This document shows positions 1 to 64,000 of a stretch of 64,000 nt of DNA, one piece after another. Numbering within the stretch: position 1 is the stretch's first letter; each line of letters starts with the position of its first letter. The notes under the pieces are model-generated. The model was given only the letters and a program-made list of their open reading frames with translations. It was not told the origin of the DNA and ran no database searches. The DNA lies in NCBI RefSeq assembly GCF_019285515.1, contig NZ_CP079095.1:186001-250000 (forward strand). Reading direction: 5' to 3'. The DNA comes from Methylococcus sp. Mc7. Its GTDB lineage: Bacteria > Pseudomonadota > Gammaproteobacteria > Methylococcales > Methylococcaceae. The position numbers and the translations under genes are program-made.

Positions 1-768
1 GACAGCATTACCCAGGCGCAGCGCCTCTTGCGCGAGGACATCATCGATAAGGTCTTGAAGCGCGACATGACGGCCCTGTTCGGCGTGCGCCGCGTGCTGG
101 ACCTGGAGCACACCTTCCTGTACTTGTGCATGCACGACGGCGGCCTGCTCGATATGGTGGACCTGTGCGCCAACCTGGAGGTCAGACGCCCCACGGCACA
201 GCACTTCATCGAACTGTTGGAAGCCACCCACTTGATTTACCGCCTTCCGCCCCACGGCTACGGCAAGGAGGTACTGCGCGCGCGCTTCAAGATTTATCTC
301 GCCGATGCCGCCATCGCCCCGGCGGTGATGCTCAAGGGCAAGGCCATCCTGGAAGACGCCTCCGCCTTGGGCGTGGCCACAGAGACGGCGGTGTTCAAGC
401 ACCTGTTCGCCCGCTACTACGCGCAGAACGTGCGCTTTTCGTACTGGCGCGGCAAGCGCGACCACGGGGTCGACCTCGTCGCCGAAGTCGGCGGCGAACT
501 GATCCCCTTCGAGGTGAAGTACCGCGCCCAGCACACCGGTGCGCGCGAGCTCAAGGGCCTGATCGAGCTTTGCCAGGCCAAGCACATCGCGCGCGGCTAC
601 GTGGTCACCAAGTCGCTGGACGACTTCGGGATGATGCAGGGGCTACCGACGTCCACACATGCTGCAACCCAGATCATGCGCATCCCGGCGCCCTTGCTGT
701 GCTACTGGATGGGTGCAACCGAACTGCCTGCGGACACGGTGGTCAACACGCCCGAGAACGAAGCATAG
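1..768 (+). CDS. DUF4143 / AAA-type ATP-binding protein, C-terminal part (cut by window edge)
   Basis: The frame is open to base 1, so the start lies outside the window; the TTG at 28 is only the first possible start inside. What remains is the C-terminal part of the 'AAA ATPase + DUF4143' family. A winged-helix-like stretch (ANLEVRRPTAQHFIELLEAT) is followed by a PD-(D/E)XK-like fold, with VDLVAEVGG then PFEVKYR, whose D...ExK residues match the nuclease-type core seen in DUF4143. The ATPase half is not visible. Such proteins are often linked to toxin-antitoxin or mobile contexts, but their function is mostly unknown. It ends about 170 bp before the next gene. Confidence 0.7.
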   Translation, partial: DSITQAQRLLREDIIDKVLKRDMTALFGVRRVLDLEHTFLYLCMHDGGLLDMVDLCANLEVRRPTAQHFIELLEATHLIYRLPPHGYGKEVLRARFKIYLADAAIAPAVMLKGKAILEDASALGVATETAVFKHLFARYYAQNVRFSYWRGKRDHGVDLVAEVGGELIPFEVKYRAQHTGARELKGLIELCQAKHIARGYVVTKSLDDFGMMQGLPTSTHAATQIMRIPAPLLCYWMGATELPADTVVNTPENEA

Positions 769-940
769 CCACGATGGCCGAGACCAAGAAACCAACTCAT
801 CAACCCAACCTGCCGTTTCCGCCAACGGCCGATGCTCGGCATCAGGAAGGCAAACCAGCACGCCGGTTACTCGCCACTCCGCGCTTCTGGCACAATCCGA
901 GCCCCGTGGCCATAGCCCGATCGGAGTACGACACCCCCAC

Positions 941-1318
941 ATGCCCATCATCAGCCATCTGCACCACGTCTCCCTCCTGGTATCCGATCTGGAGGCCAGC
1001 CGCCGCTTCTACGAAGGCGTGCTGGAACTGGCGCCCAGCGACGCCCGGCCCGCTTTCGATTTCGAAGGCATCTGGTACGACCTCGGCGCTCAGCAAATCC
1101 ACCTCATGGTGCTGCCCAATCCCGACCTTGGCGCGGAACGGCCCGAGCACGGCGGGCGGGACCGCCACGTGGCGCTGGCGGTGGCGGACTGGGAGACTCT
1201 GCTCGCCGGTCTGGAACAGGCCGGCATACCCTACACCACCAGCCGCTCCGGACGGCGCGCCGTCTTCTGCCGCGACCCGGACGGCAACGCCGTGGAACTC
1301 ATCGGCCCGGCCGTATGA
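941..1318 (+). CDS. VOC (glyoxalase/bleomycin-resistance/dioxygenase) family protein
   Basis: A 125-aa single-module VOC protein. The N-terminus HLHHVSLLVSDLEASRRFYE is the usual first beta-alpha-beta unit, with a metal-ligand-type His, and the C-terminal FCRDPDGNAVELIGP carries the second-half acidic ligand position. Substrate cannot be told from sequence; these proteins act on small metabolites such as methylglyoxal adducts or catechols, or confer drug resistance. The ATG at 941 is preferred over upstream in-frame codons because the VOC fold starts here. The stop overlaps the start of the next gene (ATGA), so the two are translationally coupled. Confidence 0.85.
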   Translation: MPIISHLHHVSLLVSDLEASRRFYEGVLELAPSDARPAFDFEGIWYDLGAQQIHLMVLPNPDLGAERPEHGGRDRHVALAVADWETLLAGLEQAGIPYTTSRSGRRAVFCRDPDGNAVELIGPAV

Positions 1319-1965
1319 AGTACGAACTCATCATCTTCGACTGCGACGGCGTGTTGGTAGACAGCGAGCGGCTGGTGAACCGCATCACCGCCGCGTTCTT
1401 CAGCGAACGAGGGCTGCCGATCCAGGCCGATGCCCTGCGCGCCATGTTCAAGGGCAAGACCATGGCGGACGTGGCCCGCTGGGCCGAAACCGCGGCCCGG
1501 CCGCCCTTGAACGCCGACTGGTTCTATGAACTCGGCATCGCCACGGCCCAGGGATTCCAGCGCGATTTGCGGCCGGTGGAAGGCATACGCCCGGTGCTCG
1601 ATCTGCTGACGGCACGCGGTGGCAAGCTGTGCGTCGCCTCCCAGTCGCCGCCGGCCCGCCTGACGCTGTCCCTCACGGTGACCGGGCTCGGCGCCTATTT
1701 CGGCGAGCACGCCTATTCCGCCGCCCAGGTCGCGCGGCCCAAACCGGCACCCGACCTCTTCCTGCACGCGGCCCGGCAGATGGGCGCCAGTCCCGAGCAC
1801 TGCGCGGTCGTCGAAGACTCGCGCAGCGGCGTGCTGGCGGCGCGGGCGGCCGGCATGACGGTGTACGGCTACGCCGCCGACGAGGAGCCGGATACGCTCG
1901 CCGAGGCCGGTGCCATCGTGTTCGGGTCGATGGCACAATTGCCGCACCTCTTGTGTGCCGGCTGA
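1315..1965 (+). CDS. HAD-superfamily hydrolase, phosphoglycolate phosphatase/beta-phosphoglucomutase type
   Basis: 216 aa with all four HAD motifs: motif I DCDGVLVDS near the N-terminus (nucleophile Asp), motif II serine in CVASQSPP, motif III lysine in RPKPAPDLF, and motif IV VVEDSRSG. A small helical cap sits between motifs I and II, as in subfamily IA phosphatases. It probably removes phosphate from a small sugar or glycolate phosphate; the exact substrate is open. It overlaps the VOC gene by 4 bp and is followed after 10 bp by the next gene, so a short operon is likely. Confidence 0.88.
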   Translation: MKYELIIFDCDGVLVDSERLVNRITAAFFSERGLPIQADALRAMFKGKTMADVARWAETAARPPLNADWFYELGIATAQGFQRDLRPVEGIRPVLDLLTARGGKLCVASQSPPARLTLSLTVTGLGAYFGEHAYSAAQVARPKPAPDLFLHAARQMGASPEHCAVVEDSRSGVLAARAAGMTVYGYAADEEPDTLAEAGAIVFGSMAQLPHLLCAG

Positions 1966-1975
1966 AATGCGTGCC

Positions 1976-2758
1976 ATGAAAAAACCTGTCGTCATCATCG
2001 GGATGGGCGAAATGGGCGAGTTGTTCGCCAGGGGTTTCTTGAAATGCGGCCACCCCGTCTACCCCATCCTGCGGGGGACCCGTCCGGAAAGCGTGGCGGA
2101 GGCGATTCCCGAACCCGAGCTGGTGCTCGTCGCGGTCGGGGAAACGGAGCTGCATCCGGTGCTGGACTCGCTGCCGCCGGCATGGCGCGAACGGCTGGGC
2201 CTCTTGCAGAACGAACTGCTGCCGCGCGACTGGCAACGCCACGGCATCGCCGATCCCACCGTGATCGTGGTGTGGTTCGACAAGAAGAAAGGTCGGCCCT
2301 TCGTCCCGGTGCTGCCCACGCCGGTCGCCGGTCCCCGCGCCGGCCTGATCGTCCAGTCCCTGGAGGCGATCGAGGTGCCCTGCCATGCCATTCCCGACGA
2401 GGAACTGCTGTACGAACTGGTCCGGAAAAACCTCTACATCCTCACCATCAACCTCGCCGGCCTCCGCACCGGCGGCACGGTGAGCGAGCTGTGGGAACGG
2501 CACCGAGAACTGGCGGAGAAGACGGCAGGTGAAATCCTCGACATCCAGGAATGGCTCACCCAGACCCGCCTGCCGCGTGAACGGCTGATGGCGGGCATGC
2601 TGGAAGGCTTCGCGGGCGACCCCAACCACATCTGCACGGGGCGCACCGCGCCGGTACGGCTGCGGCGGGCTCTGGACCATGCCAGGGCTGCCGGCATCGC
2701 CACTCCAACCCTGGCCAGTATCGCCGAGGACCTGGCCGCCGCCACGCCGGAGTCCTGA
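1976..2758 (+). CDS. Rossmann-fold NAD(P)-binding protein of unknown function
   Basis: 260 aa. The N-terminus VVIIGMGEMGELFARGF is a dinucleotide-binding GxGxxG-like turn after a beta-strand, recalling ketopantoate reductase or 6-phosphogluconate dehydrogenase-like proteins. The central and C-terminal parts are helical, and I do not recognise a named family, so no reaction is proposed. The ATG at 1976 is chosen; an in-frame ATG at 1967 would add three residues. It lies 10 bp after the HAD gene and its stop abuts the ATG of the MgtC-like gene, consistent with one transcript. Confidence 0.7.
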   Translation: MKKPVVIIGMGEMGELFARGFLKCGHPVYPILRGTRPESVAEAIPEPELVLVAVGETELHPVLDSLPPAWRERLGLLQNELLPRDWQRHGIADPTVIVVWFDKKKGRPFVPVLPTPVAGPRAGLIVQSLEAIEVPCHAIPDEELLYELVRKNLYILTINLAGLRTGGTVSELWERHRELAEKTAGEILDIQEWLTQTRLPRERLMAGMLEGFAGDPNHICTGRTAPVRLRRALDHARAAGIATPTLASIAEDLAAATPES

Positions 2759-2759
2759 C

Positions 2760-3476
2760 ATGGAAGCGATCCAGAACATCAACGTCGCCTCGTTGCTGGA
2801 CACGCTCGTCAGCCTCACCGCGGCCTTCGTGCTGGGCACCGCGATCGGGCTCGAACGGCAATTCCGCCAGCGTACCGCGGGCCTGCGCACCAACGTCCTC
2901 GTCGCGCTGGGCGCCGCCATCTTCGTCGACATGGCGAACCGCCTGCACGGCCACGACGGCGCCGTGCACGTCATCGCCTATGTCGTGTCCGGCGTCGGCT
3001 TCCTGGGTGCCGGCGTCATCATGCGCGAACAAGGCAACGTCCGCGGCTTGAACACCGCCGCCACCCTCTGGGGATCGGCGGCGGTGGGCGCCTGCGCCGG
3101 CGCGGACCTGATCCTCGAAGCCCTGGTCGCCACCGTTTTCGTGCTGGCCGCCAATACCCTGCTGCGCCCCGTGGTGGACCGCATCAACCGCCAGCCGATC
3201 GACACGCCGGCGGTGGAAGTCACCCATACCGTCTACGTCATCGCCCCGCGCCAGTGGCGGAAGGATGCGCTGGCGCTGGTCGAACAAGTGCTGCAGCAGG
3301 CGGGCTATCCGCTCGGCGATCTGGCGGTGCATGCCTTCGGCGACGAGGAAATCGAGATCGAAGCCACGCTCGCCGCCGCCTCGGTCGACGGAACCCACCT
3401 GGAGCACATCCTCAAGCAGCTCAAGGAACATCCCGTCGTCGGCCAGGCGTTCTGGAGTCCGAGCACCTCGGAGTGA
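2760..3476 (+). CDS. MgtC/SapB-family inner-membrane protein
   Basis: 238 aa. The first about 140 residues hold four to five hydrophobic segments with family hallmarks: GTAIGLERQFRQRTAGLRTN and VGFLGAGVIMREQGNVRGLN followed by TAATLWGSAAVG. A soluble about 80-residue C-terminal domain (ACT-like, as in MgtC) follows. MgtC relatives modulate magnesium and phosphate homeostasis or ATP synthase in other bacteria; which applies here is not known. The start codon directly follows the previous stop, so it is the last gene of the 0.9-3.5 kb run. Confidence 0.88.
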   Translation: MEAIQNINVASLLDTLVSLTAAFVLGTAIGLERQFRQRTAGLRTNVLVALGAAIFVDMANRLHGHDGAVHVIAYVVSGVGFLGAGVIMREQGNVRGLNTAATLWGSAAVGACAGADLILEALVATVFVLAANTLLRPVVDRINRQPIDTPAVEVTHTVYVIAPRQWRKDALALVEQVLQQAGYPLGDLAVHAFGDEEIEIEATLAAASVDGTHLEHILKQLKEHPVVGQAFWSPSTSE

Positions 3477-3530
3477 CATCAGCCGGGCCGGCATTCCGGC
3501 AAACCCCGGTGCGTCGAACAACGCTTCTTA

Positions 3531-3559
3531 TTGACGCTATTTAGTTTTGCCACGATACT
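3531..3559 (+). promoter_or_regulatory. Candidate sigma-70 promoter of haoAB
   Basis: TTGACG (3531-3536), a 17-bp spacer and GATACT (3554-3559) lie about 48 bp before the haoA start in the only intergenic gap upstream of the hao-ccm run. Fit to consensus is 5/6 and 4/6. It is a motif match only. Confidence 0.4.
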
Positions 3560-3606
3560 TTTTGCCGATAACAAACCGGGACGGATTGCCGAAGGAGCAC
3601 ACCCCA

Positions 3607-5208
3607 ATGATCAGAACAACGACGACATGGCTGCTGGCCGCTTTGCTGATGCTCGTTCAGTTGACGGCATCCGCCGCGGCGGGCGATACGGATTTTTCCC
3701 AGATCAAGGACAAGTACGAGAAGGACCATCCCGGCAAGGGCAAGTTCTCGCAGTACTGGGAGCCGATCCCGATCCAGAAATACTGGAACCCCAGGAATTT
3801 CTACCAGCCGCCGACGGCGGTCTCCGGCGAGGTGGCCCGCGACCAGTGCGTAGCCTGCCACCAGAGCCTGACGCCCGGCGCGTTCCACGCCTGGGAAAAC
3901 AGCTCCCATGCCAGGCTCGATGCGATCCGCAACCTGAGCAACGGCCAGGATGCGCGCTTCTACAAGAAGGAGAAGCTGGCCGAGGTCGAAAGAAACCTGG
4001 TCAAACAAGGCCTGCTGAAGGAAGGCGAGCCGCTCAAGGAAGTCGGCTGCATCGACTGCCACGGCAAGGTCGGCGCCCAGTCCATCCGCCACGACAAGGA
4101 CCTGGTCATGCCGGACCGGGTGCAATGCGGCAGCTGTCACGTGCAGGAGTTCGCCGAGGCCGAATCCGAGAAGGAGCAGCAGTGGCCGCAGGGCCAGTGG
4201 GGGAAGGGCCATCCCTCCCATGCCGTCGACTGGGAAGCCAATGTCGAAACCGCCATCTGGGCCGGCATGGCCGAGCGCGAAATCGCCCAGGGCTGCGACA
4301 TGTGCCATTACCAGCAGAACAAGTGCGACGGCTGCCACACCCGCCACACTTTCTCGGCCGCCGAGGCCCGTCAGCCCGAAGCCTGCGCGACCTGCCACAA
4401 CGGCGTCGATCACAACGAGTGGGAGAACTTCACGCTGTCCAAGCACGGCACGGTCTACCAGACCCACAAGTCGACCTGGAACTTCGAGGCCCCGCTCAAG
4501 GACGCCCTGACCAAGGGCGGCTACACCGCGCCGACCTGCCAGTACTGCCATTTCGAGTTCAACGGCGAGTTCTCGCACAACCTCGTGCGCAAGGTCCGCT
4601 GGGGCTTCAACCCGACCCCGGCCATCGCCGACAACCTGAAGCATCCCTGGTTCGAAGGGCGCAAGGAAAGCTGGAACGCCACCTGCGCCAACTGCCACAG
4701 CCCCAGCTTCGCCAAGAGCTATCTGGAAGCCGCCGACAAAGGCACCATCGCGGGGCTCAAGGTGGAGCAGGAAGCCAAACGGGTCGTCGAAGGCCTGTTC
4801 AAGGACGGCCTGCTGCCGGGCCAGAAGACCAACCGCCCCGCTCCCCCGGCGCCGGAGAAGGACGCCCCCGGCGGATTCTTCCAGCTGTTCTGGGCCAAGG
4901 GCAACAATCCCAGCCATGTGGAACGGGTCCATGCCGATATGTGGGAACATGACCTGATCAAGCTCTACAAGGGCCTGGTCCACGGCAACCCCGGCGGCTT
5001 CACCTACACCGAAGGCTGGTCCGAGCTGATGCGGGACTATGCCGTCATCATGGATGAGAACACCCGGCTGCGCGAGAAGGCCGGCAATGCCGGTGGCGCC
5101 GCGGCAAACCCGCCCGCCAGGAAAGAAGGCTTGAACCTCCGCAATATCCTGGGCGGACTGGCGCTCCTGGCGGGCATCGCCGTGCTGCTCTACCGGCGCA
5201 AGCACTGA
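3607..5208 (+). CDS. haoA: Octahaem hydroxylamine oxidoreductase-like cytochrome c
   Basis: 533 aa with an export signal (hydrophobic stretch about 8-24 ending ASAAAG). Eight CxxCH haem sites lie near residues 81, 148, 174, 230, 240, 260, 311 and 360, the count and order of the HAO family. A Tyr near residue 467 in GGFTYTEGW is a plausible counterpart of the tyrosine that cross-links haem P460 in ammonia-oxidiser HAO; this is inference. A C-terminal hydrophobic helix followed by YRRKH suggests membrane anchoring. In methanotrophs HAO oxidises hydroxylamine formed when methane monooxygenase attacks ammonia, so it is detoxifying. The ATG at 3607 is preceded by AAGGAG. The stop overlaps haoB by one base. 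Confidence 0.95.
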   Translation: MIRTTTTWLLAALLMLVQLTASAAAGDTDFSQIKDKYEKDHPGKGKFSQYWEPIPIQKYWNPRNFYQPPTAVSGEVARDQCVACHQSLTPGAFHAWENSSHARLDAIRNLSNGQDARFYKKEKLAEVERNLVKQGLLKEGEPLKEVGCIDCHGKVGAQSIRHDKDLVMPDRVQCGSCHVQEFAEAESEKEQQWPQGQWGKGHPSHAVDWEANVETAIWAGMAEREIAQGCDMCHYQQNKCDGCHTRHTFSAAEARQPEACATCHNGVDHNEWENFTLSKHGTVYQTHKSTWNFEAPLKDALTKGGYTAPTCQYCHFEFNGEFSHNLVRKVRWGFNPTPAIADNLKHPWFEGRKESWNATCANCHSPSFAKSYLEAADKGTIAGLKVEQEAKRVVEGLFKDGLLPGQKTNRPAPPAPEKDAPGGFFQLFWAKGNNPSHVERVHADMWEHDLIKLYKGLVHGNPGGFTYTEGWSELMRDYAVIMDENTRLREKAGNAGGAAANPPARKEGLNLRNILGGLALLAGIAVLLYRRKH

Positions 5209-6197
5209 TGGCGGATACGACCGGCCGGCCGAAGCGGTTTCGGCCGGCCACCTTCGCCGGCCTCGTTCTATTGGTCTCGGGGGGAGCGATTCTGCTGTAC
5301 GACCGATTCAGCCCGGCGTTCAGTTATGAGGAAGCGACGGTTCCCGCCGCGGAGTGGGCCGCCCTGGAATCCGGCGGCGCTTTCCCTGTCACCGCGCTGA
5401 CTCGCTACACCCTGCGCCAGGGCGAAGCCTCGGTTCCGCTGACCGTGGCCGATTACCGAGACGGCCGGAACCAAAGCCATCGGGCGACCCTGTTTCCCGC
5501 GGCCCCCGGCGATCCCGCGGGCCGGCTGCGGCACGATTCATGGCGGGCCGCGGGGGAGGCCATCGTCCGCCACACGGACGATAACGCCCTGTTCCTGGCG
5601 TGGTGGGACGACGCCCAGCGCATCCGTTTCCTCGGCGGCCGCGACACCTGGCTCGACCAGCCGGCCGCCGCCGCCTTCCCGAACGGCGCCGAGCGCAGCG
5701 TATGGGAAAAAGTTGCGGGCGGATTCACGGCGGTCCCGGAATCGTCGCGGCGCCTGGCGCGCTGGCTGAGCATGGACGCCGATACCGCCCTGACGGAGAT
5801 GAAGGCCCAGCTTCCGGCGGACCGTCCGGTCTACATGCTCGTGTGCCTGGACGATCTGGCCCGGCTCGGCGAAATGGAGGCACTTGCCGGCGTCCGTCTG
5901 CCGTTCGAGGCCGCCCGTTTTCCGGGCGGCGACATGCACGGCCAGATCGCGTCGGTACAGCAATGGGCACGGCAGGACGTCGACCAGGCCAGCTATCTGG
6001 TCCAGCAGATCCCCGGAGCCGGCGTGCGGGCCTGGCGCATCACCACGCCGCAAGGCCGCGAAACGCTCCTGGCGCGGCTGCTGCCCTTCACCACCTCCCT
6101 GGCCAGGCCACTGCCGCGGGCGCAGACGGTCTACCAGTCCGGCTGGGGTTCCTATATCACCATCTATGCACTGAACTTCGGCGAAGGTAAGATGTGA
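5208..6197 (+). CDS. haoB: HaoB, partner protein of hydroxylamine oxidoreductase
   Basis: 329 aa. One N-terminal membrane segment (about residues 15-31, FAGLVLLVSGGAILLYD) precedes a large periplasmic domain without haem motifs. Length, topology and its place directly after haoA (TGATG overlap) identify it as HaoB, a protein of unknown biochemical role conserved with haoA in ammonia oxidisers and Methylococcus-type methanotrophs. It may hold or assemble HaoA at the membrane; that is inference. The ccm genes follow after 19 bp on the same strand. Confidence 0.9.
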   Translation: MADTTGRPKRFRPATFAGLVLLVSGGAILLYDRFSPAFSYEEATVPAAEWAALESGGAFPVTALTRYTLRQGEASVPLTVADYRDGRNQSHRATLFPAAPGDPAGRLRHDSWRAAGEAIVRHTDDNALFLAWWDDAQRIRFLGGRDTWLDQPAAAAFPNGAERSVWEKVAGGFTAVPESSRRLARWLSMDADTALTEMKAQLPADRPVYMLVCLDDLARLGEMEALAGVRLPFEAARFPGGDMHGQIASVQQWARQDVDQASYLVQQIPGAGVRAWRITTPQGRETLLARLLPFTTSLARPLPRAQTVYQSGWGSYITIYALNFGEGKM

Positions 6198-6216
6198 CCC
6201 GCGTGGCAACCCGCGC

Positions 6217-6870
6217 GTGTCTCCAATCCTTACGACATCCACGCCTTTGTCAGACGCCCCTCTTCGCGCCGCGGGCCTCGAATGCATCCGGGGCGACCGG
6301 CTGCTGTTTTCCGGCCTCAACCTGAACCTTTCGCCCAGCCAGTTGCTGCAGGTCGAGGGCGCCAACGGCGCCGGCAAGACCAGCCTGCTCCGCGTATTGG
6401 CGGGCCTGAGCCGCCCCGCCGACGGCGAAGTGCGCTGGCGCGGCCTGGACATCCAGCACAACCGCGCGTCCTATTTCGCCGAAATGGTTTACATGGGCCA
6501 CGCCCCCGGCCTCAAAGCGGAGCTGTCACCGCTGGAAAATCTCAGAATCTCCACCGCCCTGCGCGATGAAGCGGCCGATGATGCGCGCATCGAAGAGGCG
6601 CTGGCCCGGGTCGGTCTGCGCGGCTTCGAGGACGTTCCGGCGCGGGGGCTTTCCGCGGGCCAGAAGCAGCGCACGGCGCTTTGCCGCCTGCTCCTTAACC
6701 CGGTACCCCTGTGGATTCTCGACGAACCTTTCACCGCCCTGGACGTGCGGGGCATCGCCCTGGTGCGCGAACTGCTGGAAGCCCATCTGGCGAACGGCGG
6801 CATGGTGCTGATGACTTCGCACCACGCCCTGGAAGTCCGGGGCGACTGCCGTAGCCTGAACCTGACGTGA
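6217..6870 (+). CDS. ccmA: Haem exporter ATP-binding protein CcmA
   Basis: About 217 aa, the usual CcmA size. Walker A GANGAGKTS, ABC signature LSAGQKQR, Walker B LWILDEP and switch His (TSHHALE) are all present. CcmA powers the CcmABCDE module that loads haem on CcmE for cytochrome c maturation. The start is uncertain: GTG at 6217 or TTG at 6247 (MSDAPLRAAG); neither has a strong ribosome site. The stop overlaps the ccmB start by 4 bp (GTGA). Its position right behind haoAB fits the need for eight covalent haems per HaoA. Confidence 0.93.
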   Translation: MSPILTTSTPLSDAPLRAAGLECIRGDRLLFSGLNLNLSPSQLLQVEGANGAGKTSLLRVLAGLSRPADGEVRWRGLDIQHNRASYFAEMVYMGHAPGLKAELSPLENLRISTALRDEAADDARIEEALARVGLRGFEDVPARGLSAGQKQRTALCRLLLNPVPLWILDEPFTALDVRGIALVRELLEAHLANGGMVLMTSHHALEVRGDCRSLNLT

Positions 6871-7544
6871 ACGGACTCGCCTCCGCCTTCTTCGCCATCC
6901 TGCGGCGCGACCTGATGCTGGCTTTCCGCCACCGCGGCGAACTGGCCAATCCGCTGCTGTTCTTCCTCATCATCGTCACGCTCTACCCCCTGGGGGTCAG
7001 TCCGGACCCCGAACTGCTGAGGAAGATCGCACCCGGCGTGATCTGGATCGCGGCCCTCTTGGCCGCCCTGTTCTCGCTGGAAAACCTGTTCCGCGGCGAT
7101 TTCGACGACGGCTCGCTCGAGCAGATGCTGCTCAGTCCCCAGCCGCTGTCGGCGCTGGTGATCGCCAAGGTGTTGGCGCACTGGCTGGTCAGCGGCCTGC
7201 CCATGCTGCTCTTGGCCCCGCTCCTGGCGCTGCTGCTGGACATGCCGTCCAAGGCGGCCTGGGCGCTGGAAACGACGCTCGCCATCGGCACGCCGCTGCT
7301 GAGCCTGATCGGCGCGATCGGGGTGGCGCTGACCGTGGGCCTCAAGCGCGGCGGCATCCTGCTCACCCTGCTGATTCTTCCCCTCTACATCCCGGTGCTG
7401 ATCTTCGCCACGAACGCCGTCGCCGCCGCCGGCGCCGGCATGCCGATCGAAGGTCAGTTGTACTTCCTGGCGGCGCTGCTGGCGTTGGCGCTGACGCTCG
7501 CTCCGGTCGCCATCGCCGCCGCCCTGCGCATTAGCATGAGTTGA
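6867..7544 (+). CDS. ccmB: Haem exporter permease CcmB
   Basis: 225 aa, GTG start overlapping ccmA. Six hydrophobic segments. The N-terminal LRRDLMLAFRHRGELANPLLFF and the ENLFRGDFDDGSLEQMLLSP loop are CcmB hallmarks. It is the membrane subunit of the CcmAB transporter that releases holo-CcmE. ccmC follows after 4 bp. Confidence 0.95.
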   Translation: MNGLASAFFAILRRDLMLAFRHRGELANPLLFFLIIVTLYPLGVSPDPELLRKIAPGVIWIAALLAALFSLENLFRGDFDDGSLEQMLLSPQPLSALVIAKVLAHWLVSGLPMLLLAPLLALLLDMPSKAAWALETTLAIGTPLLSLIGAIGVALTVGLKRGGILLTLLILPLYIPVLIFATNAVAAAGAGMPIEGQLYFLAALLALALTLAPVAIAAALRISMS

Positions 7545-7548
7545 CGCC

Positions 7549-8280
7549 ATGTGGACCTTCTTCCATAAACTCGCCTCCCCCAAGCATTTCTACCGCATCA
7601 GCGGCAAGCTGATCCCCTGGCTGGCGGCGATCACCGCCGTACTGTTCGTTTGCGGCCTCTACTTCGGCCTGTTCAAGGCGCCGCCGGACTACCAGCAGGG
7701 CGAGAGCTACCGGATCATGTTCGTCCACGTGCCGGCGGCCTGGATGTCCATGTTCATCTACACCTTCATGGCGGTGCTGTATGCCATCCATCTGATCTGG
7801 AACATCAAGCTGGCCGACGTGATGGCCTCCAGCTCCGCGGCCATGGGCGCCTCGTTCACCTTACTGGCGCTGGTGACCGGTTCGCTCTGGGGCAAGCCGA
7901 TGTGGGGGACGTGGTGGGTGTGGGACGCGCGGCTGACTTCGGAGCTGATCCTGCTGTTCCTGTACCTGGGCTACATCGCCCTGGTCTCGGCGATCGAGGA
8001 CAAGCGCACCGCCGCCCGCGCCGGCGGCCTGCTGATCCTGGTCGGGGTGGTCAACATCCCCATCATCCATTACTCGGTGGAATGGTGGAACACCCTGCAC
8101 CAGGGCCCCACCGTCACCAAACTGGACAAGCCCTCGATCCACCCCAGCATGCTGCTGCCGCTGCTGCTGATGGCCCTGGCCTTCCAGTGCTACTACTTCA
8201 CTCTCGTACTGGTCCGAGCCCGCACCGAGCTGCTGGAGCGCGAACGCCGCAGCGCCTGGATCAAGGAATTGTTCGGCTGA
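7549..8280 (+). CDS. ccmC: Haem-handling membrane protein CcmC
   Basis: 243 aa, six membrane segments. The tryptophan-rich WWD signature is visible as WGTWWVWDARLTSELILLF, with periplasmic His residues in VHVPAAW and IHYSVEWWN that ligate haem. CcmC attaches haem to CcmE. The run stops here: ccmD, ccmE, ccmF, ccmG and ccmH do not follow, and the next gene is convergent with one base between the stops. The rest of the pathway must be elsewhere in the genome. Confidence 0.95.
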   Translation: MWTFFHKLASPKHFYRISGKLIPWLAAITAVLFVCGLYFGLFKAPPDYQQGESYRIMFVHVPAAWMSMFIYTFMAVLYAIHLIWNIKLADVMASSSAAMGASFTLLALVTGSLWGKPMWGTWWVWDARLTSELILLFLYLGYIALVSAIEDKRTAARAGGLLILVGVVNIPIIHYSVEWWNTLHQGPTVTKLDKPSIHPSMLLPLLLMALAFQCYYFTLVLVRARTELLERERRSAWIKELFG

Positions 8281-8281
8281 G

Positions 8282-9307
8282 TCAGAACGCGACGGCCAGG
8301 CCCATCGTGCCCAGATAACTCGGCACATAATCGCCCAGTGCGCCGCTGTAGCTGCCGAACACCGCGATGCGGTCGTTCACGGCCCACTGGAAGCCGACGC
8401 CGACCGCGTGCTCCTGCAGCGTCTCGACCGGCCCGACCGATCCGGCATGCAGCGTGCGCGGCAGAGCCGCGGCATTGACGTAACCCTGGATGAACAGCGC
8501 GAAGTCCTCGACGACGTCGCGCTGCAAGGCCCACTGGAACGAAGGCAGGATGACCTCGGCGCCCCTGAAGTCCTGCAGGCTGGCGAAACCGAAGTTCCAG
8601 TTGAAAGCGATGTCCCAAGGCAGGACATGGTCCGCGTTGAGCATCAGGGAGCCCTGGGTGCCGTTGCTGAAGACGGGACTCCCCCAGGTGGTCTGCACGT
8701 AGGCCTCCAGCCCCACCGAGTAGTTGAAATATTCGAAATCGTCCTTGTACAGATGGACCTTGGTATCGAAGGTGATCGGCGAAAAGCCGGTGGCCGACTG
8801 CGGCGGTCCCTGCACCGTCAGGCCCTGGGTGAATAGGCGCAGCTCCACGTCGTCGGTCAACCCGTAGCGGAACAGGAGCTCCCAGTTGTACTGTTTCACC
8901 GAATCCGAACTCGCCCCCTGCATCGTGAAAGGGCTCATTTCCAGGTAGATACCGCCTTCGGGCAGCGTGTACGACGAGTTGGGAAGATTGGCGAGATCGG
9001 GGCCGGGTTCCCTGATCGTCACCGCCGACGCCTCCGGAACGCTCACCTCGGGTGTGGGTGAAGCCGTGGGGCTCGGCGACGGCGGCCGGTCCGGCTCGGT
9101 ACTGTGGACGTGTTCGCGGTAGGTCGCGGTGTGCTCGCCGAAATGCCTGGCTGCCGACCCGGACGAGGACGACGCCGCACGCGCCTCGACACCCCGTGCC
9201 GGCAGGGCGGCCAGCAAGGCGATCATCCCTTCCGACAGAAGCAGTCCCGCGATGGCGGCCTCCCGCCCCCGGGGCGCTCGCTTTGAACGCCGGCTATCGG
9301 ATCGCAT
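8282..9307 (-). CDS. Predicted outer-membrane beta-barrel protein (transporter/MetA-like family)
   Basis: 341 aa. The N-terminus has a basic stretch and a hydrophobic segment (about 18-38), then a Ser/Pro-rich low-complexity linker (about 65-90). From about 105 onward alternating polar/aromatic strands appear (GIYLEMSPF, VELRLFTQGL, YFNYSVGLEAYVQTTWGSP) and the chain ends in Phe, typical of outer-membrane barrels. It resembles 'transporter' proteins of the phenol-degradation MetA type; the cargo is unknown. It is convergent with ccmC. Confidence 0.7.
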   Translation of the reverse strand: MRSDSRRSKRAPRGREAAIAGLLLSEGMIALLAALPARGVEARAASSSSGSAARHFGEHTATYREHVHSTEPDRPPSPSPTASPTPEVSVPEASAVTIREPGPDLANLPNSSYTLPEGGIYLEMSPFTMQGASSDSVKQYNWELLFRYGLTDDVELRLFTQGLTVQGPPQSATGFSPITFDTKVHLYKDDFEYFNYSVGLEAYVQTTWGSPVFSNGTQGSLMLNADHVLPWDIAFNWNFGFASLQDFRGAEVILPSFQWALQRDVVEDFALFIQGYVNAAALPRTLHAGSVGPVETLQEHAVGVGFQWAVNDRIAVFGSYSGALGDYVPSYLGTMGLAVAF

Positions 9308-9370
9308 CCCTGCCCTCCCCCATCAGGCTACGCCGGAACCGGCGGATTCACCGGGATGACGGCTCGGCGG

Positions 9371-10570
9371 TTAGCCATCGAGTGCGGCCGCCACCCCCTG
9401 GGCGGCGGACAGAAGGAACGCGTCGTTCCCTTCGGCGGCCAGCAGGGAAAGACCGACCGGCGCCCCTTCCACTTCGACTGCCGGGAGCGAAATCTGCGGC
9501 AGCCGGCCGATCCCCGCGATCGCCATGCGGGCCAGCACGCGCGGAAAATAATCGCCCTGGGTACGGTCCAGCCCGAGGCTGCCCTTCAAAGGCGCCGGCG
9601 CGTGTGCCGTAGGAAAGCAGAGCAGGTCTTCCGGCCCCAGGAATCCTGCAAGCGCGGCGCGATAGCGCTCCCTGCCCGCCAGCGCAGCCGGCAGCAGGCG
9701 GCGGTCCAGACCCTTGGCCAGCTCGAAGTTGCGGCGGGTGCGCTCGCCCAGGACCGGCCGGGCCGCCTCGACCCATGAACCCAGGGCGCTCCAGATTTCG
9801 GCCCACTGAATGGGCTGAAAGACCTGGAGCCAATTGTCCATGCCGGAAATTCCGGTCTCCCCGTCGATGCTCCGCAAGGAAATCCCGCGGCTGGGAAAAT
9901 TGCCGGCCAGCCGCTTCAGGACCGGTTCGAAAGCCTTGCGGACCGCCGGTTCCGCCTCGTCGAACCCCTCCCGCAGCAGCCACAACCTGCCGGAGACGGC
10001 CAGGAGGGGATCGACGTTCAGCAACAGGCTCATCACCCGCTGCAACACCTCGCCGTCGCGGGCGAAGGCTCCGACGGTGTCGAAACCGGGCGCCAGTGGA
10101 TTGACGCCGGCCACGGAAATCCTGCCGTGGCTGGGCCGCATCCCCCAGATACCGCAATTGCTGGCGGGCAGCCGGACGGAGCCGCCCGTGTCCGTGCCCA
10201 GGGAAAAGTCCGCCTCGCCCGCCGCCACCGCCGTCGCCGAGCCGCTGGATGAACCGCCTGGCACCCGGTCTGGCGCGGCCGGATTCCGCGGGGTGCCGTA
10301 GAACGCATTCTCCCCGCTGAGGCCGAAAGCCAGCTCGTCCGCATGGGTCTTGCCCACGCAGACCGCGCCGGCCTGCAGACACTGCTCCACGCACACGGCG
10401 TGAGCGGCCGCGGGCGGATGGCTCTGTGCCCAGTCGGGATTGGCGCAGCCGGTCACGTGGCCCGCGATGTCGATCAAATCCTTGACGGCGAAGGACAGAT
10501 CCGCCAGCGGACCGGTGGCGGCCGCGCGAAGCGTCATCTGCGCAAGAAACGAACGGGAGGGTTCAGTCAT
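9371..10570 (-). CDS. Amidase signature-family enzyme
   Basis: 399 aa from the ATG at 10570. The catalytic Lys lies in FAVKDLIDIAG, and the Ser-cisSer triad region in VPGGSSSGSATAVAAGE followed by LGTDTGGSVRLPAS, the amidase signature. The shorter-than-average C-terminal half is still co-linear with small amidases. It hydrolyses an unknown amide; it is not a GatA by context. An in-frame ATG at 10600 would add ten residues. Its upstream region is directly abutted by the IS1182-type insertion at about 10.63 kb, which may have replaced or altered its promoter. Confidence 0.88.
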   Translation of the reverse strand: MTEPSRSFLAQMTLRAAATGPLADLSFAVKDLIDIAGHVTGCANPDWAQSHPPAAAHAVCVEQCLQAGAVCVGKTHADELAFGLSGENAFYGTPRNPAAPDRVPGGSSSGSATAVAAGEADFSLGTDTGGSVRLPASNCGIWGMRPSHGRISVAGVNPLAPGFDTVGAFARDGEVLQRVMSLLLNVDPLLAVSGRLWLLREGFDEAEPAVRKAFEPVLKRLAGNFPSRGISLRSIDGETGISGMDNWLQVFQPIQWAEIWSALGSWVEAARPVLGERTRRNFELAKGLDRRLLPAALAGRERYRAALAGFLGPEDLLCFPTAHAPAPLKGSLGLDRTQGDYFPRVLARMAIAGIGRLPQISLPAVEVEGAPVGLSLLAAEGNDAFLLSAAQGVAAALDG

Positions 10571-10632
10571 CCGAAAGACTGCGGACAATGAAAGATCCAT
10601 GGAATGATACAGCCACGCCCTACCATATCTAG

Positions 10633-12272
10633 GAGTCTGTCGGACTTTCCGGTTCTGGTTCGAACCGGATGGGTGGGGCGGAAGTCCGCTGTTTCCGTTA
10701 ACATAGCGGCCTATTCCGGATAGATCGCGACAAGGTGAGACCCGATGAGCCGCTTCATCCTCGTCAATCGCCACCAGCAGTATCTGCTACCGCCCTCGGT
10801 TGACGAATGGCTGCCAGCCAACCACCTGGCACGGTTCCTCGTCGAGGTCATCGATCAGCTGGATTTAAGTCGACTGACGAGCCGCTACTCGGGGCGCGGG
10901 TCGGCGGCGCACCATCCGTCGGTACTACTGGCCCTGCTGGTTTATGGTTATGCCACCGGGGTGTTCTCCAGCCGCAAGATTGAGCGGGCCACCTACGATT
11001 CGGTGGCCTTCCGCTTTCTGTCGGCGGAAACCCATCCCGATCATGACACCCTGGCCCACTTTCGCAAGACCTTTCTGGGGGAGCTGGAGGACCTGTTCGT
11101 TCAGGTCTTGAGCCTGGCGCAGGCGATGAAGCTGGTGAGGCTCGGGCAGATTTCCCTGGACGGGACCAAGATTAAGGCCAACGCCTCCAAGCACAAGGCC
11201 TTGTCTCATGGCCACATCGAGAAGTTGGAAGCGCAGTTGCGGGAGGAGGTGCAGGCCTTGTTGCAGAAGGCGGCGGAGGCCGACGGGGCGGAGGAGCCGG
11301 ACGGCATCGACCTGCCAGAGGAGTTGGCGCGGCGGCAGGATCGGCTGAAGGCCCTGGCGGAGGCGAAGGCCAAGATCGTGGAGCGGGTCGCGGAGCGCGA
11401 TGCCCGGGCGCAGCAGGACTATGAAGCCAAGGTAGCCCGTCGCGAAGGCCAGCGGCAGGCGGGCAAGAAGCCACGTGGGCAGGAGCCGAAGCCGCCGGAA
11501 ACCGGGCCGAAGGCCAGCGACCAGATCAATCTGACCGACGAGGAATCCCGCATCATGCCGAGCCACGCGGGTTTCCTCCAGGGCTATAACAGCCAGGCTG
11601 CGGTGGATGTGGAGACGATGTTGATCGTCGCCACCACCGTCAGTCAGCAGACCAACGACAAGCAGCAGGTCGAACCGATGCTGGCCGAGATCGAGAAGCT
11701 GCCGGAAGCCTGGGGGAAGCCCGAAGCCCTGCTGGCCGACACGGGCTACTTCAGCGCCGGCAACGTGCACGCCTGCTGCGAACAGCAGATCGAACCGCTG
11801 ATCGCGATGGGACGGGACAGCCATCACGTGCCGCTGGCGGAACGCCTGGCTCCGGATGCCCCGGAACCGGAAACCACCGATCCCGTGGAGAAGATGGCCT
11901 GGAAACTCAAAACGAAGGCAGGGAAGGCCCGCTACGCCAAGCGCAAATCCACGGTGGAGCCGGTGTTCGGCATCATCAAACAGGTCTTGGGATTCCGCCA
12001 GTTCTCTCTGCGCGGCTTGGAGGCAGTGGCCGGAGAATGGAAGCTGGTGGCGATGGCGTTCAATCTGAGGCGGATGCACGTGTTGGCGGCAGCGTGACAG
12101 GCTTCACGTAAAAACCAAGCGTTACACACCAATAGAGCCGCCATGGGGGAGGCGGGGCACATCTTGGTCTAGTTATCGACGCGAAACGTTGGTGACTACG
12201 CCGCCAATGCCCCCCGAAAAATTCTCGATTCCAAGAACCCCGACCCGAGTAAATCCATAGTCCGACAGACTC
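10633..12272 (+). mobile_element. IS1182-type insertion sequence
   Basis: Perfect inverted ends: the 14-bp GAGTCTGTCGGACT at 10633-10646 is repeated inverted at 12259-12272. Both ends are bordered by CTAG (10629-10632 and 12273-12276), which could be a 4-bp target duplication; because CTAG is palindromic it also extends the inverted repeat to 18 bp. One transposase gene lies inside. The right border joins coding sequence of an IS4-type transposase, but the left border does not. Confidence 0.85.
10745..12097 (+). CDS. IS1182-family transposase
   Basis: 450 aa, apparently intact. The N-terminal helix-rich DUF772-type domain (YRRQ-like start FILVNRHQQYLLPPSVDEW; DHDTLAHFRKTF) is followed by a DDE catalytic domain: first Asp in ISLDGTKIKANASKHK, second in LLADTGYFSAGN, Glu in KRKSTVEPVFGIIKQVLGF. 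A charged coiled segment (about residues 155-255) is inserted between the first and second Asp, as usual for this group. The ATG at 10745 follows AAGGTGAG. Confidence 0.93.
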   Translation: MSRFILVNRHQQYLLPPSVDEWLPANHLARFLVEVIDQLDLSRLTSRYSGRGSAAHHPSVLLALLVYGYATGVFSSRKIERATYDSVAFRFLSAETHPDHDTLAHFRKTFLGELEDLFVQVLSLAQAMKLVRLGQISLDGTKIKANASKHKALSHGHIEKLEAQLREEVQALLQKAAEADGAEEPDGIDLPEELARRQDRLKALAEAKAKIVERVAERDARAQQDYEAKVARREGQRQAGKKPRGQEPKPPETGPKASDQINLTDEESRIMPSHAGFLQGYNSQAAVDVETMLIVATTVSQQTNDKQQVEPMLAEIEKLPEAWGKPEALLADTGYFSAGNVHACCEQQIEPLIAMGRDSHHVPLAERLAPDAPEPETTDPVEKMAWKLKTKAGKARYAKRKSTVEPVFGIIKQVLGFRQFSLRGLEAVAGEWKLVAMAFNLRRMHVLAAA

Positions 12273-12276
12273 CTAG

Positions 12277-13266
12277 GCGCAAGCGCACAAGCTGTACCAC
12301 ATGGGCTTTCGAGAGCCAGTTCGGCGCTCCACCCTGGCGGATGCCAACGAAACACGCGATTGGCGCATCTATGCGGAGTTCGCTCAGCGCCTGATTACCC
12401 ACGCGCGAAAGCTCTACGCCCAGGAAGACTTGGGACTGGAATTGACGAACACGGTCTACGCACTGGACTCGACGACCATCGACTTGTGCCTGTCGGTGTT
12501 TCCTTGGGCACTGTTTCGCTTCACCAAGTCGGCGGTGAAGATGCATACCCTGCTCGATCTTCGGGGCAACATTCCGAGCTTCATCCACATCTCCGACGGC
12601 AAGCTGCACGACGTGCATGCGCTCGACCTGCTCCTCCCCGAAGCCGGTGCCATTTACATCATGGATCGGGGCTACGTCGACTTTGCCAGGCTCCATGCCT
12701 TGCACCGGGCGGGCAGTTTCTTCGTCACCCGCGCCAAATCGAACCTGAATGCCCATCGGGTCTACTCCCGGACGCTCGACCGAAGCACCGGTCTCATTTG
12801 CGACCGGACCCTCGCGCTGGACGGTTTCTACACCCAGAAAGACTATCCCGAGCCGTTGCGCCGTATCCGTTTCAAAGACCCCGACAGCGGCAAGACCTTG
12901 GTCTTTCTGAGCAATCACTTCGATCTGCCGGCGCTGACCATCTGCCTGCTCTACAAAAGCCGCTGGCAGGTCGAGTTGTTTTTCAAGTGGATCAAGCAGC
13001 ATCTTCGCATCAAACAATTCTATGGCACCTCGGAGAATGCCGTGAAAACCCAGATTTGGATCGCCGTTTCGGTCTATGTACTCGTCGCGATAGTCAAGAA
13101 ACGGCTCAATCTCGAGGCTTCGCTGTACACTTTGCTACAGATTTTGTCGGTCACTCTGTTCGAGAAAATATCGTTGCAACAAGCACTTACAGGCGGTGCC
13201 TACAAAACCAACCCCGGCGATCACGATAACCAATTGGATTTGTTCGACTTTTTAACCGGACACTAG
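12277..13266 (+). pseudogene. IS4-type transposase (DUF4372 subgroup), 5'-truncated
   Basis: The frame reads continuously from the IS1182 right border: AQAHKLYH precedes the first ATG at 12301, so the ORF start there is internal and the first roughly 70-80 residues are missing. Catalytic residues remain: Asp in YALDSTTIDL, Asp in IYIMDRGYVDF, and the YREK signature Y-2-R-3-E-6-K in YKSRWQVELFFKWIK. The C-terminus looks complete. Without the DNA-binding N-terminus it is probably inactive. The missing 5' part is not found left of the IS1182 copy. Confidence 0.85.
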
Positions 13267-13291
13267 TGGCGTACCAGTTAAGTAAATGCTA

Positions 13292-14347
13292 CTAGAATGC
13301 CAAGAGCTTCATGTCCTTCGCATCTTCTGCCATCTTCTTCCGCTCCATAGCTGGCAGAGGAATCAGGCCGCGCTCGGACAGATAACCGTCGTCGCCCCAT
13401 GCCTTTTCACTCGTGAATTCTGTGATATACTCCGCGATACCAGGAATCAAGCCCACGTGCTGCTTCTTGACGTAGAAGTACAGGGGACGCGAAACGACAT
13501 AGCTGCTATCGGCAATCGTCTCAAACGTTGGAGCGACGCCGTTGATCATGGCGCCACTGATTTTATCGCTGTTTTCCTCTAGGAAACTATAACCAAAAAT
13601 CCCGATCGCCTTGGGATTAGCCACAAGTTTCTGCACGATCAGATTATCGTTTTCGCCGGCTTCCACATATGCGCCATCCTCCCGGATGGACTGACAGATC
13701 ATTTTATATTCCGCCTCGTTGGTCTTCTTAAGGGCAGCAAGGGCCGGGATCTCATTGCACCCATCTTCCATCACTAACTCAGAGAAGGCATCACGAGTGC
13801 CGGAGGTCGGCGGCGGACCCAGTACTTCGATCTTAGTCTTCGGGAGTGTAGGATTAACGTCATGCCAAGTCTTGTACGGATTGTCAATCAACGCCCCACC
13901 GTCTTTGCCTCGCACATCGGGCACCTTTTTAGCCAGTGCCAGGAACAATTCCTTGCGAGTTAGGTCCATTGCCTTCGACTTCTTCGACTGCGCAAACACG
14001 ATGCCATCAAAGCCAATCTTCACCTCGACAATTTCGCTGACACCAGCCTTCCGACATGCCTCAAACTCCGTCTTCTTCATGCGGCGAGACGCATTGGCAA
14101 TGTCCGGATGATTCACGCCCACTCCGCCGCAGAACAGCTTGAAACCACCGCCGGTACCAGTCGATTCCACCTTAGGTGTTTTGAACTTGCCAGCCTTGCC
14201 GAAATGTTCAGCCACCACTGTTGCGAATGGATAGACCGTCGAGGAACCAACGATGCTCACGGAATCACGTCCACCTTGCGCTGCAACTTGGACGCAGACC
14301 AAGGTAATTGAGGTAGCTAGCCCAACTTTTACTATCAAATTTTTCAT
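13292..14347 (-). CDS. PstS-like periplasmic phosphate-binding protein
   Basis: 351 aa, signal peptide ending VQVAAQ near residue 24. The mature start VSIVGSSTVYPFA and the STGTGGGFKLFCGG loop, then PPPTSGTRDAF, are the phosphate-coordinating segments of the PstS family (Ser/Thr/Arg/Asp ligands). Periplasmic binding component for inorganic phosphate uptake. No pstCAB genes are in the window, so it works with a transporter elsewhere or as a high-affinity scavenger. Base composition is less GC-rich than its neighbours, and it lies 25 bp from the truncated IS4 gene, suggesting acquisition. The lipoprotein gene lies 40 bp upstream on the same strand. Confidence 0.9.
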   Translation of the reverse strand: MKNLIVKVGLATSITLVCVQVAAQGGRDSVSIVGSSTVYPFATVVAEHFGKAGKFKTPKVESTGTGGGFKLFCGGVGVNHPDIANASRRMKKTEFEACRKAGVSEIVEVKIGFDGIVFAQSKKSKAMDLTRKELFLALAKKVPDVRGKDGGALIDNPYKTWHDVNPTLPKTKIEVLGPPPTSGTRDAFSELVMEDGCNEIPALAALKKTNEAEYKMICQSIREDGAYVEAGENDNLIVQKLVANPKAIGIFGYSFLEENSDKISGAMINGVAPTFETIADSSYVVSRPLYFYVKKQHVGLIPGIAEYITEFTSEKAWGDDGYLSERGLIPLPAMERKKMAEDAKDMKLLAF

Positions 14348-14387
14348 ATCTATCTCACCCTACTATGAAAGGAACCGCTGAAATCAT

Positions 14388-14783
14388 CTATTGGCCGGCA
14401 CCGCCGGCTTCTTCCCAGTCGCCACGCTCCCATAGGAGCGTCTTGCCGAAGCGGGTGACAGTCAGCTTGCCGCCTTCTGTGATGAAGTACTTGTCATCAC
14501 CATCCGCGAACTCGTAACCGACGACGCGATCGCAATTTTTGTCCCCTTCTTCACATGGAGCCATTATTTTTTTACCTTTCAGTGTCTTCGACTTTCCCGT
14601 CGTCCGGTTTTCGACCACGAACGTCAAATCGTTGCAATCAATGCCACAGTCCGAATTGATGTCAATATTATAGCTCGGGGTATCCAGCGAGTCTACCAAA
14701 ATCGCCGAGAACGCACTCTTTCCACCGGACGCGCATCCCGATAACAATACTGTTCCCAGAACAAATAAAAAAGTCTTTTTCAT
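14388..14783 (-). CDS. Small lipoprotein of the phosphate cluster
   Basis: 131 aa. Lipobox LLSGC at residues 13-17 after a short basic-hydrophobic leader predicts a lipidated envelope protein. The mature part has four cysteines (CGIDCND and CEEGDKNC), which could form disulfides, and the pattern of short beta strands suggests a small beta domain. No family recognised. It lies between an OprO/P-like porin gene and a PstS-like gene on the same strand, so a role in phosphate capture is inferred only from position. An AAGAGG ribosome site precedes the ATG. Confidence 0.75.
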   Translation of the reverse strand: MKKTFLFVLGTVLLSGCASGGKSAFSAILVDSLDTPSYNIDINSDCGIDCNDLTFVVENRTTGKSKTLKGKKIMAPCEEGDKNCDRVVGYEFADGDDKYFITEGGKLTVTRFGKTLLWERGDWEEAGGAGQ

Positions 14784-14928
14784 GCCAACCTCTTACAAAT
14801 TCAAGACAGCTCCGCAGCAGCTCGCCAACGACTGCGTAACAAAATTAGACGAGCACGACCTTGGAATGAAAGCAAATACTTACGACGCATGCTTTTGAGT
14901 AATTCGGCCACTGCCCAGAGAATAGGCC

Positions 14929-16560
14929 TTACCAGTCCATCCAGATACCGCTCATAAACACGTCGTTATTCGCGCCATTCAAACTGTACAAGCCCGCGGG
15001 TGCGTTCTTGTTCTGATCCAGACCGAATATATGGACGTAATTGTTCATCCACTTGACCCGCGGGTTAATATACCAGTTGAGTGCGAGCGTGCCGATCTGG
15101 CCGCGGCCACCGTTAATGTGTTCGCTGTTCATGTCGAGGTAGTCCCAGCGATAGGCGATTTCCCAGGCACCCCAACTCTGACCGCTGAAGTCGAAATTAG
15201 CTTTTGGCACCACACGTCCGAAGGCGCCGCGTTTCTTGTCGTAAGGTCTACTTTCCCCAGTAAGGAAGAAGCTACCGAAAGTATAATAACCTTGCAAAAG
15301 ATCGTTGGAACCGTAGCCATCACCGGAGATTTGGGTCCGAAAATATTCGCCCTGCAGCGAAAATGGCCCATAAACGCCAGCCAATTCCGCGTTTATTCGG
15401 GTAAAGTGGTCTAATATCTTGCCGTTCTTGGGATCAGTCAGATTACCTGTGCTCCAGAAGCTGCTCCGATCAACGCTGGTGTCAGGCTGGGAGCCGAAAC
15501 TCATTCCACCATTACGGAGATTCGGAACACCTTGTGCGTAGGTAATATTGTTATTCGGCGTACGATAACCGAGCGACACACCAGTGTGGAGAATTTCATC
15601 GTGAGAGAACTCAAGCGGCAGGTACGTCAAACGACCTGTGACTCCATATCCCGTATTACCGGCATAGTTATTACGATTGCTATTACCGCTAGTAGTCGAA
15701 TTATTTGGATTACCAGGCCCGACCGGCTCGGTCTGGAAAGCCAAACGACCGGTCCAGGCCTTTTCGAACAAGTTACCTCGACCATCAACTTCGGCACCGA
15801 TCAGATAGGGGTTGGCGAATTCGACGAAGGCATTGTTGGGCAGCGACCGTTCCATGAACGTGGTGTAGCGATTGCTGGTGACCGACTCGAGACTGAACGG
15901 CTCCTTGAACTGACCGAATACGATTTCGACTGGTTCAAGCGCTTTCACCTTGAGAAAAGCGTCAGTGATGCCTGTCGACGTGACTCCGCTGCCACGAACA
16001 AAGTCGTATTCGAATCGCCACTCATAATCCTTGTAAAAGGTGCCTTCCGTAAAAATTCGAGCGCGCCGGAAGGTGGTGCCGTCATTAAGTCGGTATGGGG
16101 TCGCCTCAAGCGATTCAAAATTATTCTGATGCCAGTTGACCTGCGACGCCAACTGTAAGCGTCCCCCCATGGAGGCTTTGAAGTTGCCATCGGCCGATTC
16201 GATTTCCAGACCTTTATCGCCACTCAGGAACACTTTCGCCTGACCTTTTTCCTTCTTGGATTCCGTTGATGCAACTTTGGCGGCTTCCGCCTGGGCCTTG
16301 GCAATCTCAGCTTTCTGCTGATCCAGCTTTTTGGACAGCTCCTCAAGTTCGCTCTTCTTCCGCGCTAGCTTGGAGTCGGTCTCATCCACCTGCTCGAAGG
16401 TCCCCATTCGTATCCGGCCCGGACCGGGCTCCGCGTAGATCTGCTTGGTCTTCTTGTCCATGTACAGCTCGATCGCGGCGTGGGCCGGCAGCGCCAGCAC
16501 TCCGCCCATCAGAGCCGTCACGCTCACACGCAACAGATTGGATTTCATGTCGTTACTCAT
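14929..16560 (-). CDS. OprO/OprP-like phosphate-selective porin
   Basis: 543 aa. Signal peptide ends at ALPAHA. A coiled-coil stretch (about residues 60-100, KLARKKSELEELSKKLDQQK) precedes a barrel that begins LQLASQVNWHQN and contains the OprO/P-type segment EIVFGQFKEPFSLESVTSNR followed by FMERSLPN. The chain ends WMDW, an aromatic terminus typical of porins. It would let phosphate or polyphosphate through the outer membrane. Start could be 16560 or the Met at 16548. Lower GC than the neighbourhood. A possible Pho box lies 74 bp upstream. Confidence 0.9.
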   Translation of the reverse strand: MSNDMKSNLLRVSVTALMGGVLALPAHAAIELYMDKKTKQIYAEPGPGRIRMGTFEQVDETDSKLARKKSELEELSKKLDQQKAEIAKAQAEAAKVASTESKKEKGQAKVFLSGDKGLEIESADGNFKASMGGRLQLASQVNWHQNNFESLEATPYRLNDGTTFRRARIFTEGTFYKDYEWRFEYDFVRGSGVTSTGITDAFLKVKALEPVEIVFGQFKEPFSLESVTSNRYTTFMERSLPNNAFVEFANPYLIGAEVDGRGNLFEKAWTGRLAFQTEPVGPGNPNNSTTSGNSNRNNYAGNTGYGVTGRLTYLPLEFSHDEILHTGVSLGYRTPNNNITYAQGVPNLRNGGMSFGSQPDTSVDRSSFWSTGNLTDPKNGKILDHFTRINAELAGVYGPFSLQGEYFRTQISGDGYGSNDLLQGYYTFGSFFLTGESRPYDKKRGAFGRVVPKANFDFSGQSWGAWEIAYRWDYLDMNSEHINGGRGQIGTLALNWYINPRVKWMNNYVHIFGLDQNKNAPAGLYSLNGANNDVFMSGIWMDW

Positions 16561-16633
16561 TTCGTGATGTCGTTTCTTCCATGCCTAACGCAACAGACAG
16601 GGGCACTTCGGCAGCGCAACGATAATGAGGAAA

Positions 16634-16651
16634 TATGACATTATTGTTACA
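16634..16651 (-). promoter_or_regulatory. Candidate Pho box upstream of the porin
   Basis: Read on the minus strand: TGTAACA, four bases, TGTCATA. That is two 7-bp half-sites with the 11-bp period of PhoB direct repeats (consensus half-site CTGTCAT). It lies 74-91 bp before the porin start, a normal position for activation. Content of the downstream genes supports it; binding is not shown. Confidence 0.45.
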
Positions 16652-16833
16652 ACACGATGTAAGCGGAGAGAACAGCGTTTCGGACCGGACGGTGCGGGGT
16701 ACCGGTGACGGCCGGCGAATCCGCGGCCGGAGTGGCCGGAAAGCCCGGTGCTCAAGGATGGACGCCCCGGCTTACGCCGTCGGGAAAGGGGGCGATGGCA
16801 AAGAATCCTGGCGGAGTTTCCGGAGCGGGGCCA

Positions 16834-17532
16834 TCAGAAGTTGATGAACAAGGACCCCATGATGAGGTTGTGCATGGTCTGATTCGGTCTGCTGTCGATG
16901 TACTGGTTCATGTACCCCAGCTCCACCCTCGAAGTCGGATCGAAGCTCCAGCCGGCCCCCAGAAATGCCCGGTTCTGGCCGAAGCCGGCCGGCCCGCCCC
17001 AGGCGGTGCTGTTCAGACGCAAGAGAATTTCGTCCCAGGCGATCAGACTCAGGCGTGGTTCGAAATCGAAGGGACGCAGATAGCGGAACAGCTGCCGGGG
17101 CTGATAGCGGACCTGATCGCCACGGATGAAGTTGGCCTCCAGCATCGTCCGGAACGTGATGGTCCCGAACTCCGTGGGAAGCACGTACCGAAAGGCCGGC
17201 CAGACGTCCTGCTGGGCCAGGTAAGGCTTGCCCACGTTCTGGGTGGGCACGAAGGAATAGCCGATCCAGACCGTGGCGCGGTCGCTCAGCGAATACCCCA
17301 GCGCGGCGCGGGCCACGCCCTGATTCCAGTGCCGCCAGTCGCCGTCCCAGCGCATCTGCCCTTCCAGCCACAGCCGCCCTTTTTCCAGGCCGGGGGCGAT
17401 GAAACCCAGACCGCCTTCCGCCACGACCTACCCCCAACTGCCCCAATCGTTGGTCACCATATCCGCACCCGCGCCGGCGGATAAAGCCAATGCGATCGCC
17501 GCCAGCGAACAGCCTGTCCCAAACTTGCTCAT
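16834..17532 (-). pseudogene. DUF2490-family envelope protein interrupted by one in-frame TAG
   Basis: The reading frame starts with an ATG at 17532 behind a good AGAGGA site. It encodes a signal peptide (CSLAAIALALSAGAGA) and the first residues VTNDWGSWG, then TAG at 17428-17430, then continues in the same frame as VVAEGGLGFIAPGLEKG to the end at 16834. Downstream residues have the DUF2490 pattern (YSLSDRATVWIGYSFVPTQN, FRTMLEANF, LELGYMNQY-like end, terminal Phe). One base (CAG to TAG) explains the break. Without readthrough only a leader would be made. The rest of the gene shows no further damage, so the mutation is recent, a sequencing error, or suppressed. Confidence 0.8.
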
Positions 17533-17632
17533 GACTCTCGTCCTCTTCGAAGCCTCGGCTTTCCGGTGCCTGCGCCAAAGGGTTGCCAAGACCAGTCCGC
17601 GGTTGGACCCGGCATGCCCCGAACGCCAGCGC

Positions 17633-17992
17633 TCATTCCGGCATCGGTTTTTCCCGCACCGCACAGATCTTCCCGTCGCGGCACTCGACGTCGTAGAAAA
17701 CGGTCCGGCCGCAGCCGTCCACCCGGATGCCGTATTCGCTGTAAAGCTCGCCCAGCGGCTGGCCCGGCACCTCTTCTTTCGTCACGATCCCGGCCTTGAC
17801 CCTCGGGCAATTCAGCTTTCCCGCCGCCCGCGCTTCGGCGGTCTGCAATGCGATGCGGGAATTCTCCGCCAACAATTCGGCATCGCTCAGACAACCGGCC
17901 AGCATGGCAAGCAATGGCAGCAGCCTGATGACCGCTCCGCGTTCCGGGGCTCTGGACGAACTGTCGGACGGCTGTTGCCGGACACACTGCAT
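17633..17992 (-). CDS. Small cysteine-containing lipoprotein
   Basis: 119 aa from the ATG at 17992, which follows GAGGAGG. A hydrophobic leader ends in the lipobox LLAMLAGC. The mature part includes KLNCPRVKAGIVTKEE and IRVDGCGRTVFYDVECRDGK, with three more cysteines. The last part resembles short beta-hairpin lipoproteins of unknown function. Oriented with the DUF2490 gene downstream (100 bp apart) and diverging from the next gene. Confidence 0.7.
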   Translation of the reverse strand: MQCVRQQPSDSSSRAPERGAVIRLLPLLAMLAGCLSDAELLAENSRIALQTAEARAAGKLNCPRVKAGIVTKEEVPGQPLGELYSEYGIRVDGCGRTVFYDVECRDGKICAVREKPMPE

Positions 17993-18118
17993 GACGGGAC
18001 CTCCTCGATGTCTGCATGGGACGGGATTCCGGGGGCGTTGCCGCATCTCCCGGGAACCTCGCGCATGACTATATACTCTGTCCGGCTCTTCCCGGGCTAG
18101 ACGAGGTGCGACACCGGC

Positions 18119-19111
18119 ATGAACATGGACAGATTGAAACCCGACTCGGCGGCCGCGATCCACCAGCTACTGGAAAGGGCGGCCGCACGCGGCGTCGCCA
18201 ACTATATCGAAAGCCGGAAAGCGAAAATCCCGGGCTTCGTGGAGTGCTATTTTTCCTTCCGCGGGGCCTGGGAGATGCACAAGAAAACTCTGGGCCGCGA
18301 TTATTACCGTATCCCTATCAATCTGCTGTGGAGTCTCCCGGCGTTTCTGGCCCACTCCGCCGCCGCCGTTTCCGGGAAACTGGGGGCGCCCGCCATCGCC
18401 CGCCGGCTCGGCAAAGTCCCTTCCGGCCTGCCCACGGCGTTCCAGAAAGAGCTGAACTGGTTGATCCACGTCGAACTGCTGGAGCTGCCCTATTCCGACG
18501 GCTCCCGCCAATCCACCAAAGACGCCCTTCTCGAAGCCATCCTGAGCGATCCCGAACTGTCGGCCCGGCTCGCGGAATATCTCGGAGCGATACAGTCCCA
18601 CGCCGGATCCGAGGAATTTCGCATATTGCTGGCGGCCAGGCTGCAGGAGTATGGCAAGACCCGCCAGGCGGCGATCGAACTGGCGGCCAGCATCGCCACC
18701 CTGGCCGGCGGCTACGCGGCGTTCGGCCAGATGACGCCGGGTGCGGTTTCCGCCGGCAGCGCCGCGGCGGCCGCCATCGCCCAGCAGATCGCGATCGCCA
18801 ATTTCTGGCTCGGCCCCACCCTGGGCGCTTGGTATTACACGGTGTTTCCGGCCAGCGCGTCGTTCGGCCTGATCGCTGCGAGCACGGGGGCGGTGATGGC
18901 GGCCCTGGGCATTCTCGGCGCGCTGTCGGCGGTCGTGGTCGATCCGCTGCTGGCCAGGACCGGCTTTCACCAGAAGCGGCTGGAACGCTTCGTCGAGGCC
19001 CTGGAGCCCGTCCTGGCCGGCCGGCAGGACGACGGTTACCATGTGCACGACCATTACCTTGCCCGATTGTTCGACCTCATCGACCTGCTGCGGCTGGCGG
19101 CACGGGCATGA
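18119..19111 (+). CDS. Membrane-associated protein of unknown function, coupled to glycosidase genes
   Basis: 330 aa. The N-terminal half is soluble and helical (FVECYFSFRGAWEMHKKTLG). Residues about 185-280 hold three or four Ala/Gly-rich hydrophobic helices (IATLAGGYAAFGQM, LGAWYYTVFPASASFGLIAA, ALGILGALSAVVVDPLL). The C-terminal tail is His/Asp-rich (YHVHDHYLARLFDLIDLL). I do not recognise a characterised family. It overlaps the GH13 gene by 4 bp (ATGA), so it is probably made together with the glycosidases and may be their membrane partner. Confidence 0.75.
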   Translation: MNMDRLKPDSAAAIHQLLERAAARGVANYIESRKAKIPGFVECYFSFRGAWEMHKKTLGRDYYRIPINLLWSLPAFLAHSAAAVSGKLGAPAIARRLGKVPSGLPTAFQKELNWLIHVELLELPYSDGSRQSTKDALLEAILSDPELSARLAEYLGAIQSHAGSEEFRILLAARLQEYGKTRQAAIELAASIATLAGGYAAFGQMTPGAVSAGSAAAAAIAQQIAIANFWLGPTLGAWYYTVFPASASFGLIAASTGAVMAALGILGALSAVVVDPLLARTGFHQKRLERFVEALEPVLAGRQDDGYHVHDHYLARLFDLIDLLRLAARA

Positions 19112-20724
19112 CGGACGGGAACGGCCCGCTGGCCTGGTGGCAGACCGGCATCATCTACCAGATCTATCCCCTTTCCTTTCAGGACAGCGACGGCGACGGC
19201 ATCGGCGACCTTCCCGGCATTCTCCGCCGGCTCGACTATCTGGCCGGCCTGAACGTCGCCGCCGTCTGGCTCTCGCCCGTCTTTCCCTCGCCGATGCGGG
19301 ACTTCGGCTACGACGTGGCGGGCTATACGGCCATCCACCCTTGGTTCGGGACACTGAGCGACTTCGACCGGCTGCTGGCCGGATTGCACGACCGGGTCAT
19401 GAAGCTGATCCTGGACCTGGTGCCGAACCATACGTCCGACCAGCATCCCTGGTTCCTGGAAAGCCGGGGTTCGCGCGACAACCCCAGGCGCGACTGGTAC
19501 CTCTGGCGCGATCCGGCACCGGGGGGCGGGCCGCCCAACAACTGGCTCAGCTTCTTCGGAGGCCCCGCCTGGACCTTCGACGAGACCACCGGACAGTACT
19601 ATCTGCACCAGTTCACTCCGGAGCAGCCGGAGCTGAACCTGCGCCACCCGGCCGTGCTGGAGGCTCTGCTGGATGCGATGCGGTTCTGGCTGGACCGCGG
19701 GGTGGACGGCTTCCGGATCGACGTGCCCTGGCTGCTGATCAAGGACGCGGAATTCCGCGACGAGCCGGAAAACCCGAACTGGGACGGTAGCGATCCGCAC
19801 GGCCGGCTGCTCCACGTCCACACGGCGCACCAGCCCGAGCTGCACGCCATCGTCCGGGCCATGCGCGCGGTCGTCGACGGCTATCCCGGCGAGCGGGTCT
19901 TGATCGGGGAAACCAACGTGCCGGATGAAGAACTCGTCAAGTACTACGGCGCGGCGCGGGACGAATTCCACCTCCCTTTCAATTTCCGGCTGATCTATGC
20001 CCGCTGGAACGCCCGGGAAATCCGGCGGCTGGTCGAAACCTGCGAAGCGATCCTCCCGCAAGGCGCCTGGCCCGCCTGGGTGCTCGGCAACCATGACCAG
20101 CCCCGCGTCGCCAGCCGCGCGGGTCCCGGGTTGACCCGTGTCGCCACCATGCTGTTGCTGACCCTGCGCGGGACGCCGACCTGCTATTACGGCGACGAGC
20201 TGGGGATGGAGAATGCGGTGATTCCGAGGGAGCGCGTACGCGACCCCCAGGCGCTGAACCAGCCCGCGATTTCGGGCGTATTCAACCGCGACTCGGCGCG
20301 GACACCCCTGCCTTGGGATGCCTCGCCCAACGCCGGATTCGCGCCTGAAGGCGTGGAACCCTGGCTGCCGCTGGGCGAGGATTGGCCGGCGACAAATGTC
20401 GCCCGCCAATCGGACGATCCCCGCTCCATGCTGACGTTCTTCAGGACGCTGACCGCGCTGCGCCAACGCAACCCGGCCTTGAACCAAGGCGACTACGAGG
20501 GCGTGGAAACGGCAGCCGACGGCGTCTTCGCCTATACTCGGACGGCCGGCGCCGAGCGCCTGCTGATCGTGCTCGATTTCGCCGGCTGCGAACACCTACT
20601 GGACCTGGGCGAACTCGCCGATGAGGCAGAGATTCTGCTGAGCACCGGCATGCGGCGCGCTGGCCGGGTCGATCTGCGGCGGCTCCGCCTCCTCGCCAAT
20701 GAAGGTCTCGTGCTGAGAATGTGA
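19108..20724 (+). CDS. GH13-family alpha-glucosidase / alpha-amylase-like enzyme
   Basis: 538 aa. All GH13 regions are present: I DLVPNHTSDQHPWF; II GFRIDVPWL with nucleophile Asp about residue 205; III LIGETNV with acid/base Glu about 268; IV LGNHDQPR with Asp about 330. The N-terminus WWQTGIIYQIYPLSFQDSDG is typical of oligo-1,6-glucosidase/alpha-glucosidase subfamilies. No signal peptide, so it is cytoplasmic. It acts on alpha-glucans, maltose or trehalose derivatives; the exact substrate is open. The ATG at 19108 overlaps the previous stop; a much longer upstream frame is a shadow of the 330-aa gene. Followed after 18 bp by the GH35 gene. Confidence 0.92.
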   Translation: MTDGNGPLAWWQTGIIYQIYPLSFQDSDGDGIGDLPGILRRLDYLAGLNVAAVWLSPVFPSPMRDFGYDVAGYTAIHPWFGTLSDFDRLLAGLHDRVMKLILDLVPNHTSDQHPWFLESRGSRDNPRRDWYLWRDPAPGGGPPNNWLSFFGGPAWTFDETTGQYYLHQFTPEQPELNLRHPAVLEALLDAMRFWLDRGVDGFRIDVPWLLIKDAEFRDEPENPNWDGSDPHGRLLHVHTAHQPELHAIVRAMRAVVDGYPGERVLIGETNVPDEELVKYYGAARDEFHLPFNFRLIYARWNAREIRRLVETCEAILPQGAWPAWVLGNHDQPRVASRAGPGLTRVATMLLLTLRGTPTCYYGDELGMENAVIPRERVRDPQALNQPAISGVFNRDSARTPLPWDASPNAGFAPEGVEPWLPLGEDWPATNVARQSDDPRSMLTFFRTLTALRQRNPALNQGDYEGVETAADGVFAYTRTAGAERLLIVLDFAGCEHLLDLGELADEAEILLSTGMRRAGRVDLRRLRLLANEGLVLRM

Positions 20725-20742
20725 TGGGGAGGCCTAAGCGCC

Positions 20743-23169
20743 ATGATCGAGCTCCGTGACAAAACCATCCTGATCGACGGCCGGCCCCGCCTCGTGCTGA
20801 GCGGCGAGGTGCATTACTTCCGGCTTCGGCGCGAGGACTGGCAGGACCGGCTGGACAAGCTCAAGGCCGCCGGCTGCAACACCGCCGCCTCCTACATCCC
20901 CTGGCTCTGCCATGAAACCGTCGAGGGCCGGATCGACCTCGACGGCCGCACCCGCCCGGAGCTGGACCTAGGCGCCTTCATCGACCTGTGCCGGGCCAAC
21001 GGTCTGTGGTTCATCGCCCGTCCCGGCCCCTTCGTGATGGCCGAGATGAAGAACGAAGGATTGCCCTACTGGCTCTACGAGAAGCGTCCCGAGATCGTGC
21101 CGGCCGGGTGGGACGGCAAACCGGCGACCACCCATGCCGTCGACTACCTGGCACCAGGCTTCCTGGAGGCGGCGCGGCGCTGGTACGACGCGGTGATGGC
21201 CGTGATCGCGCCGCGCCTGCAGCCGGGCGGCGGCAACGTGATCGCGCTGCAGCTCGACAACGAGATCGGCATGCTATCCTGGGTCAGCAACTGCCCGGAC
21301 CTCACGGAGAACGTGTTGGCGGATTTCGCGGCCTGGCTGAAAGCCCGTCACGGCCTTGAGGCCTTGCGCCAGCGCTATCCGTTCGACCCCGACGCGCCGG
21401 AGGCCCGCCGCGACGGCATCCGCTCGCCCGCCGAGAGCTACGCCCCGGCCCTCATGCGCGACCTCGGCCACTACATGCGCGACCGCTTCGCCCGCTACGT
21501 CGCGACCCTGCGCGCCTGGGCGGAAACCGGGGGGATCCGCGGCATTCCGTTCGTGGTCAACATCCACGGCACCGGCGGCGGCCGCGGCTTCGGCTTCCCG
21601 ATCGGCATCAGCCAACTCTATCCGGCCTACACCCAGGACACCGGCTACCTGTCGGGCTCGGACATCTATTTCGGCAACCTGACGTTCGACAATTTCCAGG
21701 ACCTGTATCTCTGCAACGCCTTCATGGAAGCCGTGCACCGGCCCGAGCAGCCGCTGGCCTCGATGGAGTTCGAATGCGGCGACGGCAACTACGGCAACAC
21801 CTACGGCAACCGGCTGGACCCTTCCGCCGCCGACTTCAAGGCGCGCATGTGCCTGGCCCAGGGCGCACGGCTCATCAACTACTACCTCTTCACCGGCGGC
21901 CGCAACTACAAGCTCGACCCGCCGCCGCGGGACGGCGACGATCGCATCGCCTTCACCGGCGAACGCCACGGCTTCGCCGCGCCGGTCGATCCCGAAGGCC
22001 GGTTGAATTACAGCTATCCGCGCCTGGCGAACCTGACCCGCACCGTGGCCGCCGTCGCCGACAAGCTGGCCGCCATGCGGGAGGAGCGCGACCAGGTGGC
22101 CTTCGGCTTCATCCCCGACTATTTCATGACCGAATACCGCCATCCCGCCAGCGCCGCGATGGCCGAGATCGTCCGCAACCTGGAAGCGAACCGCGGGCCC
22201 GGCGCTTGGGAAATCATGGCGCGGGCGATGCTGCTCGGCGGCTACCGTTTCGGCGCGGTCGACATCCAGAACCGGCCGCTCGACGCGGAAACCACGCCGG
22301 TGCTGGCGCTGGACTCGGCCCGCTACATGGACGCCGCCGTCCAGCGCAAGCTGGCCGATTGGCTGTCCGCCGGCGGGGGGCTGCTGCTGTATGGGGAGGT
22401 CCCGCGATACGGGATGGAAGGCGAGCCCTGCACGGCGCTGGCCGAGGCATTGGGCGCCGAAATTTCAGGTGTTCGCCAAGCCGGCGAACGCTATTTCCTC
22501 TCGCTCGCCGCCCACGGCTGGGCCGCGCCGCGGCCGGAAGTGCGCACCCATTTCGCCCAGACCTTCGCCGTCCCATCCGCCGAAGCACTGCTGCGGGTCT
22601 GCGACACCGGCGAGATCTGCGGCTTCGAAACGGCTGTCGGAAAAGGCCGCGCCATCGTCATTGCCACCGCCTACCCTTGCGACATCGCCCTGTTCCGCAC
22701 GGCCCTGGAACGGCTCGGTGCGACCGCCGCCTTGCGCCACGACTGCGAAGACCACGGCATCTTCATGACTTCGACCGTCAACGCCGCGGACGAGCGCTTC
22801 ATCCACCTGCTGAACCTGGACGGCTTCGACAAGCGCTTCCGCCTTTACGAGCACGGCCAGCCGCTGTTCGGCGGACGCGAAATCGAGCTGCAGGCCCGCG
22901 ACGCCGTGATGCTGCCGCTGGCCATGCGCTTCGGCGAAGTGAAGATCGAATACGCGACCGCGGAAATCGCCGCCGTGACACCGGACTGCATCGAATTCCG
23001 CCCGACCCAGCGGCTGGACGTGATCGCCGTCGAGACGGCACGCGAGATACAGCTCTCCTCGCATTACGAGCTGCAGCAGGACAGCCCGACGACTTACGTG
23101 GTATCGCTGCGCCCGGCCCAGCTTCACGACCGGATCACCCTGCGCCACGAAAGCGCCGCCGGCGGCTGA
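20743..23169 (+). CDS. GH35-type beta-galactosidase-like glycosidase
   Basis: 808 aa. The N-terminal TIM barrel begins LVLSGEVHYFRLRREDWQDR, the GH35 start. Acid/base Glu about residue 174 lies in ALQLDNEIGML, and the nucleophile Glu about 342 in SMEFECGDGN. A glutaminase/GATase-like beta-galactosidase trimerisation-type region (about 430-640) and C-terminal beta domains follow. No signal peptide is seen, so it is probably cytoplasmic. It would remove beta-linked galactose or a related sugar. It forms a unit with the GH13 gene; together they suggest turnover of a mixed-linkage glycoside. Confidence 0.88.
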   Translation: MIELRDKTILIDGRPRLVLSGEVHYFRLRREDWQDRLDKLKAAGCNTAASYIPWLCHETVEGRIDLDGRTRPELDLGAFIDLCRANGLWFIARPGPFVMAEMKNEGLPYWLYEKRPEIVPAGWDGKPATTHAVDYLAPGFLEAARRWYDAVMAVIAPRLQPGGGNVIALQLDNEIGMLSWVSNCPDLTENVLADFAAWLKARHGLEALRQRYPFDPDAPEARRDGIRSPAESYAPALMRDLGHYMRDRFARYVATLRAWAETGGIRGIPFVVNIHGTGGGRGFGFPIGISQLYPAYTQDTGYLSGSDIYFGNLTFDNFQDLYLCNAFMEAVHRPEQPLASMEFECGDGNYGNTYGNRLDPSAADFKARMCLAQGARLINYYLFTGGRNYKLDPPPRDGDDRIAFTGERHGFAAPVDPEGRLNYSYPRLANLTRTVAAVADKLAAMREERDQVAFGFIPDYFMTEYRHPASAAMAEIVRNLEANRGPGAWEIMARAMLLGGYRFGAVDIQNRPLDAETTPVLALDSARYMDAAVQRKLADWLSAGGGLLLYGEVPRYGMEGEPCTALAEALGAEISGVRQAGERYFLSLAAHGWAAPRPEVRTHFAQTFAVPSAEALLRVCDTGEICGFETAVGKGRAIVIATAYPCDIALFRTALERLGATAALRHDCEDHGIFMTSTVNAADERFIHLLNLDGFDKRFRLYEHGQPLFGGREIELQARDAVMLPLAMRFGEVKIEYATAEIAAVTPDCIEFRPTQRLDVIAVETAREIQLSSHYELQQDSPTTYVVSLRPAQLHDRITLRHESAAGG

Positions 23170-23196
23170 AACGTGCCTGTCTTTTATCGCGGGAAA

Positions 23197-23369
23197 TCCC
23201 CCGGCTTAGCCGGGGGACTCGCAAAGTTTGACAAACCCTGGAGTGTGGCTTTGTCCAAATTTGGTTGGTCGTCATTCCGGCAGGGGCGACGACTTGGCTT
23301 TTGCCAGACGGCGATCAGGCCCCTTTGAGGGGCCAGCCGTCGAAAGCCACCGGCTTTGCCGGTGGATCG
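23197..23369. repeat. Hairpin-rich element resembling IS200/IS605 ends (no transposase)
   Basis: Three perfect hairpins: TCCCCCGGC-tta-GCCGGGGGA (23197-23217), GGCCCCT-ttg-AGGGGCC (23318-23334), and CCACCGGC-ttt-GCCGGTGG (23347-23365). The right part, AGGGGCCAGCCGTCGAAAGCC leading into the last hairpin, looks like right ends of IS200/IS605-type elements, where the guide-RNA scaffold of TnpB ends. No tnpA or tnpB is present, so this is at most a relic or a non-autonomous derivative. The hairpins may also terminate transcription between the convergent GH35 and sulfatase genes. Confidence 0.5.
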
Positions 23370-24893
23370 TTACTGCAGCGGCGCAGCTTCCGCCTTGCGC
23401 AGCGCCTTCGTCTTTGCCTTACGCAAGGACTCCAGCCAGGCCGCCAAACGGGTTGTCAAAGCGGGATCCGCACCGGCATGAACGTTGGTAAGCTGCTCCG
23501 GATCAGTCCTCAAGTCATAGAGTTCGCGCTCCCCGGTTTCGTACTCCACGTAGGTCAGACCCTCCGCCGTGCGCAGCCCCTCGAAGTTGGGCGCAACTTC
23601 CCCGGACGCCGCCTGTGCGTGAATTTCTTGAGGGTCCGGCGGCTCAAGCACCTTCCGGGCCGCCGCGGTGACCGTATTCTCCTGCTTGTGCTGGAGCAGG
23701 AAGCCCCGGCGCCAGCGCTTGGGGGGCGTACCGTTCAGGAAAGGCATCAGCGAGCGTCCGTCCACGTAGGGCGGCGCGGGCAGATGGGCAATCGCCGCGA
23801 ACGTCGGCGCAAAGTCCACATTGCCGGTCATCGCCTTGACTGTCCGCCCCGCCGGAACCCCCGGCCCCCGCACGACCAGCGGCACATGGATGTCCTCTTC
23901 GAATGCGGTGTTCTTGCCCATCGGCAGCCGGTGCTGACCCATGTGAAAACCGTTGTCGGAGGTAAAGAAGATATAGGTGTTGTCCAACCTCCCCTGCGCC
24001 TGCAGGGTATCGATCAGGCTCTTCACCATGTCCTCCACCGCCTGCATGGACTGCAAGCGCCTGCGGTATACCGCATCCATGTCGGCGATCTGTTCCGCGG
24101 TGAGCTTGGGTCTTCTCTTGACCCAGTCCGGCTTGTCACTCACGTCCTTTTCGTTGAAGGACGCTGTGCGCGGAATCCGGGCGTCGGGGAAGGATTCTTC
24201 GTACCGGACGGCAGGGGTAGCCGGCCCGTGCGGAATATAGGGAGCGAGATAGATGAAGAACGGCTGGCGCGGGAAGTACTTGACCGTGTCCTTGATGAAT
24301 GCCTTGACCTTTTCCGACAGGACGTCAACCAGATAATCCTCAGGTGCGTTTCCGTATTTTCGGCTCTTGCCGTTCTCGTTCAGCGAATAGTCGTATTCCT
24401 GGTAAGGATCACCGCCGTTGGGGCTGAGCCAATACGACCAGCCCGGCGGAACATAGCCGGGGGCGCCGACTGCCGGATAACCGTTGAGGTATTTTCCAAA
24501 CAGCGCTGTACGATACCCGGCCGCCTGCAGCCAGGTGGCGATGGTCGCGCTTTCCATTCCCCTGGCATATACCTTGTCGAACCCGCCCAGCGGAAGATTG
24601 TTGCCGTAGATCTTGGTGTTGTGGGCGTACTGCCCCCGCAAAGTCGTCACCCGGGAAGGACAGCAGACGGACATGTTGACGAAATGATTGAGAAATACGG
24701 TTCCCTCCTTGGCCAGGAGAGAATCGATGACGCCCTGTTCCTGGAACGCCTGCATGTCGAGATCGTCGGTCAGGATGAAGACGATGCTCGGAAGCCTGGG
24801 CTGGGGGCGCGCTTTCGCTTCGGCCGCGGAAACGCCGGCCAAAGCGTAGAGCAAGGAGATCAATATCGGACGGATGAAAACAAACCGACTCAT
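23370..24893 (-). CDS. Exported sulfatase (arylsulfatase family)
   Basis: 507 aa with signal peptide (LISLLYALAGVSAAEA). Metal-binding LTDDLDMQAF near residue 41. The sulfatase signature C-x-P-S-R lies at residues 77-81 (CCPSRVTTLRGQYAHN); Cys77 is the residue that must become formylglycine. TSDNGFHMGQHRLPMGK supplies the second metal-site Asp/Asn and catalytic Lys/His. It cleaves sulfate esters in the periplasm or outside; the substrate may be a sulfated glycan. A formylglycine-generating enzyme is needed but is not in the window. It ends right beside the hairpin element, so the C-terminus could have been affected by it. Confidence 0.92.
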   Translation of the reverse strand: MSRFVFIRPILISLLYALAGVSAAEAKARPQPRLPSIVFILTDDLDMQAFQEQGVIDSLLAKEGTVFLNHFVNMSVCCPSRVTTLRGQYAHNTKIYGNNLPLGGFDKVYARGMESATIATWLQAAGYRTALFGKYLNGYPAVGAPGYVPPGWSYWLSPNGGDPYQEYDYSLNENGKSRKYGNAPEDYLVDVLSEKVKAFIKDTVKYFPRQPFFIYLAPYIPHGPATPAVRYEESFPDARIPRTASFNEKDVSDKPDWVKRRPKLTAEQIADMDAVYRRRLQSMQAVEDMVKSLIDTLQAQGRLDNTYIFFTSDNGFHMGQHRLPMGKNTAFEEDIHVPLVVRGPGVPAGRTVKAMTGNVDFAPTFAAIAHLPAPPYVDGRSLMPFLNGTPPKRWRRGFLLQHKQENTVTAAARKVLEPPDPQEIHAQAASGEVAPNFEGLRTAEGLTYVEYETGERELYDLRTDPEQLTNVHAGADPALTTRLAAWLESLRKAKTKALRKAEAAPLQ

Positions 24894-25201
24894 TAAGGCA
24901 TTTCCAATTTGCTAAACGCGGGCTCCATGGCTCCAGCCATAAAGAGGTGAATATTTGTTACAGTTCAATTCAAAACCAGCCGAGGCAAATAGGAAGAGCA
25001 AGCAGTGACTCTCCCGGCGCCTGAACGGAATAATTGTAGGGATCTGACATCATTGATCCAATAAGCTCGTCGCGTGAAGTCCGTCTGCTATGCCGCTCAG
25101 CCAGAACAATAGATTACGTCGAACTCGGAATGCAAACGGAACTTCCAGCCATGTGCTTAGGATGTGATGATGAAGTGAGTCTCGAGGTGCGCTGTGTCCA
25201 A
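24894..25201. other. Gene-free stretch between sulfatase and insertion sequence
   Basis: About 308 bp with no convincing reading frame on either strand; noticeably less GC-rich than the coding neighbours. It must hold the sulfatase promoter (minus strand). No repeat or terminator stands out. Confidence 0.6.
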
Positions 25202-26493
25202 GGCGTCGTCCGCAAATAAGTTGAACATTACGCTGATTCATGCTAGATGGAAGGCATGGATGCGAAAGCGGAACAGGCGATTCAGCAGAAGTATGGGGTG
25301 CTGAGTGAGATTCTTGATGAGCGAGGTCGTCGCTTGTGGGCTGCGGTGGAAGCCGGTCAGCTGGGACGAGGGGGTGTGGCGACGGTCGCCCGGGCGACAG
25401 GGCTGTCGCGCACGACGATTTATCAGGGATTGGAAGAGTTGGCACAGCGCTCGGGACCGGGGTTTTTCCGGCAGGAGCGAACGCGAGCGCCGGGTGGAGG
25501 CCGCAAACGATTGGCGGCGAAGGATCCGCAGGTATTGGAAAGCTTGGAACGGCTGGTCGATCCGGTGACACGGGGAGACCCGATGTCCCCGTTGCGATGG
25601 ACGCTCAAGAGTACCCGGCAACTCGCGGACGTACTGACCCGTCAAGGGCACCCGATCGGGCGACAAAAGGTGTCGGAATTGCTCGGTGAATTGGGGTACA
25701 GCCTGCAAGCCAATCGCAAGATGCGCGAAGGCCGGGATCACGCGGATCGCGATGCGCAGTTTGAGTACATCAACCAGCAGGTCATGGCGTATCAGCTGCG
25801 CGGTCAACCGGTCATCTCTGTTGATACCAAGAAGAAGGAGTTGGTGGGCGACTTCAAGAATGGTGGTCGGGAATGGCAGCCCCAAGGACAACCGGAAGTG
25901 GTGCGGACCCATGATTTCATTGATCGTGAACTGGGCAAGGTCAACCCGTACGGGGTGTACGATCCCACGCTGAATGCCGGATGGGTGAGTATCGGCACCG
26001 ATCATGACACCGCCGAATTCGCCGTGGAGAGCATTCGCCGCTGGTGGCTCAAAATGGGCGGGCTCGCCTATCCCACCGCCAGCCAATTACTGATCACAGC
26101 GGATGGAGGTGGCAGCAATGGCTATCGTGTGCGTCTCTGGAAGGTCGCTTTGCAGCGCTTGGCCGATGAGATTGGATTAACGCTTCACGTCTGCCACCTT
26201 CCGCCCGGAACGAGTAAATGGAACAAGATCGAGCATCGCATGTTCTCTTACATCAGTCTGAATTGGCGTGGCAAGCCACTGATCAGTCATGAAGTCATCG
26301 TCAATCTAATCGGCAGTACAACCAATCGCAAAGGCTTACGCATCCGCGCCGAATTGGACACCGCTAGCTACCCGACCGGCCTCAAGGTTACCGACGAAGA
26401 ACTCGGCAAGGTCAATTTAACTCCGGATTCATTTCACGGCGAATGGAACTACACCGTTGCCCCATTTTGTTCAAGTTAATTCCGGACAACGCC
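25202..26493 (+). mobile_element. ISAzo13-type insertion sequence, copy A (intact)
   Basis: 1292 bp. The left end GGCGTCGTCCGCAAATAAG and the inverted right end (GGCGTTGTCCGGAATTAAC when reversed) match at most positions over about 27 bp. The flanks are CAA on the left and TAA on the right, a near-match to the 3-bp TAA duplication of copy B at 60.4 kb. One uninterrupted transposase gene lies inside. It sits at the left boundary of the lower-GC copper cluster. Confidence 0.85.
25247..26479 (+). CDS. ISAzo13-family transposase (full length)
   Basis: 410 aa. An N-terminal helix-turn-helix (GVATVARATGLSRTTIYQGL) precedes the DDE domain: Asp in VISVDTKKKELVG, Asp in LITADGGGSNG, Glu in GTSKWNKIEHRMFSYI. 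The frame is open throughout, unlike the broken relative at 60.4-61.6 kb, so it could act in trans only if it recognised the rather different ends of that copy. The gene fills the element almost from end to end. Confidence 0.92.
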   Translation: MEGMDAKAEQAIQQKYGVLSEILDERGRRLWAAVEAGQLGRGGVATVARATGLSRTTIYQGLEELAQRSGPGFFRQERTRAPGGGRKRLAAKDPQVLESLERLVDPVTRGDPMSPLRWTLKSTRQLADVLTRQGHPIGRQKVSELLGELGYSLQANRKMREGRDHADRDAQFEYINQQVMAYQLRGQPVISVDTKKKELVGDFKNGGREWQPQGQPEVVRTHDFIDRELGKVNPYGVYDPTLNAGWVSIGTDHDTAEFAVESIRRWWLKMGGLAYPTASQLLITADGGGSNGYRVRLWKVALQRLADEIGLTLHVCHLPPGTSKWNKIEHRMFSYISLNWRGKPLISHEVIVNLIGSTTNRKGLRIRAELDTASYPTGLKVTDEELGKVNLTPDSFHGEWNYTVAPFCSS

Positions 26494-26644
26494 TAACGGA
26501 GTTCCCGACGCCGCACTACCCGCGCTTGCGAGACAGTAACGGCCTTGGGCGCCAGGTTGCCCGCTGCAGCGACGGGTGCTACAAGTCAGCGATACCGGCA
26601 TGGTAGCCGTGCCTCTCATCCATCGGAATGCATAGGTTCCTTCT

Positions 26645-27952
26645 GTGAATTCATCGAACATCGATCCCCTCCATCCGCCTGCAGGAGACCGCGGCACAAA
26701 AACCGGTCTCGGCGGTGTCCTGAAGGAGGTAGGGGCGGTTTTCCTCGCCTTGTCGGGGATCGGGCTGATCCTTTGGTTCGACAGCCATGTCCTGAATCAG
26801 ATGGACATGCCCAAACTCAGCCGGGACGCGAGTTATGGGCTGCTCCTCTTCGTAGGCTTTCTGACCGGGTTCCACTGCGTCGGGATGTGCGGACCGCTGG
26901 TCGTTGGGTATACGGCGAAATATGCATCCAGGGGCACCAAATCCTACGGCTCCCACCTCCTTTACGGGTTGGGCAAAACCATTTCGTACACGCTCATCGG
27001 AGGCCTGTTCGGCGCATTCGGCTCGATCTTCGCCTTCACCCCTTTTACCCAGGGGGTGGTCGGCATCGCGGCCGGCGTTTTCCTGATCCTGTTCGGGTTG
27101 CACATGCTGGAAGTATTTCCGGCACTGCACCACTTCCATATCAAAGCGCCCGTTTTTCTCATGCGGTTCGTCGGCAAGGAGTATCGGAAGCACCACAACC
27201 CCTTCGTGATAGGCCTCTTGAACGGGCTCATGATCATCTGCGGTCCGCTCCAGGCCATATATATCATGGCCGCCGGCACTGGAAGCTGGTCCGAAGGAGC
27301 GGCCATCTTGTTCTTTTTCGCCCTCGGCACACTGCCGCTACTGCTCGGCTTCGGATTCTTGACCAGCCTGGTCTCCGCCAACCTGACACCCAAAATCCTG
27401 AGAGCCTCTGGTGTCATCGTCGTGATATTGGGATCGATCATGCTAAACAGGGGACTAGCGGTTGCGGGTTCCGGTTTCGATTTCAACACCCTGCTCGCGC
27501 GCCTGTCCCAGGAGTTTTCGCCCGCGGTGGTAGAACCCGAGCCCAATGCTACCGAACGGACGATCACCATGGATGTGATCGCCGGAAAATTCGTACCCAA
27601 CCGTTTCACCCTGCGCAAAGGTGTACCGGTGAAATGGGTGATCAACGGCAAGGAGCTGAACGAGTGCAATCGGGTGATCGTCGTGCCCGAATATGGGCTC
27701 GAGATCAAATTGCACCAGGGAACACAGACCATAGAATTCACTCCGGAGGAACCTGGCGTAGTGCCTTGGAGCTGCTGGATGGGAATGATGCCGGGGACTT
27801 TCATTGTCGTTGACACTCCCCAGGGTCCGGAAGCGACAACCCCGCCTCCTACCACAGATATCACGGAATGGGTGAAATCGGTTGCTGGCGATTTGCGAAA
27901 CCGCGTGATCCAGAGGACCAGGGAATTGCAGGACTGGCTGCAGTCGCTCTGA
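26645..27952 (+). CDS. UreH-like (TauE/DsbD-type) membrane protein fused to a cupredoxin domain
   Basis: 435 aa, GTG start. A membrane helix about 29-48 precedes a six-helix UreH_2/DsbD-like domain (about 65-285) with the signature GFLTGFHCVGMCGPLVVGYT; paired Cys in HCVGMC and MIICGPLQ lie in membrane segments. The C-terminal about 305-395 is a cupredoxin-type beta domain (MDVIAGKFVPNRFTLRKG), whose Cys in ELNECNRV and the WSCWMGMMPG motif are likely copper ligands. The tail is amphipathic. It probably moves copper (or electrons) across the inner membrane and hands it to the periplasmic domain. First gene of the co-directional cluster; about 150 bp from the IS. Confidence 0.8.
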   Translation: MNSSNIDPLHPPAGDRGTKTGLGGVLKEVGAVFLALSGIGLILWFDSHVLNQMDMPKLSRDASYGLLLFVGFLTGFHCVGMCGPLVVGYTAKYASRGTKSYGSHLLYGLGKTISYTLIGGLFGAFGSIFAFTPFTQGVVGIAAGVFLILFGLHMLEVFPALHHFHIKAPVFLMRFVGKEYRKHHNPFVIGLLNGLMIICGPLQAIYIMAAGTGSWSEGAAILFFFALGTLPLLLGFGFLTSLVSANLTPKILRASGVIVVILGSIMLNRGLAVAGSGFDFNTLLARLSQEFSPAVVEPEPNATERTITMDVIAGKFVPNRFTLRKGVPVKWVINGKELNECNRVIVVPEYGLEIKLHQGTQTIEFTPEEPGVVPWSCWMGMMPGTFIVVDTPQGPEATTPPPTTDITEWVKSVAGDLRNRVIQRTRELQDWLQSL

Positions 27953-28263
27953 ATCGGATGACCGCCTCCGAGCATTGCCCTCGAGCTTACGAAGCCCGGT
28001 ATGAGTCTATTGACACAGGGCCACAGTTATTTCACACACGATACCTCAACCTCAGAGCGCGTCGCCGGACGGCTCGTCTTCATCTCGTTGATTCCATGAG
28101 GGTCCATCAGAAAGGACCGATATTTGCAGGCCGGCATGTAGCGCATTCCTCCCCGCCGGTAAAGTTGCTGCCGGCGGGCGGACAGCAGGGATCGAACATG
28201 GGGCGCAGGATCCGCTGACGGCCGAGGATTCCATCGCCTCCAATGAGCAGCAGCGAGACTCTT
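27953..28263. other. Gap inside the copper cluster, no supported gene
   Basis: About 310 bp. A minus-strand frame with two CxxC-like spots (28107-28319) and a plus-strand frame exist but have no family resemblance or ribosome site. Likely holds a second promoter for the ABC-NosL genes, though no strong sigma-70 match is evident. Confidence 0.45.
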
Positions 28264-28563
28264 ATGAGAAAGTCATCCAAGCTCCTTCTGGTCGTAAGTG
28301 CACAGCTTGTGGTCTGCATGCTGCTCTGGGCCCACAGTTCGCTGAGCCGTTTTTATTCGCAGGAACGTCTGGCAGAGAAACGGGCGCTGGTTGGACGCCT
28401 CATGCTCACGGATATAGCGCTGTTCACGGAAGCGCGCTACACCCGGCATTTGACGCAGGCCGATTTGAACACCCCCTTCCAGGATTTCCCGATGGCACTC
28501 GAACATTTTCCGTCGGGCTCGTTCGTTCAGCCTGGCCCCGACCAATTCCGGCGACTGCCATAA
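28264..28563 (+). CDS. Small membrane-anchored protein preceding the ABC permease
   Basis: 99 aa from the ATG at 28264 (an in-frame ATG at 28243 adds seven). A basic start MRKSSK and one hydrophobic segment (LLLVVSAQLVVCMLLW) predict an anchored or secreted protein with a short helical periplasmic part ending TPFQDFPMALEHFPSGSF. No known domain. It is 4 bp before the permease gene, so co-translated with it. The proline/aromatic tail looks like a constrained, functional sequence rather than a chance frame. Confidence 0.6.
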   Translation: MRKSSKLLLVVSAQLVVCMLLWAHSSLSRFYSQERLAEKRALVGRLMLTDIALFTEARYTRHLTQADLNTPFQDFPMALEHFPSGSFVQPGPDQFRRLP

Positions 28564-28567
28564 CCCT

Positions 28568-29821
28568 ATGCGCGACTTGATCGAGAAACAACGCTATATC
28601 ATCGACTTCACCCTATCGTCGCTGCTGCGACGCAAAGTAAAAAACTTCGGCCTTTGGCTGCTTTACATGCTGGTCGTGTTTCTGCTGGCCTCGGTGATGT
28701 TCTTTACCCATGCCATCAAAAAAGAGGCCGTTGACATTCTCAGCCACTCCCCAGAAATCATCGTGCAGCGCCTTATGGCCGGCCGCCACGCCCTCTTTCC
28801 TGTCGGATACCTCGACACATTGAAGAACATCCGAGGCGTCGAGGCAGTCGGCACCCGGCTGTGGGGGTACTACTACGACGCAAGTAGTGGCGCCAATTAC
28901 ACCTTGCTGGTTCCACCTGAGCAGCCCTTGAACGAAAACCGCTCCGGCCGGAAAAGCCGGGTGGTCGCAGTCGAAGAAGATCCGAAGGCGCGCCACGAGG
29001 ACCATCGTCCGTTATTTTCGATGGAAGGCGTCACCCTCGAAGCCGGCAGCGTCATCGTAGGCAACGGCGTCGCCCGGGTCCGGCAGACGGCTCCGGGTGA
29101 ATTCATAACGTTCCGGGCATACGACGGCACGCTCATGAACCTCAAGATCGCTGGGCTGCTGAGTTCAAGCTCGGAACTGGTCTCCACCGATCTGATACTG
29201 ATCACCGAGAACGATTTCAGGAGACTGTTCGGCATGCCGGAGGACCTCGTGACCGACGCGGTGGTGTCGGTCACCAACCCGGAGGAGGTGACGACGGTCT
29301 CCACGAAGATCACCAAACTGCTTCCGGATAGCCGGCCGATCATCCGCGACGAGATTCGCCGTACCTACGACTCCATCTTCAACTGGCGCGGCGGCATGAT
29401 GATCGTGATCCTCTCGTCGGCGGTATTCGCCTTCGTGATCTTCGCTTGGGACAAAGCCTCAGGCCTGAGTGCCGGCGAGAAACGGGAGATCGGCATCCTC
29501 AAGGCGATTGGCTGGGAAACCTCCGACATCATTCTAATGAAGTTCTGGGAAGGAGCCGTGATCTCCCTGACCGCATTTTTCACCGGTGTGATTCTGGCTT
29601 ACATCCATGTGTTTTTCACTGCGGCGATGTTGTTCGAGCCGGCGCTCAAGGGTTGGTCTACGCTCTATCCTGCCTTCAAACCGGTGCCTTATGTCAGTGC
29701 CGAGCAACTGATTGTGCTGTTTTTCCTCACGGTGGTCCCTTACACGATGGCGACGGTCGTCCCCTCCTGGCGGGCGGCGACCATCGATCCGGACACGGCG
29801 ATGCGGCAAACGGGGGAGTGA
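28568..29821 (+). CDS. ABC transporter permease, MacB/FtsX type
   Basis: 417 aa. Membrane helix at about 28-48, a long periplasmic domain (about 50-270) and three C-terminal helices (about 276-295, 330-355, 380-400) form the FtsX layout. The coupling segment SAGEKREIGILKAIGWETSDI is the family's cytoplasmic motif. Exporters or mechanotransmitters of this type act on periplasmic substrates or lipoproteins. Coupled with the next gene (ATPase, 3 bp away). The context with NosL proteins recalls NosFY, but this permease is of the FtsX rather than the NosY type. Confidence 0.88.
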   Translation: MRDLIEKQRYIIDFTLSSLLRRKVKNFGLWLLYMLVVFLLASVMFFTHAIKKEAVDILSHSPEIIVQRLMAGRHALFPVGYLDTLKNIRGVEAVGTRLWGYYYDASSGANYTLLVPPEQPLNENRSGRKSRVVAVEEDPKARHEDHRPLFSMEGVTLEAGSVIVGNGVARVRQTAPGEFITFRAYDGTLMNLKIAGLLSSSSELVSTDLILITENDFRRLFGMPEDLVTDAVVSVTNPEEVTTVSTKITKLLPDSRPIIRDEIRRTYDSIFNWRGGMMIVILSSAVFAFVIFAWDKASGLSAGEKREIGILKAIGWETSDIILMKFWEGAVISLTAFFTGVILAYIHVFFTAAMLFEPALKGWSTLYPAFKPVPYVSAEQLIVLFFLTVVPYTMATVVPSWRAATIDPDTAMRQTGE

Positions 29822-29824
29822 GCG

Positions 29825-30496
29825 ATGATCGAACTGGTCAATGTGCGGAAAGTGTTCAACGCCGGCAAGCCCAGCGAGTACTCGGCGCTGAACGGCATCA
29901 GCCTGAACATCGAGGAGAACAAGGTTACGGTGCTGACCGGACCCAGCGGGTCCGGAAAAACGACGCTGCTCAGCATCATCGGCTGCATGTCGAGACCCAC
30001 CGCGGGGCGCGTCAAAATGAAGGGGCGCGAGATCACCAGCCTGCCCGAACGTTTTTTGACCGATGTTAGACGCCGCAGTTTCGGCTTCATATTTCAACAG
30101 CATAACCTGATCCATGGCATCACCGCGCTGGAAAACGTGATGTTGCCGGCCTATCCCTTGGGGGAACGTCGATCCAAGCTGATCGAGCGGGCTACGCGCT
30201 ATCTCGGACAACTCGATCTGCAGGACAAGGCATCGTCCCAGATCGAATGGCTATCGGGCGGTGAAGCTCAACGGGTTGGCATCGTGCGGGCGCTCATCAA
30301 CAACCCGGCGACCATCATTGCCGACGAACCGACCGCGCATCTGGATACCAAGCTGTCGCACCGATTCATGGAAATTGTCGAGCGATTCAAGGCCGAAGGG
30401 CGGACCGTCCTGATCACCAGCCACGATCCCCTGGTGTATCAAGCATCCGCGGTGGACCGGGTCATCAAGCTCAGGGATGGGCTCATCGAGGACTAA
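29825..30496 (+). CDS. ABC transporter ATP-binding protein, LolD/MacB type
   Basis: 223 aa. Walker A GPSGSGKTT, Q-loop FIFQQHNLI, signature LSGGEAQRVGIVRALINNP, Walker B TIIADEPTAHLD and H-loop TSHDP are all intact. It belongs to the small-ATPase group that pairs with FtsX-type permeases (LolD, FtsE, MacB). It energises the preceding permease. Followed after 3 bp by a polytopic membrane protein that may be a third subunit. Confidence 0.92.
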   Translation: MIELVNVRKVFNAGKPSEYSALNGISLNIEENKVTVLTGPSGSGKTTLLSIIGCMSRPTAGRVKMKGREITSLPERFLTDVRRRSFGFIFQQHNLIHGITALENVMLPAYPLGERRSKLIERATRYLGQLDLQDKASSQIEWLSGGEAQRVGIVRALINNPATIIADEPTAHLDTKLSHRFMEIVERFKAEGRTVLITSHDPLVYQASAVDRVIKLRDGLIED

Positions 30497-30499
30497 TCC

Positions 30500-31498
30500 A
30501 TGTTGCTCTTGCATCCCGGTGTCATCGCCAATCTGCTCGCCTCGCTGATCATCTCCACGATGGTGCTGTATTCCTCCTATTACGGCCTGCAGATCTTGCG
30601 GAACTGGGACATCGAGAGCGGCAGCGAGTTGCAGCTGGTACTTGAACGAAAGACCTACCTGGTGTCGACCATCCTGTCCTACGTGTTTGCACTACAACTG
30701 CTCTCGCTGTTCATGTATGTGTTCACCGCCGATAACCTGCATCCTTTGTTCGTCGGCGCGATGTGTGCTGCCGGGACGCTGAATCTGAACGCATTCGGCT
30801 ACCCGACGCTGTTGCTCAAAATGCTCAATTTCATTCTGGCCGGGCTGTGGCTGATTCTGAACCATACCGACAATCAAGGTTACGACTACCCCTTGATCAA
30901 GAAGAAATACGCCTTGCTGGCCATGATTGCCCCCTTGATCCTTATCGAGACCTTATTGGAATTCTCCTATTTTCTGAACCTTCGCGCCGATGTGATTACC
31001 TCATGCTGCGGGAGCCTGTTTAGCAGCGAACAAGGCCAGGGGCTCGGTTCGGACATGGCCGCGCTGCCGCCGGGGCCGATGCTCTGGTTCTTTTACGGGG
31101 CAGTTCTCATCACGCTGGGCTCGGGGTTTTACTACTACCGGAAAGGTAGGGGCGGCTACTTCTATTCGTTCGCCTCCATCGTGTTGTTTCTGACATCGAT
31201 CGTCTCGATCATCTCTTTCATCTCGCTGTATATCTACGAATTGCCGACACACCACTGCCCTTTCTGCATCGTGATGCCTGAATACGATTACATCGGCTAT
31301 CTCTTGTATATCGCCTTGTTCATCGCAGTGGTGGCGGGAACTGGCATAGCGACGCTGATTCCCTTGCGGGGAATCGAGAGTCTGCGGGAGGTCATCCCCG
31401 CGTTGACGCGCAAATTGACGCTGACTTCGCTGGTCCTCTTTTTCGGTTTTGCGTCCGCTGTGACATACCGGATTGCAATCTCCAATTTGATCATGTGA
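30500..31498 (+). CDS. Polytopic membrane protein with paired cysteines, family not recognised
   Basis: 332 aa, about eight hydrophobic segments across the chain. Two cysteine sites face the same side by simple topology: TSCCGSLF (about 170-177) and THHCPFCIVMPEYD (about 251-264). The latter, with two His and a CPFC pair, looks suited to metal binding or thiol exchange. A Tyr-rich loop separates them. I know no characterised homologue. It is locked between the ABC ATPase (3 bp) and NosL (start 12 bp after its stop), so it probably belongs to the same complex. Confidence 0.7.
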   Translation: MLLLHPGVIANLLASLIISTMVLYSSYYGLQILRNWDIESGSELQLVLERKTYLVSTILSYVFALQLLSLFMYVFTADNLHPLFVGAMCAAGTLNLNAFGYPTLLLKMLNFILAGLWLILNHTDNQGYDYPLIKKKYALLAMIAPLILIETLLEFSYFLNLRADVITSCCGSLFSSEQGQGLGSDMAALPPGPMLWFFYGAVLITLGSGFYYYRKGRGGYFYSFASIVLFLTSIVSIISFISLYIYELPTHHCPFCIVMPEYDYIGYLLYIALFIAVVAGTGIATLIPLRGIESLREVIPALTRKLTLTSLVLFFGFASAVTYRIAISNLIM

Positions 31499-31509
31499 AG
31501 GGTGAGGTT

Positions 31510-32028
31510 ATGGGCGGAATCACTCGGCGTCATTGTTTCAAGCGGTTAATGACTATTGCGATCGCCGGCTTATCGGCCCTGCAGTCCGCTCGACGCGCTT
31601 TCGCGGAGATAGCGGGAGTGCCGGTACTGAAGAAAACGGACCGCTGTCCGGTATGCGGAATGTTCGTCTACAAATATCCGAAATGGGTGGCACAGATTGT
31701 CTTCAAGGATGGTTCGTCCTATTTCTACGATGGCGCCAAGGACATGTTCAAGCATTATTTTGATGTTGCCAAATACACTCCAGGCAAATCAGCTGCCGAT
31801 ATCACACACATGTATGTCACGGACTATTATGAAGTCGAATTGATCGAAGCCAAAACGGCCTATTACGTCCTGGGATCGAATGTCCTGGGTCCGATGGGCC
31901 ATGAGCTGTTGCCGTTCAAGGATCAGGAATCGGCCCAGGAATTCCTGGAGGATCACCGTGGAAAATCGATTGTACGATTCCACGAGGTGACTCTACCGTT
32001 GGTCATGTCTTTGGATCGGCGGATCTGA
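31510..32028 (+). CDS. NosL-family copper-binding protein with Tat-like leader
   Basis: 172 aa from the ATG at 31510 (GGTGAGG ribosome site; a GTG at 31495 overlaps the previous stop). The leader TRRHCFKRLMTIAIAGLSAL has a twin-arginine-like motif. The mature part has the NosL signature DRCPVCGMFVYKYPKW and the repeated alpha-beta units ending with YYVLGSNVLGPMGHELLPF. NosL binds Cu(I) and serves in nitrous oxide reductase maturation; no nos genes are visible here, so it is likely repurposed for another copper enzyme. A lipobox Cys is not evident. Confidence 0.85.
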   Translation: MGGITRRHCFKRLMTIAIAGLSALQSARRAFAEIAGVPVLKKTDRCPVCGMFVYKYPKWVAQIVFKDGSSYFYDGAKDMFKHYFDVAKYTPGKSAADITHMYVTDYYEVELIEAKTAYYVLGSNVLGPMGHELLPFKDQESAQEFLEDHRGKSIVRFHEVTLPLVMSLDRRI

Positions 32029-32029
32029 G

Positions 32030-32572
32030 ATGCCGGATATGGAAGGTTGCCGAACCATGCCGCGTATGTGCTTCCCCTTGGCCTGCTTTCTGGCGTTCGC
32101 CCTTTCGGGCTGCCATCAGAGCGCTGGAATTCGCCTCGGCGGGGAACTCCCCCCGGTGACGCTTTCCGATGTCCACGGCAAGACGATAGATCTCCCGGCC
32201 GACATCAAGGGCAAAGTTGCCCTGGTCCGGTTTTGGTCAATTTCCTGTCCATTGTGTTGCAAGGAATTGCTGAAAGCGATTGAAGAGATTTATCAGAAGT
32301 ACAAGGACCGCGGCTTTATCGCGGTAACCATTAATGTTGACCCACCGCCAGCAAGCGACGAGGAGTTCCGCAAGCTGCAATTCGTACATTACCCATTCCT
32401 GATTGATCCCGGTTGGGCCGCGGCCAAAAGTCTCGGCATCAAGAGTGTTCCAATAACGCTCATACTCGATGAGCAAGGTATTGTTCGGGAAAAAATCAGT
32501 GGCGACGCGCCACCCGAATTCTTCGAACAATTGGTTACGAGAGTTTTATACAAAGGGGGATTTTATGATTAA
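32030..32572 (+). CDS. TlpA-like thioredoxin-fold lipoprotein
   Basis: 180 aa. The N-terminal leader ends in a lipobox (ALSGC), so it is membrane-anchored in the periplasm. The AlkhP/TlpA-type domain contains SISCPLCCKELLKAIEE, an active-site CPLC followed by an extra Cys, and a cis-Pro loop GIKSVPITLILDEQG. Such proteins reduce cysteines of copper chaperones or of apocytochromes. It starts 1 bp after the NosL gene and overlaps the NosL-barrel gene by 8 bp. Confidence 0.87.
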   Translation: MPDMEGCRTMPRMCFPLACFLAFALSGCHQSAGIRLGGELPPVTLSDVHGKTIDLPADIKGKVALVRFWSISCPLCCKELLKAIEEIYQKYKDRGFIAVTINVDPPPASDEEFRKLQFVHYPFLIDPGWAAAKSLGIKSVPITLILDEQGIVREKISGDAPPEFFEQLVTRVLYKGGFYD

Positions 32573-34070
32573 GAAGCCCAGTGTCAGCAAGCTAATTTTT
32601 GTGGTTTCATTGCATCTGGTCTTTTTACCTGATTTGGCGTTGGCAGAAGTCGATCGGCACGGAGTCGATTTGAAAAAGCAAACCTGCCGGGTTTGCGGCA
32701 TGAATATCGAGGAATATAAGCGGACGGCAGGGAGGCTCGTATACAAGGACGGCAGCTATGAATACACCTGTGGCGTGGCATGTACTTTCCGGATCATCGA
32801 CGAAGAGGGAGGCATTGGTGCGTTCCAATCCGTTACCGTGCATGACTGGAACACCGGTAAGGAAATCGATGCTACCCAGGCGACCTACGTGGTCGGCAGC
32901 GAAGTGATTCCGGATATGATTCCAAACTACATCGCCTTCGAGACCCGTGAAGCGGCCGAGAAATTTGCTGCGGAGCGGGGCGGGGACATCATGGACTTCA
33001 ACTTGGTATTCGAGGACAGCTCGCCGCGAGGCAACACGGTCCCATTCCGTGTCCGCACGGCCGTGACTCCGGGGCGCAACGCGTTCAGTGCCGGCGTGAC
33101 CTACGGATACACCCAGAAGGATCAGGTGAAGATGCACGAAAGCGGTGTCGATCCGAGCAGCTTCATCGCCCGAAATCCCTCCCAGCCCCGCACGCCGAAC
33201 GAGCTGCAAATACAGACTCAGGCCCTGGTGTTCAACTGGTCACCGACCGACCGCATGGCGCTCTTCATGAACCTGCCTTGGTCCGAAAGGCAGGTGACGG
33301 GGTACCAAAGGCAGGTAATCCGGAATCCGAAGACCGGCATGCCGATGAAGGATCCAGTCACGGGAATTACCAAGACCAAAATCATGGACACCACCTCGAA
33401 CGCCAACGGCATCGGCGACATTGCCTTAGAGATGCGTTACAACCTGTGGCGCAGCAGCCATTTCGACAAATGGTTTACGACGCTCGTCGGTACCACGCTG
33501 CCGACAGGAAACTTCAATGACCTGAGAAAGCGCGACTTGGTCACCGGCAACCAGATTGTCGCTCAGGCGCCGGGCATGCAGTTAGGCAAGGGTACCGCGA
33601 CGTTTTACGGCGGCTTGATTTATTCGCAGCGCTGGGAGGATTTTTGGTTCCATGGCAACTTGTTTTACCAGGCGAACCCTGAAAACAACGATCACTATTC
33701 CTACGGCGATGTCTCGACCGCGGCGATCGGTCTGCACTACACGCCGAGCTACGATTTGGTTCTCGGTGTAGAAATGGACGCGATCTATACGGACAAGAAC
33801 CAGGACGGACGAGTCCGGATCGGCAACACCGGCGGTACCGAGGCGAATGTCGCAGCGGTCTTCGACTACCGTATGTTCAACGCCGGTGGGGGGTTTTTCA
33901 GCATCCGCGGTGCGGCTGGCTTGCCTTTCTATCAAGACCTGAACTATCAGGATATCCGGAGCCCTCTGGGCGGTCCGGCGAGACAGGTGCAACTGGGCGA
34001 AGGCTTCTTTGCGAACATAGCCATCACTTGGCAGACACGTTTCGCTCCTGAAGATCAAGTTCACTATTGA
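32565..34070 (+). CDS. NosL domain fused to an outer-membrane beta-barrel
   Basis: 501 aa from the ATG at 32565, preceded by AAGGGGGA; an earlier in-frame ATG at 32469 lies inside the previous gene. Signal peptide to about residue 27 (LPDLALA). Residues about 35-175 form a NosL domain with CRVCGMNIEEYKRT and a second site YTCGVACTF. From about 185 to the end, long alternating strands and an even run of aromatic girdles (AGVTYGYTQK, TPNELQIQTQALVFNWSP, GTATFYGGLIYSQRW, FFANIAITWQTRF) look like an outer-membrane barrel of the MetA/transporter type. A copper-binding plug on a pore would be an unusual design. Not a known named protein. Confidence 0.8.
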   Translation: MIKKPSVSKLIFVVSLHLVFLPDLALAEVDRHGVDLKKQTCRVCGMNIEEYKRTAGRLVYKDGSYEYTCGVACTFRIIDEEGGIGAFQSVTVHDWNTGKEIDATQATYVVGSEVIPDMIPNYIAFETREAAEKFAAERGGDIMDFNLVFEDSSPRGNTVPFRVRTAVTPGRNAFSAGVTYGYTQKDQVKMHESGVDPSSFIARNPSQPRTPNELQIQTQALVFNWSPTDRMALFMNLPWSERQVTGYQRQVIRNPKTGMPMKDPVTGITKTKIMDTTSNANGIGDIALEMRYNLWRSSHFDKWFTTLVGTTLPTGNFNDLRKRDLVTGNQIVAQAPGMQLGKGTATFYGGLIYSQRWEDFWFHGNLFYQANPENNDHYSYGDVSTAAIGLHYTPSYDLVLGVEMDAIYTDKNQDGRVRIGNTGGTEANVAAVFDYRMFNAGGGFFSIRGAAGLPFYQDLNYQDIRSPLGGPARQVQLGEGFFANIAITWQTRFAPEDQVHY

Positions 34071-34248
34071 AACCTCGCTAAAAGGCCGCAAGCCAAGAAT
34101 GGTTTGCGGCCGGACACTCGCCAGTACGCTACAACAACTTCGCAAGTCGAACCGTTTGGCTCAAGTCGGCTTCCATTTTTCGATAACTTTCGGCAAAAAC
34201 CTTTTTCCATTGCAAGCTTAATCCGTATCGTTTCCAGGAAAATCACCG

Positions 34249-34740
34249 TTGACCATTCTCTTCCGAACATTTTTTTCTATTATTGCTATGGTCCTCTTGA
34301 ATATGCCGCTTGATGCGGCTTACACCGCTACTTTGCCCTTGGGTCCGGACAGTTTTCACGAGATTATGGGCCGTCATCAAAGATCGTCATTCGTGCTTGT
34401 GCTTTGGTCCGTCGAATGCCCACCATGCATAACGGAACTCGGTGTCCTGGCCGCGGCACTGAACCAACATCCAGGTATCAACTTGGTGATGATATCCACC
34501 GACGAGGCCGATTTACTGCCCAAGGTCGAAGCATTGCTCCAGAAACACGGCCTTCAGCATGTCGAATCCTGGATATTCGGAACTGGCGACTCACGCCGTC
34601 TGCGCAATCAAATCGACATCAATTGGTATGGGGAATTGCCGCGGAGCTATTTCTACGATGCGCAAGGCGGTCGCATGCCCTTGACCGGGGGGATTACGGC
34701 GGAACTCATAAACGCTTGGCTAGCAAGGAATCAGCACTGA
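34249..34740 (+). CDS. Exported thioredoxin-fold protein with ECPPC active site
   Basis: 163 aa, TTG start behind AGGAAA. The leader (FFSIIAMVLLNMPLDAA) looks cleavable. The core FVLVLWSVECPPCITELGVL is the thioredoxin beta-alpha unit with a CPPC pair, and LPRSYFYDAQGG carries the cis-Pro loop. A periplasmic thiol reductant or copper chaperone like TlpA/Sco is likely. It is 178 bp after the NosL-barrel gene and is the last gene of the cluster; the convergent feoC follows. Confidence 0.8.
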   Translation: MTILFRTFFSIIAMVLLNMPLDAAYTATLPLGPDSFHEIMGRHQRSSFVLVLWSVECPPCITELGVLAAALNQHPGINLVMISTDEADLLPKVEALLQKHGLQHVESWIFGTGDSRRLRNQIDINWYGELPRSYFYDAQGGRMPLTGGITAELINAWLARNQH

Positions 34741-34853
34741 TTTGACCACTACCTACATCGGCAAAACCGACACTAACTTCTTCAAAGCCAGAAAGCGCCC
34801 TTGACTCGGAACGTTTTTCCAATACCGTCAACCAAAATAGTGTCAGGCCGCGA

Positions 34854-35093
34854 TCATACGTCCTGCGTTTGCCTCTGCCGGTCGAGCCACTGAAAAATTT
34901 GCAATCGTTCGTTGCAAGGGCTGCGACAGGCTTGGCATTGGCCCGCCACATCGAATCGCGCGACCTTGCCCTTGCGCACCCAATGCTCAAGCAGCGCACG
35001 GGCCGTTTCCGGGGGAATATCGAAATGCGCGGCGACCTCGGTGACGCACACCCCTCGGTGCGTGATCAGATACTCTTTGAGCTCAGTCAGCAT
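34854..35093 (-). CDS. feoC: FeoC-like small winged-helix protein
   Basis: 79 aa. A winged-helix start LTELKEYLITHRGVCVTEVA is followed by a cysteine cluster GQCQACRSPC (Cys 53, 56, 60), the FeoC pattern that may hold an Fe-S cluster or iron. It is the last gene of the feo operon; its start overlaps the feoAB stop by one base. FeoC modulates FeoB stability or activity, or iron-responsive transcription, in other gammaproteobacteria. Confidence 0.85.
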   Translation of the reverse strand: MLTELKEYLITHRGVCVTEVAAHFDIPPETARALLEHWVRKGKVARFDVAGQCQACRSPCNERLQIFQWLDRQRQTQDV

Positions 35094-37621
35094 CAGGCTT
35101 CGGCGGTCCGGTCGCTGGCCGGTTTACGCCGGGTCCGCATCCCGAGATAGGCGCTCAGGGCGCCTAAGAGCAGGAAATACATCACGATGCTCACGATCCA
35201 AGCAGTCGATGCATAAGGGTGCAGGACAAACGTCCCGATCTGATAGAACAGCACGGCCGCGCCATAGCCGAGGCTGATCGTCCAAAACACCATCCAGGCC
35301 GTCCACCGCTGGTTGGTCTCGCGCGCGGTCGCCGCCGTGGTTGCGATGCACGGATAGCACAGCAGCAAGAGGAGATAGGCGAGCGCGCCGGCCTGCCCGT
35401 CGAACCGGCTTGCCAACGCGGGCGCGAGACTGCTGTGAACGCCTTTGACTTGTGCCTGACCGAGCCCCAACAGGGCCTTCAGATTTTGCGGGACGGTCAG
35501 AGCCGCCCGCTTGAGCCTTTCCAGAAGATCGAAGCCCGGCTCCGCCGCCGGCGGGGCGTGCTCCTCTAAGTAGATCGCCTCGAGGGTGCTCACGATCACG
35601 ACCTTATGCAGCACTCCGGTCAAGAGGGCGACCGTGGCCGGCCACTGGTCTTCCCGCACGCCCATCGGAGCCAGGACCGGGGTAATCGCCCGCCCGCCCG
35701 CCGCGAGCAGCGAGTGGTCGATGGGCTGCTGGTTGAACGAGCCGTCGCTCCCCCAGGCGCTCAACACCTTCACGACGAGCACCAGCGGGATGATGAACTT
35801 GCCCACTCGAAACACGAAGACCTTGACACGCAGCCAGGCATTGATCAGCACATTCCTTGGCTTGGGCCAGCGGTAGGACGGCAACTCCATCACGTACACC
35901 GACCGCTCCTGGGGGAGCAGGCTGTGTCTCATGAACAGCGCGGTGATCATCGCGAAGACGATGCCGAGGAGATAGAAACCGAAGACCACGAGGTGCCCCT
36001 GCTCCGGGAAAAAGGCCGCGGCGAACACCGTGTACACCGCCAAGCGCCCGCCGCAGCTCATGAACGGGCTCATCAGCACGGCCACGATCCGATCCCGGGG
36101 GTGATCCAAGGTGCGCGTCGCCATGATGGCGGGCACGTTGCACCCGAAGCCGAGCACCATGGGCACGAAGGCGTTTCCCGGGAGACCCAGGGCACGCATG
36201 AGCCGGTCCATGACGAAGTTGGCCCGGGCCATGTAGCCCGACTCCTCGAGGATAGAAATGAAGAGATAAAGGAACCCGATGATGGGAATGAAATTGATCA
36301 CCTGGAGAATGCCGTTACCGACCCCGTCGGCCAAGAGGACGGTGATCCACGTGGGGGCGTAGAGCGCCCCGAGGAGGTGTCGGAAGCCTTCGACGAAGAG
36401 TGTGTCGGAAAGCTGGATGAAAAACGGCTTGAAAGCACGGCCGAGTTGAATCGTCAGAAAGAACAGGCCATACATGACTCCGAGGAAGACGGGAATACCG
36501 AGGAGCCGATTCAGCACCACCCCGTCGATCCGCTCGGACACGCTGGGACCCGCCGCGGCGCGTCTGGCCAACACTTCGCCGGCGAATGCGTGGATGAAAC
36601 GGTAGCGGCTGTCGGCGATGAGAATGTCGGTTTCCTCGCCCGTCGCCTGCGCAATCCGGCTCGCCTGCTGCCTCTGAGCTTCTTTCACCGCAGAGCCGAC
36701 TTGGCGAGCCGCGAAGATATCGCCTTCCAGCAAACGGACGGCCAGCCAGCGCTCGTCGAAGCGAGGCGTCCCCGATGCTTCGCGGATCGAGCGTGTGAGT
36801 TCCGAAACGGCCGCTTCAATCGGCGGCGGGTAGTCGAGGGTGAAGTCGGGACGCAGTCGTTCCCGGGCCAACCGCTGAAGCTCGGCCTTGAGTCCCTCGA
36901 CCTCTCGCCGCCGGGTGGCGACTGCCGCCATGACCGGGCAGCCCAGCCGATTCCCGATGGCTTCGACATCGAACTCCGCGTCGCGGCCCTGGGCCTCTGC
37001 CATGATGTTAAGGACCACGACCAGCGGTACCCTCATCTCCAACAACTGGGTCGTCAGATAGAGGTTATGCTCGAGATGGGAAGTGTCGACGATATTGACA
37101 ATAAGGTCGGCTTCGCCGGAGAGGATATAGTCTCGCGCAATCCTTTCATCGATGGCGGTGGCCTCGTCGTACGCATCGAGGGAATAAATCCCCGGCAGAT
37201 CCACGACGCGAAAGTCTTGTTCTCCAAGCCGAAACAGCCCGACCTTCTTCTCCACCGTGACGCCGGCCCAGTTGCCCACCCGCTGCCTGGCCCCGGTCAG
37301 GCCGTTGAACAAGGTGCTCTTGCCGCAGTTCGGGTTGCCGATGATCGCGATCGTAAGGGGATCGTTTCGATCGACGGCCGGCTCGGCGCCGACGCGCTCG
37401 ATCAACAGGGCCGACGCCTCGTCATTGCGCAGGCTGAGGGAGGTATCGCGCACGCGAATCTCGACCGGGTCACCGAGCGGAGCCACCCGCACGACGGCGA
37501 ATACGGTGCCCGGCGTGAGACCCATGGATAGCAATTTTTGGCGATGGCCGATATCGCCGCGCTTGAAGCCCTTGACCCGTCCACGCTCACCGACTTTAAG
37601 ATCGCCGAATGCAATGGTCAT
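35093..37621 (-). CDS. feoB: Fused FeoA-FeoB ferrous iron transporter
   Basis: 842 aa from the ATG at 37621 (GAGGT ribosome site; a GTG at 37639 would add six). Residues 1-77 are a FeoA SH3-like domain; residues about 89-250 are the FeoB G domain: G1 GNPNCGKST (95-103), G2/G3 region with DLPGIYSLDA, and the FeoB transmembrane core with GFGCNVPAIMATRTLDHP and MSPFMSCGGRL. The C-terminal cysteine CYPCIATTAATARETNQRW lies in the late core. The G4 site reads NIMA at 205-208 where NxxD is expected, so guanine specificity may be lost. FeoAB fusions are known but uncommon. Fe2+ import through the inner membrane. Confidence 0.93.
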   Translation of the reverse strand: MTIAFGDLKVGERGRVKGFKRGDIGHRQKLLSMGLTPGTVFAVVRVAPLGDPVEIRVRDTSLSLRNDEASALLIERVGAEPAVDRNDPLTIAIIGNPNCGKSTLFNGLTGARQRVGNWAGVTVEKKVGLFRLGEQDFRVVDLPGIYSLDAYDEATAIDERIARDYILSGEADLIVNIVDTSHLEHNLYLTTQLLEMRVPLVVVLNIMAEAQGRDAEFDVEAIGNRLGCPVMAAVATRRREVEGLKAELQRLARERLRPDFTLDYPPPIEAAVSELTRSIREASGTPRFDERWLAVRLLEGDIFAARQVGSAVKEAQRQQASRIAQATGEETDILIADSRYRFIHAFAGEVLARRAAAGPSVSERIDGVVLNRLLGIPVFLGVMYGLFFLTIQLGRAFKPFFIQLSDTLFVEGFRHLLGALYAPTWITVLLADGVGNGILQVINFIPIIGFLYLFISILEESGYMARANFVMDRLMRALGLPGNAFVPMVLGFGCNVPAIMATRTLDHPRDRIVAVLMSPFMSCGGRLAVYTVFAAAFFPEQGHLVVFGFYLLGIVFAMITALFMRHSLLPQERSVYVMELPSYRWPKPRNVLINAWLRVKVFVFRVGKFIIPLVLVVKVLSAWGSDGSFNQQPIDHSLLAAGGRAITPVLAPMGVREDQWPATVALLTGVLHKVVIVSTLEAIYLEEHAPPAAEPGFDLLERLKRAALTVPQNLKALLGLGQAQVKGVHSSLAPALASRFDGQAGALAYLLLLLCYPCIATTAATARETNQRWTAWMVFWTISLGYGAAVLFYQIGTFVLHPYASTAWIVSIVMYFLLLGALSAYLGMRTRRKPASDRTAEA

Positions 37622-37640
37622 CGTTGCAACCTCATGCACC

Positions 37641-37766
37641 CTATTTCTGACGCGTACCGTTCATGCCATGCATCTGGTGCACGGCGCCATGCGGATGTCC
37701 CGGTATGGCATCGGGGCCATGATCGGCCAGCTGGGCATCGAACCACTGGTGGATGGCCGTAATCAA
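37641..37766 (-). CDS. Possible 41-aa His/Met-containing ORF, or displaced C-terminus of the Met-rich protein
   Basis: Minus-strand frame starting TTG, overlapping the stop of the Met-rich gene (TTGA), and ending 19 bp before feoAB. Its sequence reads ITAIHQWFDAQLADHG then PGHPHGAVHQMHGMNG: strong GC3 bias and nonrandom residues. The same frame is open further upstream (EKGLQEDPG), so one missing A in the short A-tract near 37790 could have split one longer gene. Either a coupled small protein or a frameshift product. Confidence 0.4.
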   Translation of the reverse strand: MITAIHQWFDAQLADHGPDAIPGHPHGAVHQMHGMNGTRQK

Positions 37767-38206
37767 ACCCGGGTCCTCTTGAAGCCCTTTCTCTTTTCCG
37801 CGGCCCGATTAGCCGCCTCAATGATCTCTTCACGGTATTTGTGGATCAGGTATCCGATCGCCAGGCCCGCACCGAACACGACTAGCGGGTGCGTCAACAG
37901 CCTGCCGAACAGCGACCGGCCCGCAGCGGAGGATGCGGTCACGACAGCTCCAGTGGCGACTCCGCTCGTGATGGCGCCGGGGCTCATCATGGTCCCCATG
38001 CCCATCCCGGAACCCACCATTCCGCCCATACCCATGCCCGCGCCGTGCTCCATCATCCCACCCATCCCCGGGCCCATCATGACGCCCATTCCCGCTCCAT
38101 GTTCCATCATGCCACCCATCCCGGACTCCATCATCATCGGACAGGTCGCTTCTTCCGCGATCTTCTTCGCTGCGTCGACCATCTTGTCGCCATGTACGTG
38201 TGCCAT
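37763..38206 (-). CDS. Met/Gly-rich membrane protein next to feoAB
   Basis: 147 aa, ATG at 38206 behind CAGGAGA. Residues about 28-78 are Met/Gly-rich with a tandem 18-residue period (GMGGMMEHGAGMG occurs twice), including His; Met and His side chains bind Cu(I) or other soft metals. A hydrophobic helix (about 108-123, HPLVVFGAGLAIGYLIHKY) is followed by a charged helix. The DNA shows the repeat as well (about 37990-38120). No known function; its position 5' of feoAB suggests the same transcript. The C-terminus KGFKRTRV may be abnormal (see the overlapping ORF). Confidence 0.75.
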   Translation of the reverse strand: MAHVHGDKMVDAAKKIAEEATCPMMMESGMGGMMEHGAGMGVMMGPGMGGMMEHGAGMGMGGMVGSGMGMGTMMSPGAITSGVATGAVVTASSAAGRSLFGRLLTHPLVVFGAGLAIGYLIHKYREEIIEAANRAAEKRKGFKRTRV

Positions 38207-38857
38207 GTCATTTCTCCTGGTCAGTTTTGGAGGATTCCGCAGAGTGCCCGGAGGACGGGTCCAGAGCCGTAACGGCCGGGCGGCACTTTATAGCCCGAAC
38301 GCCGAAACGGCAGGATGTCCTCCAATACGCCCGAGTACGCCTCGAAAGGCGTATCGTTACTGCTGCTCTGTCAAGTCGCCGGATGGAACGGCGAGCGGCT
38401 CGTTGCAAACCTGGATCGCCGGAGACATGTAGCCGAGGTTTCTGTGACGTTGAGCCGCAAAACCTGGATCGTGCTGGATCTGACGCTAGGGCGATGGTCG
38501 GCCATTGTCAAGCAGAACCGGCTACCGCAAAACATCGGCAGGCCTATCGCTCCGACAAAGGTCAGGGTAAACGTCGCCGGATTGACACAGTGGTCACAAC
38601 CGGCCGCCGGACTTGGCCGATCGAGGGTTCAAGCATACGAGCGAGCACTAATTCGGGAGATGGGGAAATTACGATGTCGCCACCGTGCGACGGCCTTCTG
38701 GCCCCCCCCGGGGGCATGCACCAAAACTGTTTTCTTTCCTACGCTGGAACGGGCACGCCCTTGAGGGAGAGGCTCAGAGAAAGTTTCGTTGCTGGTTGGA
38801 ACTGGCACGAAAAATGGGAGGAGAAGGCCAATCCCATGACTGTCCGGATGTGTCTCC
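38207..38857. other. 650-bp stretch without a supported gene
   Basis: Several frames are open in part but none has a ribosome site, compositional bias and family resemblance together. It must contain the promoter of the Met-rich/feo genes (minus strand) and of the His-rich gene (plus strand). No clear terminator or repeat seen. Confidence 0.5.
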
Positions 38858-39166
38858 ATGAAGAAGGCGTTTATCTCGACCCTCGTTCTTCTGATTCCTC
38901 TCATCGCGAGCCACAGCGCCGTGGCCGGGGGGAAACATCATCGCCACCATCATCACGACCACGAGCACCATCACGGCCATCACCATGGCCACGGCCATGC
39001 CTATGGTCTCCACCGGCACCATCACCATCATTACATCGAGCACGAAGTGCCGGTGATCCATGTCCCGCTGATTCCTGTCCCGACGATCACGCTTCCGGCA
39101 CCCCCTTCACTCCCGCGTCTGGCGCTACCGGCACCGCCCCCGTTGCCGGGCCTGCCGCATCCTTGA
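38858..39166 (+). CDS. His-rich secreted protein
   Basis: 102 aa. A signal peptide (FISTLVLLIPLIASHSAVAG) is followed by about 40 residues in which more than half are His (KHHRHHHHDHEHHHGHHHGH and a second HHHHH run), then a Pro/Leu-rich tail (VPLIPVPTITLPAPP). Such tracts bind Zn, Ni, Cu or Co and may buffer metals in the periplasm or on the surface. No fold is predicted. Its location near Met-rich and Feo genes adds to a metal-handling neighbourhood. It is convergent with the glycosyltransferase gene. Confidence 0.75.
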   Translation: MKKAFISTLVLLIPLIASHSAVAGGKHHRHHHHDHEHHHGHHHGHGHAYGLHRHHHHHYIEHEVPVIHVPLIPVPTITLPAPPSLPRLALPAPPPLPGLPHP

Positions 39167-39238
39167 GAGCCGACGCCCGGACAAACGGCTCGACACCAGC
39201 AACGAACGGAAACGGGTACGAGCGACGACCGGAAGGGA

Positions 39239-40240
39239 TCAGCGTGAAATCGGTGCCAGATAGCCCAGGAACTGTTCGATACAACGGTCCCAGGTGAAGC
39301 CCTGCGCGAACTTCCGGCAGTCTTCGCCCCGCAGTTCCAGCGCCCGCAACGCGGCAGTGCGCAGATCGTGGTCGAGACACCCCACGGAGGGATCGGTGAT
39401 GACATCCTGTGGCCCCGGCACCGGGTAGGCGGCGACCGGGACGCCTGCGGCCAGGGCTTCCAGCATCACCAACCCGAAGGTGTCGGTCCGGCTGGGAAAT
39501 ACGAAAACGTCCGCCGCCGAGATCGTTTGGGCCAAATCCAAACCGCAGCGATAGCCCAGGAAGCGCACTTCCGGATAGCGCTTCTGAAGTTCGGTCCTGG
39601 ATGGGCCGTCGCCCACCACATACTTCACGCCGGGAAGATCGAGCCTTAGGAAGTCGTCCAGGCCTTTCTCCACGGCGAGGCGTCCCACGTACATGAACAC
39701 GGGGCGGATGTCGTCGATCCGCCCCTTGCCGCGCGGCGCGAAAAGCTCCGTATCGACGCCCCGAGACCATAGCACCAGATTGCGGAAACCCTTGCCGCCG
39801 AGATCGCTGACCTGAGTCGGCGTCGGGGCCATCACCCGCACGCTGGGATGGTGGAACCAACGCAACGCCGCATACCCCCAACTCAAGGGGAGCCTGGTCC
39901 GCAGATTCACGTATTCGGCGAAACGGGTGTGAAACGAAGTCGTGAACGGCAGCCTGCGCCGCAGGCAATAGCGGCGCGCCGCCATTCCCAGCGGACCTTC
40001 GGTCGCGATGTGGATGGCATCCGGTGCGAAGGCGTCGAGCTGCGCCGGCAGCTTGGAGCCGCAGCCCAATGCCAGCCGAATCTCCGGATACCCCGGGCAC
40101 GGCCAGTTCCGATAGCGGTCCGGAGTGAACGTCTCGACCTGGAAACCTCGCTGCCGGGCCCCCTCGCAGATCCGGCTCAGCGTCGTGACGACGCCGTTAA
40201 CCTGCGGTCGCCAGGCGTCGCTTATCAGTGCCAGTTTCAC
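39239..40240 (-). CDS. GT4-family glycosyltransferase
   Basis: 333 aa from a GTG at 40240. The N-terminal DAWRPQVNGVVTTLSRICEG is the acceptor-side start of GT4 enzymes such as MgtA/SqdX-like mannosyl or sulfoquinovosyl transferases. The C-terminal donor site shows YVGRLAVEKGLDDFLRLD, VGDGPSRTEL and the EX7E-like region FPSRTDTFGLVMLEALAAGV. Product unknown: perhaps a glycolipid. The gene overlaps the preceding phosphoesterase by 44 bp, so the two act together, probably on a lipid-linked acceptor. Confidence 0.87.
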   Translation of the reverse strand: MKLALISDAWRPQVNGVVTTLSRICEGARQRGFQVETFTPDRYRNWPCPGYPEIRLALGCGSKLPAQLDAFAPDAIHIATEGPLGMAARRYCLRRRLPFTTSFHTRFAEYVNLRTRLPLSWGYAALRWFHHPSVRVMAPTPTQVSDLGGKGFRNLVLWSRGVDTELFAPRGKGRIDDIRPVFMYVGRLAVEKGLDDFLRLDLPGVKYVVGDGPSRTELQKRYPEVRFLGYRCGLDLAQTISAADVFVFPSRTDTFGLVMLEALAAGVPVAAYPVPGPQDVITDPSVGCLDHDLRTAALRALELRGEDCRKFAQGFTWDRCIEQFLGYLAPISR

Positions 40241-41003
40241 TCTTGGTATCCTCGAGCAGGAAGGCGCTTTCCTCGACCCAACGCACAACCTTCAGCTCGC
40301 CGACCGCCGTTTCCACCAGTGCCGTGCAGCTTTCCACCCAGTCGCCGCAATTGGCATAAGTCAGACCGTCTATCTCGCGCAGAGCGGCATGGTGGATGTG
40401 CCCGCACACCACGCCATCCAGCCCCCGGCTCGCCGCTTCGTGCATCAGCACCTCCTCGAAGCGGTAGATGACGTTCACGGCATTCTTGACCTTGTGCTTG
40501 ATGAAAGCGGAAAGCGACCAATACGGAAAACCTAGCCGACGGCGGCCCCAATTGAACCAGCGGTTGCATGCCAGCAGCACTTCATAGGCCTCGCTGCCGA
40601 GCACGGCCAGCCATTTCGTGCTGCAGACTACACCATCGAACTCGTCGCCGTGCAATACCAGCAGGCGGCGTCCGTCTTTCGTTTCATGCACGGCGCGATC
40701 GACGACCTCCACACCCCCGAACAGGCTGTCCGTGTAATCGCGCAACATTTCATCGTGGTTGCCGGGCACATATACGACCCTGACGCCGCGTTTGGCCCGA
40801 TCCATGACCGTGCGCAGAATTTCGGAGTGGATCGGCGGCCAGTGCCATCCCGACTTCAGTTTCCACAGGTCGAGGATGTCGCCGACCAGGTAGAGCGTGT
40901 CGCACCGGACATTTTTGAGAAAATCCGCCAGATACTCCGCTTTACAACCGCGGGTGCCCAGATGGACATCGGAAATCCATACCGTTCTATAATCCAGACT
41001 CAT
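40197..41003 (-). CDS. LpxH-like UDP-2,3-diacylglucosamine diphosphatase-family metallophosphoesterase
   Basis: 268 aa from the ATG at 41003, which has AGGTGG upstream. Calcineurin-like motifs are in order: WISDVHLGT, LVGDILDLW, YVPGNHDE, VLHGDEFD and VCGHIHHA. Family members include LpxH of lipid A synthesis and broader glycolipid phosphatases. The pairing with a GT4 enzyme suggests a glycolipid pathway instead of, or beside, lipid A. The long overlap with the glycosyltransferase argues for coupled translation. Confidence 0.87.
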   Translation of the reverse strand: MSLDYRTVWISDVHLGTRGCKAEYLADFLKNVRCDTLYLVGDILDLWKLKSGWHWPPIHSEILRTVMDRAKRGVRVVYVPGNHDEMLRDYTDSLFGGVEVVDRAVHETKDGRRLLVLHGDEFDGVVCSTKWLAVLGSEAYEVLLACNRWFNWGRRRLGFPYWSLSAFIKHKVKNAVNVIYRFEEVLMHEAASRGLDGVVCGHIHHAALREIDGLTYANCGDWVESCTALVETAVGELKVVRWVEESAFLLEDTKSETGTDKRRLATAG

Positions 41004-41059
41004 TAAGGCCACCTCATTCAGCCGGATCGATAAACGGTCACAAGTTAACTACCAGGTAT

Positions 41060-41256
41060 TACAGAGCCGTCATGATTTGATGACAGTTTCAGGATTCGGA
41101 ATCCTGGATCATCATGAAGAACGGCCGTTCACCGGATGGAAACGAGATTGTCATTGTTCTGTCATTTCAGGCCGCTATCTTCCGTCCCGAGCTAAGTCGT
41201 CTCAACCTCTTGAGGCCAAGTCTTGTGCAAACCCGTCCCCGGACGGGTTCTTTTTT
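41060..41256 (+). ncRNA. Candidate small RNA with orphan terminator
   Basis: Between the minus-strand phosphoesterase and plus-strand cbpA there is a strong plus-strand terminator (41230-41256) with no plus-strand gene before it. Upstream lie two inverted repeats, GTCA...GATGAC at about 41070 and CAGGATTC-g-GAATCCTG at about 41090. The only sensible use of the terminator is to end a short non-coding transcript or a leader of cbpA. The 5' end is a guess. Confidence 0.35.
41230..41256 (+). terminator. Rho-independent terminator
   Basis: Stem AACCCGTCC / GGACGGGTT with a 2-base loop, followed by C and six T. Complete intrinsic terminator on the plus strand; 75 bp upstream of cbpA. Confidence 0.85.
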
Positions 41257-41331
41257 GCCCATCCGTTTGAAGCGCCCGTGACAGGCTTGTTATGATCCCG
41301 GCCTGATCGCAGGTTCCCGGCGCAGCAAACC

Positions 41332-42282
41332 ATGCAGTTCAAGGACTACTACCAGATCATGGGCATCTCCCGGGATGCTTCGCAGGAGGAAATCAAGCGC
41401 ACCTACCGCAAACTTGCCCGCAAGTTCCACCCCGACGTCAGCAAGGAACCCGATGCCGAGGAACGCTTCAAGGAAATCAACGAGGCCTACGAAGTCCTTC
41501 AGGACAAGGAGCGGCGCGCCGCCTACGACCGGCTGGCATCGGGCCGCAGCGCCGGCGAACCTTTCCAGCCGCCGCCGGACTGGCACTTCGAGTTCCACGG
41601 CGACATCCCCGAAGCAGCGGCGCACGGCGTCTTCAGCGATTTTTTCGAAACGCTGTTCGGCGATGCGATGCGGGAACGCGCCGGCCGGCATCGTTCGGTG
41701 TGGGACCGCCCCATGGCCGGGCAGGACCGGCACCTGCGGCTGCAGATCGATCTGGAACTGGCCTACCGCGGCGGAATGCAGGCCGTCACGCTTTCCACGC
41801 CGGAAATCGACGGCCAGGGGCGGATCGCGCACAAAGACCGCACCCTTAACATCAAGATTCCCCGCGGAGTCCGGGAGGGACAGCACATACGCCTGCCCGG
41901 GCTCGGACTGCCCGGCCTGCACGGAGGGCCTGCCGGTGACCTCTATCTGGAGATCCGCTTCAAGCCCCATCCCTGGTTCCGCGCCGAGGGACACGACATC
42001 TATCTCGATCTGCCCGTCACGCCTTGGGAAGCCGCTCTCGGGGCGGTCGTGACGATCAAAACACCGGACGACGCACGACTGGAGCTGCGCATTCCGCCCG
42101 GATCACAGACGGGGCAAAAACTGAGACTCAAGGGCAAAGGGCTGGGCGGCGATCCTCCCGGCGACCTGTACGCCAGGCTCCGAGTGGTTGCACCGCCCGC
42201 CAAGAGCGAACGGGCCAGAGCGCTGTACGAACAACTGGCACAAGCAATACCCTTCAACCCGCGGGCCTCCATGGGGATCTGA
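41332..42282 (+). CDS. cbpA: DnaJ-family co-chaperone CbpA
   Basis: 316 aa. J domain at residues 1-70 (YYQIMGISRDASQEEIKRTY, HPD in KFHPDVSKE) followed by a Gly/Phe-rich linker and two C-terminal substrate-binding domains (LNIKIPRGVREGQHIRLPG; GDLYLEIRFKPHPWF). No zinc-finger cysteines, which separates CbpA from DnaJ. Works with DnaK. The modulator CbpM follows directly (1 bp), as in E. coli. Confidence 0.93.
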   Translation: MQFKDYYQIMGISRDASQEEIKRTYRKLARKFHPDVSKEPDAEERFKEINEAYEVLQDKERRAAYDRLASGRSAGEPFQPPPDWHFEFHGDIPEAAAHGVFSDFFETLFGDAMRERAGRHRSVWDRPMAGQDRHLRLQIDLELAYRGGMQAVTLSTPEIDGQGRIAHKDRTLNIKIPRGVREGQHIRLPGLGLPGLHGGPAGDLYLEIRFKPHPWFRAEGHDIYLDLPVTPWEAALGAVVTIKTPDDARLELRIPPGSQTGQKLRLKGKGLGGDPPGDLYARLRVVAPPAKSERARALYEQLAQAIPFNPRASMGI

Positions 42283-42283
42283 C

Positions 42284-42604
42284 ATGCCGGACAGCACCGT
42301 TGTCATCGCGCAGGAACTGCTGCTGGACGAACAGTTGAGATATTCGCTGCTGGAGGTTTGCGACTGCTGCCGCATTGGCCGCAACGAGATTATCGAGATG
42401 ATCGAAGAGGGCATTGCCGAACCGGAAGGCTCTTCCCGGGAAGACTGGCGGTTCAGCGCGAGGGCGCTCAGGCGTCTGCAGCTTGCGCTTCGTCTCCAGC
42501 GCGACCTTGGGGTCAACGCGGCCGGCGCGGCTTTGGCGCTGGACCTGCTCGAAGAACTGGAACAGCTACGGCGACACGCGCAGGACACCCGACATCCGGG
42601 TTAG
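42284..42604 (+). CDS. cbpM: Chaperone modulator CbpM
   Basis: 106 aa. A short MerR-like helical domain (LLEVCDCCRIGRNEIIEMIE) is followed by a helical coiled region (ARALRRLQLALRLQRDLGVN). Matches CbpM, which binds the CbpA J domain and inhibits it. Starts 1 bp after the cbpA stop. Its last 39 bp overlap the end of the convergent epimerase gene. Confidence 0.88.
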   Translation: MPDSTVVIAQELLLDEQLRYSLLEVCDCCRIGRNEIIEMIEEGIAEPEGSSREDWRFSARALRRLQLALRLQRDLGVNAAGAALALDLLEELEQLRRHAQDTRHPG

Positions 42605-43495
42605 CGTATCCCGCAAGGCCATCTCCAGCTCGGGATATCTGAACCGAAAACCGGACTCCAGCAGACGGGCAGGCAAAACCCGCTGGCCACCCAGCAGCAA
42701 ACCGCTCATTTCCCTTCCCATCAGCACGCGGAGGACACTCGCCGGAACGGCGAGGAATGCGGGACGGCGGAGCAGGCCCGAGAGGATTTCGGTAAATTGG
42801 CGGTTGGTCACCGGATTCGGCGCCGTGGCATTGAAAATTCCCGAAAGTTCCGGCGCAGCGATCAACCACCGGACGATAGCGATATAGTCACGCAAATGGA
42901 TCCAGGACATCCATTGCTCGCCGCTGCCGATGCGGGCCCCGAGCCCAAGGCGGAACACCGGCAGCAAAGGCGCAAGAAGACCGCCCGATGCCCCCAGTAC
43001 CACGCCGGCGCGCACGATGCAGACACGAACGCCGAAATCGGCCGCACGCAGGGCAGCCGACTCCCAGGCCTCGCACAGCCGATGCCCGAAACCGTCGGCG
43101 TGGGCCGAGGTTTCATCCAGAATGCGATCCCCCTGATCGCCATAGAAACCGACCGCCGAGCCGCTGATCAGCACTTTCGGTTTGACCTCGGCACGGCCGA
43201 TGTAATCGACCAGGGACCGGGTCAGCTCGACCCGGCTGTCCCACAGAAGCTTCTTGCGCGCATCCGTCCATCGCGGCCCGACGACTGGTTCGCCCGCGAG
43301 GTTGATGACGGCGTCGAACGCCAATGAAGGGGAAAGTTCTGAAAATGCGGTGATTGCAGCGACGCCCAAACCGCAACGGTCTCGAACGCAGTCCGGCCGC
43401 CGGCTGAGAACAACCAGCCTGGCGCCGCCACCGCCGAGCTCCTGGCACAACTGGCTGCCAATGAAACCGGTACCGCCTGTCACAAGGATTCGCAT
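42566..43495 (-). CDS. TIGR01777-family NAD-dependent epimerase-like protein (YfcH type)
   Basis: 309 aa from the second of two adjacent ATGs (43495; the other is 43498) behind GGAGGG. Rossmann start ILVTGGTGFIGSQLCQELG; middle VINLAGEPVVGPRW and ISGSAVGFYGDQG (an SxxxxxYxxx-type site) and C-terminal LGGQRVLPARLLESGF are the family signature. Function uncharacterised in general; related to sugar epimerases and cell-division-associated SulA-like annotation. Convergent with cbpM. Confidence 0.88.
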   Translation of the reverse strand: MRILVTGGTGFIGSQLCQELGGGGARLVVLSRRPDCVRDRCGLGVAAITAFSELSPSLAFDAVINLAGEPVVGPRWTDARKKLLWDSRVELTRSLVDYIGRAEVKPKVLISGSAVGFYGDQGDRILDETSAHADGFGHRLCEAWESAALRAADFGVRVCIVRAGVVLGASGGLLAPLLPVFRLGLGARIGSGEQWMSWIHLRDYIAIVRWLIAAPELSGIFNATAPNPVTNRQFTEILSGLLRRPAFLAVPASVLRVLMGREMSGLLLGGQRVLPARLLESGFRFRYPELEMALRDTLTRMSGVLRVSP

Positions 43496-43786
43496 CATCG
43501 CCCTCCGCGTCCCGTACCCTCGCAGGCCGGACTCATGGCGGCACAACCGATCACTGGATCGACGCTCCCTCCTGCCGGAGGACATTTGCCGAAAATGCAA
43601 GGCCCGAGCTCATGGACGCCTCGCCGGCCTATTTTTGGGGACTCTAGCTGCGCCCCGGGGAAGAATCACGCGCTATGGCCCGACCGCCGCCACACCACGT
43701 GAGAAACAGAAAACGCTTGACTATGTGCGTGGCAAGAAAGGAACACCGGCTCGCGCCCCAAGCTTGCCACACCACGGGGAGACCTC

Positions 43787-43918
43787 TTATTGATTGCTGC
43801 TATCTTCGTCCTTGAAGACCCAACGAACGAAAAAGAACGCGATCGCGACGATGGCGATGGTGACGACGATTCCCGTCGGCGATCTCATCTTTTCAACCAG
43901 ATCAAGTATAGCTCCCAT
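43787..43918 (-). CDS. 43-aa single-pass membrane protein
   Basis: ATG at 43918 behind AAGGTAGG. The peptide has a short amphipathic start (MGAILDLVEKMRSPTG), one membrane helix (IVVTIAIVAIAFFFV) and an acidic tail (RWVFKDEDSSNQ). The clear ribosome site, hydrophobic helix and positive-inside residues argue that it is real. Function unknown. It stands alone between the epimerase and the small lipoprotein gene. Confidence 0.65.
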   Translation of the reverse strand: MGAILDLVEKMRSPTGIVVTIAIVAIAFFFVRWVFKDEDSSNQ

Positions 43919-44062
43919 GTATGTACCTACCTTGTAGTGTAATGATTTGAAAGAAATAGATATCAGATTGGGTCTGAATGCTACCGGCCCGTAATATTAC
44001 CTTGCCTTCATCTCCTGTCAAGAAAAACGACTCGATGGGGGAGCAGACCGGCTTACGGACAC

Positions 44063-44092
44063 AAAAAACCCGGGTGTCGGCACCCGGGTTTT
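44063..44092 (-). terminator. Rho-independent terminator after the 40-aa lipoprotein gene
   Basis: Read on the minus strand: AAAACCCGGGTG-ccga-CACCCGGGTTTTTT, an uninterrupted 12-bp stem (8 G/C-rich pairs plus A-T pairs) and T-run. It lies 70 bp after the lipoprotein stop. It also has A-T symmetry that could serve the other strand. Confidence 0.85.
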
Positions 44093-44162
44093 GAAAGACA
44101 AATCGCTCTGTACGCGTCCGACCCGTATTATGGGTATTGGAGCGGGGTCGGGCTAACGAACT

Positions 44163-44285
44163 TTACAGAGACGGGGAAGCGATGGTGCTGGAGATCTTCT
44201 GCTTGTCACCGTCCGGCGAGTTGCCGCAGCCGACAACAACCAGAGACATCATGACAACGCCCAGGGCGCACAGTACTTTCTTCAT
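44163..44285 (-). CDS. 40-aa lipoprotein (entericidin-like size)
   Basis: ATG at 44285 behind a perfect AGGAGG. MKKVLCALGVVMMSLVVVGC ends in a lipobox; the mature peptide is only about 21 residues (CGNSPDGDKQ, ISSTIASPSL). Size and layout resemble entericidin or lysis-type lipoproteins, though residue similarity is not clear. A strong terminator 70 bp downstream makes it a monocistronic gene, probably well expressed. Confidence 0.75.
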   Translation of the reverse strand: MKKVLCALGVVMMSLVVVGCGNSPDGDKQKISSTIASPSL

Positions 44286-44438
44286 AGATCCTCCTCAATT
44301 AACAATGGGTTAGAGTTGTGCTTTTATTGTTGGTGCCGTTAGCACGGCTGATTTTATAAAGCACATTTTCGAAAAACGCAAGCCCCGGAAACGCGCCTCG
44401 AAGGCCACTGGGCGGACTGTACGACGCCGCCGCTCCAA

Positions 44439-44466
44439 TTGACTAAAGAGGCCCGGTCTCTATAGA
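44439..44466 (+). promoter_or_regulatory. Sigma-70 promoter of rplU-rpmA
   Basis: TTGACT (44439-44444), 16-bp spacer, TATAGA (44461-44466). Both boxes are close to consensus and lie about 40 bp before rplU. Confidence 0.65.
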
Positions 44467-44506
44467 ATGGCGCGTTTACGCGAATCCCTCTCAGGAGCAC
44501 CTGAAC

Positions 44507-44818
44507 ATGTACGCTGTTATCCAGACTGGCGGCAAGCAATACCGCGTCCAACCCGGCGACAAGGTAAAGGTCGAGTCCCTCGACGCTGAAGCCGGCCAAG
44601 AAGTTGCTTTCGAAAAAGTCCTGCTGATCCAGTCCGATGACGGGATCACGGTCGGACAGCCGTTCGTCTCGGGCGGCAAGGTGACCGGCACCGTCGTCGC
44701 CAACGGACGCCATCCGAAAATCCGGATCGTCAAGTTCCGCCGCCGCAAGCATCACATGAAGCAGGCCGGCCATCGCCAGAACTACACCGAAGTCCAGATC
44801 AACGAGATCTCGGCGTAA
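44507..44818 (+). CDS. rplU: 50S ribosomal protein L21
   Basis: 103 aa, full length. Begins [17 protein letters not shown] and includes [20 protein letters not shown] then YTEVQI, the L21 core that binds 23S rRNA. CAGGAG ribosome site. Followed by rpmA in the standard order. Confidence 0.98.
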
Positions 44819-44841
44819 TCACCCCATACGGAGAGACATCC

Positions 44842-45099
44842 ATGGCACATAAGAAAGCAGGCGGCAGCTCCCGCAACGGCCGCGACTCCGAATCCAAGCG
44901 ACTGGGCGTGAAGCGCTTCGGCGGCCAGATCGTCCAGGCCGGCAACATCATCGTCCGCCAGCGCGGCACCCACTTCCACCCCGGCGACAACGTCGGCTGC
45001 GGCCGCGACTACACGCTGTTCGCGCTGACCGAAGGCCGTGTGGAGTTCAAGGTGAAGGGCCCGGCGGGCCGCAAGTACGTCTCGGTGGTTCCCGCCTGA
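44842..45099 (+). CDS. rpmA: 50S ribosomal protein L27
   Basis: 85 aa. The N-terminus [20 protein letters not shown] is the tail that reaches the peptidyl-transferase centre; [19 protein letters not shown] is the L27 signature. Lies 23 bp after rplU. A hairpin follows before obgE. Confidence 0.98.
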
Positions 45100-45124
45100 G
45101 CGACACCGGCGCGCAACACCGCTT

Positions 45125-45148
45125 AGGCCCAGCTCGTCTGGGCCTTTT
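45125..45148 (+). terminator. Terminator or attenuator between rpmA and obgE
   Basis: Stem AGGCCCAG / CTGGGCCT with loop CTCGT, followed by TTTT. The short T-run suggests partial termination, which would lower obgE-proB expression relative to the ribosomal proteins. Confidence 0.6.
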
Positions 45149-45150
45149 AG

Positions 45151-47305
<2,155 letters not shown>

Positions 47306-47408
47306 CGATCATGGCGACCAGCCACCCTGGACGATGACAAATCGGCAGGAAAGCCGATTGACAGGTCCCGTCCTTGGGACCTGCCCTCCGGGCCATGCTC
47401 CGCATGTT

Positions 47409-47583
47409 CAAATTTGCTCCCTGCAAATTTGTGCACGCTTTGCGCCCGAAGGGTGCGATACATGGATGTATCGCATGAGCGCGGCTGTCCGCCATGATCG
47501 TTCCCCTCACCCCGGCCCAATCATGCCGGGCTCTCCTGCCCGGCACCCTTCGGGTAAATGCAAATCTGCTCCCGGCAGATTTG
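47409..47583. repeat. REPIN-like compound palindrome between proB and rpsT
   Basis: Two outer hairpins share one design: AAATTTGC-tccct-GCAAATTT (within 47409-47431) and AAATCTGC-tcccg-GCAGATTT (within 47561-47583), with a compensatory T-A to C-G change. Between them CCCGAAGGGTGC (about 47448) recurs inverted as GCACCCTTCGGG (about 47545), and a central hairpin GATACAT/ATGTATC lies at about 47457-47472. A CCCTCACCCC / GGGAGAGGGTGAG pair also spans the region. Confidence 0.6.
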
Positions 47584-47670
47584 TCCCAGAGGGAGAGGGT
47601 GAGCAAGGTTGCCGCGACTTTCACCTTGAAGCGGCGAGCCGGATCGACCTGGCCCGCCCCTCATTCAGAT

Positions 47671-47949
47671 TCAGGAAGCGGCCTGCAGCGCCAGCGCCTT
47701 GACGCGGGCATTGAGGCGGCTCTTGCTGCGCGCGGCCTTGTTACGATGGATCAGGCCCTTGTTCACCGAAGAGTCGATGATGGGTACCGCCTGCCGGAAC
47801 GCTTCCTGCGCCTTCGTCAGATCGCCGGAATCCACCGCCAGGATGACTTTCTTGATGTAGGTGCGCAGACGGCTGCGCAGAGCGGCATTGTGTGCACGGT
47901 TATTTTCCGCCTGCCGAGCGCGCTTTTTCGCGGAAGCGATATTAGCCAA
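47671..47949 (-). CDS. rpsT: 30S ribosomal protein S20
   Basis: 92 aa, with a TTG start at 47949 behind [25 protein letters not shown] is the S20 signature and [20 protein letters not shown] the C-terminal helix. E. coli rpsT also starts with UUG, a feature tied to autoregulation. Divergent from murJ, as in many gammaproteobacteria. Confidence 0.97.
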
Positions 47950-48108
47950 GGTCGACCTCTTCTGGGTTGCAACTGTAAGAAAAGGCGAGGATTGTCCTTA
48001 GCTTTCCCGCCGGTGTCAACCAGAAATTCACCGTCAGCGGGGCATCCGGCCCGCCGTTTGATTATACTGGGCCTTTTTCCCAGCCGGAGCCGAACGCTGA
48101 GCCGACGT

Positions 48109-49650
48109 TTGCTGAAATCCACCGCCATGGTGGGTTCCATGACACTGATTTCACGTCTGCTGGGCTTCGTCCGCGACATGGTCATCGCGCGGACCTTCGG
48201 CGCCGACGCGGCGACGGACGCGTTCTTCGTCGCCTTCAGGATACCCAACTTCCTGCGCCGGCTTTTTGCCGAAGGTGCCTTCTCGCAGGGGCTGGTACCC
48301 ATCCTCTCGGAACTGCGCGCGGGCGGGGACGCTGCGGCTGCGCGGCACGGCATCGCCCGCATGGCCGGAACGCTGGGGCTGGTTGCGGCCCTGCTCACCG
48401 CGCTGGGCATGGCGGCTGCGCCCACTCTGACCCTGCTGTTCGCGCCGGGCTTTCATGCCCAGCCCATCCAGTACGGCTTGGCGGTGGAGATGTTGCGCAT
48501 CACCTTCCCCTACCTTTTCTTCGTCACGCTGACGGCCTTCGCCGGCGGCGTCCTGCATACCTGGGGGCAATTCGCGGTCCCGGCGATCACCCCAGCCCTG
48601 CTCAACCTCGCGATGATCGCCGCAGCCCTATGGCTGGCACCGCTGGTGGAGCGGCCGGTCGAGGCCCTGGCCTGGGGTGTTTTGGCGGCGGGGATGCTGC
48701 AACTGGCGTTTCAACTTCCCCCGCTCTGGGGCATTCGCCAGCTATCCCTGCCGCGGCCGACTTGGCGGGACCGGGAGGTCCTGCGCATGTTCAGACTGAT
48801 GGGACCGGCGATCCTCGGCGTCTCCGCGACCCAGATCAACCTGCTGTTGGACACGCTGGTAGCCTCGTTCCTGGTCTCCGGCAGCGTATCCTGGTTATAT
48901 TACTCGGACCGGCTGGTGGAACTGCCGCAGGGGCTTCTGGGCGTGGCAATCGGAACGGCCATCCTGCCGCATTTGGCTGTCGGCCATCTCGGCCGCGACA
49001 GCGGCGGTTTTTCCCGGACGCTGGACTGGGCCCTGCGCTGGGTCGCTTTGCTCGGCCTGCCCGCGACGCTGGGATTGATGATTCTCGCCAAACCGCTGGT
49101 ATCCACCCTGTTCGAGCACGACGAGTTTTCTGACTACGACGCGGAAATGGCGAGCCGCAGCCTCGTCACTTATGCGGCCGGACTGCCCGGCGCGATCGCA
49201 GTCAAAGCGCTGGCCTCGGGATTCAGTGCCCGCCGGGATGTCCGCACCCCCTTGCGGTACGGCCTCCGCGCCATCGCAGCCAATTGCGTGCTGGCGCCCG
49301 CCCTGGCCTTCCTGCTGGCGCCCTATGGCTGGGGCCACGCCGGCCTGGCCGCCGCGACCGCGGCGGCGGCCTCGCTCAATGCACTGCTGCTGCTCGGCAA
49401 ACTGCTTGCCGACGGCACCTATCGGCCGGACGCGTCCTGGCGCCGCTTCGGGGCCCGTCTGGTCATCGCGAATGTCGCGATGGGCGCACTGCTGATCCTG
49501 GCCCTTGAATCGCCTTGGGCCGACTGGTCCGCATCCGAACGCGTCGTCCGTCTCGGCCTGTGGATGGCCGCCGGCTTCTCCGTCTACTTGGCCAGCTTGC
49601 TGCTGACGGGTGTGCGCCCCCGCCACCTGCTCCTTTCCGAAAAGGCGTGA
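48109..49650 (+). CDS. murJ: Lipid II flippase MurJ (MviN)
   Basis: 513 aa from the TTG at 48109; the ATG at 48127 is the alternative. KSTAMVGSMTLISRLLGFVRDM is the family start; 14 hydrophobic segments follow, with FRIPNFLRRLFAEGAFSQG (loop with essential Arg/Asp-type residues) and YYSDRLVELPQGLLGVAIGT. Flips lipid II for peptidoglycan synthesis. Followed by ribF after 8 bp. Confidence 0.96.
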   Translation: MLKSTAMVGSMTLISRLLGFVRDMVIARTFGADAATDAFFVAFRIPNFLRRLFAEGAFSQGLVPILSELRAGGDAAAARHGIARMAGTLGLVAALLTALGMAAAPTLTLLFAPGFHAQPIQYGLAVEMLRITFPYLFFVTLTAFAGGVLHTWGQFAVPAITPALLNLAMIAAALWLAPLVERPVEALAWGVLAAGMLQLAFQLPPLWGIRQLSLPRPTWRDREVLRMFRLMGPAILGVSATQINLLLDTLVASFLVSGSVSWLYYSDRLVELPQGLLGVAIGTAILPHLAVGHLGRDSGGFSRTLDWALRWVALLGLPATLGLMILAKPLVSTLFEHDEFSDYDAEMASRSLVTYAAGLPGAIAVKALASGFSARRDVRTPLRYGLRAIAANCVLAPALAFLLAPYGWGHAGLAAATAAAASLNALLLLGKLLADGTYRPDASWRRFGARLVIANVAMGALLILALESPWADWSASERVVRLGLWMAAGFSVYLASLLLTGVRPRHLLLSEKA

Positions 49651-49658
49651 ACCCGGCC

Positions 49659-50588
49659 ATGCGCATCATTCACGGCCTCTCCGGCACGATATGCCCTCCC
49701 GCCTGTGTTGCCAGCATCGGCAACTTCGATGGTGTCCACCTGGGCCACCAGACGCTGGTCCGACGGCTGGCCGAAGAAGGGCACCGTCTCGGCCTGCCGG
49801 TCGCCATCGTCCTGTTCGAGCCGCAGCCGCGCGAGTTTTTCGAGAAAGACCAGTCCCCTCCCCGTTTGATGCGCCTGTCGGAGAAGCTGACCAGACTCGC
49901 CGATCTGCCGGTCGACTGGGTGCTGTTGTTGCGTTTCGATGCGCAGCTCGCCAATCTGGCACCGGAGGACTTCGTCCGGCGGATATTGGCCGAACGCCTG
50001 CACGTCCGCCACCTCATCGTGGGCGACGACTTCCGCTTCGGCCGCGGACGCAGCGGCGACCACGAACTGTTGTGCCGGCTCGGCCGGCTCCACGGTTTCA
50101 CGGTGAGCGATACCGAATCCGTCACGGTCGACGGCGTCCGCGTCAGCAGCACGCGGGTACGGGAAGCGCTCTGGCAAGGCGACATGGCCGGCGCGGCGAG
50201 ACTGCTGGGCAGGCCCTACGTTCTGCGCGGGCGCGTGGTCCACGGCGACCAGCTCGGCCGCCGGCTGGGCTTTCCCACCGCCAACATCGAACTGCGCCGC
50301 GAAAACATTCCGGTGCAAGGCGTGTTTGCCGTTACAATGTCCGGCATTTCAGCCGAAGCCTGGCCCGGCGTGGCCAACATCGGCATCCGGCCGACCGTGA
50401 GCGGCAACCGCAAGGCCATGCTGGAAACCCATTTGTTCGATTTCTCCGGCGATCTGTACGGGCGCCGGGTGGAAGTGCATCTGCACCACAAACTTCGCGA
50501 CGAGATGCGGTTTGCCGACCTCGAAGACCTCAAGGAACAGATTGCCCGCGATGCCGCCGCCGCGCGCAGCTATTTCGCGGCAGGCTGA
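49659..50588 (+). CDS. ribF: Bifunctional riboflavin kinase / FAD synthetase
   Basis: 309 aa. The N-terminal nucleotidyltransferase ([41 protein letters not shown]) and C-terminal kinase ([20 protein letters not shown]) form the usual RibF. Makes FMN and FAD. The order murJ-ribF-ileS-lspA is the conserved gammaproteobacterial one. Confidence 0.97.
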
Positions 50589-50616
50589 CCCGATACACGA
50601 CTGCCGACTTTCGACC

Positions 50617-53436
50617 ATGGATTACAAGAGCACTCTCAACCTCCCCCAGACCCCGTTCCCGATGAAAGCCAATCTGGCGCAGCGGGAACCCGAGCAGCTC
50701 GAGCGCTGGCGTACGCTGGACCTTTATAAGAAGGTGCGGTCCCGGCGCGCCGGCCGGGAAAAATTCGTCCTGCACGACGGCCCGCCCTACGCCAACGGCG
50801 AAATCCACATCGGCCACGCGGTCAACAAGATCCTCAAGGATTTCATCGTCAAGAGCAGAACCCTGAGCGGCTTCGACGCCCCCTACGTGCCGGGCTGGGA
50901 TTGCCACGGCCTGCCGATCGAGCTGATGGTCGAGAAGAAGATCGGCAAGGCCGGCCACAAGGTCAGCCCCGCCGAGTTCCGCAAGGCCTGCCGGGAATAC
51001 GCCGCCGCCCAGGTCGACATCCAGCGCCGCGAATTCGTCCGGCTCGGCGTGCTGGGCGACTGGGAGAACCCGTACCTGACCATGGACTTCCGCTTCGAGG
51101 CGGACATCGTCCGGGCGCTCGGCAGGATTTCCGCGCGCGGCCATCTGGTCAAGGGCGCCAAGCCCGTGCACTGGTGCATCGACTGCGGTTCGGCCCTGGC
51201 CGAAGCCGAGGTGGAATACGAGAACAAGCATTCCCCGGCGATCGACGTGCGTTTCGCCGTCGTCGACGAATACGGCCTGCTGTCGCGGTTCCACACCGCC
51301 GACGGCGCGCTCGGGGAAGGCCCGCTCTCGATCGTGATCTGGACCACCACGCCCTGGACCCTGCCCGCCAACCAGGCCGTGGCGCTCAACCCGGAACTGG
51401 ACTACGTGGTCGTCCAGCGCACCGATGTCAAGGAAAGGCTGGTGCTCGCCGATGCCCTGATGAAGGACGTGATGCTGCGTTGTGGCGCCGAGGATTACCG
51501 CGTCATCGGCTATTGCAAGGGCGCGGAGCTGGAAGGCGCGCAACTCCGGCATCCGTTCTACGACCGCATCGTCCCGGTAATATTGGGCGAACACGTCACA
51601 CTGGACGCCGGCACCGGCGCGGTCCACACCGCTCCCGGCCACGGCCAGGAAGACTACGCCGTCGGCCAGCGCTATCGGCTCCCGGTGGACAATCCGGTCG
51701 GCGACGACGGCCGCTTCCTCCCGAACACCGAGCTGTTCGCCGGCGAACACGTCATGAACGCCAACGGCCACGTGGTCGACGTGCTCAAAGAGCGGGGCGC
51801 CCTGCTCCACGAGGCGCGCATCGAACACAGCTACCCGCATTGCTGGCGCCACAAGACGCCGGTGATCTTCCGCGCCACCCCGCAGTGGTTCATCGCCATG
51901 GACAAGGGCGAGCTGCGCCGACAGGCCCTGGAAGCCATCGGCCGGGTGCAATGGGTGCCGGACTGGGGCCAGGCCCGCATCGAGGCCATGGTCGGCAACC
52001 GCCCGGACTGGTGCATCTCCCGCCAACGCAACTGGGGCGTACCGATCCCGCTGTTCGTCCACAAGGAAACCGGCGCGCTGCATCCCGACACCGACCGGCT
52101 GATCGAAGAGGTCGCCCGGAAGATCGAAACCCACGGCATCGACGCCTGGTTCGAGCTGGACCCGGCCGAACTGCTGGGCGCGGAAGCGGACCGGTACGGC
52201 AAGATCGGGGACACCCTGGACGTCTGGTTCGATTCCGGCGTCACCCATCATGCCGTCCTGGCTCAGAACTCCGGCCTCGCCTTCCCCGCCGATCTCTACC
52301 TGGAAGGCTCGGACCAGCATCGCGGCTGGTTCCAGTCCTCGCTCATGACCTCGGTCGCGATGCGCGGCGAGGCGCCCTACAAGGCGGTGCTGACCCACGG
52401 CTTCACGGTGGATGCCGAAGGCAAGAAGATGTCCAAGTCCCGCGGCAACGTGGTGGCGCCGCAGAAGGTCATGCAGACCCTGGGGGCCGACGTGCTGCGG
52501 CTGTGGGTGGCGGCGACCGACTACCGCGGCGAGATGACGGTGTCCGACGAGATCCTCAAGCGCATCTCCGACGTCTACCGCCGCCTGCGCAACACCGCCC
52601 GCTATCTGCTGGCCAACCTGGACGGCTTCGACCCCTCACTGCATCTCGTCAAGCCGGAAGACATGCTGGTGCTGGACCGCTGGGCGGTGGACCGCGCCCT
52701 GGCGATCCAGCGGGATGTGATCGAAGCCTACGAGACTTACCAGTTCAGCACCATCTTCCAGAAGACCCACCATTTCTGCGCGGTGGACCTGGGCGGCTTC
52801 TACCTGGACGTGCTCAAGGACCGGCAGTACACCTGCAGGACCGACAGCCTGCCGCGCCGCTCCGGCCAGACCGCGATGTACCACATCGCCGAAGCCATGG
52901 TGCGCTGGCTTAGCCCCATCCTGAGCTTCACCGCCGAGGAAATCTGGCAACACCTGCCCGGCCAGCGCGAGGAATCGGTGTTTCTTTCCGAATGGTACGG
53001 TGGCCTGTTCGGCCTCGATGAAGGCAGCCGTTTCGACCGCGCATTCTGGGAGCAGCTCCTGAAAATCCGCGAGGCCGTCGGCAAGGAGCTGGAAATCCTG
53101 CGGGTCCGCGGCGAAATCGGCTCCTCGCTGGACGCGGAAGTCGAGCTGTTCTGCGATCCTCAACTGTTCCAGAAACTGAGCGGCGCGGGTGACGAGCTGC
53201 GCTTCGTGCTGCTGACCTCCTATGCGACGGTCAAACCGGCGGCGGAAGCCGGTGCCGGCACCCTGCCGACCGAAGTCCCCGGCCTGGAATTGAAGCTCAC
53301 CGCATCCGACAAACCCAAGTGCGTGCGCTGCTGGCATCACCGCCACGACGTCGGCACGAACCCGGACCACCCGGAACTGTGCGGCCGCTGCGTGGACAAC
53401 GTCAGCGGCGACGGCGAAGTGCGGATCTTCGGTTGA
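50617..53436 (+). CDS. ileS: Isoleucine-tRNA ligase
   Basis: 939 aa. HIGH motif in [14 protein letters not shown], editing domain (CP1) with [19 protein letters not shown] as [14 protein letters not shown], and a C-terminal zinc site (CVRCWHH and CGRC). All regions expected of bacterial IleRS are present. Begins 28 bp after ribF; lspA follows after 8 bp. Confidence 0.98.
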
Positions 53437-53444
53437 GATCGTCC

Positions 53445-53909
53445 ATGTTGAAATGGCTCTGGCTGTCTGTGCTGGTCTTCGCCCTCGACCAGCTCAGCAA
53501 GCAGATCGTCGACGCCTCGATGCGGCTGTACGAGACGATTCCGCTGCTCCCGGTGTTCCAGCTCACCTATCTGCGCAACCAGGGGGCGGCATTCAGCTTC
53601 CTGAGCCAGGCCGGCGGCTGGCAGCGCTGGTTCTTCATCGCGCTGTCAGTCGGCGCCACGGTGCTGATCACCTACTGGCTCAAGCACATGGACCGGCGGA
53701 AAACCTGGGAAGCCGCCGCCTGGGCCCTGGTGCTGGGCGGCGCGGTCGGCAACCTGCTGGACCGGGTCGTCTACGGCTACGTCATCGACTTTCTCGACGT
53801 GTTCTACGGCGACTGGCACTGGCCGGCGTTCAACGTCGCCGACTCGGCCATCACCGTCGGCATCGGCATGCTGCTGATCGATTCGTTCCGGATCCGAAGG
53901 AGCGCCTGA
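53445..53909 (+). CDS. lspA: Lipoprotein signal peptidase II
   Basis: 154 aa, four membrane helices. Catalytic aspartates lie in GNLLDRVVYGYVIDF and FNVADSAITVGI; the conserved NQGAAFSFLS is also present. Cleaves prolipoproteins before the lipidated cysteine, relevant to the several lipoproteins in this window. Confidence 0.97.
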   Translation: MLKWLWLSVLVFALDQLSKQIVDASMRLYETIPLLPVFQLTYLRNQGAAFSFLSQAGGWQRWFFIALSVGATVLITYWLKHMDRRKTWEAAAWALVLGGAVGNLLDRVVYGYVIDFLDVFYGDWHWPAFNVADSAITVGIGMLLIDSFRIRRSA

Positions 53910-53923
53910 ATCTGGAACGGGCG

Positions 53924-54346
53924 CTAACTCGACCGGCGGCTGATGCAGGACAGATAGGATGAGGTGATTTCGTTCAGGAGGAACGAGGCATCCGGGTACT
54001 GAATTCGGAACCGGCCCGGTTTGCGGCGCGCCTTTCCCCTGGCACAGGAGACCTCCACCGGATACACCATCCAGCCGGCGGCGCCGACGCGGGATTCGAT
54101 CGCCCACGCGAATTCCGTAGCGCCGTCATGGATGACCGCCAGTTCCGCAGACCGTGGCCGCAGGTCCACCGCGCCCCTCCGCCCGTATTCGCTCAAGGCG
54201 CCGACGAAGGTTTCCAGGGCGGGCCCCACGACATCGCGAAAATAAGCGTCGCACTCCCTGCCATATTCCGCTTCGGCGGCCCGGGCACCCTGGGCCTCCA
54301 GCGCCAGCTTCCGGAAATGCAGGTCCAGACTCTGTTTCCAGTCCAT
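53924..54346 (-). CDS. Hypothetical protein upstream-coupled to the TetR gene
   Basis: 140 aa from the ATG at 54346 behind GGAGGTG; longer upstream frame is a shadow of the TetR gene. Composition is ordinary and soluble: a helical N-terminal half (LHFRKLALEAQGARAAEAEY) and a beta-rich second half (WMVYPVEVSCARGKARRKPG). No family recognised. Convergent with lspA; 32 bp downstream of the TetR gene, so possibly on its transcript. Confidence 0.65.
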   Translation of the reverse strand: MDWKQSLDLHFRKLALEAQGARAAEAEYGRECDAYFRDVVGPALETFVGALSEYGRRGAVDLRPRSAELAVIHDGATEFAWAIESRVGAAGWMVYPVEVSCARGKARRKPGRFRIQYPDASFLLNEITSSYLSCISRRSS

Positions 54347-54378
54347 CCGTTCACCTCCCCTCTGGGCTAAGAGCCGGC

Positions 54379-55002
54379 TCATTCGCGTGCAAGCGATTCC
54401 CCATAGCCGTGTCCCCGCAGAAACAGATCGACGGCCGCGCCGACCAGTGAAATTTTCTCTTCTTCGCTCAGACCTTCCTTCTGGCCGAGCAGGCAGCGGA
54501 AGTGCTCGTCGCCTTTCAGCATCCCCAGAAACAGCCGGGCCGAGACGCCGACGTCCGGAATCGCCAGGACTTCCTGGGCCGACAGGTCCTCCAGGTAGGC
54601 CGACAGATTCCGGAGCACCGGCTCGGGGCCGGTCCGGTACACGCGGCCGCCCAGTTCGGGGAAGAGCTGCTGCTCGCCGATGATCACCCGATAAAGCGTC
54701 AAGGCTTCTTCGGAATAAATCAGATCCACGAAGGCGCGCGCGATGGCGGTAAGCGCGGCGACGGGATCGCGCACCTCGGTCTGCGCCCTGGCCAAGGTGT
54801 CGAGCAACGCCTCGCACTGCAGCGAAACCACCGCGGCGAACAGATCCTGCTTGCCCTCGAAATGGCTGTACAAGGTGGCCTTGGACACGGGCGCCGCTTC
54901 GGCGATGGCTTCCATGCTGGCGCCGGCGTAGCCGTGCAGGAGAAAAATCCGCTTGGCCGCCAGCAGGATGCTCTCGCGTTTGGAAAATCGGACGGTGTTC
55001 AT
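54379..55002 (-). CDS. TetR/AcrR-family repressor of the adjacent efflux pair
   Basis: 207 aa. Helix-turn-helix ILLAAKRIFLLHGYAGASME, AIAEAAPVSKATLYSHFEGK is the TetR DNA-binding signature; the rest is a ligand-binding helical domain of the AcrR C-terminal type. It diverges from the HlyD-MFS genes with a palindromic operator between them, so it most likely represses them and itself. Confidence 0.92.
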   Translation of the reverse strand: MNTVRFSKRESILLAAKRIFLLHGYAGASMEAIAEAAPVSKATLYSHFEGKQDLFAAVVSLQCEALLDTLARAQTEVRDPVAALTAIARAFVDLIYSEEALTLYRVIIGEQQLFPELGGRVYRTGPEPVLRNLSAYLEDLSAQEVLAIPDVGVSARLFLGMLKGDEHFRCLLGQKEGLSEEEKISLVGAAVDLFLRGHGYGESLARE

Positions 55003-55055
55003 CGGTTCTCATAAAGATCGCGCCGGCTTGCGGCCGGATCGGTTCGTCATTATCC

Positions 55056-55076
55056 TGAACTGAACGTATCAGTTCA
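55056..55076. promoter_or_regulatory. Palindromic operator for the TetR-type repressor
   Basis: TGAACTGA-acgta-TCAGTTCA: perfect 8-bp arms with a 5-base centre, midway between the divergent genes (54 bp from the repressor start, 39 bp from the HlyD start). Spacing and symmetry suit a TetR dimer. Confidence 0.75.
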
Positions 55077-55114
55077 TTTTTCTTATTCCGCCTCTTTAAT
55101 AGTAGACGCACAAG

Positions 55115-56140
55115 ATGCGACTGCCCACCTCCCCGCGACATCTGCTCCTCCTCGTCGGCCTGGCGTCCCTGAGTACGGGCGGCGCAGCGTACTGGCTGGA
55201 GGCCGTTCACCCGTATGAGACCACCGACAACGCTTACATCAAGGCGCACCTCATCCTGCTCAGTTCCAAGGAAACGGGCTACGTGAAAGAGGTGTTGCTC
55301 CGGGACAATCAGCGGGTGAAGAAGGGAGACCTCCTGGCGGTGATAGACGATCACGAATTCAAGGCGCGCGTCGCCGAAGCCAGCGCCGAGGTGGCGGCGA
55401 CGGCGGCGCGCATCACGGCCCTGGAATCGGAGAAGCGGACCCAGGCGGCCAGGGTCCGCGAGGAAGACGCCAATATCGCCTCGGCTTCAGCCGACCACGA
55501 GCGGTCGATACGCGACCTGAAACGGCTCGACCGCCTGGCCGAAGCCGGCGCGGCCTCGGCCCAGTCGCTGGACACCGCGGAAGCCTCCTACAAACAGGCC
55601 AAGGCGCTGCTGGACAAGAACCGGTCGGCGCGGGACCAGGCCGAAATCCGCCTGATCGCCCTGGACGCGTTGATCGCCGAAACCCGGGCGCAGCTGCAGC
55701 GCGCCCAGGCCCGGCTGGAATTGGCCCAGATCGACCTGGAGAACACCCGCATCCTCGCCCCGATCGACGGGACGGTGGGGAACTTGAGCGTCCAGGTCGG
55801 CCAGCTGCTCCAGCCCGGTAGCGTGCTGGCCTACCTGATTCCGGCGGACGGAGTGTTCGTCGAGGCCAATTTCAAGGAAACCCAGATCGAACACATGCGG
55901 ATCGGCCAGGCGGCGAGCGTCGTCGTGGACGCCTATCCCGCCGCGCCGTTCGAGGCGGTGGTGGACAGCCTGGCGCCGGCCAGCGGATCGGAATTCAGCA
56001 TCCTTCCGCCGGAGAACGCCACCGGCAATTTCACCAAGATCGTCCGCCGCGTTCCGGTCAAGCTGGCCTTCGCCCCCGGCGCCGACCTCGGCCTGCTGAA
56101 ACCCGGCCTGTCGGTGCAGGTGAGAATCAAAGTGCGCTGA
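55115..56140 (+). CDS. HlyD/EmrA-family periplasmic adaptor
   Basis: 341 aa. One N-terminal helix (about 8-27), then YETTDNAYIKAHLILLSSKE, the EmrA-type barrel-sandwich start, a long coiled coil (about 80-205) and TRILAPIDGTVGNLSVQVGQ. Links an inner-membrane pump to an outer-membrane channel. Pairs with the MFS gene 5 bp downstream. An outer-membrane factor is not in this window. Confidence 0.92.
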   Translation: MRLPTSPRHLLLLVGLASLSTGGAAYWLEAVHPYETTDNAYIKAHLILLSSKETGYVKEVLLRDNQRVKKGDLLAVIDDHEFKARVAEASAEVAATAARITALESEKRTQAARVREEDANIASASADHERSIRDLKRLDRLAEAGAASAQSLDTAEASYKQAKALLDKNRSARDQAEIRLIALDALIAETRAQLQRAQARLELAQIDLENTRILAPIDGTVGNLSVQVGQLLQPGSVLAYLIPADGVFVEANFKETQIEHMRIGQAASVVVDAYPAAPFEAVVDSLAPASGSEFSILPPENATGNFTKIVRRVPVKLAFAPGADLGLLKPGLSVQVRIKVR

Positions 56141-56145
56141 GCGGC

Positions 56146-57696
56146 ATGACGGTGGCCGACAACGTCACCCCCCGTGCCTGGATCGGCTTCTTCGGGATGG
56201 TGTTCGGGGTCTTCATGGCGATCCTGGACATCCAGATCGTCGCCAGCTCGCTGGAGCAGATCCAGGCCGGCCTCGCCGCCACCCGCGACGAGATCACCTG
56301 GGTCCAGACCGCCTACCTGATCGCCGAAGTGGTCATCATCCCGCTGTCCGGCTGGCTCAACCGCGCCCTCTCGACCCGCTACCTGTTCGTGCTGTCCTGC
56401 GGCGGCTTCACCCTGACCAGCCTGTGCTGCGCGCTGGCTTGGAACCTGCCCTCGATGATCGCGTTCCGAGCCCTGCAGGGCTTCTTCGGCGGAGCCATGA
56501 TCCCGACCGTATTCGCGGTGATTTACACCCTGTTCCCGCCCCGCCAGCAGGCGGCCATGGTGATCGTGGTCGGCATGGTGGTGACGGTGGCACCCACCGC
56601 CGGCCCGGTACTCGGCGGCTATCTGACCGAGGTCCTGTCATGGAAAGCCCTGTTCCTGGTCAATCTGCTGCCGGGCATTCTGGTCTGCCTTTCGACCTGG
56701 TTCCTGGTCGAGGTGGACCGCCCCGAATGGGCGCTGCTCAAGCGCGTCGATTTCCCCGGCATCCTCTACATCTGCGTTTTTCTGGGCAGCCTGCAATTCG
56801 TCCTGGAAGAAGGCATCCGCAAGGAATGGTTCGATAGCCGCGAGATCGTGTTCTTCAGCGCCGTGGCGGTAATCGCCGGCGGCGCCATGTTCTACCGCGA
56901 GCTGCGCATCGAGGAGCCCATCGTCGACCTGTGGGCGTTCCGTAACACCAATTTCGCGGTCGGCTGCCTGTTCAGCTTCATCATCGGCATCGGGCTCTAC
57001 ACCCTCATCGCATTGACGCCCATCTACCTTTCCACGGTGAAAGGCCTCAACAGCCTGCAGATCGGCCAGTACCTGATGGTCACCGGCATGTTCCAGTTCG
57101 CTTCGGCTTTCGTGGCGGGACCCCTGGCGAAGCGGATGGACTCGCGTCTGATGCTGGCGACGGGCATGTTCCTGTTCGGGCTGGGCACCTGGCAGAACGG
57201 CAACCTGAGCCACGACTCCGGCTACTGGGAATTCTTCTGGCCCCAGGCGCTGCGCGGCTTCGCCCTGATGTTCGCCTTCCTGCCGATCAATTCGCTGGCG
57301 CTGGGAACCCTGCCGCCGGAGGAAGTCAAGAATGCCAGCGGCCTGTACAACCTCACCCGCAATCTCGGCGGCGCCATCGGCATCGCCGTCGCCAACACCC
57401 TGATGATCCGCTGGGACAAGGCGCATTACGCCGTCCTGCGCGAATCGGTCACGCCGGGTTCCCCACAGGCCGATGCCCTGCTCGCCCGGCTGGAAACCCA
57501 GGCCGCCGCCCTCCGCGTCCCCGACCCCGCCGACGCCGCGCTCAAGCAGCTCTACGGACTGGCCATGCGGGAAGCGCAGATCATGACCGTCAACGATTTG
57601 TTCCACGTCCTCGGCCTGCTGTTCTTCGCCTCTCTCCTCCTGATGCCGCTGGTCAGAAAAGTCCGGCACGACGCCGGCGACACCGGCGCCCACTGA
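56146..57696 (+). CDS. DHA2-type MFS multidrug efflux transporter (EmrB-like)
   Basis: 516 aa, 14 predicted membrane helices. FMAILDIQIVASSLEQIQAG is motif D1 of DHA2 transporters and FLVEVDRPEWALLKRVDFPG the loop after helix 6. Exports hydrophobic compounds with the adaptor before it; drugs or toxic metabolites cannot be named. Regulated by the TetR gene by position. Confidence 0.93.
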   Translation: MTVADNVTPRAWIGFFGMVFGVFMAILDIQIVASSLEQIQAGLAATRDEITWVQTAYLIAEVVIIPLSGWLNRALSTRYLFVLSCGGFTLTSLCCALAWNLPSMIAFRALQGFFGGAMIPTVFAVIYTLFPPRQQAAMVIVVGMVVTVAPTAGPVLGGYLTEVLSWKALFLVNLLPGILVCLSTWFLVEVDRPEWALLKRVDFPGILYICVFLGSLQFVLEEGIRKEWFDSREIVFFSAVAVIAGGAMFYRELRIEEPIVDLWAFRNTNFAVGCLFSFIIGIGLYTLIALTPIYLSTVKGLNSLQIGQYLMVTGMFQFASAFVAGPLAKRMDSRLMLATGMFLFGLGTWQNGNLSHDSGYWEFFWPQALRGFALMFAFLPINSLALGTLPPEEVKNASGLYNLTRNLGGAIGIAVANTLMIRWDKAHYAVLRESVTPGSPQADALLARLETQAAALRVPDPADAALKQLYGLAMREAQIMTVNDLFHVLGLLFFASLLLMPLVRKVRHDAGDTGAH

Positions 57697-57926
57697 GCCG
57701 GCAGCGGCTCCAAACCCTCGTCCGCATCCAAAGACCGGCGCCCGGACGCCGCGATGCGTGGTTTCGCTCAGACCAAAGCGATATCACACAATATAGTTTG
57801 TCGCTGATGCGCGATTGACATTGATTCTCATAGAGTTTTCCCCTGGCTCGATTACTGCGTCGGCACATCGGCGAACCCCGGCTCGCAGTCCGCGGAACAA
57901 CAATCAAGAAATACGACGGAGGAACC

Positions 57927-58742
57927 GTGAATAGCACGAGCCATGCACAACCATCATCGCATCGCGGCGGCTCGCTTTTCGCCGGCCTCCTGCTGACGCT
58001 GGCCGCCGCGCTGGCCCCCGAGGCCGCCGTGGCCGCCGCCAAGCTCAAGATCGCCAAGGCCGTCTGGTCGGACAAGGCCGGCACGCTGACGGTCAAGGGC
58101 AGCGCCAAGGGCAACAGCGGCCCGGTCGACGTCTACGACATCAACGGCCGCCGGCTGGGCGGCGGCCAGGACGCCAGTTTCGCGCTCACCCTGGGCCGTC
58201 AGGACCTCGGCAACGTGCCTTGCGCCGTGCGGATCGAGGCGGGCGGCACCGAGGCGGTCAAGCTGGTGAAGGGAGCCCCCAAAGCCTGCACCGGCGTTCC
58301 CACCTGCAGGATCACGAACCCGGCCGAGGGTGCGTCGCTCCAGATCGGCGTGCAATCGCATTTTGAGGCCACGGCCAACAGCAGCGATCCGACGGCGCAG
58401 CCGCTCAAATATGAGTGGGATTTTGCCGGCGGGGCGATGGGGCATCCGACCGAACTCATGGCCATGCCCACCTTCATCCGCGACAACAGCCGTTACCGGG
58501 TGCGCTTCAGCGCCACCGACGCCAAGGGCCGGCGCTGCGAGGATGCGGTCGAAGTCGTCGTGGGCACGCCGCCGGCCGGCCTGCCGGGCAAAGTGTCCGA
58601 ACAGGCGACGCCAAAACTCGGCGGGGAGCTGGACGGCGCCAAGGGTGATGTCGTGGTGATGCCGGTCGAAGACTGGACGTACCAGTGCGTAGCTGACCAC
58701 GACTACCAGCCCAACCAGCAGGCGGCGTTCAATCCCCCATGA
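57927..58742 (+). CDS. Exported N-terminal part of a multihaem cytochrome (frame ends at a C5 tract)
   Basis: 271 aa, GTG start behind GGAGG. Signal peptide (LLLTLAAALAPEAAVA) followed by a beta-rich, Ig-like region (EWDFAGGAMGHPTELM, YRVRFSATDAKGRRC) without haem motifs. It ends FNPP at an ATGA overlap with the next frame. Because five C occur where six would keep one frame (NPP then MNNLTSVVY), the two frames probably were one gene. Methylococcus-type surface cytochromes have this plan. May be a separate secreted protein if the frameshift is natural. Confidence 0.65.
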   Translation: MNSTSHAQPSSHRGGSLFAGLLLTLAAALAPEAAVAAAKLKIAKAVWSDKAGTLTVKGSAKGNSGPVDVYDINGRRLGGGQDASFALTLGRQDLGNVPCAVRIEAGGTEAVKLVKGAPKACTGVPTCRITNPAEGASLQIGVQSHFEATANSSDPTAQPLKYEWDFAGGAMGHPTELMAMPTFIRDNSRYRVRFSATDAKGRRCEDAVEVVVGTPPAGLPGKVSEQATPKLGGELDGAKGDVVVMPVEDWTYQCVADHDYQPNQQAAFNPP

Positions 58743-60354
58743 ACAACCTGACCTCGGTGGTTTACCGGAAGGACCGGCTGCCCGTGGTTCTGGGGGCGGA
58801 TGCCGTCGATGTTCGCTATTCGGCGGCGTCGAACCCCTCCGATCCCGTCGGATCGGGCTCCATCAATTCCACCAGCCGCAACTGGAGCGCCTCGGCCGGA
58901 GCGGACGTGGAATACATGCTGGACGCCGCATTGCAAAAGACCGATCTGTGGGATCGGGTCGACAGGCGCGGCGATACTGTCCCTCACGCAGATGGCTATT
59001 TCAGCCGCTTCTTCGCCTGGCAGACCGCTCTCCTCGCAGACAAGACGCGTCCATGGCGCGATGAAGGCTATCTCGTCGACGTCGTGACGCCCTTCAAACC
59101 GGACGAGTCGGCCAATCCGCCCGAACACGGCGCATACATGCCCGGCTTCGACAAACCCTACGAGAGCAACGATCCCCAGACTTTTCAGCAATTCGACGCG
59201 GCAAACAGCCAGTTTGCGTCGGGCTACATCCCCGTTACCGACGTAGACGACCAGGGCCGGGTCAATCCGTTCCCGCTTATGCGGGTCGAGGTGGTCCAGA
59301 AGGGAACGGGCCAGCGCTTGGCCGCCACGGACGCAATCATGACCGCCGGTCGCGACCACCACTGCCGCGAATGCCACGCCAAGGGCAAGATTGCCGCCAA
59401 CCCTGCCACCCAGTGGACCGAGGAAGCGTTTCACTCGAGCCTTTATGGTCAGCAAAACCACCAGGCAAGTTGTGGTGAAGGGCACGGCGGACACAACCAT
59501 GGGACCCACCTGATTTGCGACTTCGCGCCACCACAATTCTTCGATCCCACCGGGCCGTCGCTGCGCGAGCAGGAAGACGCGGCGATGAAAAACATCTACA
59601 GCCTGCATGACTTTTACGACGGTCTGAACATGCTGGGACACCGGGAGACAGGGGCGTGGGAGCTCAACGAAGCCGGCGCCCGCGTCGGAGACGGCTCCTA
59701 CTACTGTTCGGGCTGCCACATATCCCCCACCCGGTTTTGGACCATGGGTGTGAAAATGTGGGACGACTATTTCGCCATGGATGAAACAAATGATTATTGG
59801 CCAAACTACACAATGACTATGCACAAGTTTCATGGCCGATTGCAGCGCGATCCGACCAATCCGGACCAAATCCGGCGTGAGCCGGGCGGTTTCCCCAAGC
59901 TGTGGGACCCGGCCCAGGGCGAAAACCCCAACACGCTCTTCCCCGTCAAGACCGCTTCGGGCGAGTCGAAACCGATGGCTGAGAATTGCCTGCAATGCCA
60001 TGCCGGCCAGCGGGAATCCTGCTATCGGGATCGCATGGACACAGCCGGAGTGACCTGCTTCGACTGCCACGGTGACATGCTGGCGCAAGGTCTGGCCTAT
60101 GAGAAATCACGGATCAGTCCCGACGGCAATAAATACCGTGTGGCCTATTATGACGAACCCGACTGCGGCTCCTGCCACACCGGCGACGCCAATGAATCCG
60201 GCACTGGCTTCTTCAGCGGCGGCATTCTGAAAAGGGCATTTGCCGCCAGCGACCTTTCAGCTACTCCATTGGAACCGAAACGGGAACGTTTCGCCGTACC
60301 CCTAACAGACCAGGGAACCCACCCGGTAGAAGACTGGATCACCGATCCGCCTAA
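58739..60354 (+). pseudogene. Multihaem cytochrome c, middle part, cut by an insertion sequence
   Basis: Frame opens MNNLTSVVYRKDRLPVVLG and runs to the ISAzo13-type element at 60355. Five CxxCH sites: CRECH (59363), CSGCH (59705), CLQCH, CFDCH, CGSCH (about 60163). A sixth-looking spot, CGEGH at 59471 beside GGHNHGTH, may be a decayed haem site. The native protein would pass through ITDPPK directly to QVPVKIVSRLYRAGKD after the element. An extracellular or outer-membrane electron-transfer protein is likely. Confidence 0.8.
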
Positions 60355-61639
60355 GGCATTGGAACAAAATAAATCTGCCATATGAATGCTACGGCAGGAT
60401 CGTATAATTCCATTCGCCATGGAAGGCATGACGCTGTATTTTGAGGCCGTCCATTTCCGCGTCGGTGACCTTGATCCCTTTGGGATATTCGCTATCGTCC
60501 AGTTCGCAATAGACCCGCAAGCCTTTGCGATTGGTCGTCGAGGCAATCAAATTCACCACGACCTCGTGACTGATGAGCGGACGACCGCGCCAATTCATCG
60601 TGATAAAGGAAAATAGGCGATGCTCAATCTGGTTCCATTTGCTGGTTCCCGGCGGGAAGTGACACACCGTGATGGCCAGTCCTAACTCGGTGGCTAATGC
60701 CTGAAGCTCCCGCTTCCATAAGCGCACACGCGAGCCATTGCTCCCACCGCCATCGGCCGTAATCAACAAGTGCCGTGCCTTCGGATAACACGGTGCGCCC
60801 ATGGAGTGCCACCAGCGGCGAATACTTTCCACCGCGAATTGCGCGGTGTCGTGATCCGTCCCGACATTGACCCAGCCGATATTCAACGTCGGATCGTAAA
60901 TGCCATACGGTGCCACCTTCCCCAGTTCGGGGTCTTGAAAATCATACACCCGAACGGCTTCCGGCTGCCCTTCGGGGCGCCATTCCAGGCCCTGTTGCTT
61001 GAAATTCCCGACCAGTTCCTTCTTCTTGGTGTCCACCGAGATGACCGGATCGCCCCGCCCTTGGAACTGCTTCACCTGGGTGTAGATATGCTCGAACTGG
61101 GCATGGCGATCCGGATGCGAACCGCCCTCCAAGGTTTTTCGATTACCTTGCAGGCTATAGCCCAGCGCGCGGAGCAGTTCGCCCACCATCCGATGGCTGG
61201 TTCGGTGCCCCATCTCAGTGAGGGCTTCGGCCAATTGCCGCGTGCTCTTACACGTCCAACGCAACGGGGATTCCGGATCCCCGCGCGTCACCGGATCAAT
61301 CAATCACTCCAAATCGGCCTTCAGGGTGGAGTCCTGGTCAACCGTCCGTTTCCGGACTGCCCCCTTCCGGCGAATACGGCCCTGAGGCAAGGCATTCTGT
61401 TGTTCCAACTCTTGGCAGCCTTGACGAATCGCCTCTCGACATAAACCGGTTTCCCGTGACACGGCCGAGATTCCGCCTCGGCCAATCGCCAGCGCCTCCG
61501 CCCCGGCAACCAAGCGCCGCAGACGCTCGTCCAGGTACCGATCGAGTTTCTCAAAGCGCTTCTTGATTGCGGCATGTTCCATACCGCAACTTTAAAACAA
61601 ACCCCTCAGTATTTGGAAGAGTTATTTTGTTCCAATGCC
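60355..61639 (-). mobile_element. ISAzo13-type insertion sequence, copy B (transposase interrupted)
   Basis: 1285 bp. Perfect 18-bp inverted ends GGCATTGGAACAAAATAA (60355-60372, and inverted at 61622-61639), flanked by direct TAA repeats (60352-60354 and 61640-61642), a 3-bp target duplication. Related to but not identical with copy A at 25.2 kb (end sequences differ beyond GGC). It sits in the cytochrome gene on the opposite strand. Confidence 0.92.
60389..61582 (-). pseudogene. ISAzo13-family transposase with one in-frame TGA
   Basis: The N-terminal part (61582 to 61307) carries the helix-turn-helix (ALAIGRGGISAVSRETGLCR) and ends ADLE; TGA at 61304-61306 lies where copy A has Arg (LERLVDP), then the frame continues LIDPVTRGDPESPLRW to 60389. 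The DDE residues are all present: VISVDTKKKELVG, LITADGGGSNG, GTSKWNQIEHRLFSFI. A single C-to-T change (CGA to TGA) explains the stop. The element may be unable to move on its own. Confidence 0.85.
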
Positions 61640-62264
61640 TAAGCAGGTGCCGGTCAAAATCGTTTCCCGCCTCTACCGTGCGGGCAAGGACTCCCATGGC
61701 AATGTCGCCTGCGGCGCCTGCCACGGTCCCGCCCACGGCGTCTGGCCGAACCGCGATCCGAGTTCGAACGACAACGTCACTGCGCTGCAGCTTCAGGGCC
61801 ACACCGGCACCATCCTGGAATGCAACGTCTGCCACACGGCGGATTCGTTCGCCAAGAAGGAGGATCTGGACGGCGGCCAGTACAGCGGCGACGCCAAGGC
61901 AGGCATCCTGGGCGGACCGCACGACATGCATCCGGTCAACGACCCGTACTGGTGGAAAGGCGCCCAGGGCGACGGAGCCAACAGCGACGGCACCACCTAC
62001 GGCGGTTGGCACAACGACTACGCCAAGCTGCCGGGCATGAAAGGGGAAGACCAGTGCGCGGCCTGCCACGGCAACGACCACAAGGGCACCCGTCTCTCCA
62101 AGACGCCGGTGGACCGGGTGTTCGACTTCCGGGGCTTCAACGCCAAGAAGCTGAAGAAGGCCGGGTTCAAGTCCAAGGTCGTCAAGGTGGCCGCCGGCAC
62201 GCCGATCGGCTGCGACACCTGTCACAGCCTGGAGACCAGCTTCAAGGGGTCGCCGGGGCATTGA
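61640..62264 (+). pseudogene. Multihaem cytochrome c, C-terminal part after the insertion sequence
   Basis: Continues the reading frame of the middle part when the element and one TAA are removed: PPK then QVPVKIVSRLYRAGKDSHG. Four CxxCH sites: CGACH (61712), CNVCH (61822), CAACH (62053), CDTCH (62212), giving nine in all with the middle part. The end SLETSFKGSPGH looks like a natural C-terminus. The ATG at 61635 is inside the element end and is unlikely to give a functional protein. Confidence 0.8.
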
Positions 62265-62372
62265 GGACGCAGTCCAAACGGCCAGGGACGGTTTTCCACC
62301 TCGGGGGAGGCTAAGCGGTAGCGGCTTCGACTTGCTCCCGTATCGGCGCCTCGCGGTGGAAGGACGCTGGGA

Positions 62373-62408
62373 AAAACGGCGGAACCGGGCAACCGGTTCC
62401 GCCGTTTT
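62373..62408. terminator. Bidirectional terminator between cytochrome and metE
   Basis: AAAACGGCGGAACCGG-gcaa-CCGGTTCCGCCGTTTT, a perfect 16-bp stem with T-ends in both directions. It lies 109 bp after the cytochrome stop and 230 bp after the metE stop on the other strand. Confidence 0.8.
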
Positions 62409-62583
62409 CATTCATTCTGAGGATCGCGGCAAGCAGCCACCCATGAAGACCGAAGTCACGTAAGGCGGATGCCGAAGGCGATCCGCCAACATCGAAATGA
62501 TCTGCGGACATCGCCGCGATATCCAACCACCCCGCAAAACCGCCCGAATCGTGGACTCACCGGTGTGAAAGCCGTTTCGGAAC

Positions 62584-62610
62584 GGCGGAACCCGAAGAGA
62601 CGGTTCCGCC
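62584..62610. repeat. Second GGCGGAACC hairpin
   Basis: GGCGGAACC / GGTTCCGCC with a 9-base loop, the same stem core as the terminator 200 bp away. Without a T-run it is probably a processing or REP-type hairpin just after metE. The rest of 62265-62637 holds no gene. Confidence 0.5.
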
Positions 62611-62637
62611 CTACCCGCTGGTTCGAAGCGCCGTTTT

Positions 62638-64000
62638 TTACGCCGCCGATTCGAGCCCCGATTTCGCCTCTCGCATCGCCCTGGCCGCCTCGACCATGTT
62701 CGCCAGCGCCTGCTCGGCCTCCGGCCATTGGCGGGTCTTCAGGCCGCAGTCCGGGTTGACCCACAGCCGCTCCGGATCGACCGCTACGCAGGCTTTCTCC
62801 AGCAAGACCCGCATCTCGGCGCTGGCCGGAACCCGCGGCGAATGGATGTCGTAGACGCCGGGGCCGATGTCGTTGGGATAGCCGAAGACACGGAAGGCTT
62901 CCAGCAGGTCCATGGCCGAGCGGCAGGTTTCGATGGTGATGACGTCGGCATCCAGCTCGGCGATGGCCGGCAGGATGTCGCCGAATTCCGAATAGCACAT
63001 GTGGGTGTGGATCTGGGTGTCGTCGGCGACGCCGCAGGAGGCGAGCCGGAACGCCTTGACCGCCCAATCGAGGTAATCCGCGCGTTCCGCCGGCTTGAGC
63101 GGCAGCCCTTCGCGGAATGCCGGCTCGTCGATCTGGATCGCCGCCACGCCGGCGGCTTCCAGATCGGCGACCTCGTCCCGGATCGCCAGCGCGATCTGCA
63201 GGGCAGTCACCGCGCGCGGCTGGTCGTCCCGCACGAAGGACCATTGCAGCATGGTCACCGGCCCCGTCAGCATGCCTTTGACAGGCTTCTTCGTCAGGCC
63301 CTGGGCATAGCGGATCCATTCCACCGTCATCGGCTCGGGTCTCGCCACATCGCCGTAGATGATGGGCGGTTTGACGCAGCGGGAGCCGTAGCTCTGCACC
63401 CAGCCGTGCTTGGTGAAGGCGTAGCCGGCCAGTTGCTCGCCGAAATACTCCACCATGTCGTTGCGCTCGGCCTCGCCGTGCACCAGCAGGTCCAGCGCCA
63501 GTGCCTCCTGCTTGCTCACGGCTTCGCGGATGGCGGCCCGCATCGCATCCCGGTAGGCCCCCTCGTTCAGCTCGCCGCTGCGGTAGGCGGCACGCGCCTT
63601 GCGGATCGCCGGTGTCTGGGGAAAGGAGCCGATGGTGGTGGTCGGAAACGGCGGCAGCCGCAGCCGCTCGCGCTGCAGCGGACAGCGCTCGGCGAACGGC
63701 GAGTAGCGGCGGAAGTCGGCATCGCTCAAACCCTCCAGCCGCCGCTTGACGGCGGGGTCATGGGTCAGCGGCGATTGCGCCCGCGCCTGCAGCAGGTGCT
63801 CCTGTTCCGCGAGTTCCGTGGCGACGGCCTGCCGCCCCAGCCGCAAACCTTTGTCGATCACGGCCAGCTCCTCCAGCTTCTGCACGGCGAAGGCGAGCCA
63901 GGCCTTGATCTCGGGATTCAGCGAGGTTTCCAGGCCCAGGTCCTGCGGCACGTGCAGCAGGGAGCAACTGGGCGCGAGCCACAGTCTCTCCCCCAGCGCC
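62638..64000 (-). CDS. metE: Cobalamin-independent methionine synthase, C-terminal part (cut by window edge)
   Basis: 454 codons of the C-terminal half are in the window; the frame is open to base 64000 ([16 protein letters not shown] is the expected sequence), and the start is outside. Zinc ligands are visible: HTHMCYSEF (His and Cys) and NPDCGLKTR (Cys). [20 protein letters not shown] opens the C-terminal barrel. Transfers methyl from 5-methyltetrahydrofolate-triglutamate to homocysteine. Often controlled by B12 or MetR, but the upstream region is not here. Confidence 0.97.

Follow-up and report, generated by a model that had tools for sequence, protein, structure and literature searches.

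NosL is best known for the assembly of cuproenzymes and not for copper efflux. A close described system is the combination of NosL with NosDFY, which loads copper into NosZ; according to PMC6530538, NosL is a dedicated chaperone of CuZ assembly, and the Cys and Met of its CXM motif are the likely Cu(I) ligands. NosL generally passes for an accessory of NosZ, and PMC6769254 places it mostly in betaproteobacteria having NosZ. A NosDFY-NosL locus without NosZ occurs in Parageobacillus, for which another recipient of the copper was proposed (PMC13068155).

The locus described here lies in a window of 64,000 nucleotides (the whole stretch of DNA that was analysed) from Methylococcus sp. Mc7, and consists of nine open reading frames on the + strand, all of which were present and carried the domains named beforehand when searched with profiles. 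It had been read from the sequence alone as nine co-directional genes with short spacings; strand and domains agreed with this, and so did the spacing of genes 2 to 8 (−8 to +4 nt), but gene 2 follows gene 1 after a gap of 290 nt and gene 9 begins 178 nt 3′ of gene 8. The adjacent insertion sequence that had been claimed is an ISAzo13-family transposase gene (25247..26479, + strand; PF07592, 469 bits), which stops 165 nt short of gene 1 on its upstream side. The G+C content of the cluster is 55.6 %, compared with 63.4 % in the remaining window, in line with the claim of a base composition below that of the flanks, and only 2 of 224 cluster-sized sliding windows had a lower G+C content, both of them overlapping the cluster. 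The genome contains two copies of pmoA, as expected of the methanotroph host that had been proposed. Scans found promoters (5, with 5.0 expected) and terminators (11, with 8.6 expected) at about chance level, and the repeats around the cluster included nothing notable. No CueR-like CCTT-N11-AAGG box was present within the window (0.76 expected by chance), Rfam gave no match at gathering scores and no tRNA genes were found.

The fifth gene (30500..31498, + strand) encodes a membrane protein of 332 amino acids with eight helices, hereafter called MEM332, which has at least 557 relatives. The best 80 loci, among which close relatives and metagenome-assembled genomes (MAGs) are over-represented, were used for comparison; one of the loci, L035, is on a contig of 5.4 kb and could be misbinned. 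Culturable carriers among these loci include Methylobacter tundripaludum OWC-G53F, Methylocaldum sp. 14B, Geomonas silvestris and Pelotalea chapellei. In the 76 MEM332 loci with enough upstream sequence, the ABC ATPase was found in 76, the FtsX permease in 73 and a small protein, SMALL, in 72, always upstream on the same strand in these 72, and a NosL gene lay no more than 6 kb away in 48 of 54 loci, none being found in the other 6. The neighbourhood check proposed earlier shows that MEM332, the ABC unit, SMALL and NosL co-occur in other genomes. These five form the core of a cassette which was found, with its gene order kept across phyla, from methanotrophs to Nitrospirota and deltaproteobacteria, in many unrelated and often anaerobic carriers. 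The order to which the window's genome belongs, taken to be the Methylococcales (class Gammaproteobacteria), was represented by 201 genomes. All 18 of these that have MEM332 also carry NosL, as against 3 of the 183 that lack it (Fisher p 6.5e-23, without correction for kinship), and one of the three NosL-only genomes contains a decayed cassette lacking the ABC half. The count of 18 leaves out one of 19 matches, in genome G505, which was partial, scored 20 bits and contained one stop. MEM332 was found in none of the five other genomes of the genus, four of which have pmoA. The low G+C content and this patchy distribution together fit the acquisition suggested in the sequence-only reading. These sequence comparisons bear out the cluster as a genuine grouping that chance would not explain, although the idea of one system of nine genes stands only for genes 2 to 8, which belong to one conserved unit. 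A full-text search of open-licence papers found no description of the cassette.

As judged from sequence, MEM332, one of the central membrane proteins of the cassette, belongs to a family that is not named in the libraries searched. The protein of the window had no match in Pfam up to E 0.1 or in NCBIfam up to E 0.01, and the matches of 59 relatives were weak, scattered and agreed on no family of either library (DUF3262 was hit in 6, with E 0.0058 at best); a further profile search with the 59 members gave a best E of 0.015. The MEM332 profile had no match among PDB sequences up to E 1, and a plasmid search with MEM332 was also without a match. The structure model (pLDDT 88.5, pTM 0.88) had no significant match to PDB folds with Foldseek (best E 0.13). 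The top Foldseek rows, alignments to GPCRs with an rmsd of about 20 or more, were discarded as noise. VIA aligned it with helical bundles, at Z no higher than 13.6 (rmsd 3.8 over 138 residues), within the uninformative range of that tool. In an alignment of 58 of the best 80 loci and the window, M88, C89, C169, C170, H251 and C253 were invariant (59 of 59 rows), H252 was kept in 58 rows and C256 in 54, the remaining five having Asp instead of C256. All of these conserved Cys, His and Met residues are placed by the model and by charge counts in predicted periplasmic loops, which contain a CxxC motif and a vicinal CC pair.

Upstream of MEM332 are the genes for SMALL (28243..28563, + strand), the permease (28568..29821, + strand) and the ATPase (29825..30496, + strand). 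SMALL, of 106 amino acids, has an N-terminal membrane anchor and a conserved tail, TEARYTRH..AD....FQD.P...EHFPSG. The protein of the window matched neither Pfam nor NCBIfam, and across 43 relatives (42 of 50 listed small-protein frames, aligned with the window) only stray Pfam matches in one member each were seen, the best with E 0.017. The permease, of 417 amino acids, is of the FtsX/MacB type (PF02687, 33.5 bits, cut-off 25.5), and its residues 120-155 are an insertion that most of the 51 rows in the alignment lack (50 of 60 listed permease frames and the window). Its structure model (pLDDT 81.5) resembles LolE, LolC, MacB and HrtB. It had 57 matches in the PDB at E ≤ 0.001, and all of the 50 listed were Lol, MacB, HrtB, YtrF, YbbP, Bce, FtsX or a Streptococcus pneumoniae relative; VIA aligned it with 5xu1_M (Z 22.5, rmsd 4.7, 356 residues), with LolE 9xro_E (Z 21.2, rmsd 8.9, 356 residues) and with HrtB 7w78_B (Z 19.5, rmsd 5.5, 330 residues). 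The ATPase (PF00005) contains Walker A and LSGG signature motifs, identified by regular expression, and a Walker B motif (IIADEPT) identified by eye. The pair therefore has the FtsX fold, four helices, periplasmic domain and complete ATPase that define type VII (MacB/LolC/FtsX) ABC systems, and the permease, being of the FtsX family with a LolE/MacB-like fold, is not of the NosY type.

The two NosL proteins of the cluster are the only NosL matches in the genome. Type 1 (31495..32028, + strand; PF05573, 115.1 bits, cut-off 24) has no lipobox and carries a Tat-like signal, TRRHCFKR, identified by regular expression. Its CXM motif and a second Met correspond to C54, M56 and M134, and in 118 aligned NosL frames the Cys of CXM was conserved in 113, its Met in 112 and the second Met in 110. 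Type 2 (32565..34070, + strand; PF05573, 75.9 bits) has a CxxCGM motif with a second C-x3-C and forms one chain with a barrel domain of the outer membrane (PF13557, 25.6 bits against a cut-off of 22); its gene most likely starts at 32565 rather than at the start of the open reading frame, 32469. Type 2 frames longer than 400 amino acids were found in the window and in 16 of 89 loci, 15 from the methanotroph group and one being L061. The NosL of nos operons has a lipobox with a Cys for membrane anchoring; of 113 NosL frames from the cassette, 4 showed a motif of this kind, and neither NosL of the window did, numbers which are approximate as they rest on a regular expression and mechanically called starts.

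Gene 1 (26645..27952, + strand) encodes a UreH/DsbD_2-type membrane protein of 435 amino acids (PF13386, 152 bits) fused to a cupredoxin domain (Cupredoxin_1, PF13473), which scored 25.4 bits, just below the cut-off of 27 bits; 10 of the 89 loci, each from a methanotroph, contained the cupredoxin part. Between the two NosL genes, a TlpA/ResA-like protein with a CPLC motif (32030..32572, + strand; PF08534, Redoxin, 64.8 bits) is a predicted lipoprotein by its lipobox, LSGC, read by eye. Gene 9 (34249..34740, + strand) encodes a protein with CPPC and a thioredoxin fold (20.6 bits, below cut-off). It lies outside the conserved cassette, since none of the 89 related loci gave a tblastn match at E 1e-3. 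TlpA, DsbD and UreH adjoin the cassette in part of the loci.

Copper-type genes were also found beside the cassette: tblastn detected CusA in 14, CusB in 12 and CopA in 10 of the 89 loci, and the control genes FeoB, IleS, ObgE and EmrB in none. The filter was 35 % identity and 30 % of the query for CusA, CopA and all four controls, and E 1e-4 alone for CusB. Clustering of open reading frames gave slightly different counts, 17, 14 and 11 loci, respectively, of 90 including the window. One CusA representative passed the cut-off of the CusA/CzcA family, a CopA representative exceeded that of copper-translocating P-type ATPases (589.5 of 397 bits), and the CusB representative, at 158.5 bits, fell short of the 390 bits set for its model. 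The CusA model also includes CzcA, which serves other metals. No CusA or CopA homologues were seen between positions 16001 and 46000 of the window. With NosL, these neighbours point to the copper context that had been claimed.

The putative role best fitting these data, at about even chances, is that of an accessory machine by which the cell envelope would handle Cu(I), with copper tolerance at low oxygen, where Cu(I) prevails and the oxygen-dependent multicopper oxidases fail, as its most likely purpose. One FtsX-type permease and one ATPase are conserved alongside MEM332, SMALL and NosL, and two copies of each would form a MacB/HrtBA-like homodimer, the ATP-driven stroke of which would act on the periplasm. 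MEM332 would bind Cu(I) at a periplasmic thiol, imidazole and thioether site (M88, C89, C169, C170, H251, C253) and hand it, driven by the stroke, to soluble NosL chaperones, while the lipoprotein TlpA, together with the protein of DsbD/UreH type, would keep the cysteines reduced. From NosL, copper may leave through CusBA at loci where the cassette has CusBA genes next to it; the methanotroph type may use the barrel of the second NosL fusion as its exit across the outer membrane.

The cassette might instead serve the maturation of a cuproenzyme, loading copper into an oxidase, the copper-containing methane monooxygenase (CuMMO) of methanotrophs or another client, as the known NosL function and the proposal made for Parageobacillus would suggest. 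Nitrous-oxide-reductase genes had been stated to be absent, and no NosZ exceeded the cut-off in the genome of 4.0 Mb, two weak matches covering only the C-terminal part of the model (484-576 of 578). Among 50 carriers from the best 80 of at least 557 loci, one had a full-length NosZ, below the cut-off, and of nine gammaproteobacterial carriers five had one, three above the cut-off; in none of the NosZ-bearing carriers was it seen beside the cassette, being encoded elsewhere. A nos accessory set, with homologues always accompanied by nosZ, was accordingly rejected, the five gammaproteobacteria being the exception. Particulate methane monooxygenase, named earlier as the obvious client, was rejected as a general one: pmoA did not track MEM332 in the order (16 of 18 genomes with MEM332, 150 of 183 without), and CuMMO (PF02461), in another set of 50 of the best 80 loci, was found in 12 of 16 carriers within the methanotroph group but in 0 of 34 outside it. 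The COX1 family was present in 41 of the 50 carriers that were searched for NosZ, and the nine without a match include MAGs, which may be incomplete. Such candidate cuproenzymes in most carriers, with CuMMO in the methanotroph group and NosZ in the five gammaproteobacteria, speak for maturation and against the tolerance reading, whereas the distribution of CusA favours the latter. CusA was at the locus in seven of these nine (L051, L055, L059, L067, L068, L075, L080) and in four of the 41 with COX1 (L039, L082, L093, L098), a comparison uncorrected for kinship and MAG gaps. As no single client follows the cassette, maturation appears possible but rather unlikely.

It is less probable still, and in our view doubtful, that MEM332 is a DsbB/VKOR-like membrane oxidoreductase for NosL and TlpA with metal secondary. 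The CxxC and vicinal CC of its loops and the adjoining TlpA, DsbD and UreH genes would suit such a role, and one of 59 members touched the DsbB model, weakly (E 0.074), the fold search being uninformative. Against this, no member matched the DsbB/VKOR Pfam family at a useful E-value, C256 is replaced in 5 of 59 rows, and disulfide exchange would need no ATP-driven pump of MacB type. A role like that of LolCDE, in which envelope proteins (either lipoproteins or NosL itself) would be sorted or extracted, would agree with the folds and models near which the permease and ATPase fall and with the predicted TlpA lipoprotein; it is very unlikely considering the scores far below the Lol cut-offs (46.7 of 362.45 for LolC/E, 180.5 of 307.75 for LolD) and the scarcity of lipobox-like motifs in cassette NosL frames. 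General tolerance of soft metals (Ag, Hg), with copper incidental, could be argued from Cus pumps, which also export silver, and from NosL, which is reportedly related in structure to MerB, but the copper-translocating score of the linked P-type ATPase representative speaks against it, and it is very improbable.

Extended beyond this locus, the Cu(I)-handling reading would describe a class of ABC copper machines that are coupled to NosL but independent of NosZ. In these, a MacB-type mechanotransmission ABC unit, MEM332 and two NosL types would carry Cu(I) along the periplasm or out through it; the class would have spread horizontally among methanotrophs, nitrifiers and metal and sulfate reducers, and would complement Cus and CopA without depending on oxygen. 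We consider this wider proposal plausible, at somewhat under even chances. If true, it would add an ABC-type copper system which may explain low-oxygen copper handling in methanotrophs and metal reducers, and would give two unnamed families, MEM332 and SMALL, a testable role. Since 49 of 50 and four of nine carriers have no full-length NosZ, and NosL appears tied here to another machine, the presence of NosL is by itself no safe indicator that a genome reduces N2O.

Compared with known systems, the cassette resembles NosL with NosDFY in that genes for NosL-family chaperones adjoin those of a dedicated ABC ATPase and permease, and in the conserved CXM motif; it differs in its FtsX/MacB permease, in having no NosD model among the nine proteins and no NosZ in the genome, in its NosL mostly without a lipobox, and in the addition of MEM332 and SMALL. 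With MacB, LolCDE and HrtBA (type VII mechanotransmission) it has the permease fold and ATPase family in common, whereas its scores fall below the cut-offs of the matched Lol, FtsE and MacB models, it is linked to NosL and MEM332, and no MacA-type adaptor was found among the nine proteins. Some members of the family have genes for Cus (CusCBA) and CopA at the cassette locus, though neither CusA nor CopA was seen beside the cluster of the window, and the cassette would be a separate machine adding an ABC stroke and NosL. The Parageobacillus system (PMC13068155) likewise combines NosL and an ABC unit without NosZ, with another copper recipient proposed, but it is of the NosDFY type, has a lipoprotein NosL and belongs to a Gram-positive organism.

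All nine open frames of the cluster at 26645-34740 were confirmed on the + strand, as the sequence-only reading had described them. The short spacings it reported hold for genes 2 to 8 (28243-34070; -8 to +4 nt) but not for gene 1, encoding a UreH/DsbD_2-cupredoxin fusion (26645-27952) and lying 290 nt upstream, or gene 9, encoding a thioredoxin-fold protein (34249-34740) 178 nt downstream. The genome (4.0 Mb, single contig) has two copies of pmoA, which bears out the supposed methanotroph host, and NosZ above the cut-off was found nowhere in it, in agreement with the claimed absence of nitrous-oxide-reductase genes. Its only two NosL matches lie within the cluster. The lower base composition noted earlier was likewise observed (55.6 % G+C vs 63.4 % in the remaining window), and an ISAzo13 transposase gene does adjoin the cluster.

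A second ISAzo13-type transposase frame (60389-61303, - strand, 304 aa), without the N-terminal part of approximately 100 aa present in the copy at 25247-26479, sits between a multihaem cytochrome (58739-60385), whose resemblance to MtrC domains is below the cut-off, and another frame with c-type haem motifs, identified by eye (61635-62264). A further multihaem cytochrome (PF13447) is followed by CcmA, CcmB and CcmC-like cytochrome c maturation frames, also by eye (3547-8280). Another stretch of low G+C (approximately 50 %, 13001-16000) encodes a phosphate-selective porin-like and a PBP-like protein, and upstream of it are frames that appear transposase-like by eye (10745-13266).

The 332-aa membrane protein encoded by gene 5 (MEM332, 30500-31498) is present in 10 of 369 gammaproteobacterial genomes, including that of the window, and the FtsX-type permease and ATPase genes adjoin it at all nine other loci. 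Scanning species genomes with a profile turned up at least 557 relatives; the best 80 loci and the nine gammaproteobacterial ones make up a comparison set of 89. At the 76 of these with at least 2.5 kb upstream, tblastn found the ATPase (window 29825-30496) on the same strand at 76, the permease (28568-29821) at 73 and the small anchored protein (28243-28563) at 72. ORF clustering located permease and small protein on the opposite strand near two of the misses (L057, L068); at L056 both are missing, and at L015 only the small protein. Of the 54 loci in this set (best 80 of at least 557 included) with 4.5 kb flanks, 48 have NosL within 6 kb; it was not found within that distance at L015, L056, L082, L084, L092 and L095. 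At L017, two 412-aa transposase-like frames, similar to each other at both ends (10180-12732), separate MEM332 from the TlpA/NosL half.

Within the Methylococcales, 18 of 201 genomes carry MEM332, a nineteenth, partial 20-bit match having been left out. NosL was found in 18/18 of these carriers vs 3/183 of the other genomes (Fisher p 6.5e-23, uncorrected for kinship). Of the three exceptions, G484 retains no more of the cassette than NosL and TlpA besides a NosL-barrel gene disrupted by a frame change or stop, G472 has NosL of a different kind beside a distant ABC, and G386 gave a marginal match. The remnant in G484 (L106, G484:C1:44000-62000) spans 10152-12527, without FtsX, ATPase or MEM332. 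The proposal of one system is supported for MEM332, permease, ATPase, small protein and NosL, which are conserved together, but not for gene 9, which matched at none of the 89 loci (nine gammaproteobacterial and the best 80 of at least 557) and does not belong to the conserved cassette.

The window permease has no cysteines, and among its Met and His residues only M412 and H347 are conserved; this points to MEM332 and NosL as the putative carriers of the metal. The permease model (pLDDT 81.5) matches LolE, LolC, MacB, HrtB (a heme exporter) and a MacB-like permease of S. pneumoniae. MEM332 of the window has no Pfam or NCBIfam match; its 59 relatives gave scattered weak Pfam matches (most frequently DUF3262, six members, best E 0.0058) and nothing better than E 0.015 in NCBIfam. 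Its model (pLDDT 88.5, pTM 0.88) has eight long helices, residues 171-180 being poorly modelled, and no PDB fold stands out. Lys/Arg counts predict loops 1-2, 3-4, 5-6 and 7-8 inside, loop 4-5 having the least clear side assignment (mean 2.0 Lys/Arg). M88, C89, C169, C170, H251 and C253 (59/59 rows each), H252 (58/59) and C256 (54/59) fall within three loops predicted on the opposite side. Five rows (L053, L056, L058, L071, L099), not united in a single clade, have HHCPFD, aspartate replacing the final cysteine of HHCPFC. The small protein, conserved around TEARYTRH and FPSG, matched no family in library searches.

CXM and an additional Met are retained in the cassette NosL proteins, of which 69 lack and 44 have a second cysteine pair (n = 113); both types occur at 42 of the 71 loci with typed NosL, as in the window (type 1, 31495-32028; type 2, 32565-34070). 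A lipobox is described for NosL of nos operons in PMC7558416, whereas only 4/113 cassette proteins have a lipobox-like motif. Type 2 frames longer than 400 aa, interpreted as barrel fusions, are present in the window and at 16/89 loci (best 80 of at least 557 included); further long NosL frames, e.g. of 516 and 605 aa, were also found. Fifteen of the 16 belong to a group that includes methanotrophs, Nitrospira and Nitrosomonas; the remaining one, L061, lies outside it. The cupredoxin fusion of gene 1 was found at 10 of the same 89 loci, methanotrophs in every case. The MEM332 tree joins the window and Methylocaldum as a pair (support 99/92), nested in a clade of 16 rows (100/100) which also includes Methylomirabilis, Nitrospira and Nitrosomonas; this mixture of taxa suggests horizontal transfer of the cassette, although misbinning of MAGs may contribute to the pattern.

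Homologues of CusA, CusB and CopA were found at 14, 12 and 10 of the 89 loci (best 80 of at least 557 included), and the control queries FeoB, IleS, ObgE and EmrB, filtered like CusA and CopA, at none. The CusA and CopA representatives exceed the CusA/CzcA-family and copper P-type ATPase cut-offs, respectively, and the CusB representative that of the general RND adaptor model alone. Downstream of the window cassette, on the opposite strand, are a FeoA-FeoB fusion, a ferrous iron transporter (35093-37639), and a Met-rich protein with repeated GMGGMM (37763-38206) without a Pfam match, which shares an ORF cluster (c12) with proteins that neighbour CopA at several related cassette loci of methanotrophs.

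The sequence-only reading had named particulate methane monooxygenase or copper scavenging as the obvious client. The copper membrane monooxygenase family (PF02461) occurs in 12/16 carriers assigned to the methanotroph group (L032 and 15 loci in the MEM332 clade) and in 0/34 outside it, the carriers being drawn from the best 80 of at least 557; among the Methylococcales pmoA is present in 16/18 genomes with MEM332 and 150/183 without. Full-length NosZ was found in one genome of another set of 50 carriers from the same 80 loci, below the cut-off (G608, the genome of L092), and in five of the nine gammaproteobacterial carriers, three above the cut-off. It is on the same contig as the cassette, more than 1 Mb away, in G125 and on a different contig in the other four, where, the contigs being drafts, it is probably not adjacent to the cassette. 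In G608 the strongest NosL match lies approximately 14 kb from NosZ on the same contig and may serve it. The COX1 family occurs in 41 of the 50 carriers searched for NosZ, and CusA is at the locus in 7/9 carriers without a COX1-family match vs 4/41 others. The cassette is not consistently accompanied by any one enzyme, and an efflux pump tends to adjoin it in carriers without a COX1-family match; copper tolerance is therefore favoured, with moderate confidence, over enzyme maturation.

With gene content, motifs, permease fold class, predicted topology and co-occurrence established, a working scheme can be proposed, in which permease and ATPase would assemble as a dimeric (FtsX)2(ABC)2 complex, MEM332 would bind Cu(I) and the metal would be handed to NosL, driven by ATP. 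TlpA (window 32030-32572) and DsbD-type proteins would reduce the thiols, and copper might exit via the NosL-barrel protein or Cus. Searches of open-licence full texts found no account of the cassette; the nearest published remark found concerns Parageobacillus, in which NosDFY-NosL is reported at a locus without NosZ and another recipient is proposed (PMC13068155). The proposed working principle resembles that of NosL with NosDFY, but the cassette is not a member of that system, since its permease is of another class, it has no NosD, and NosZ is absent from the window genome. It is classed here with the NosL-linked ABC copper systems, to which it adds two unnamed protein families.
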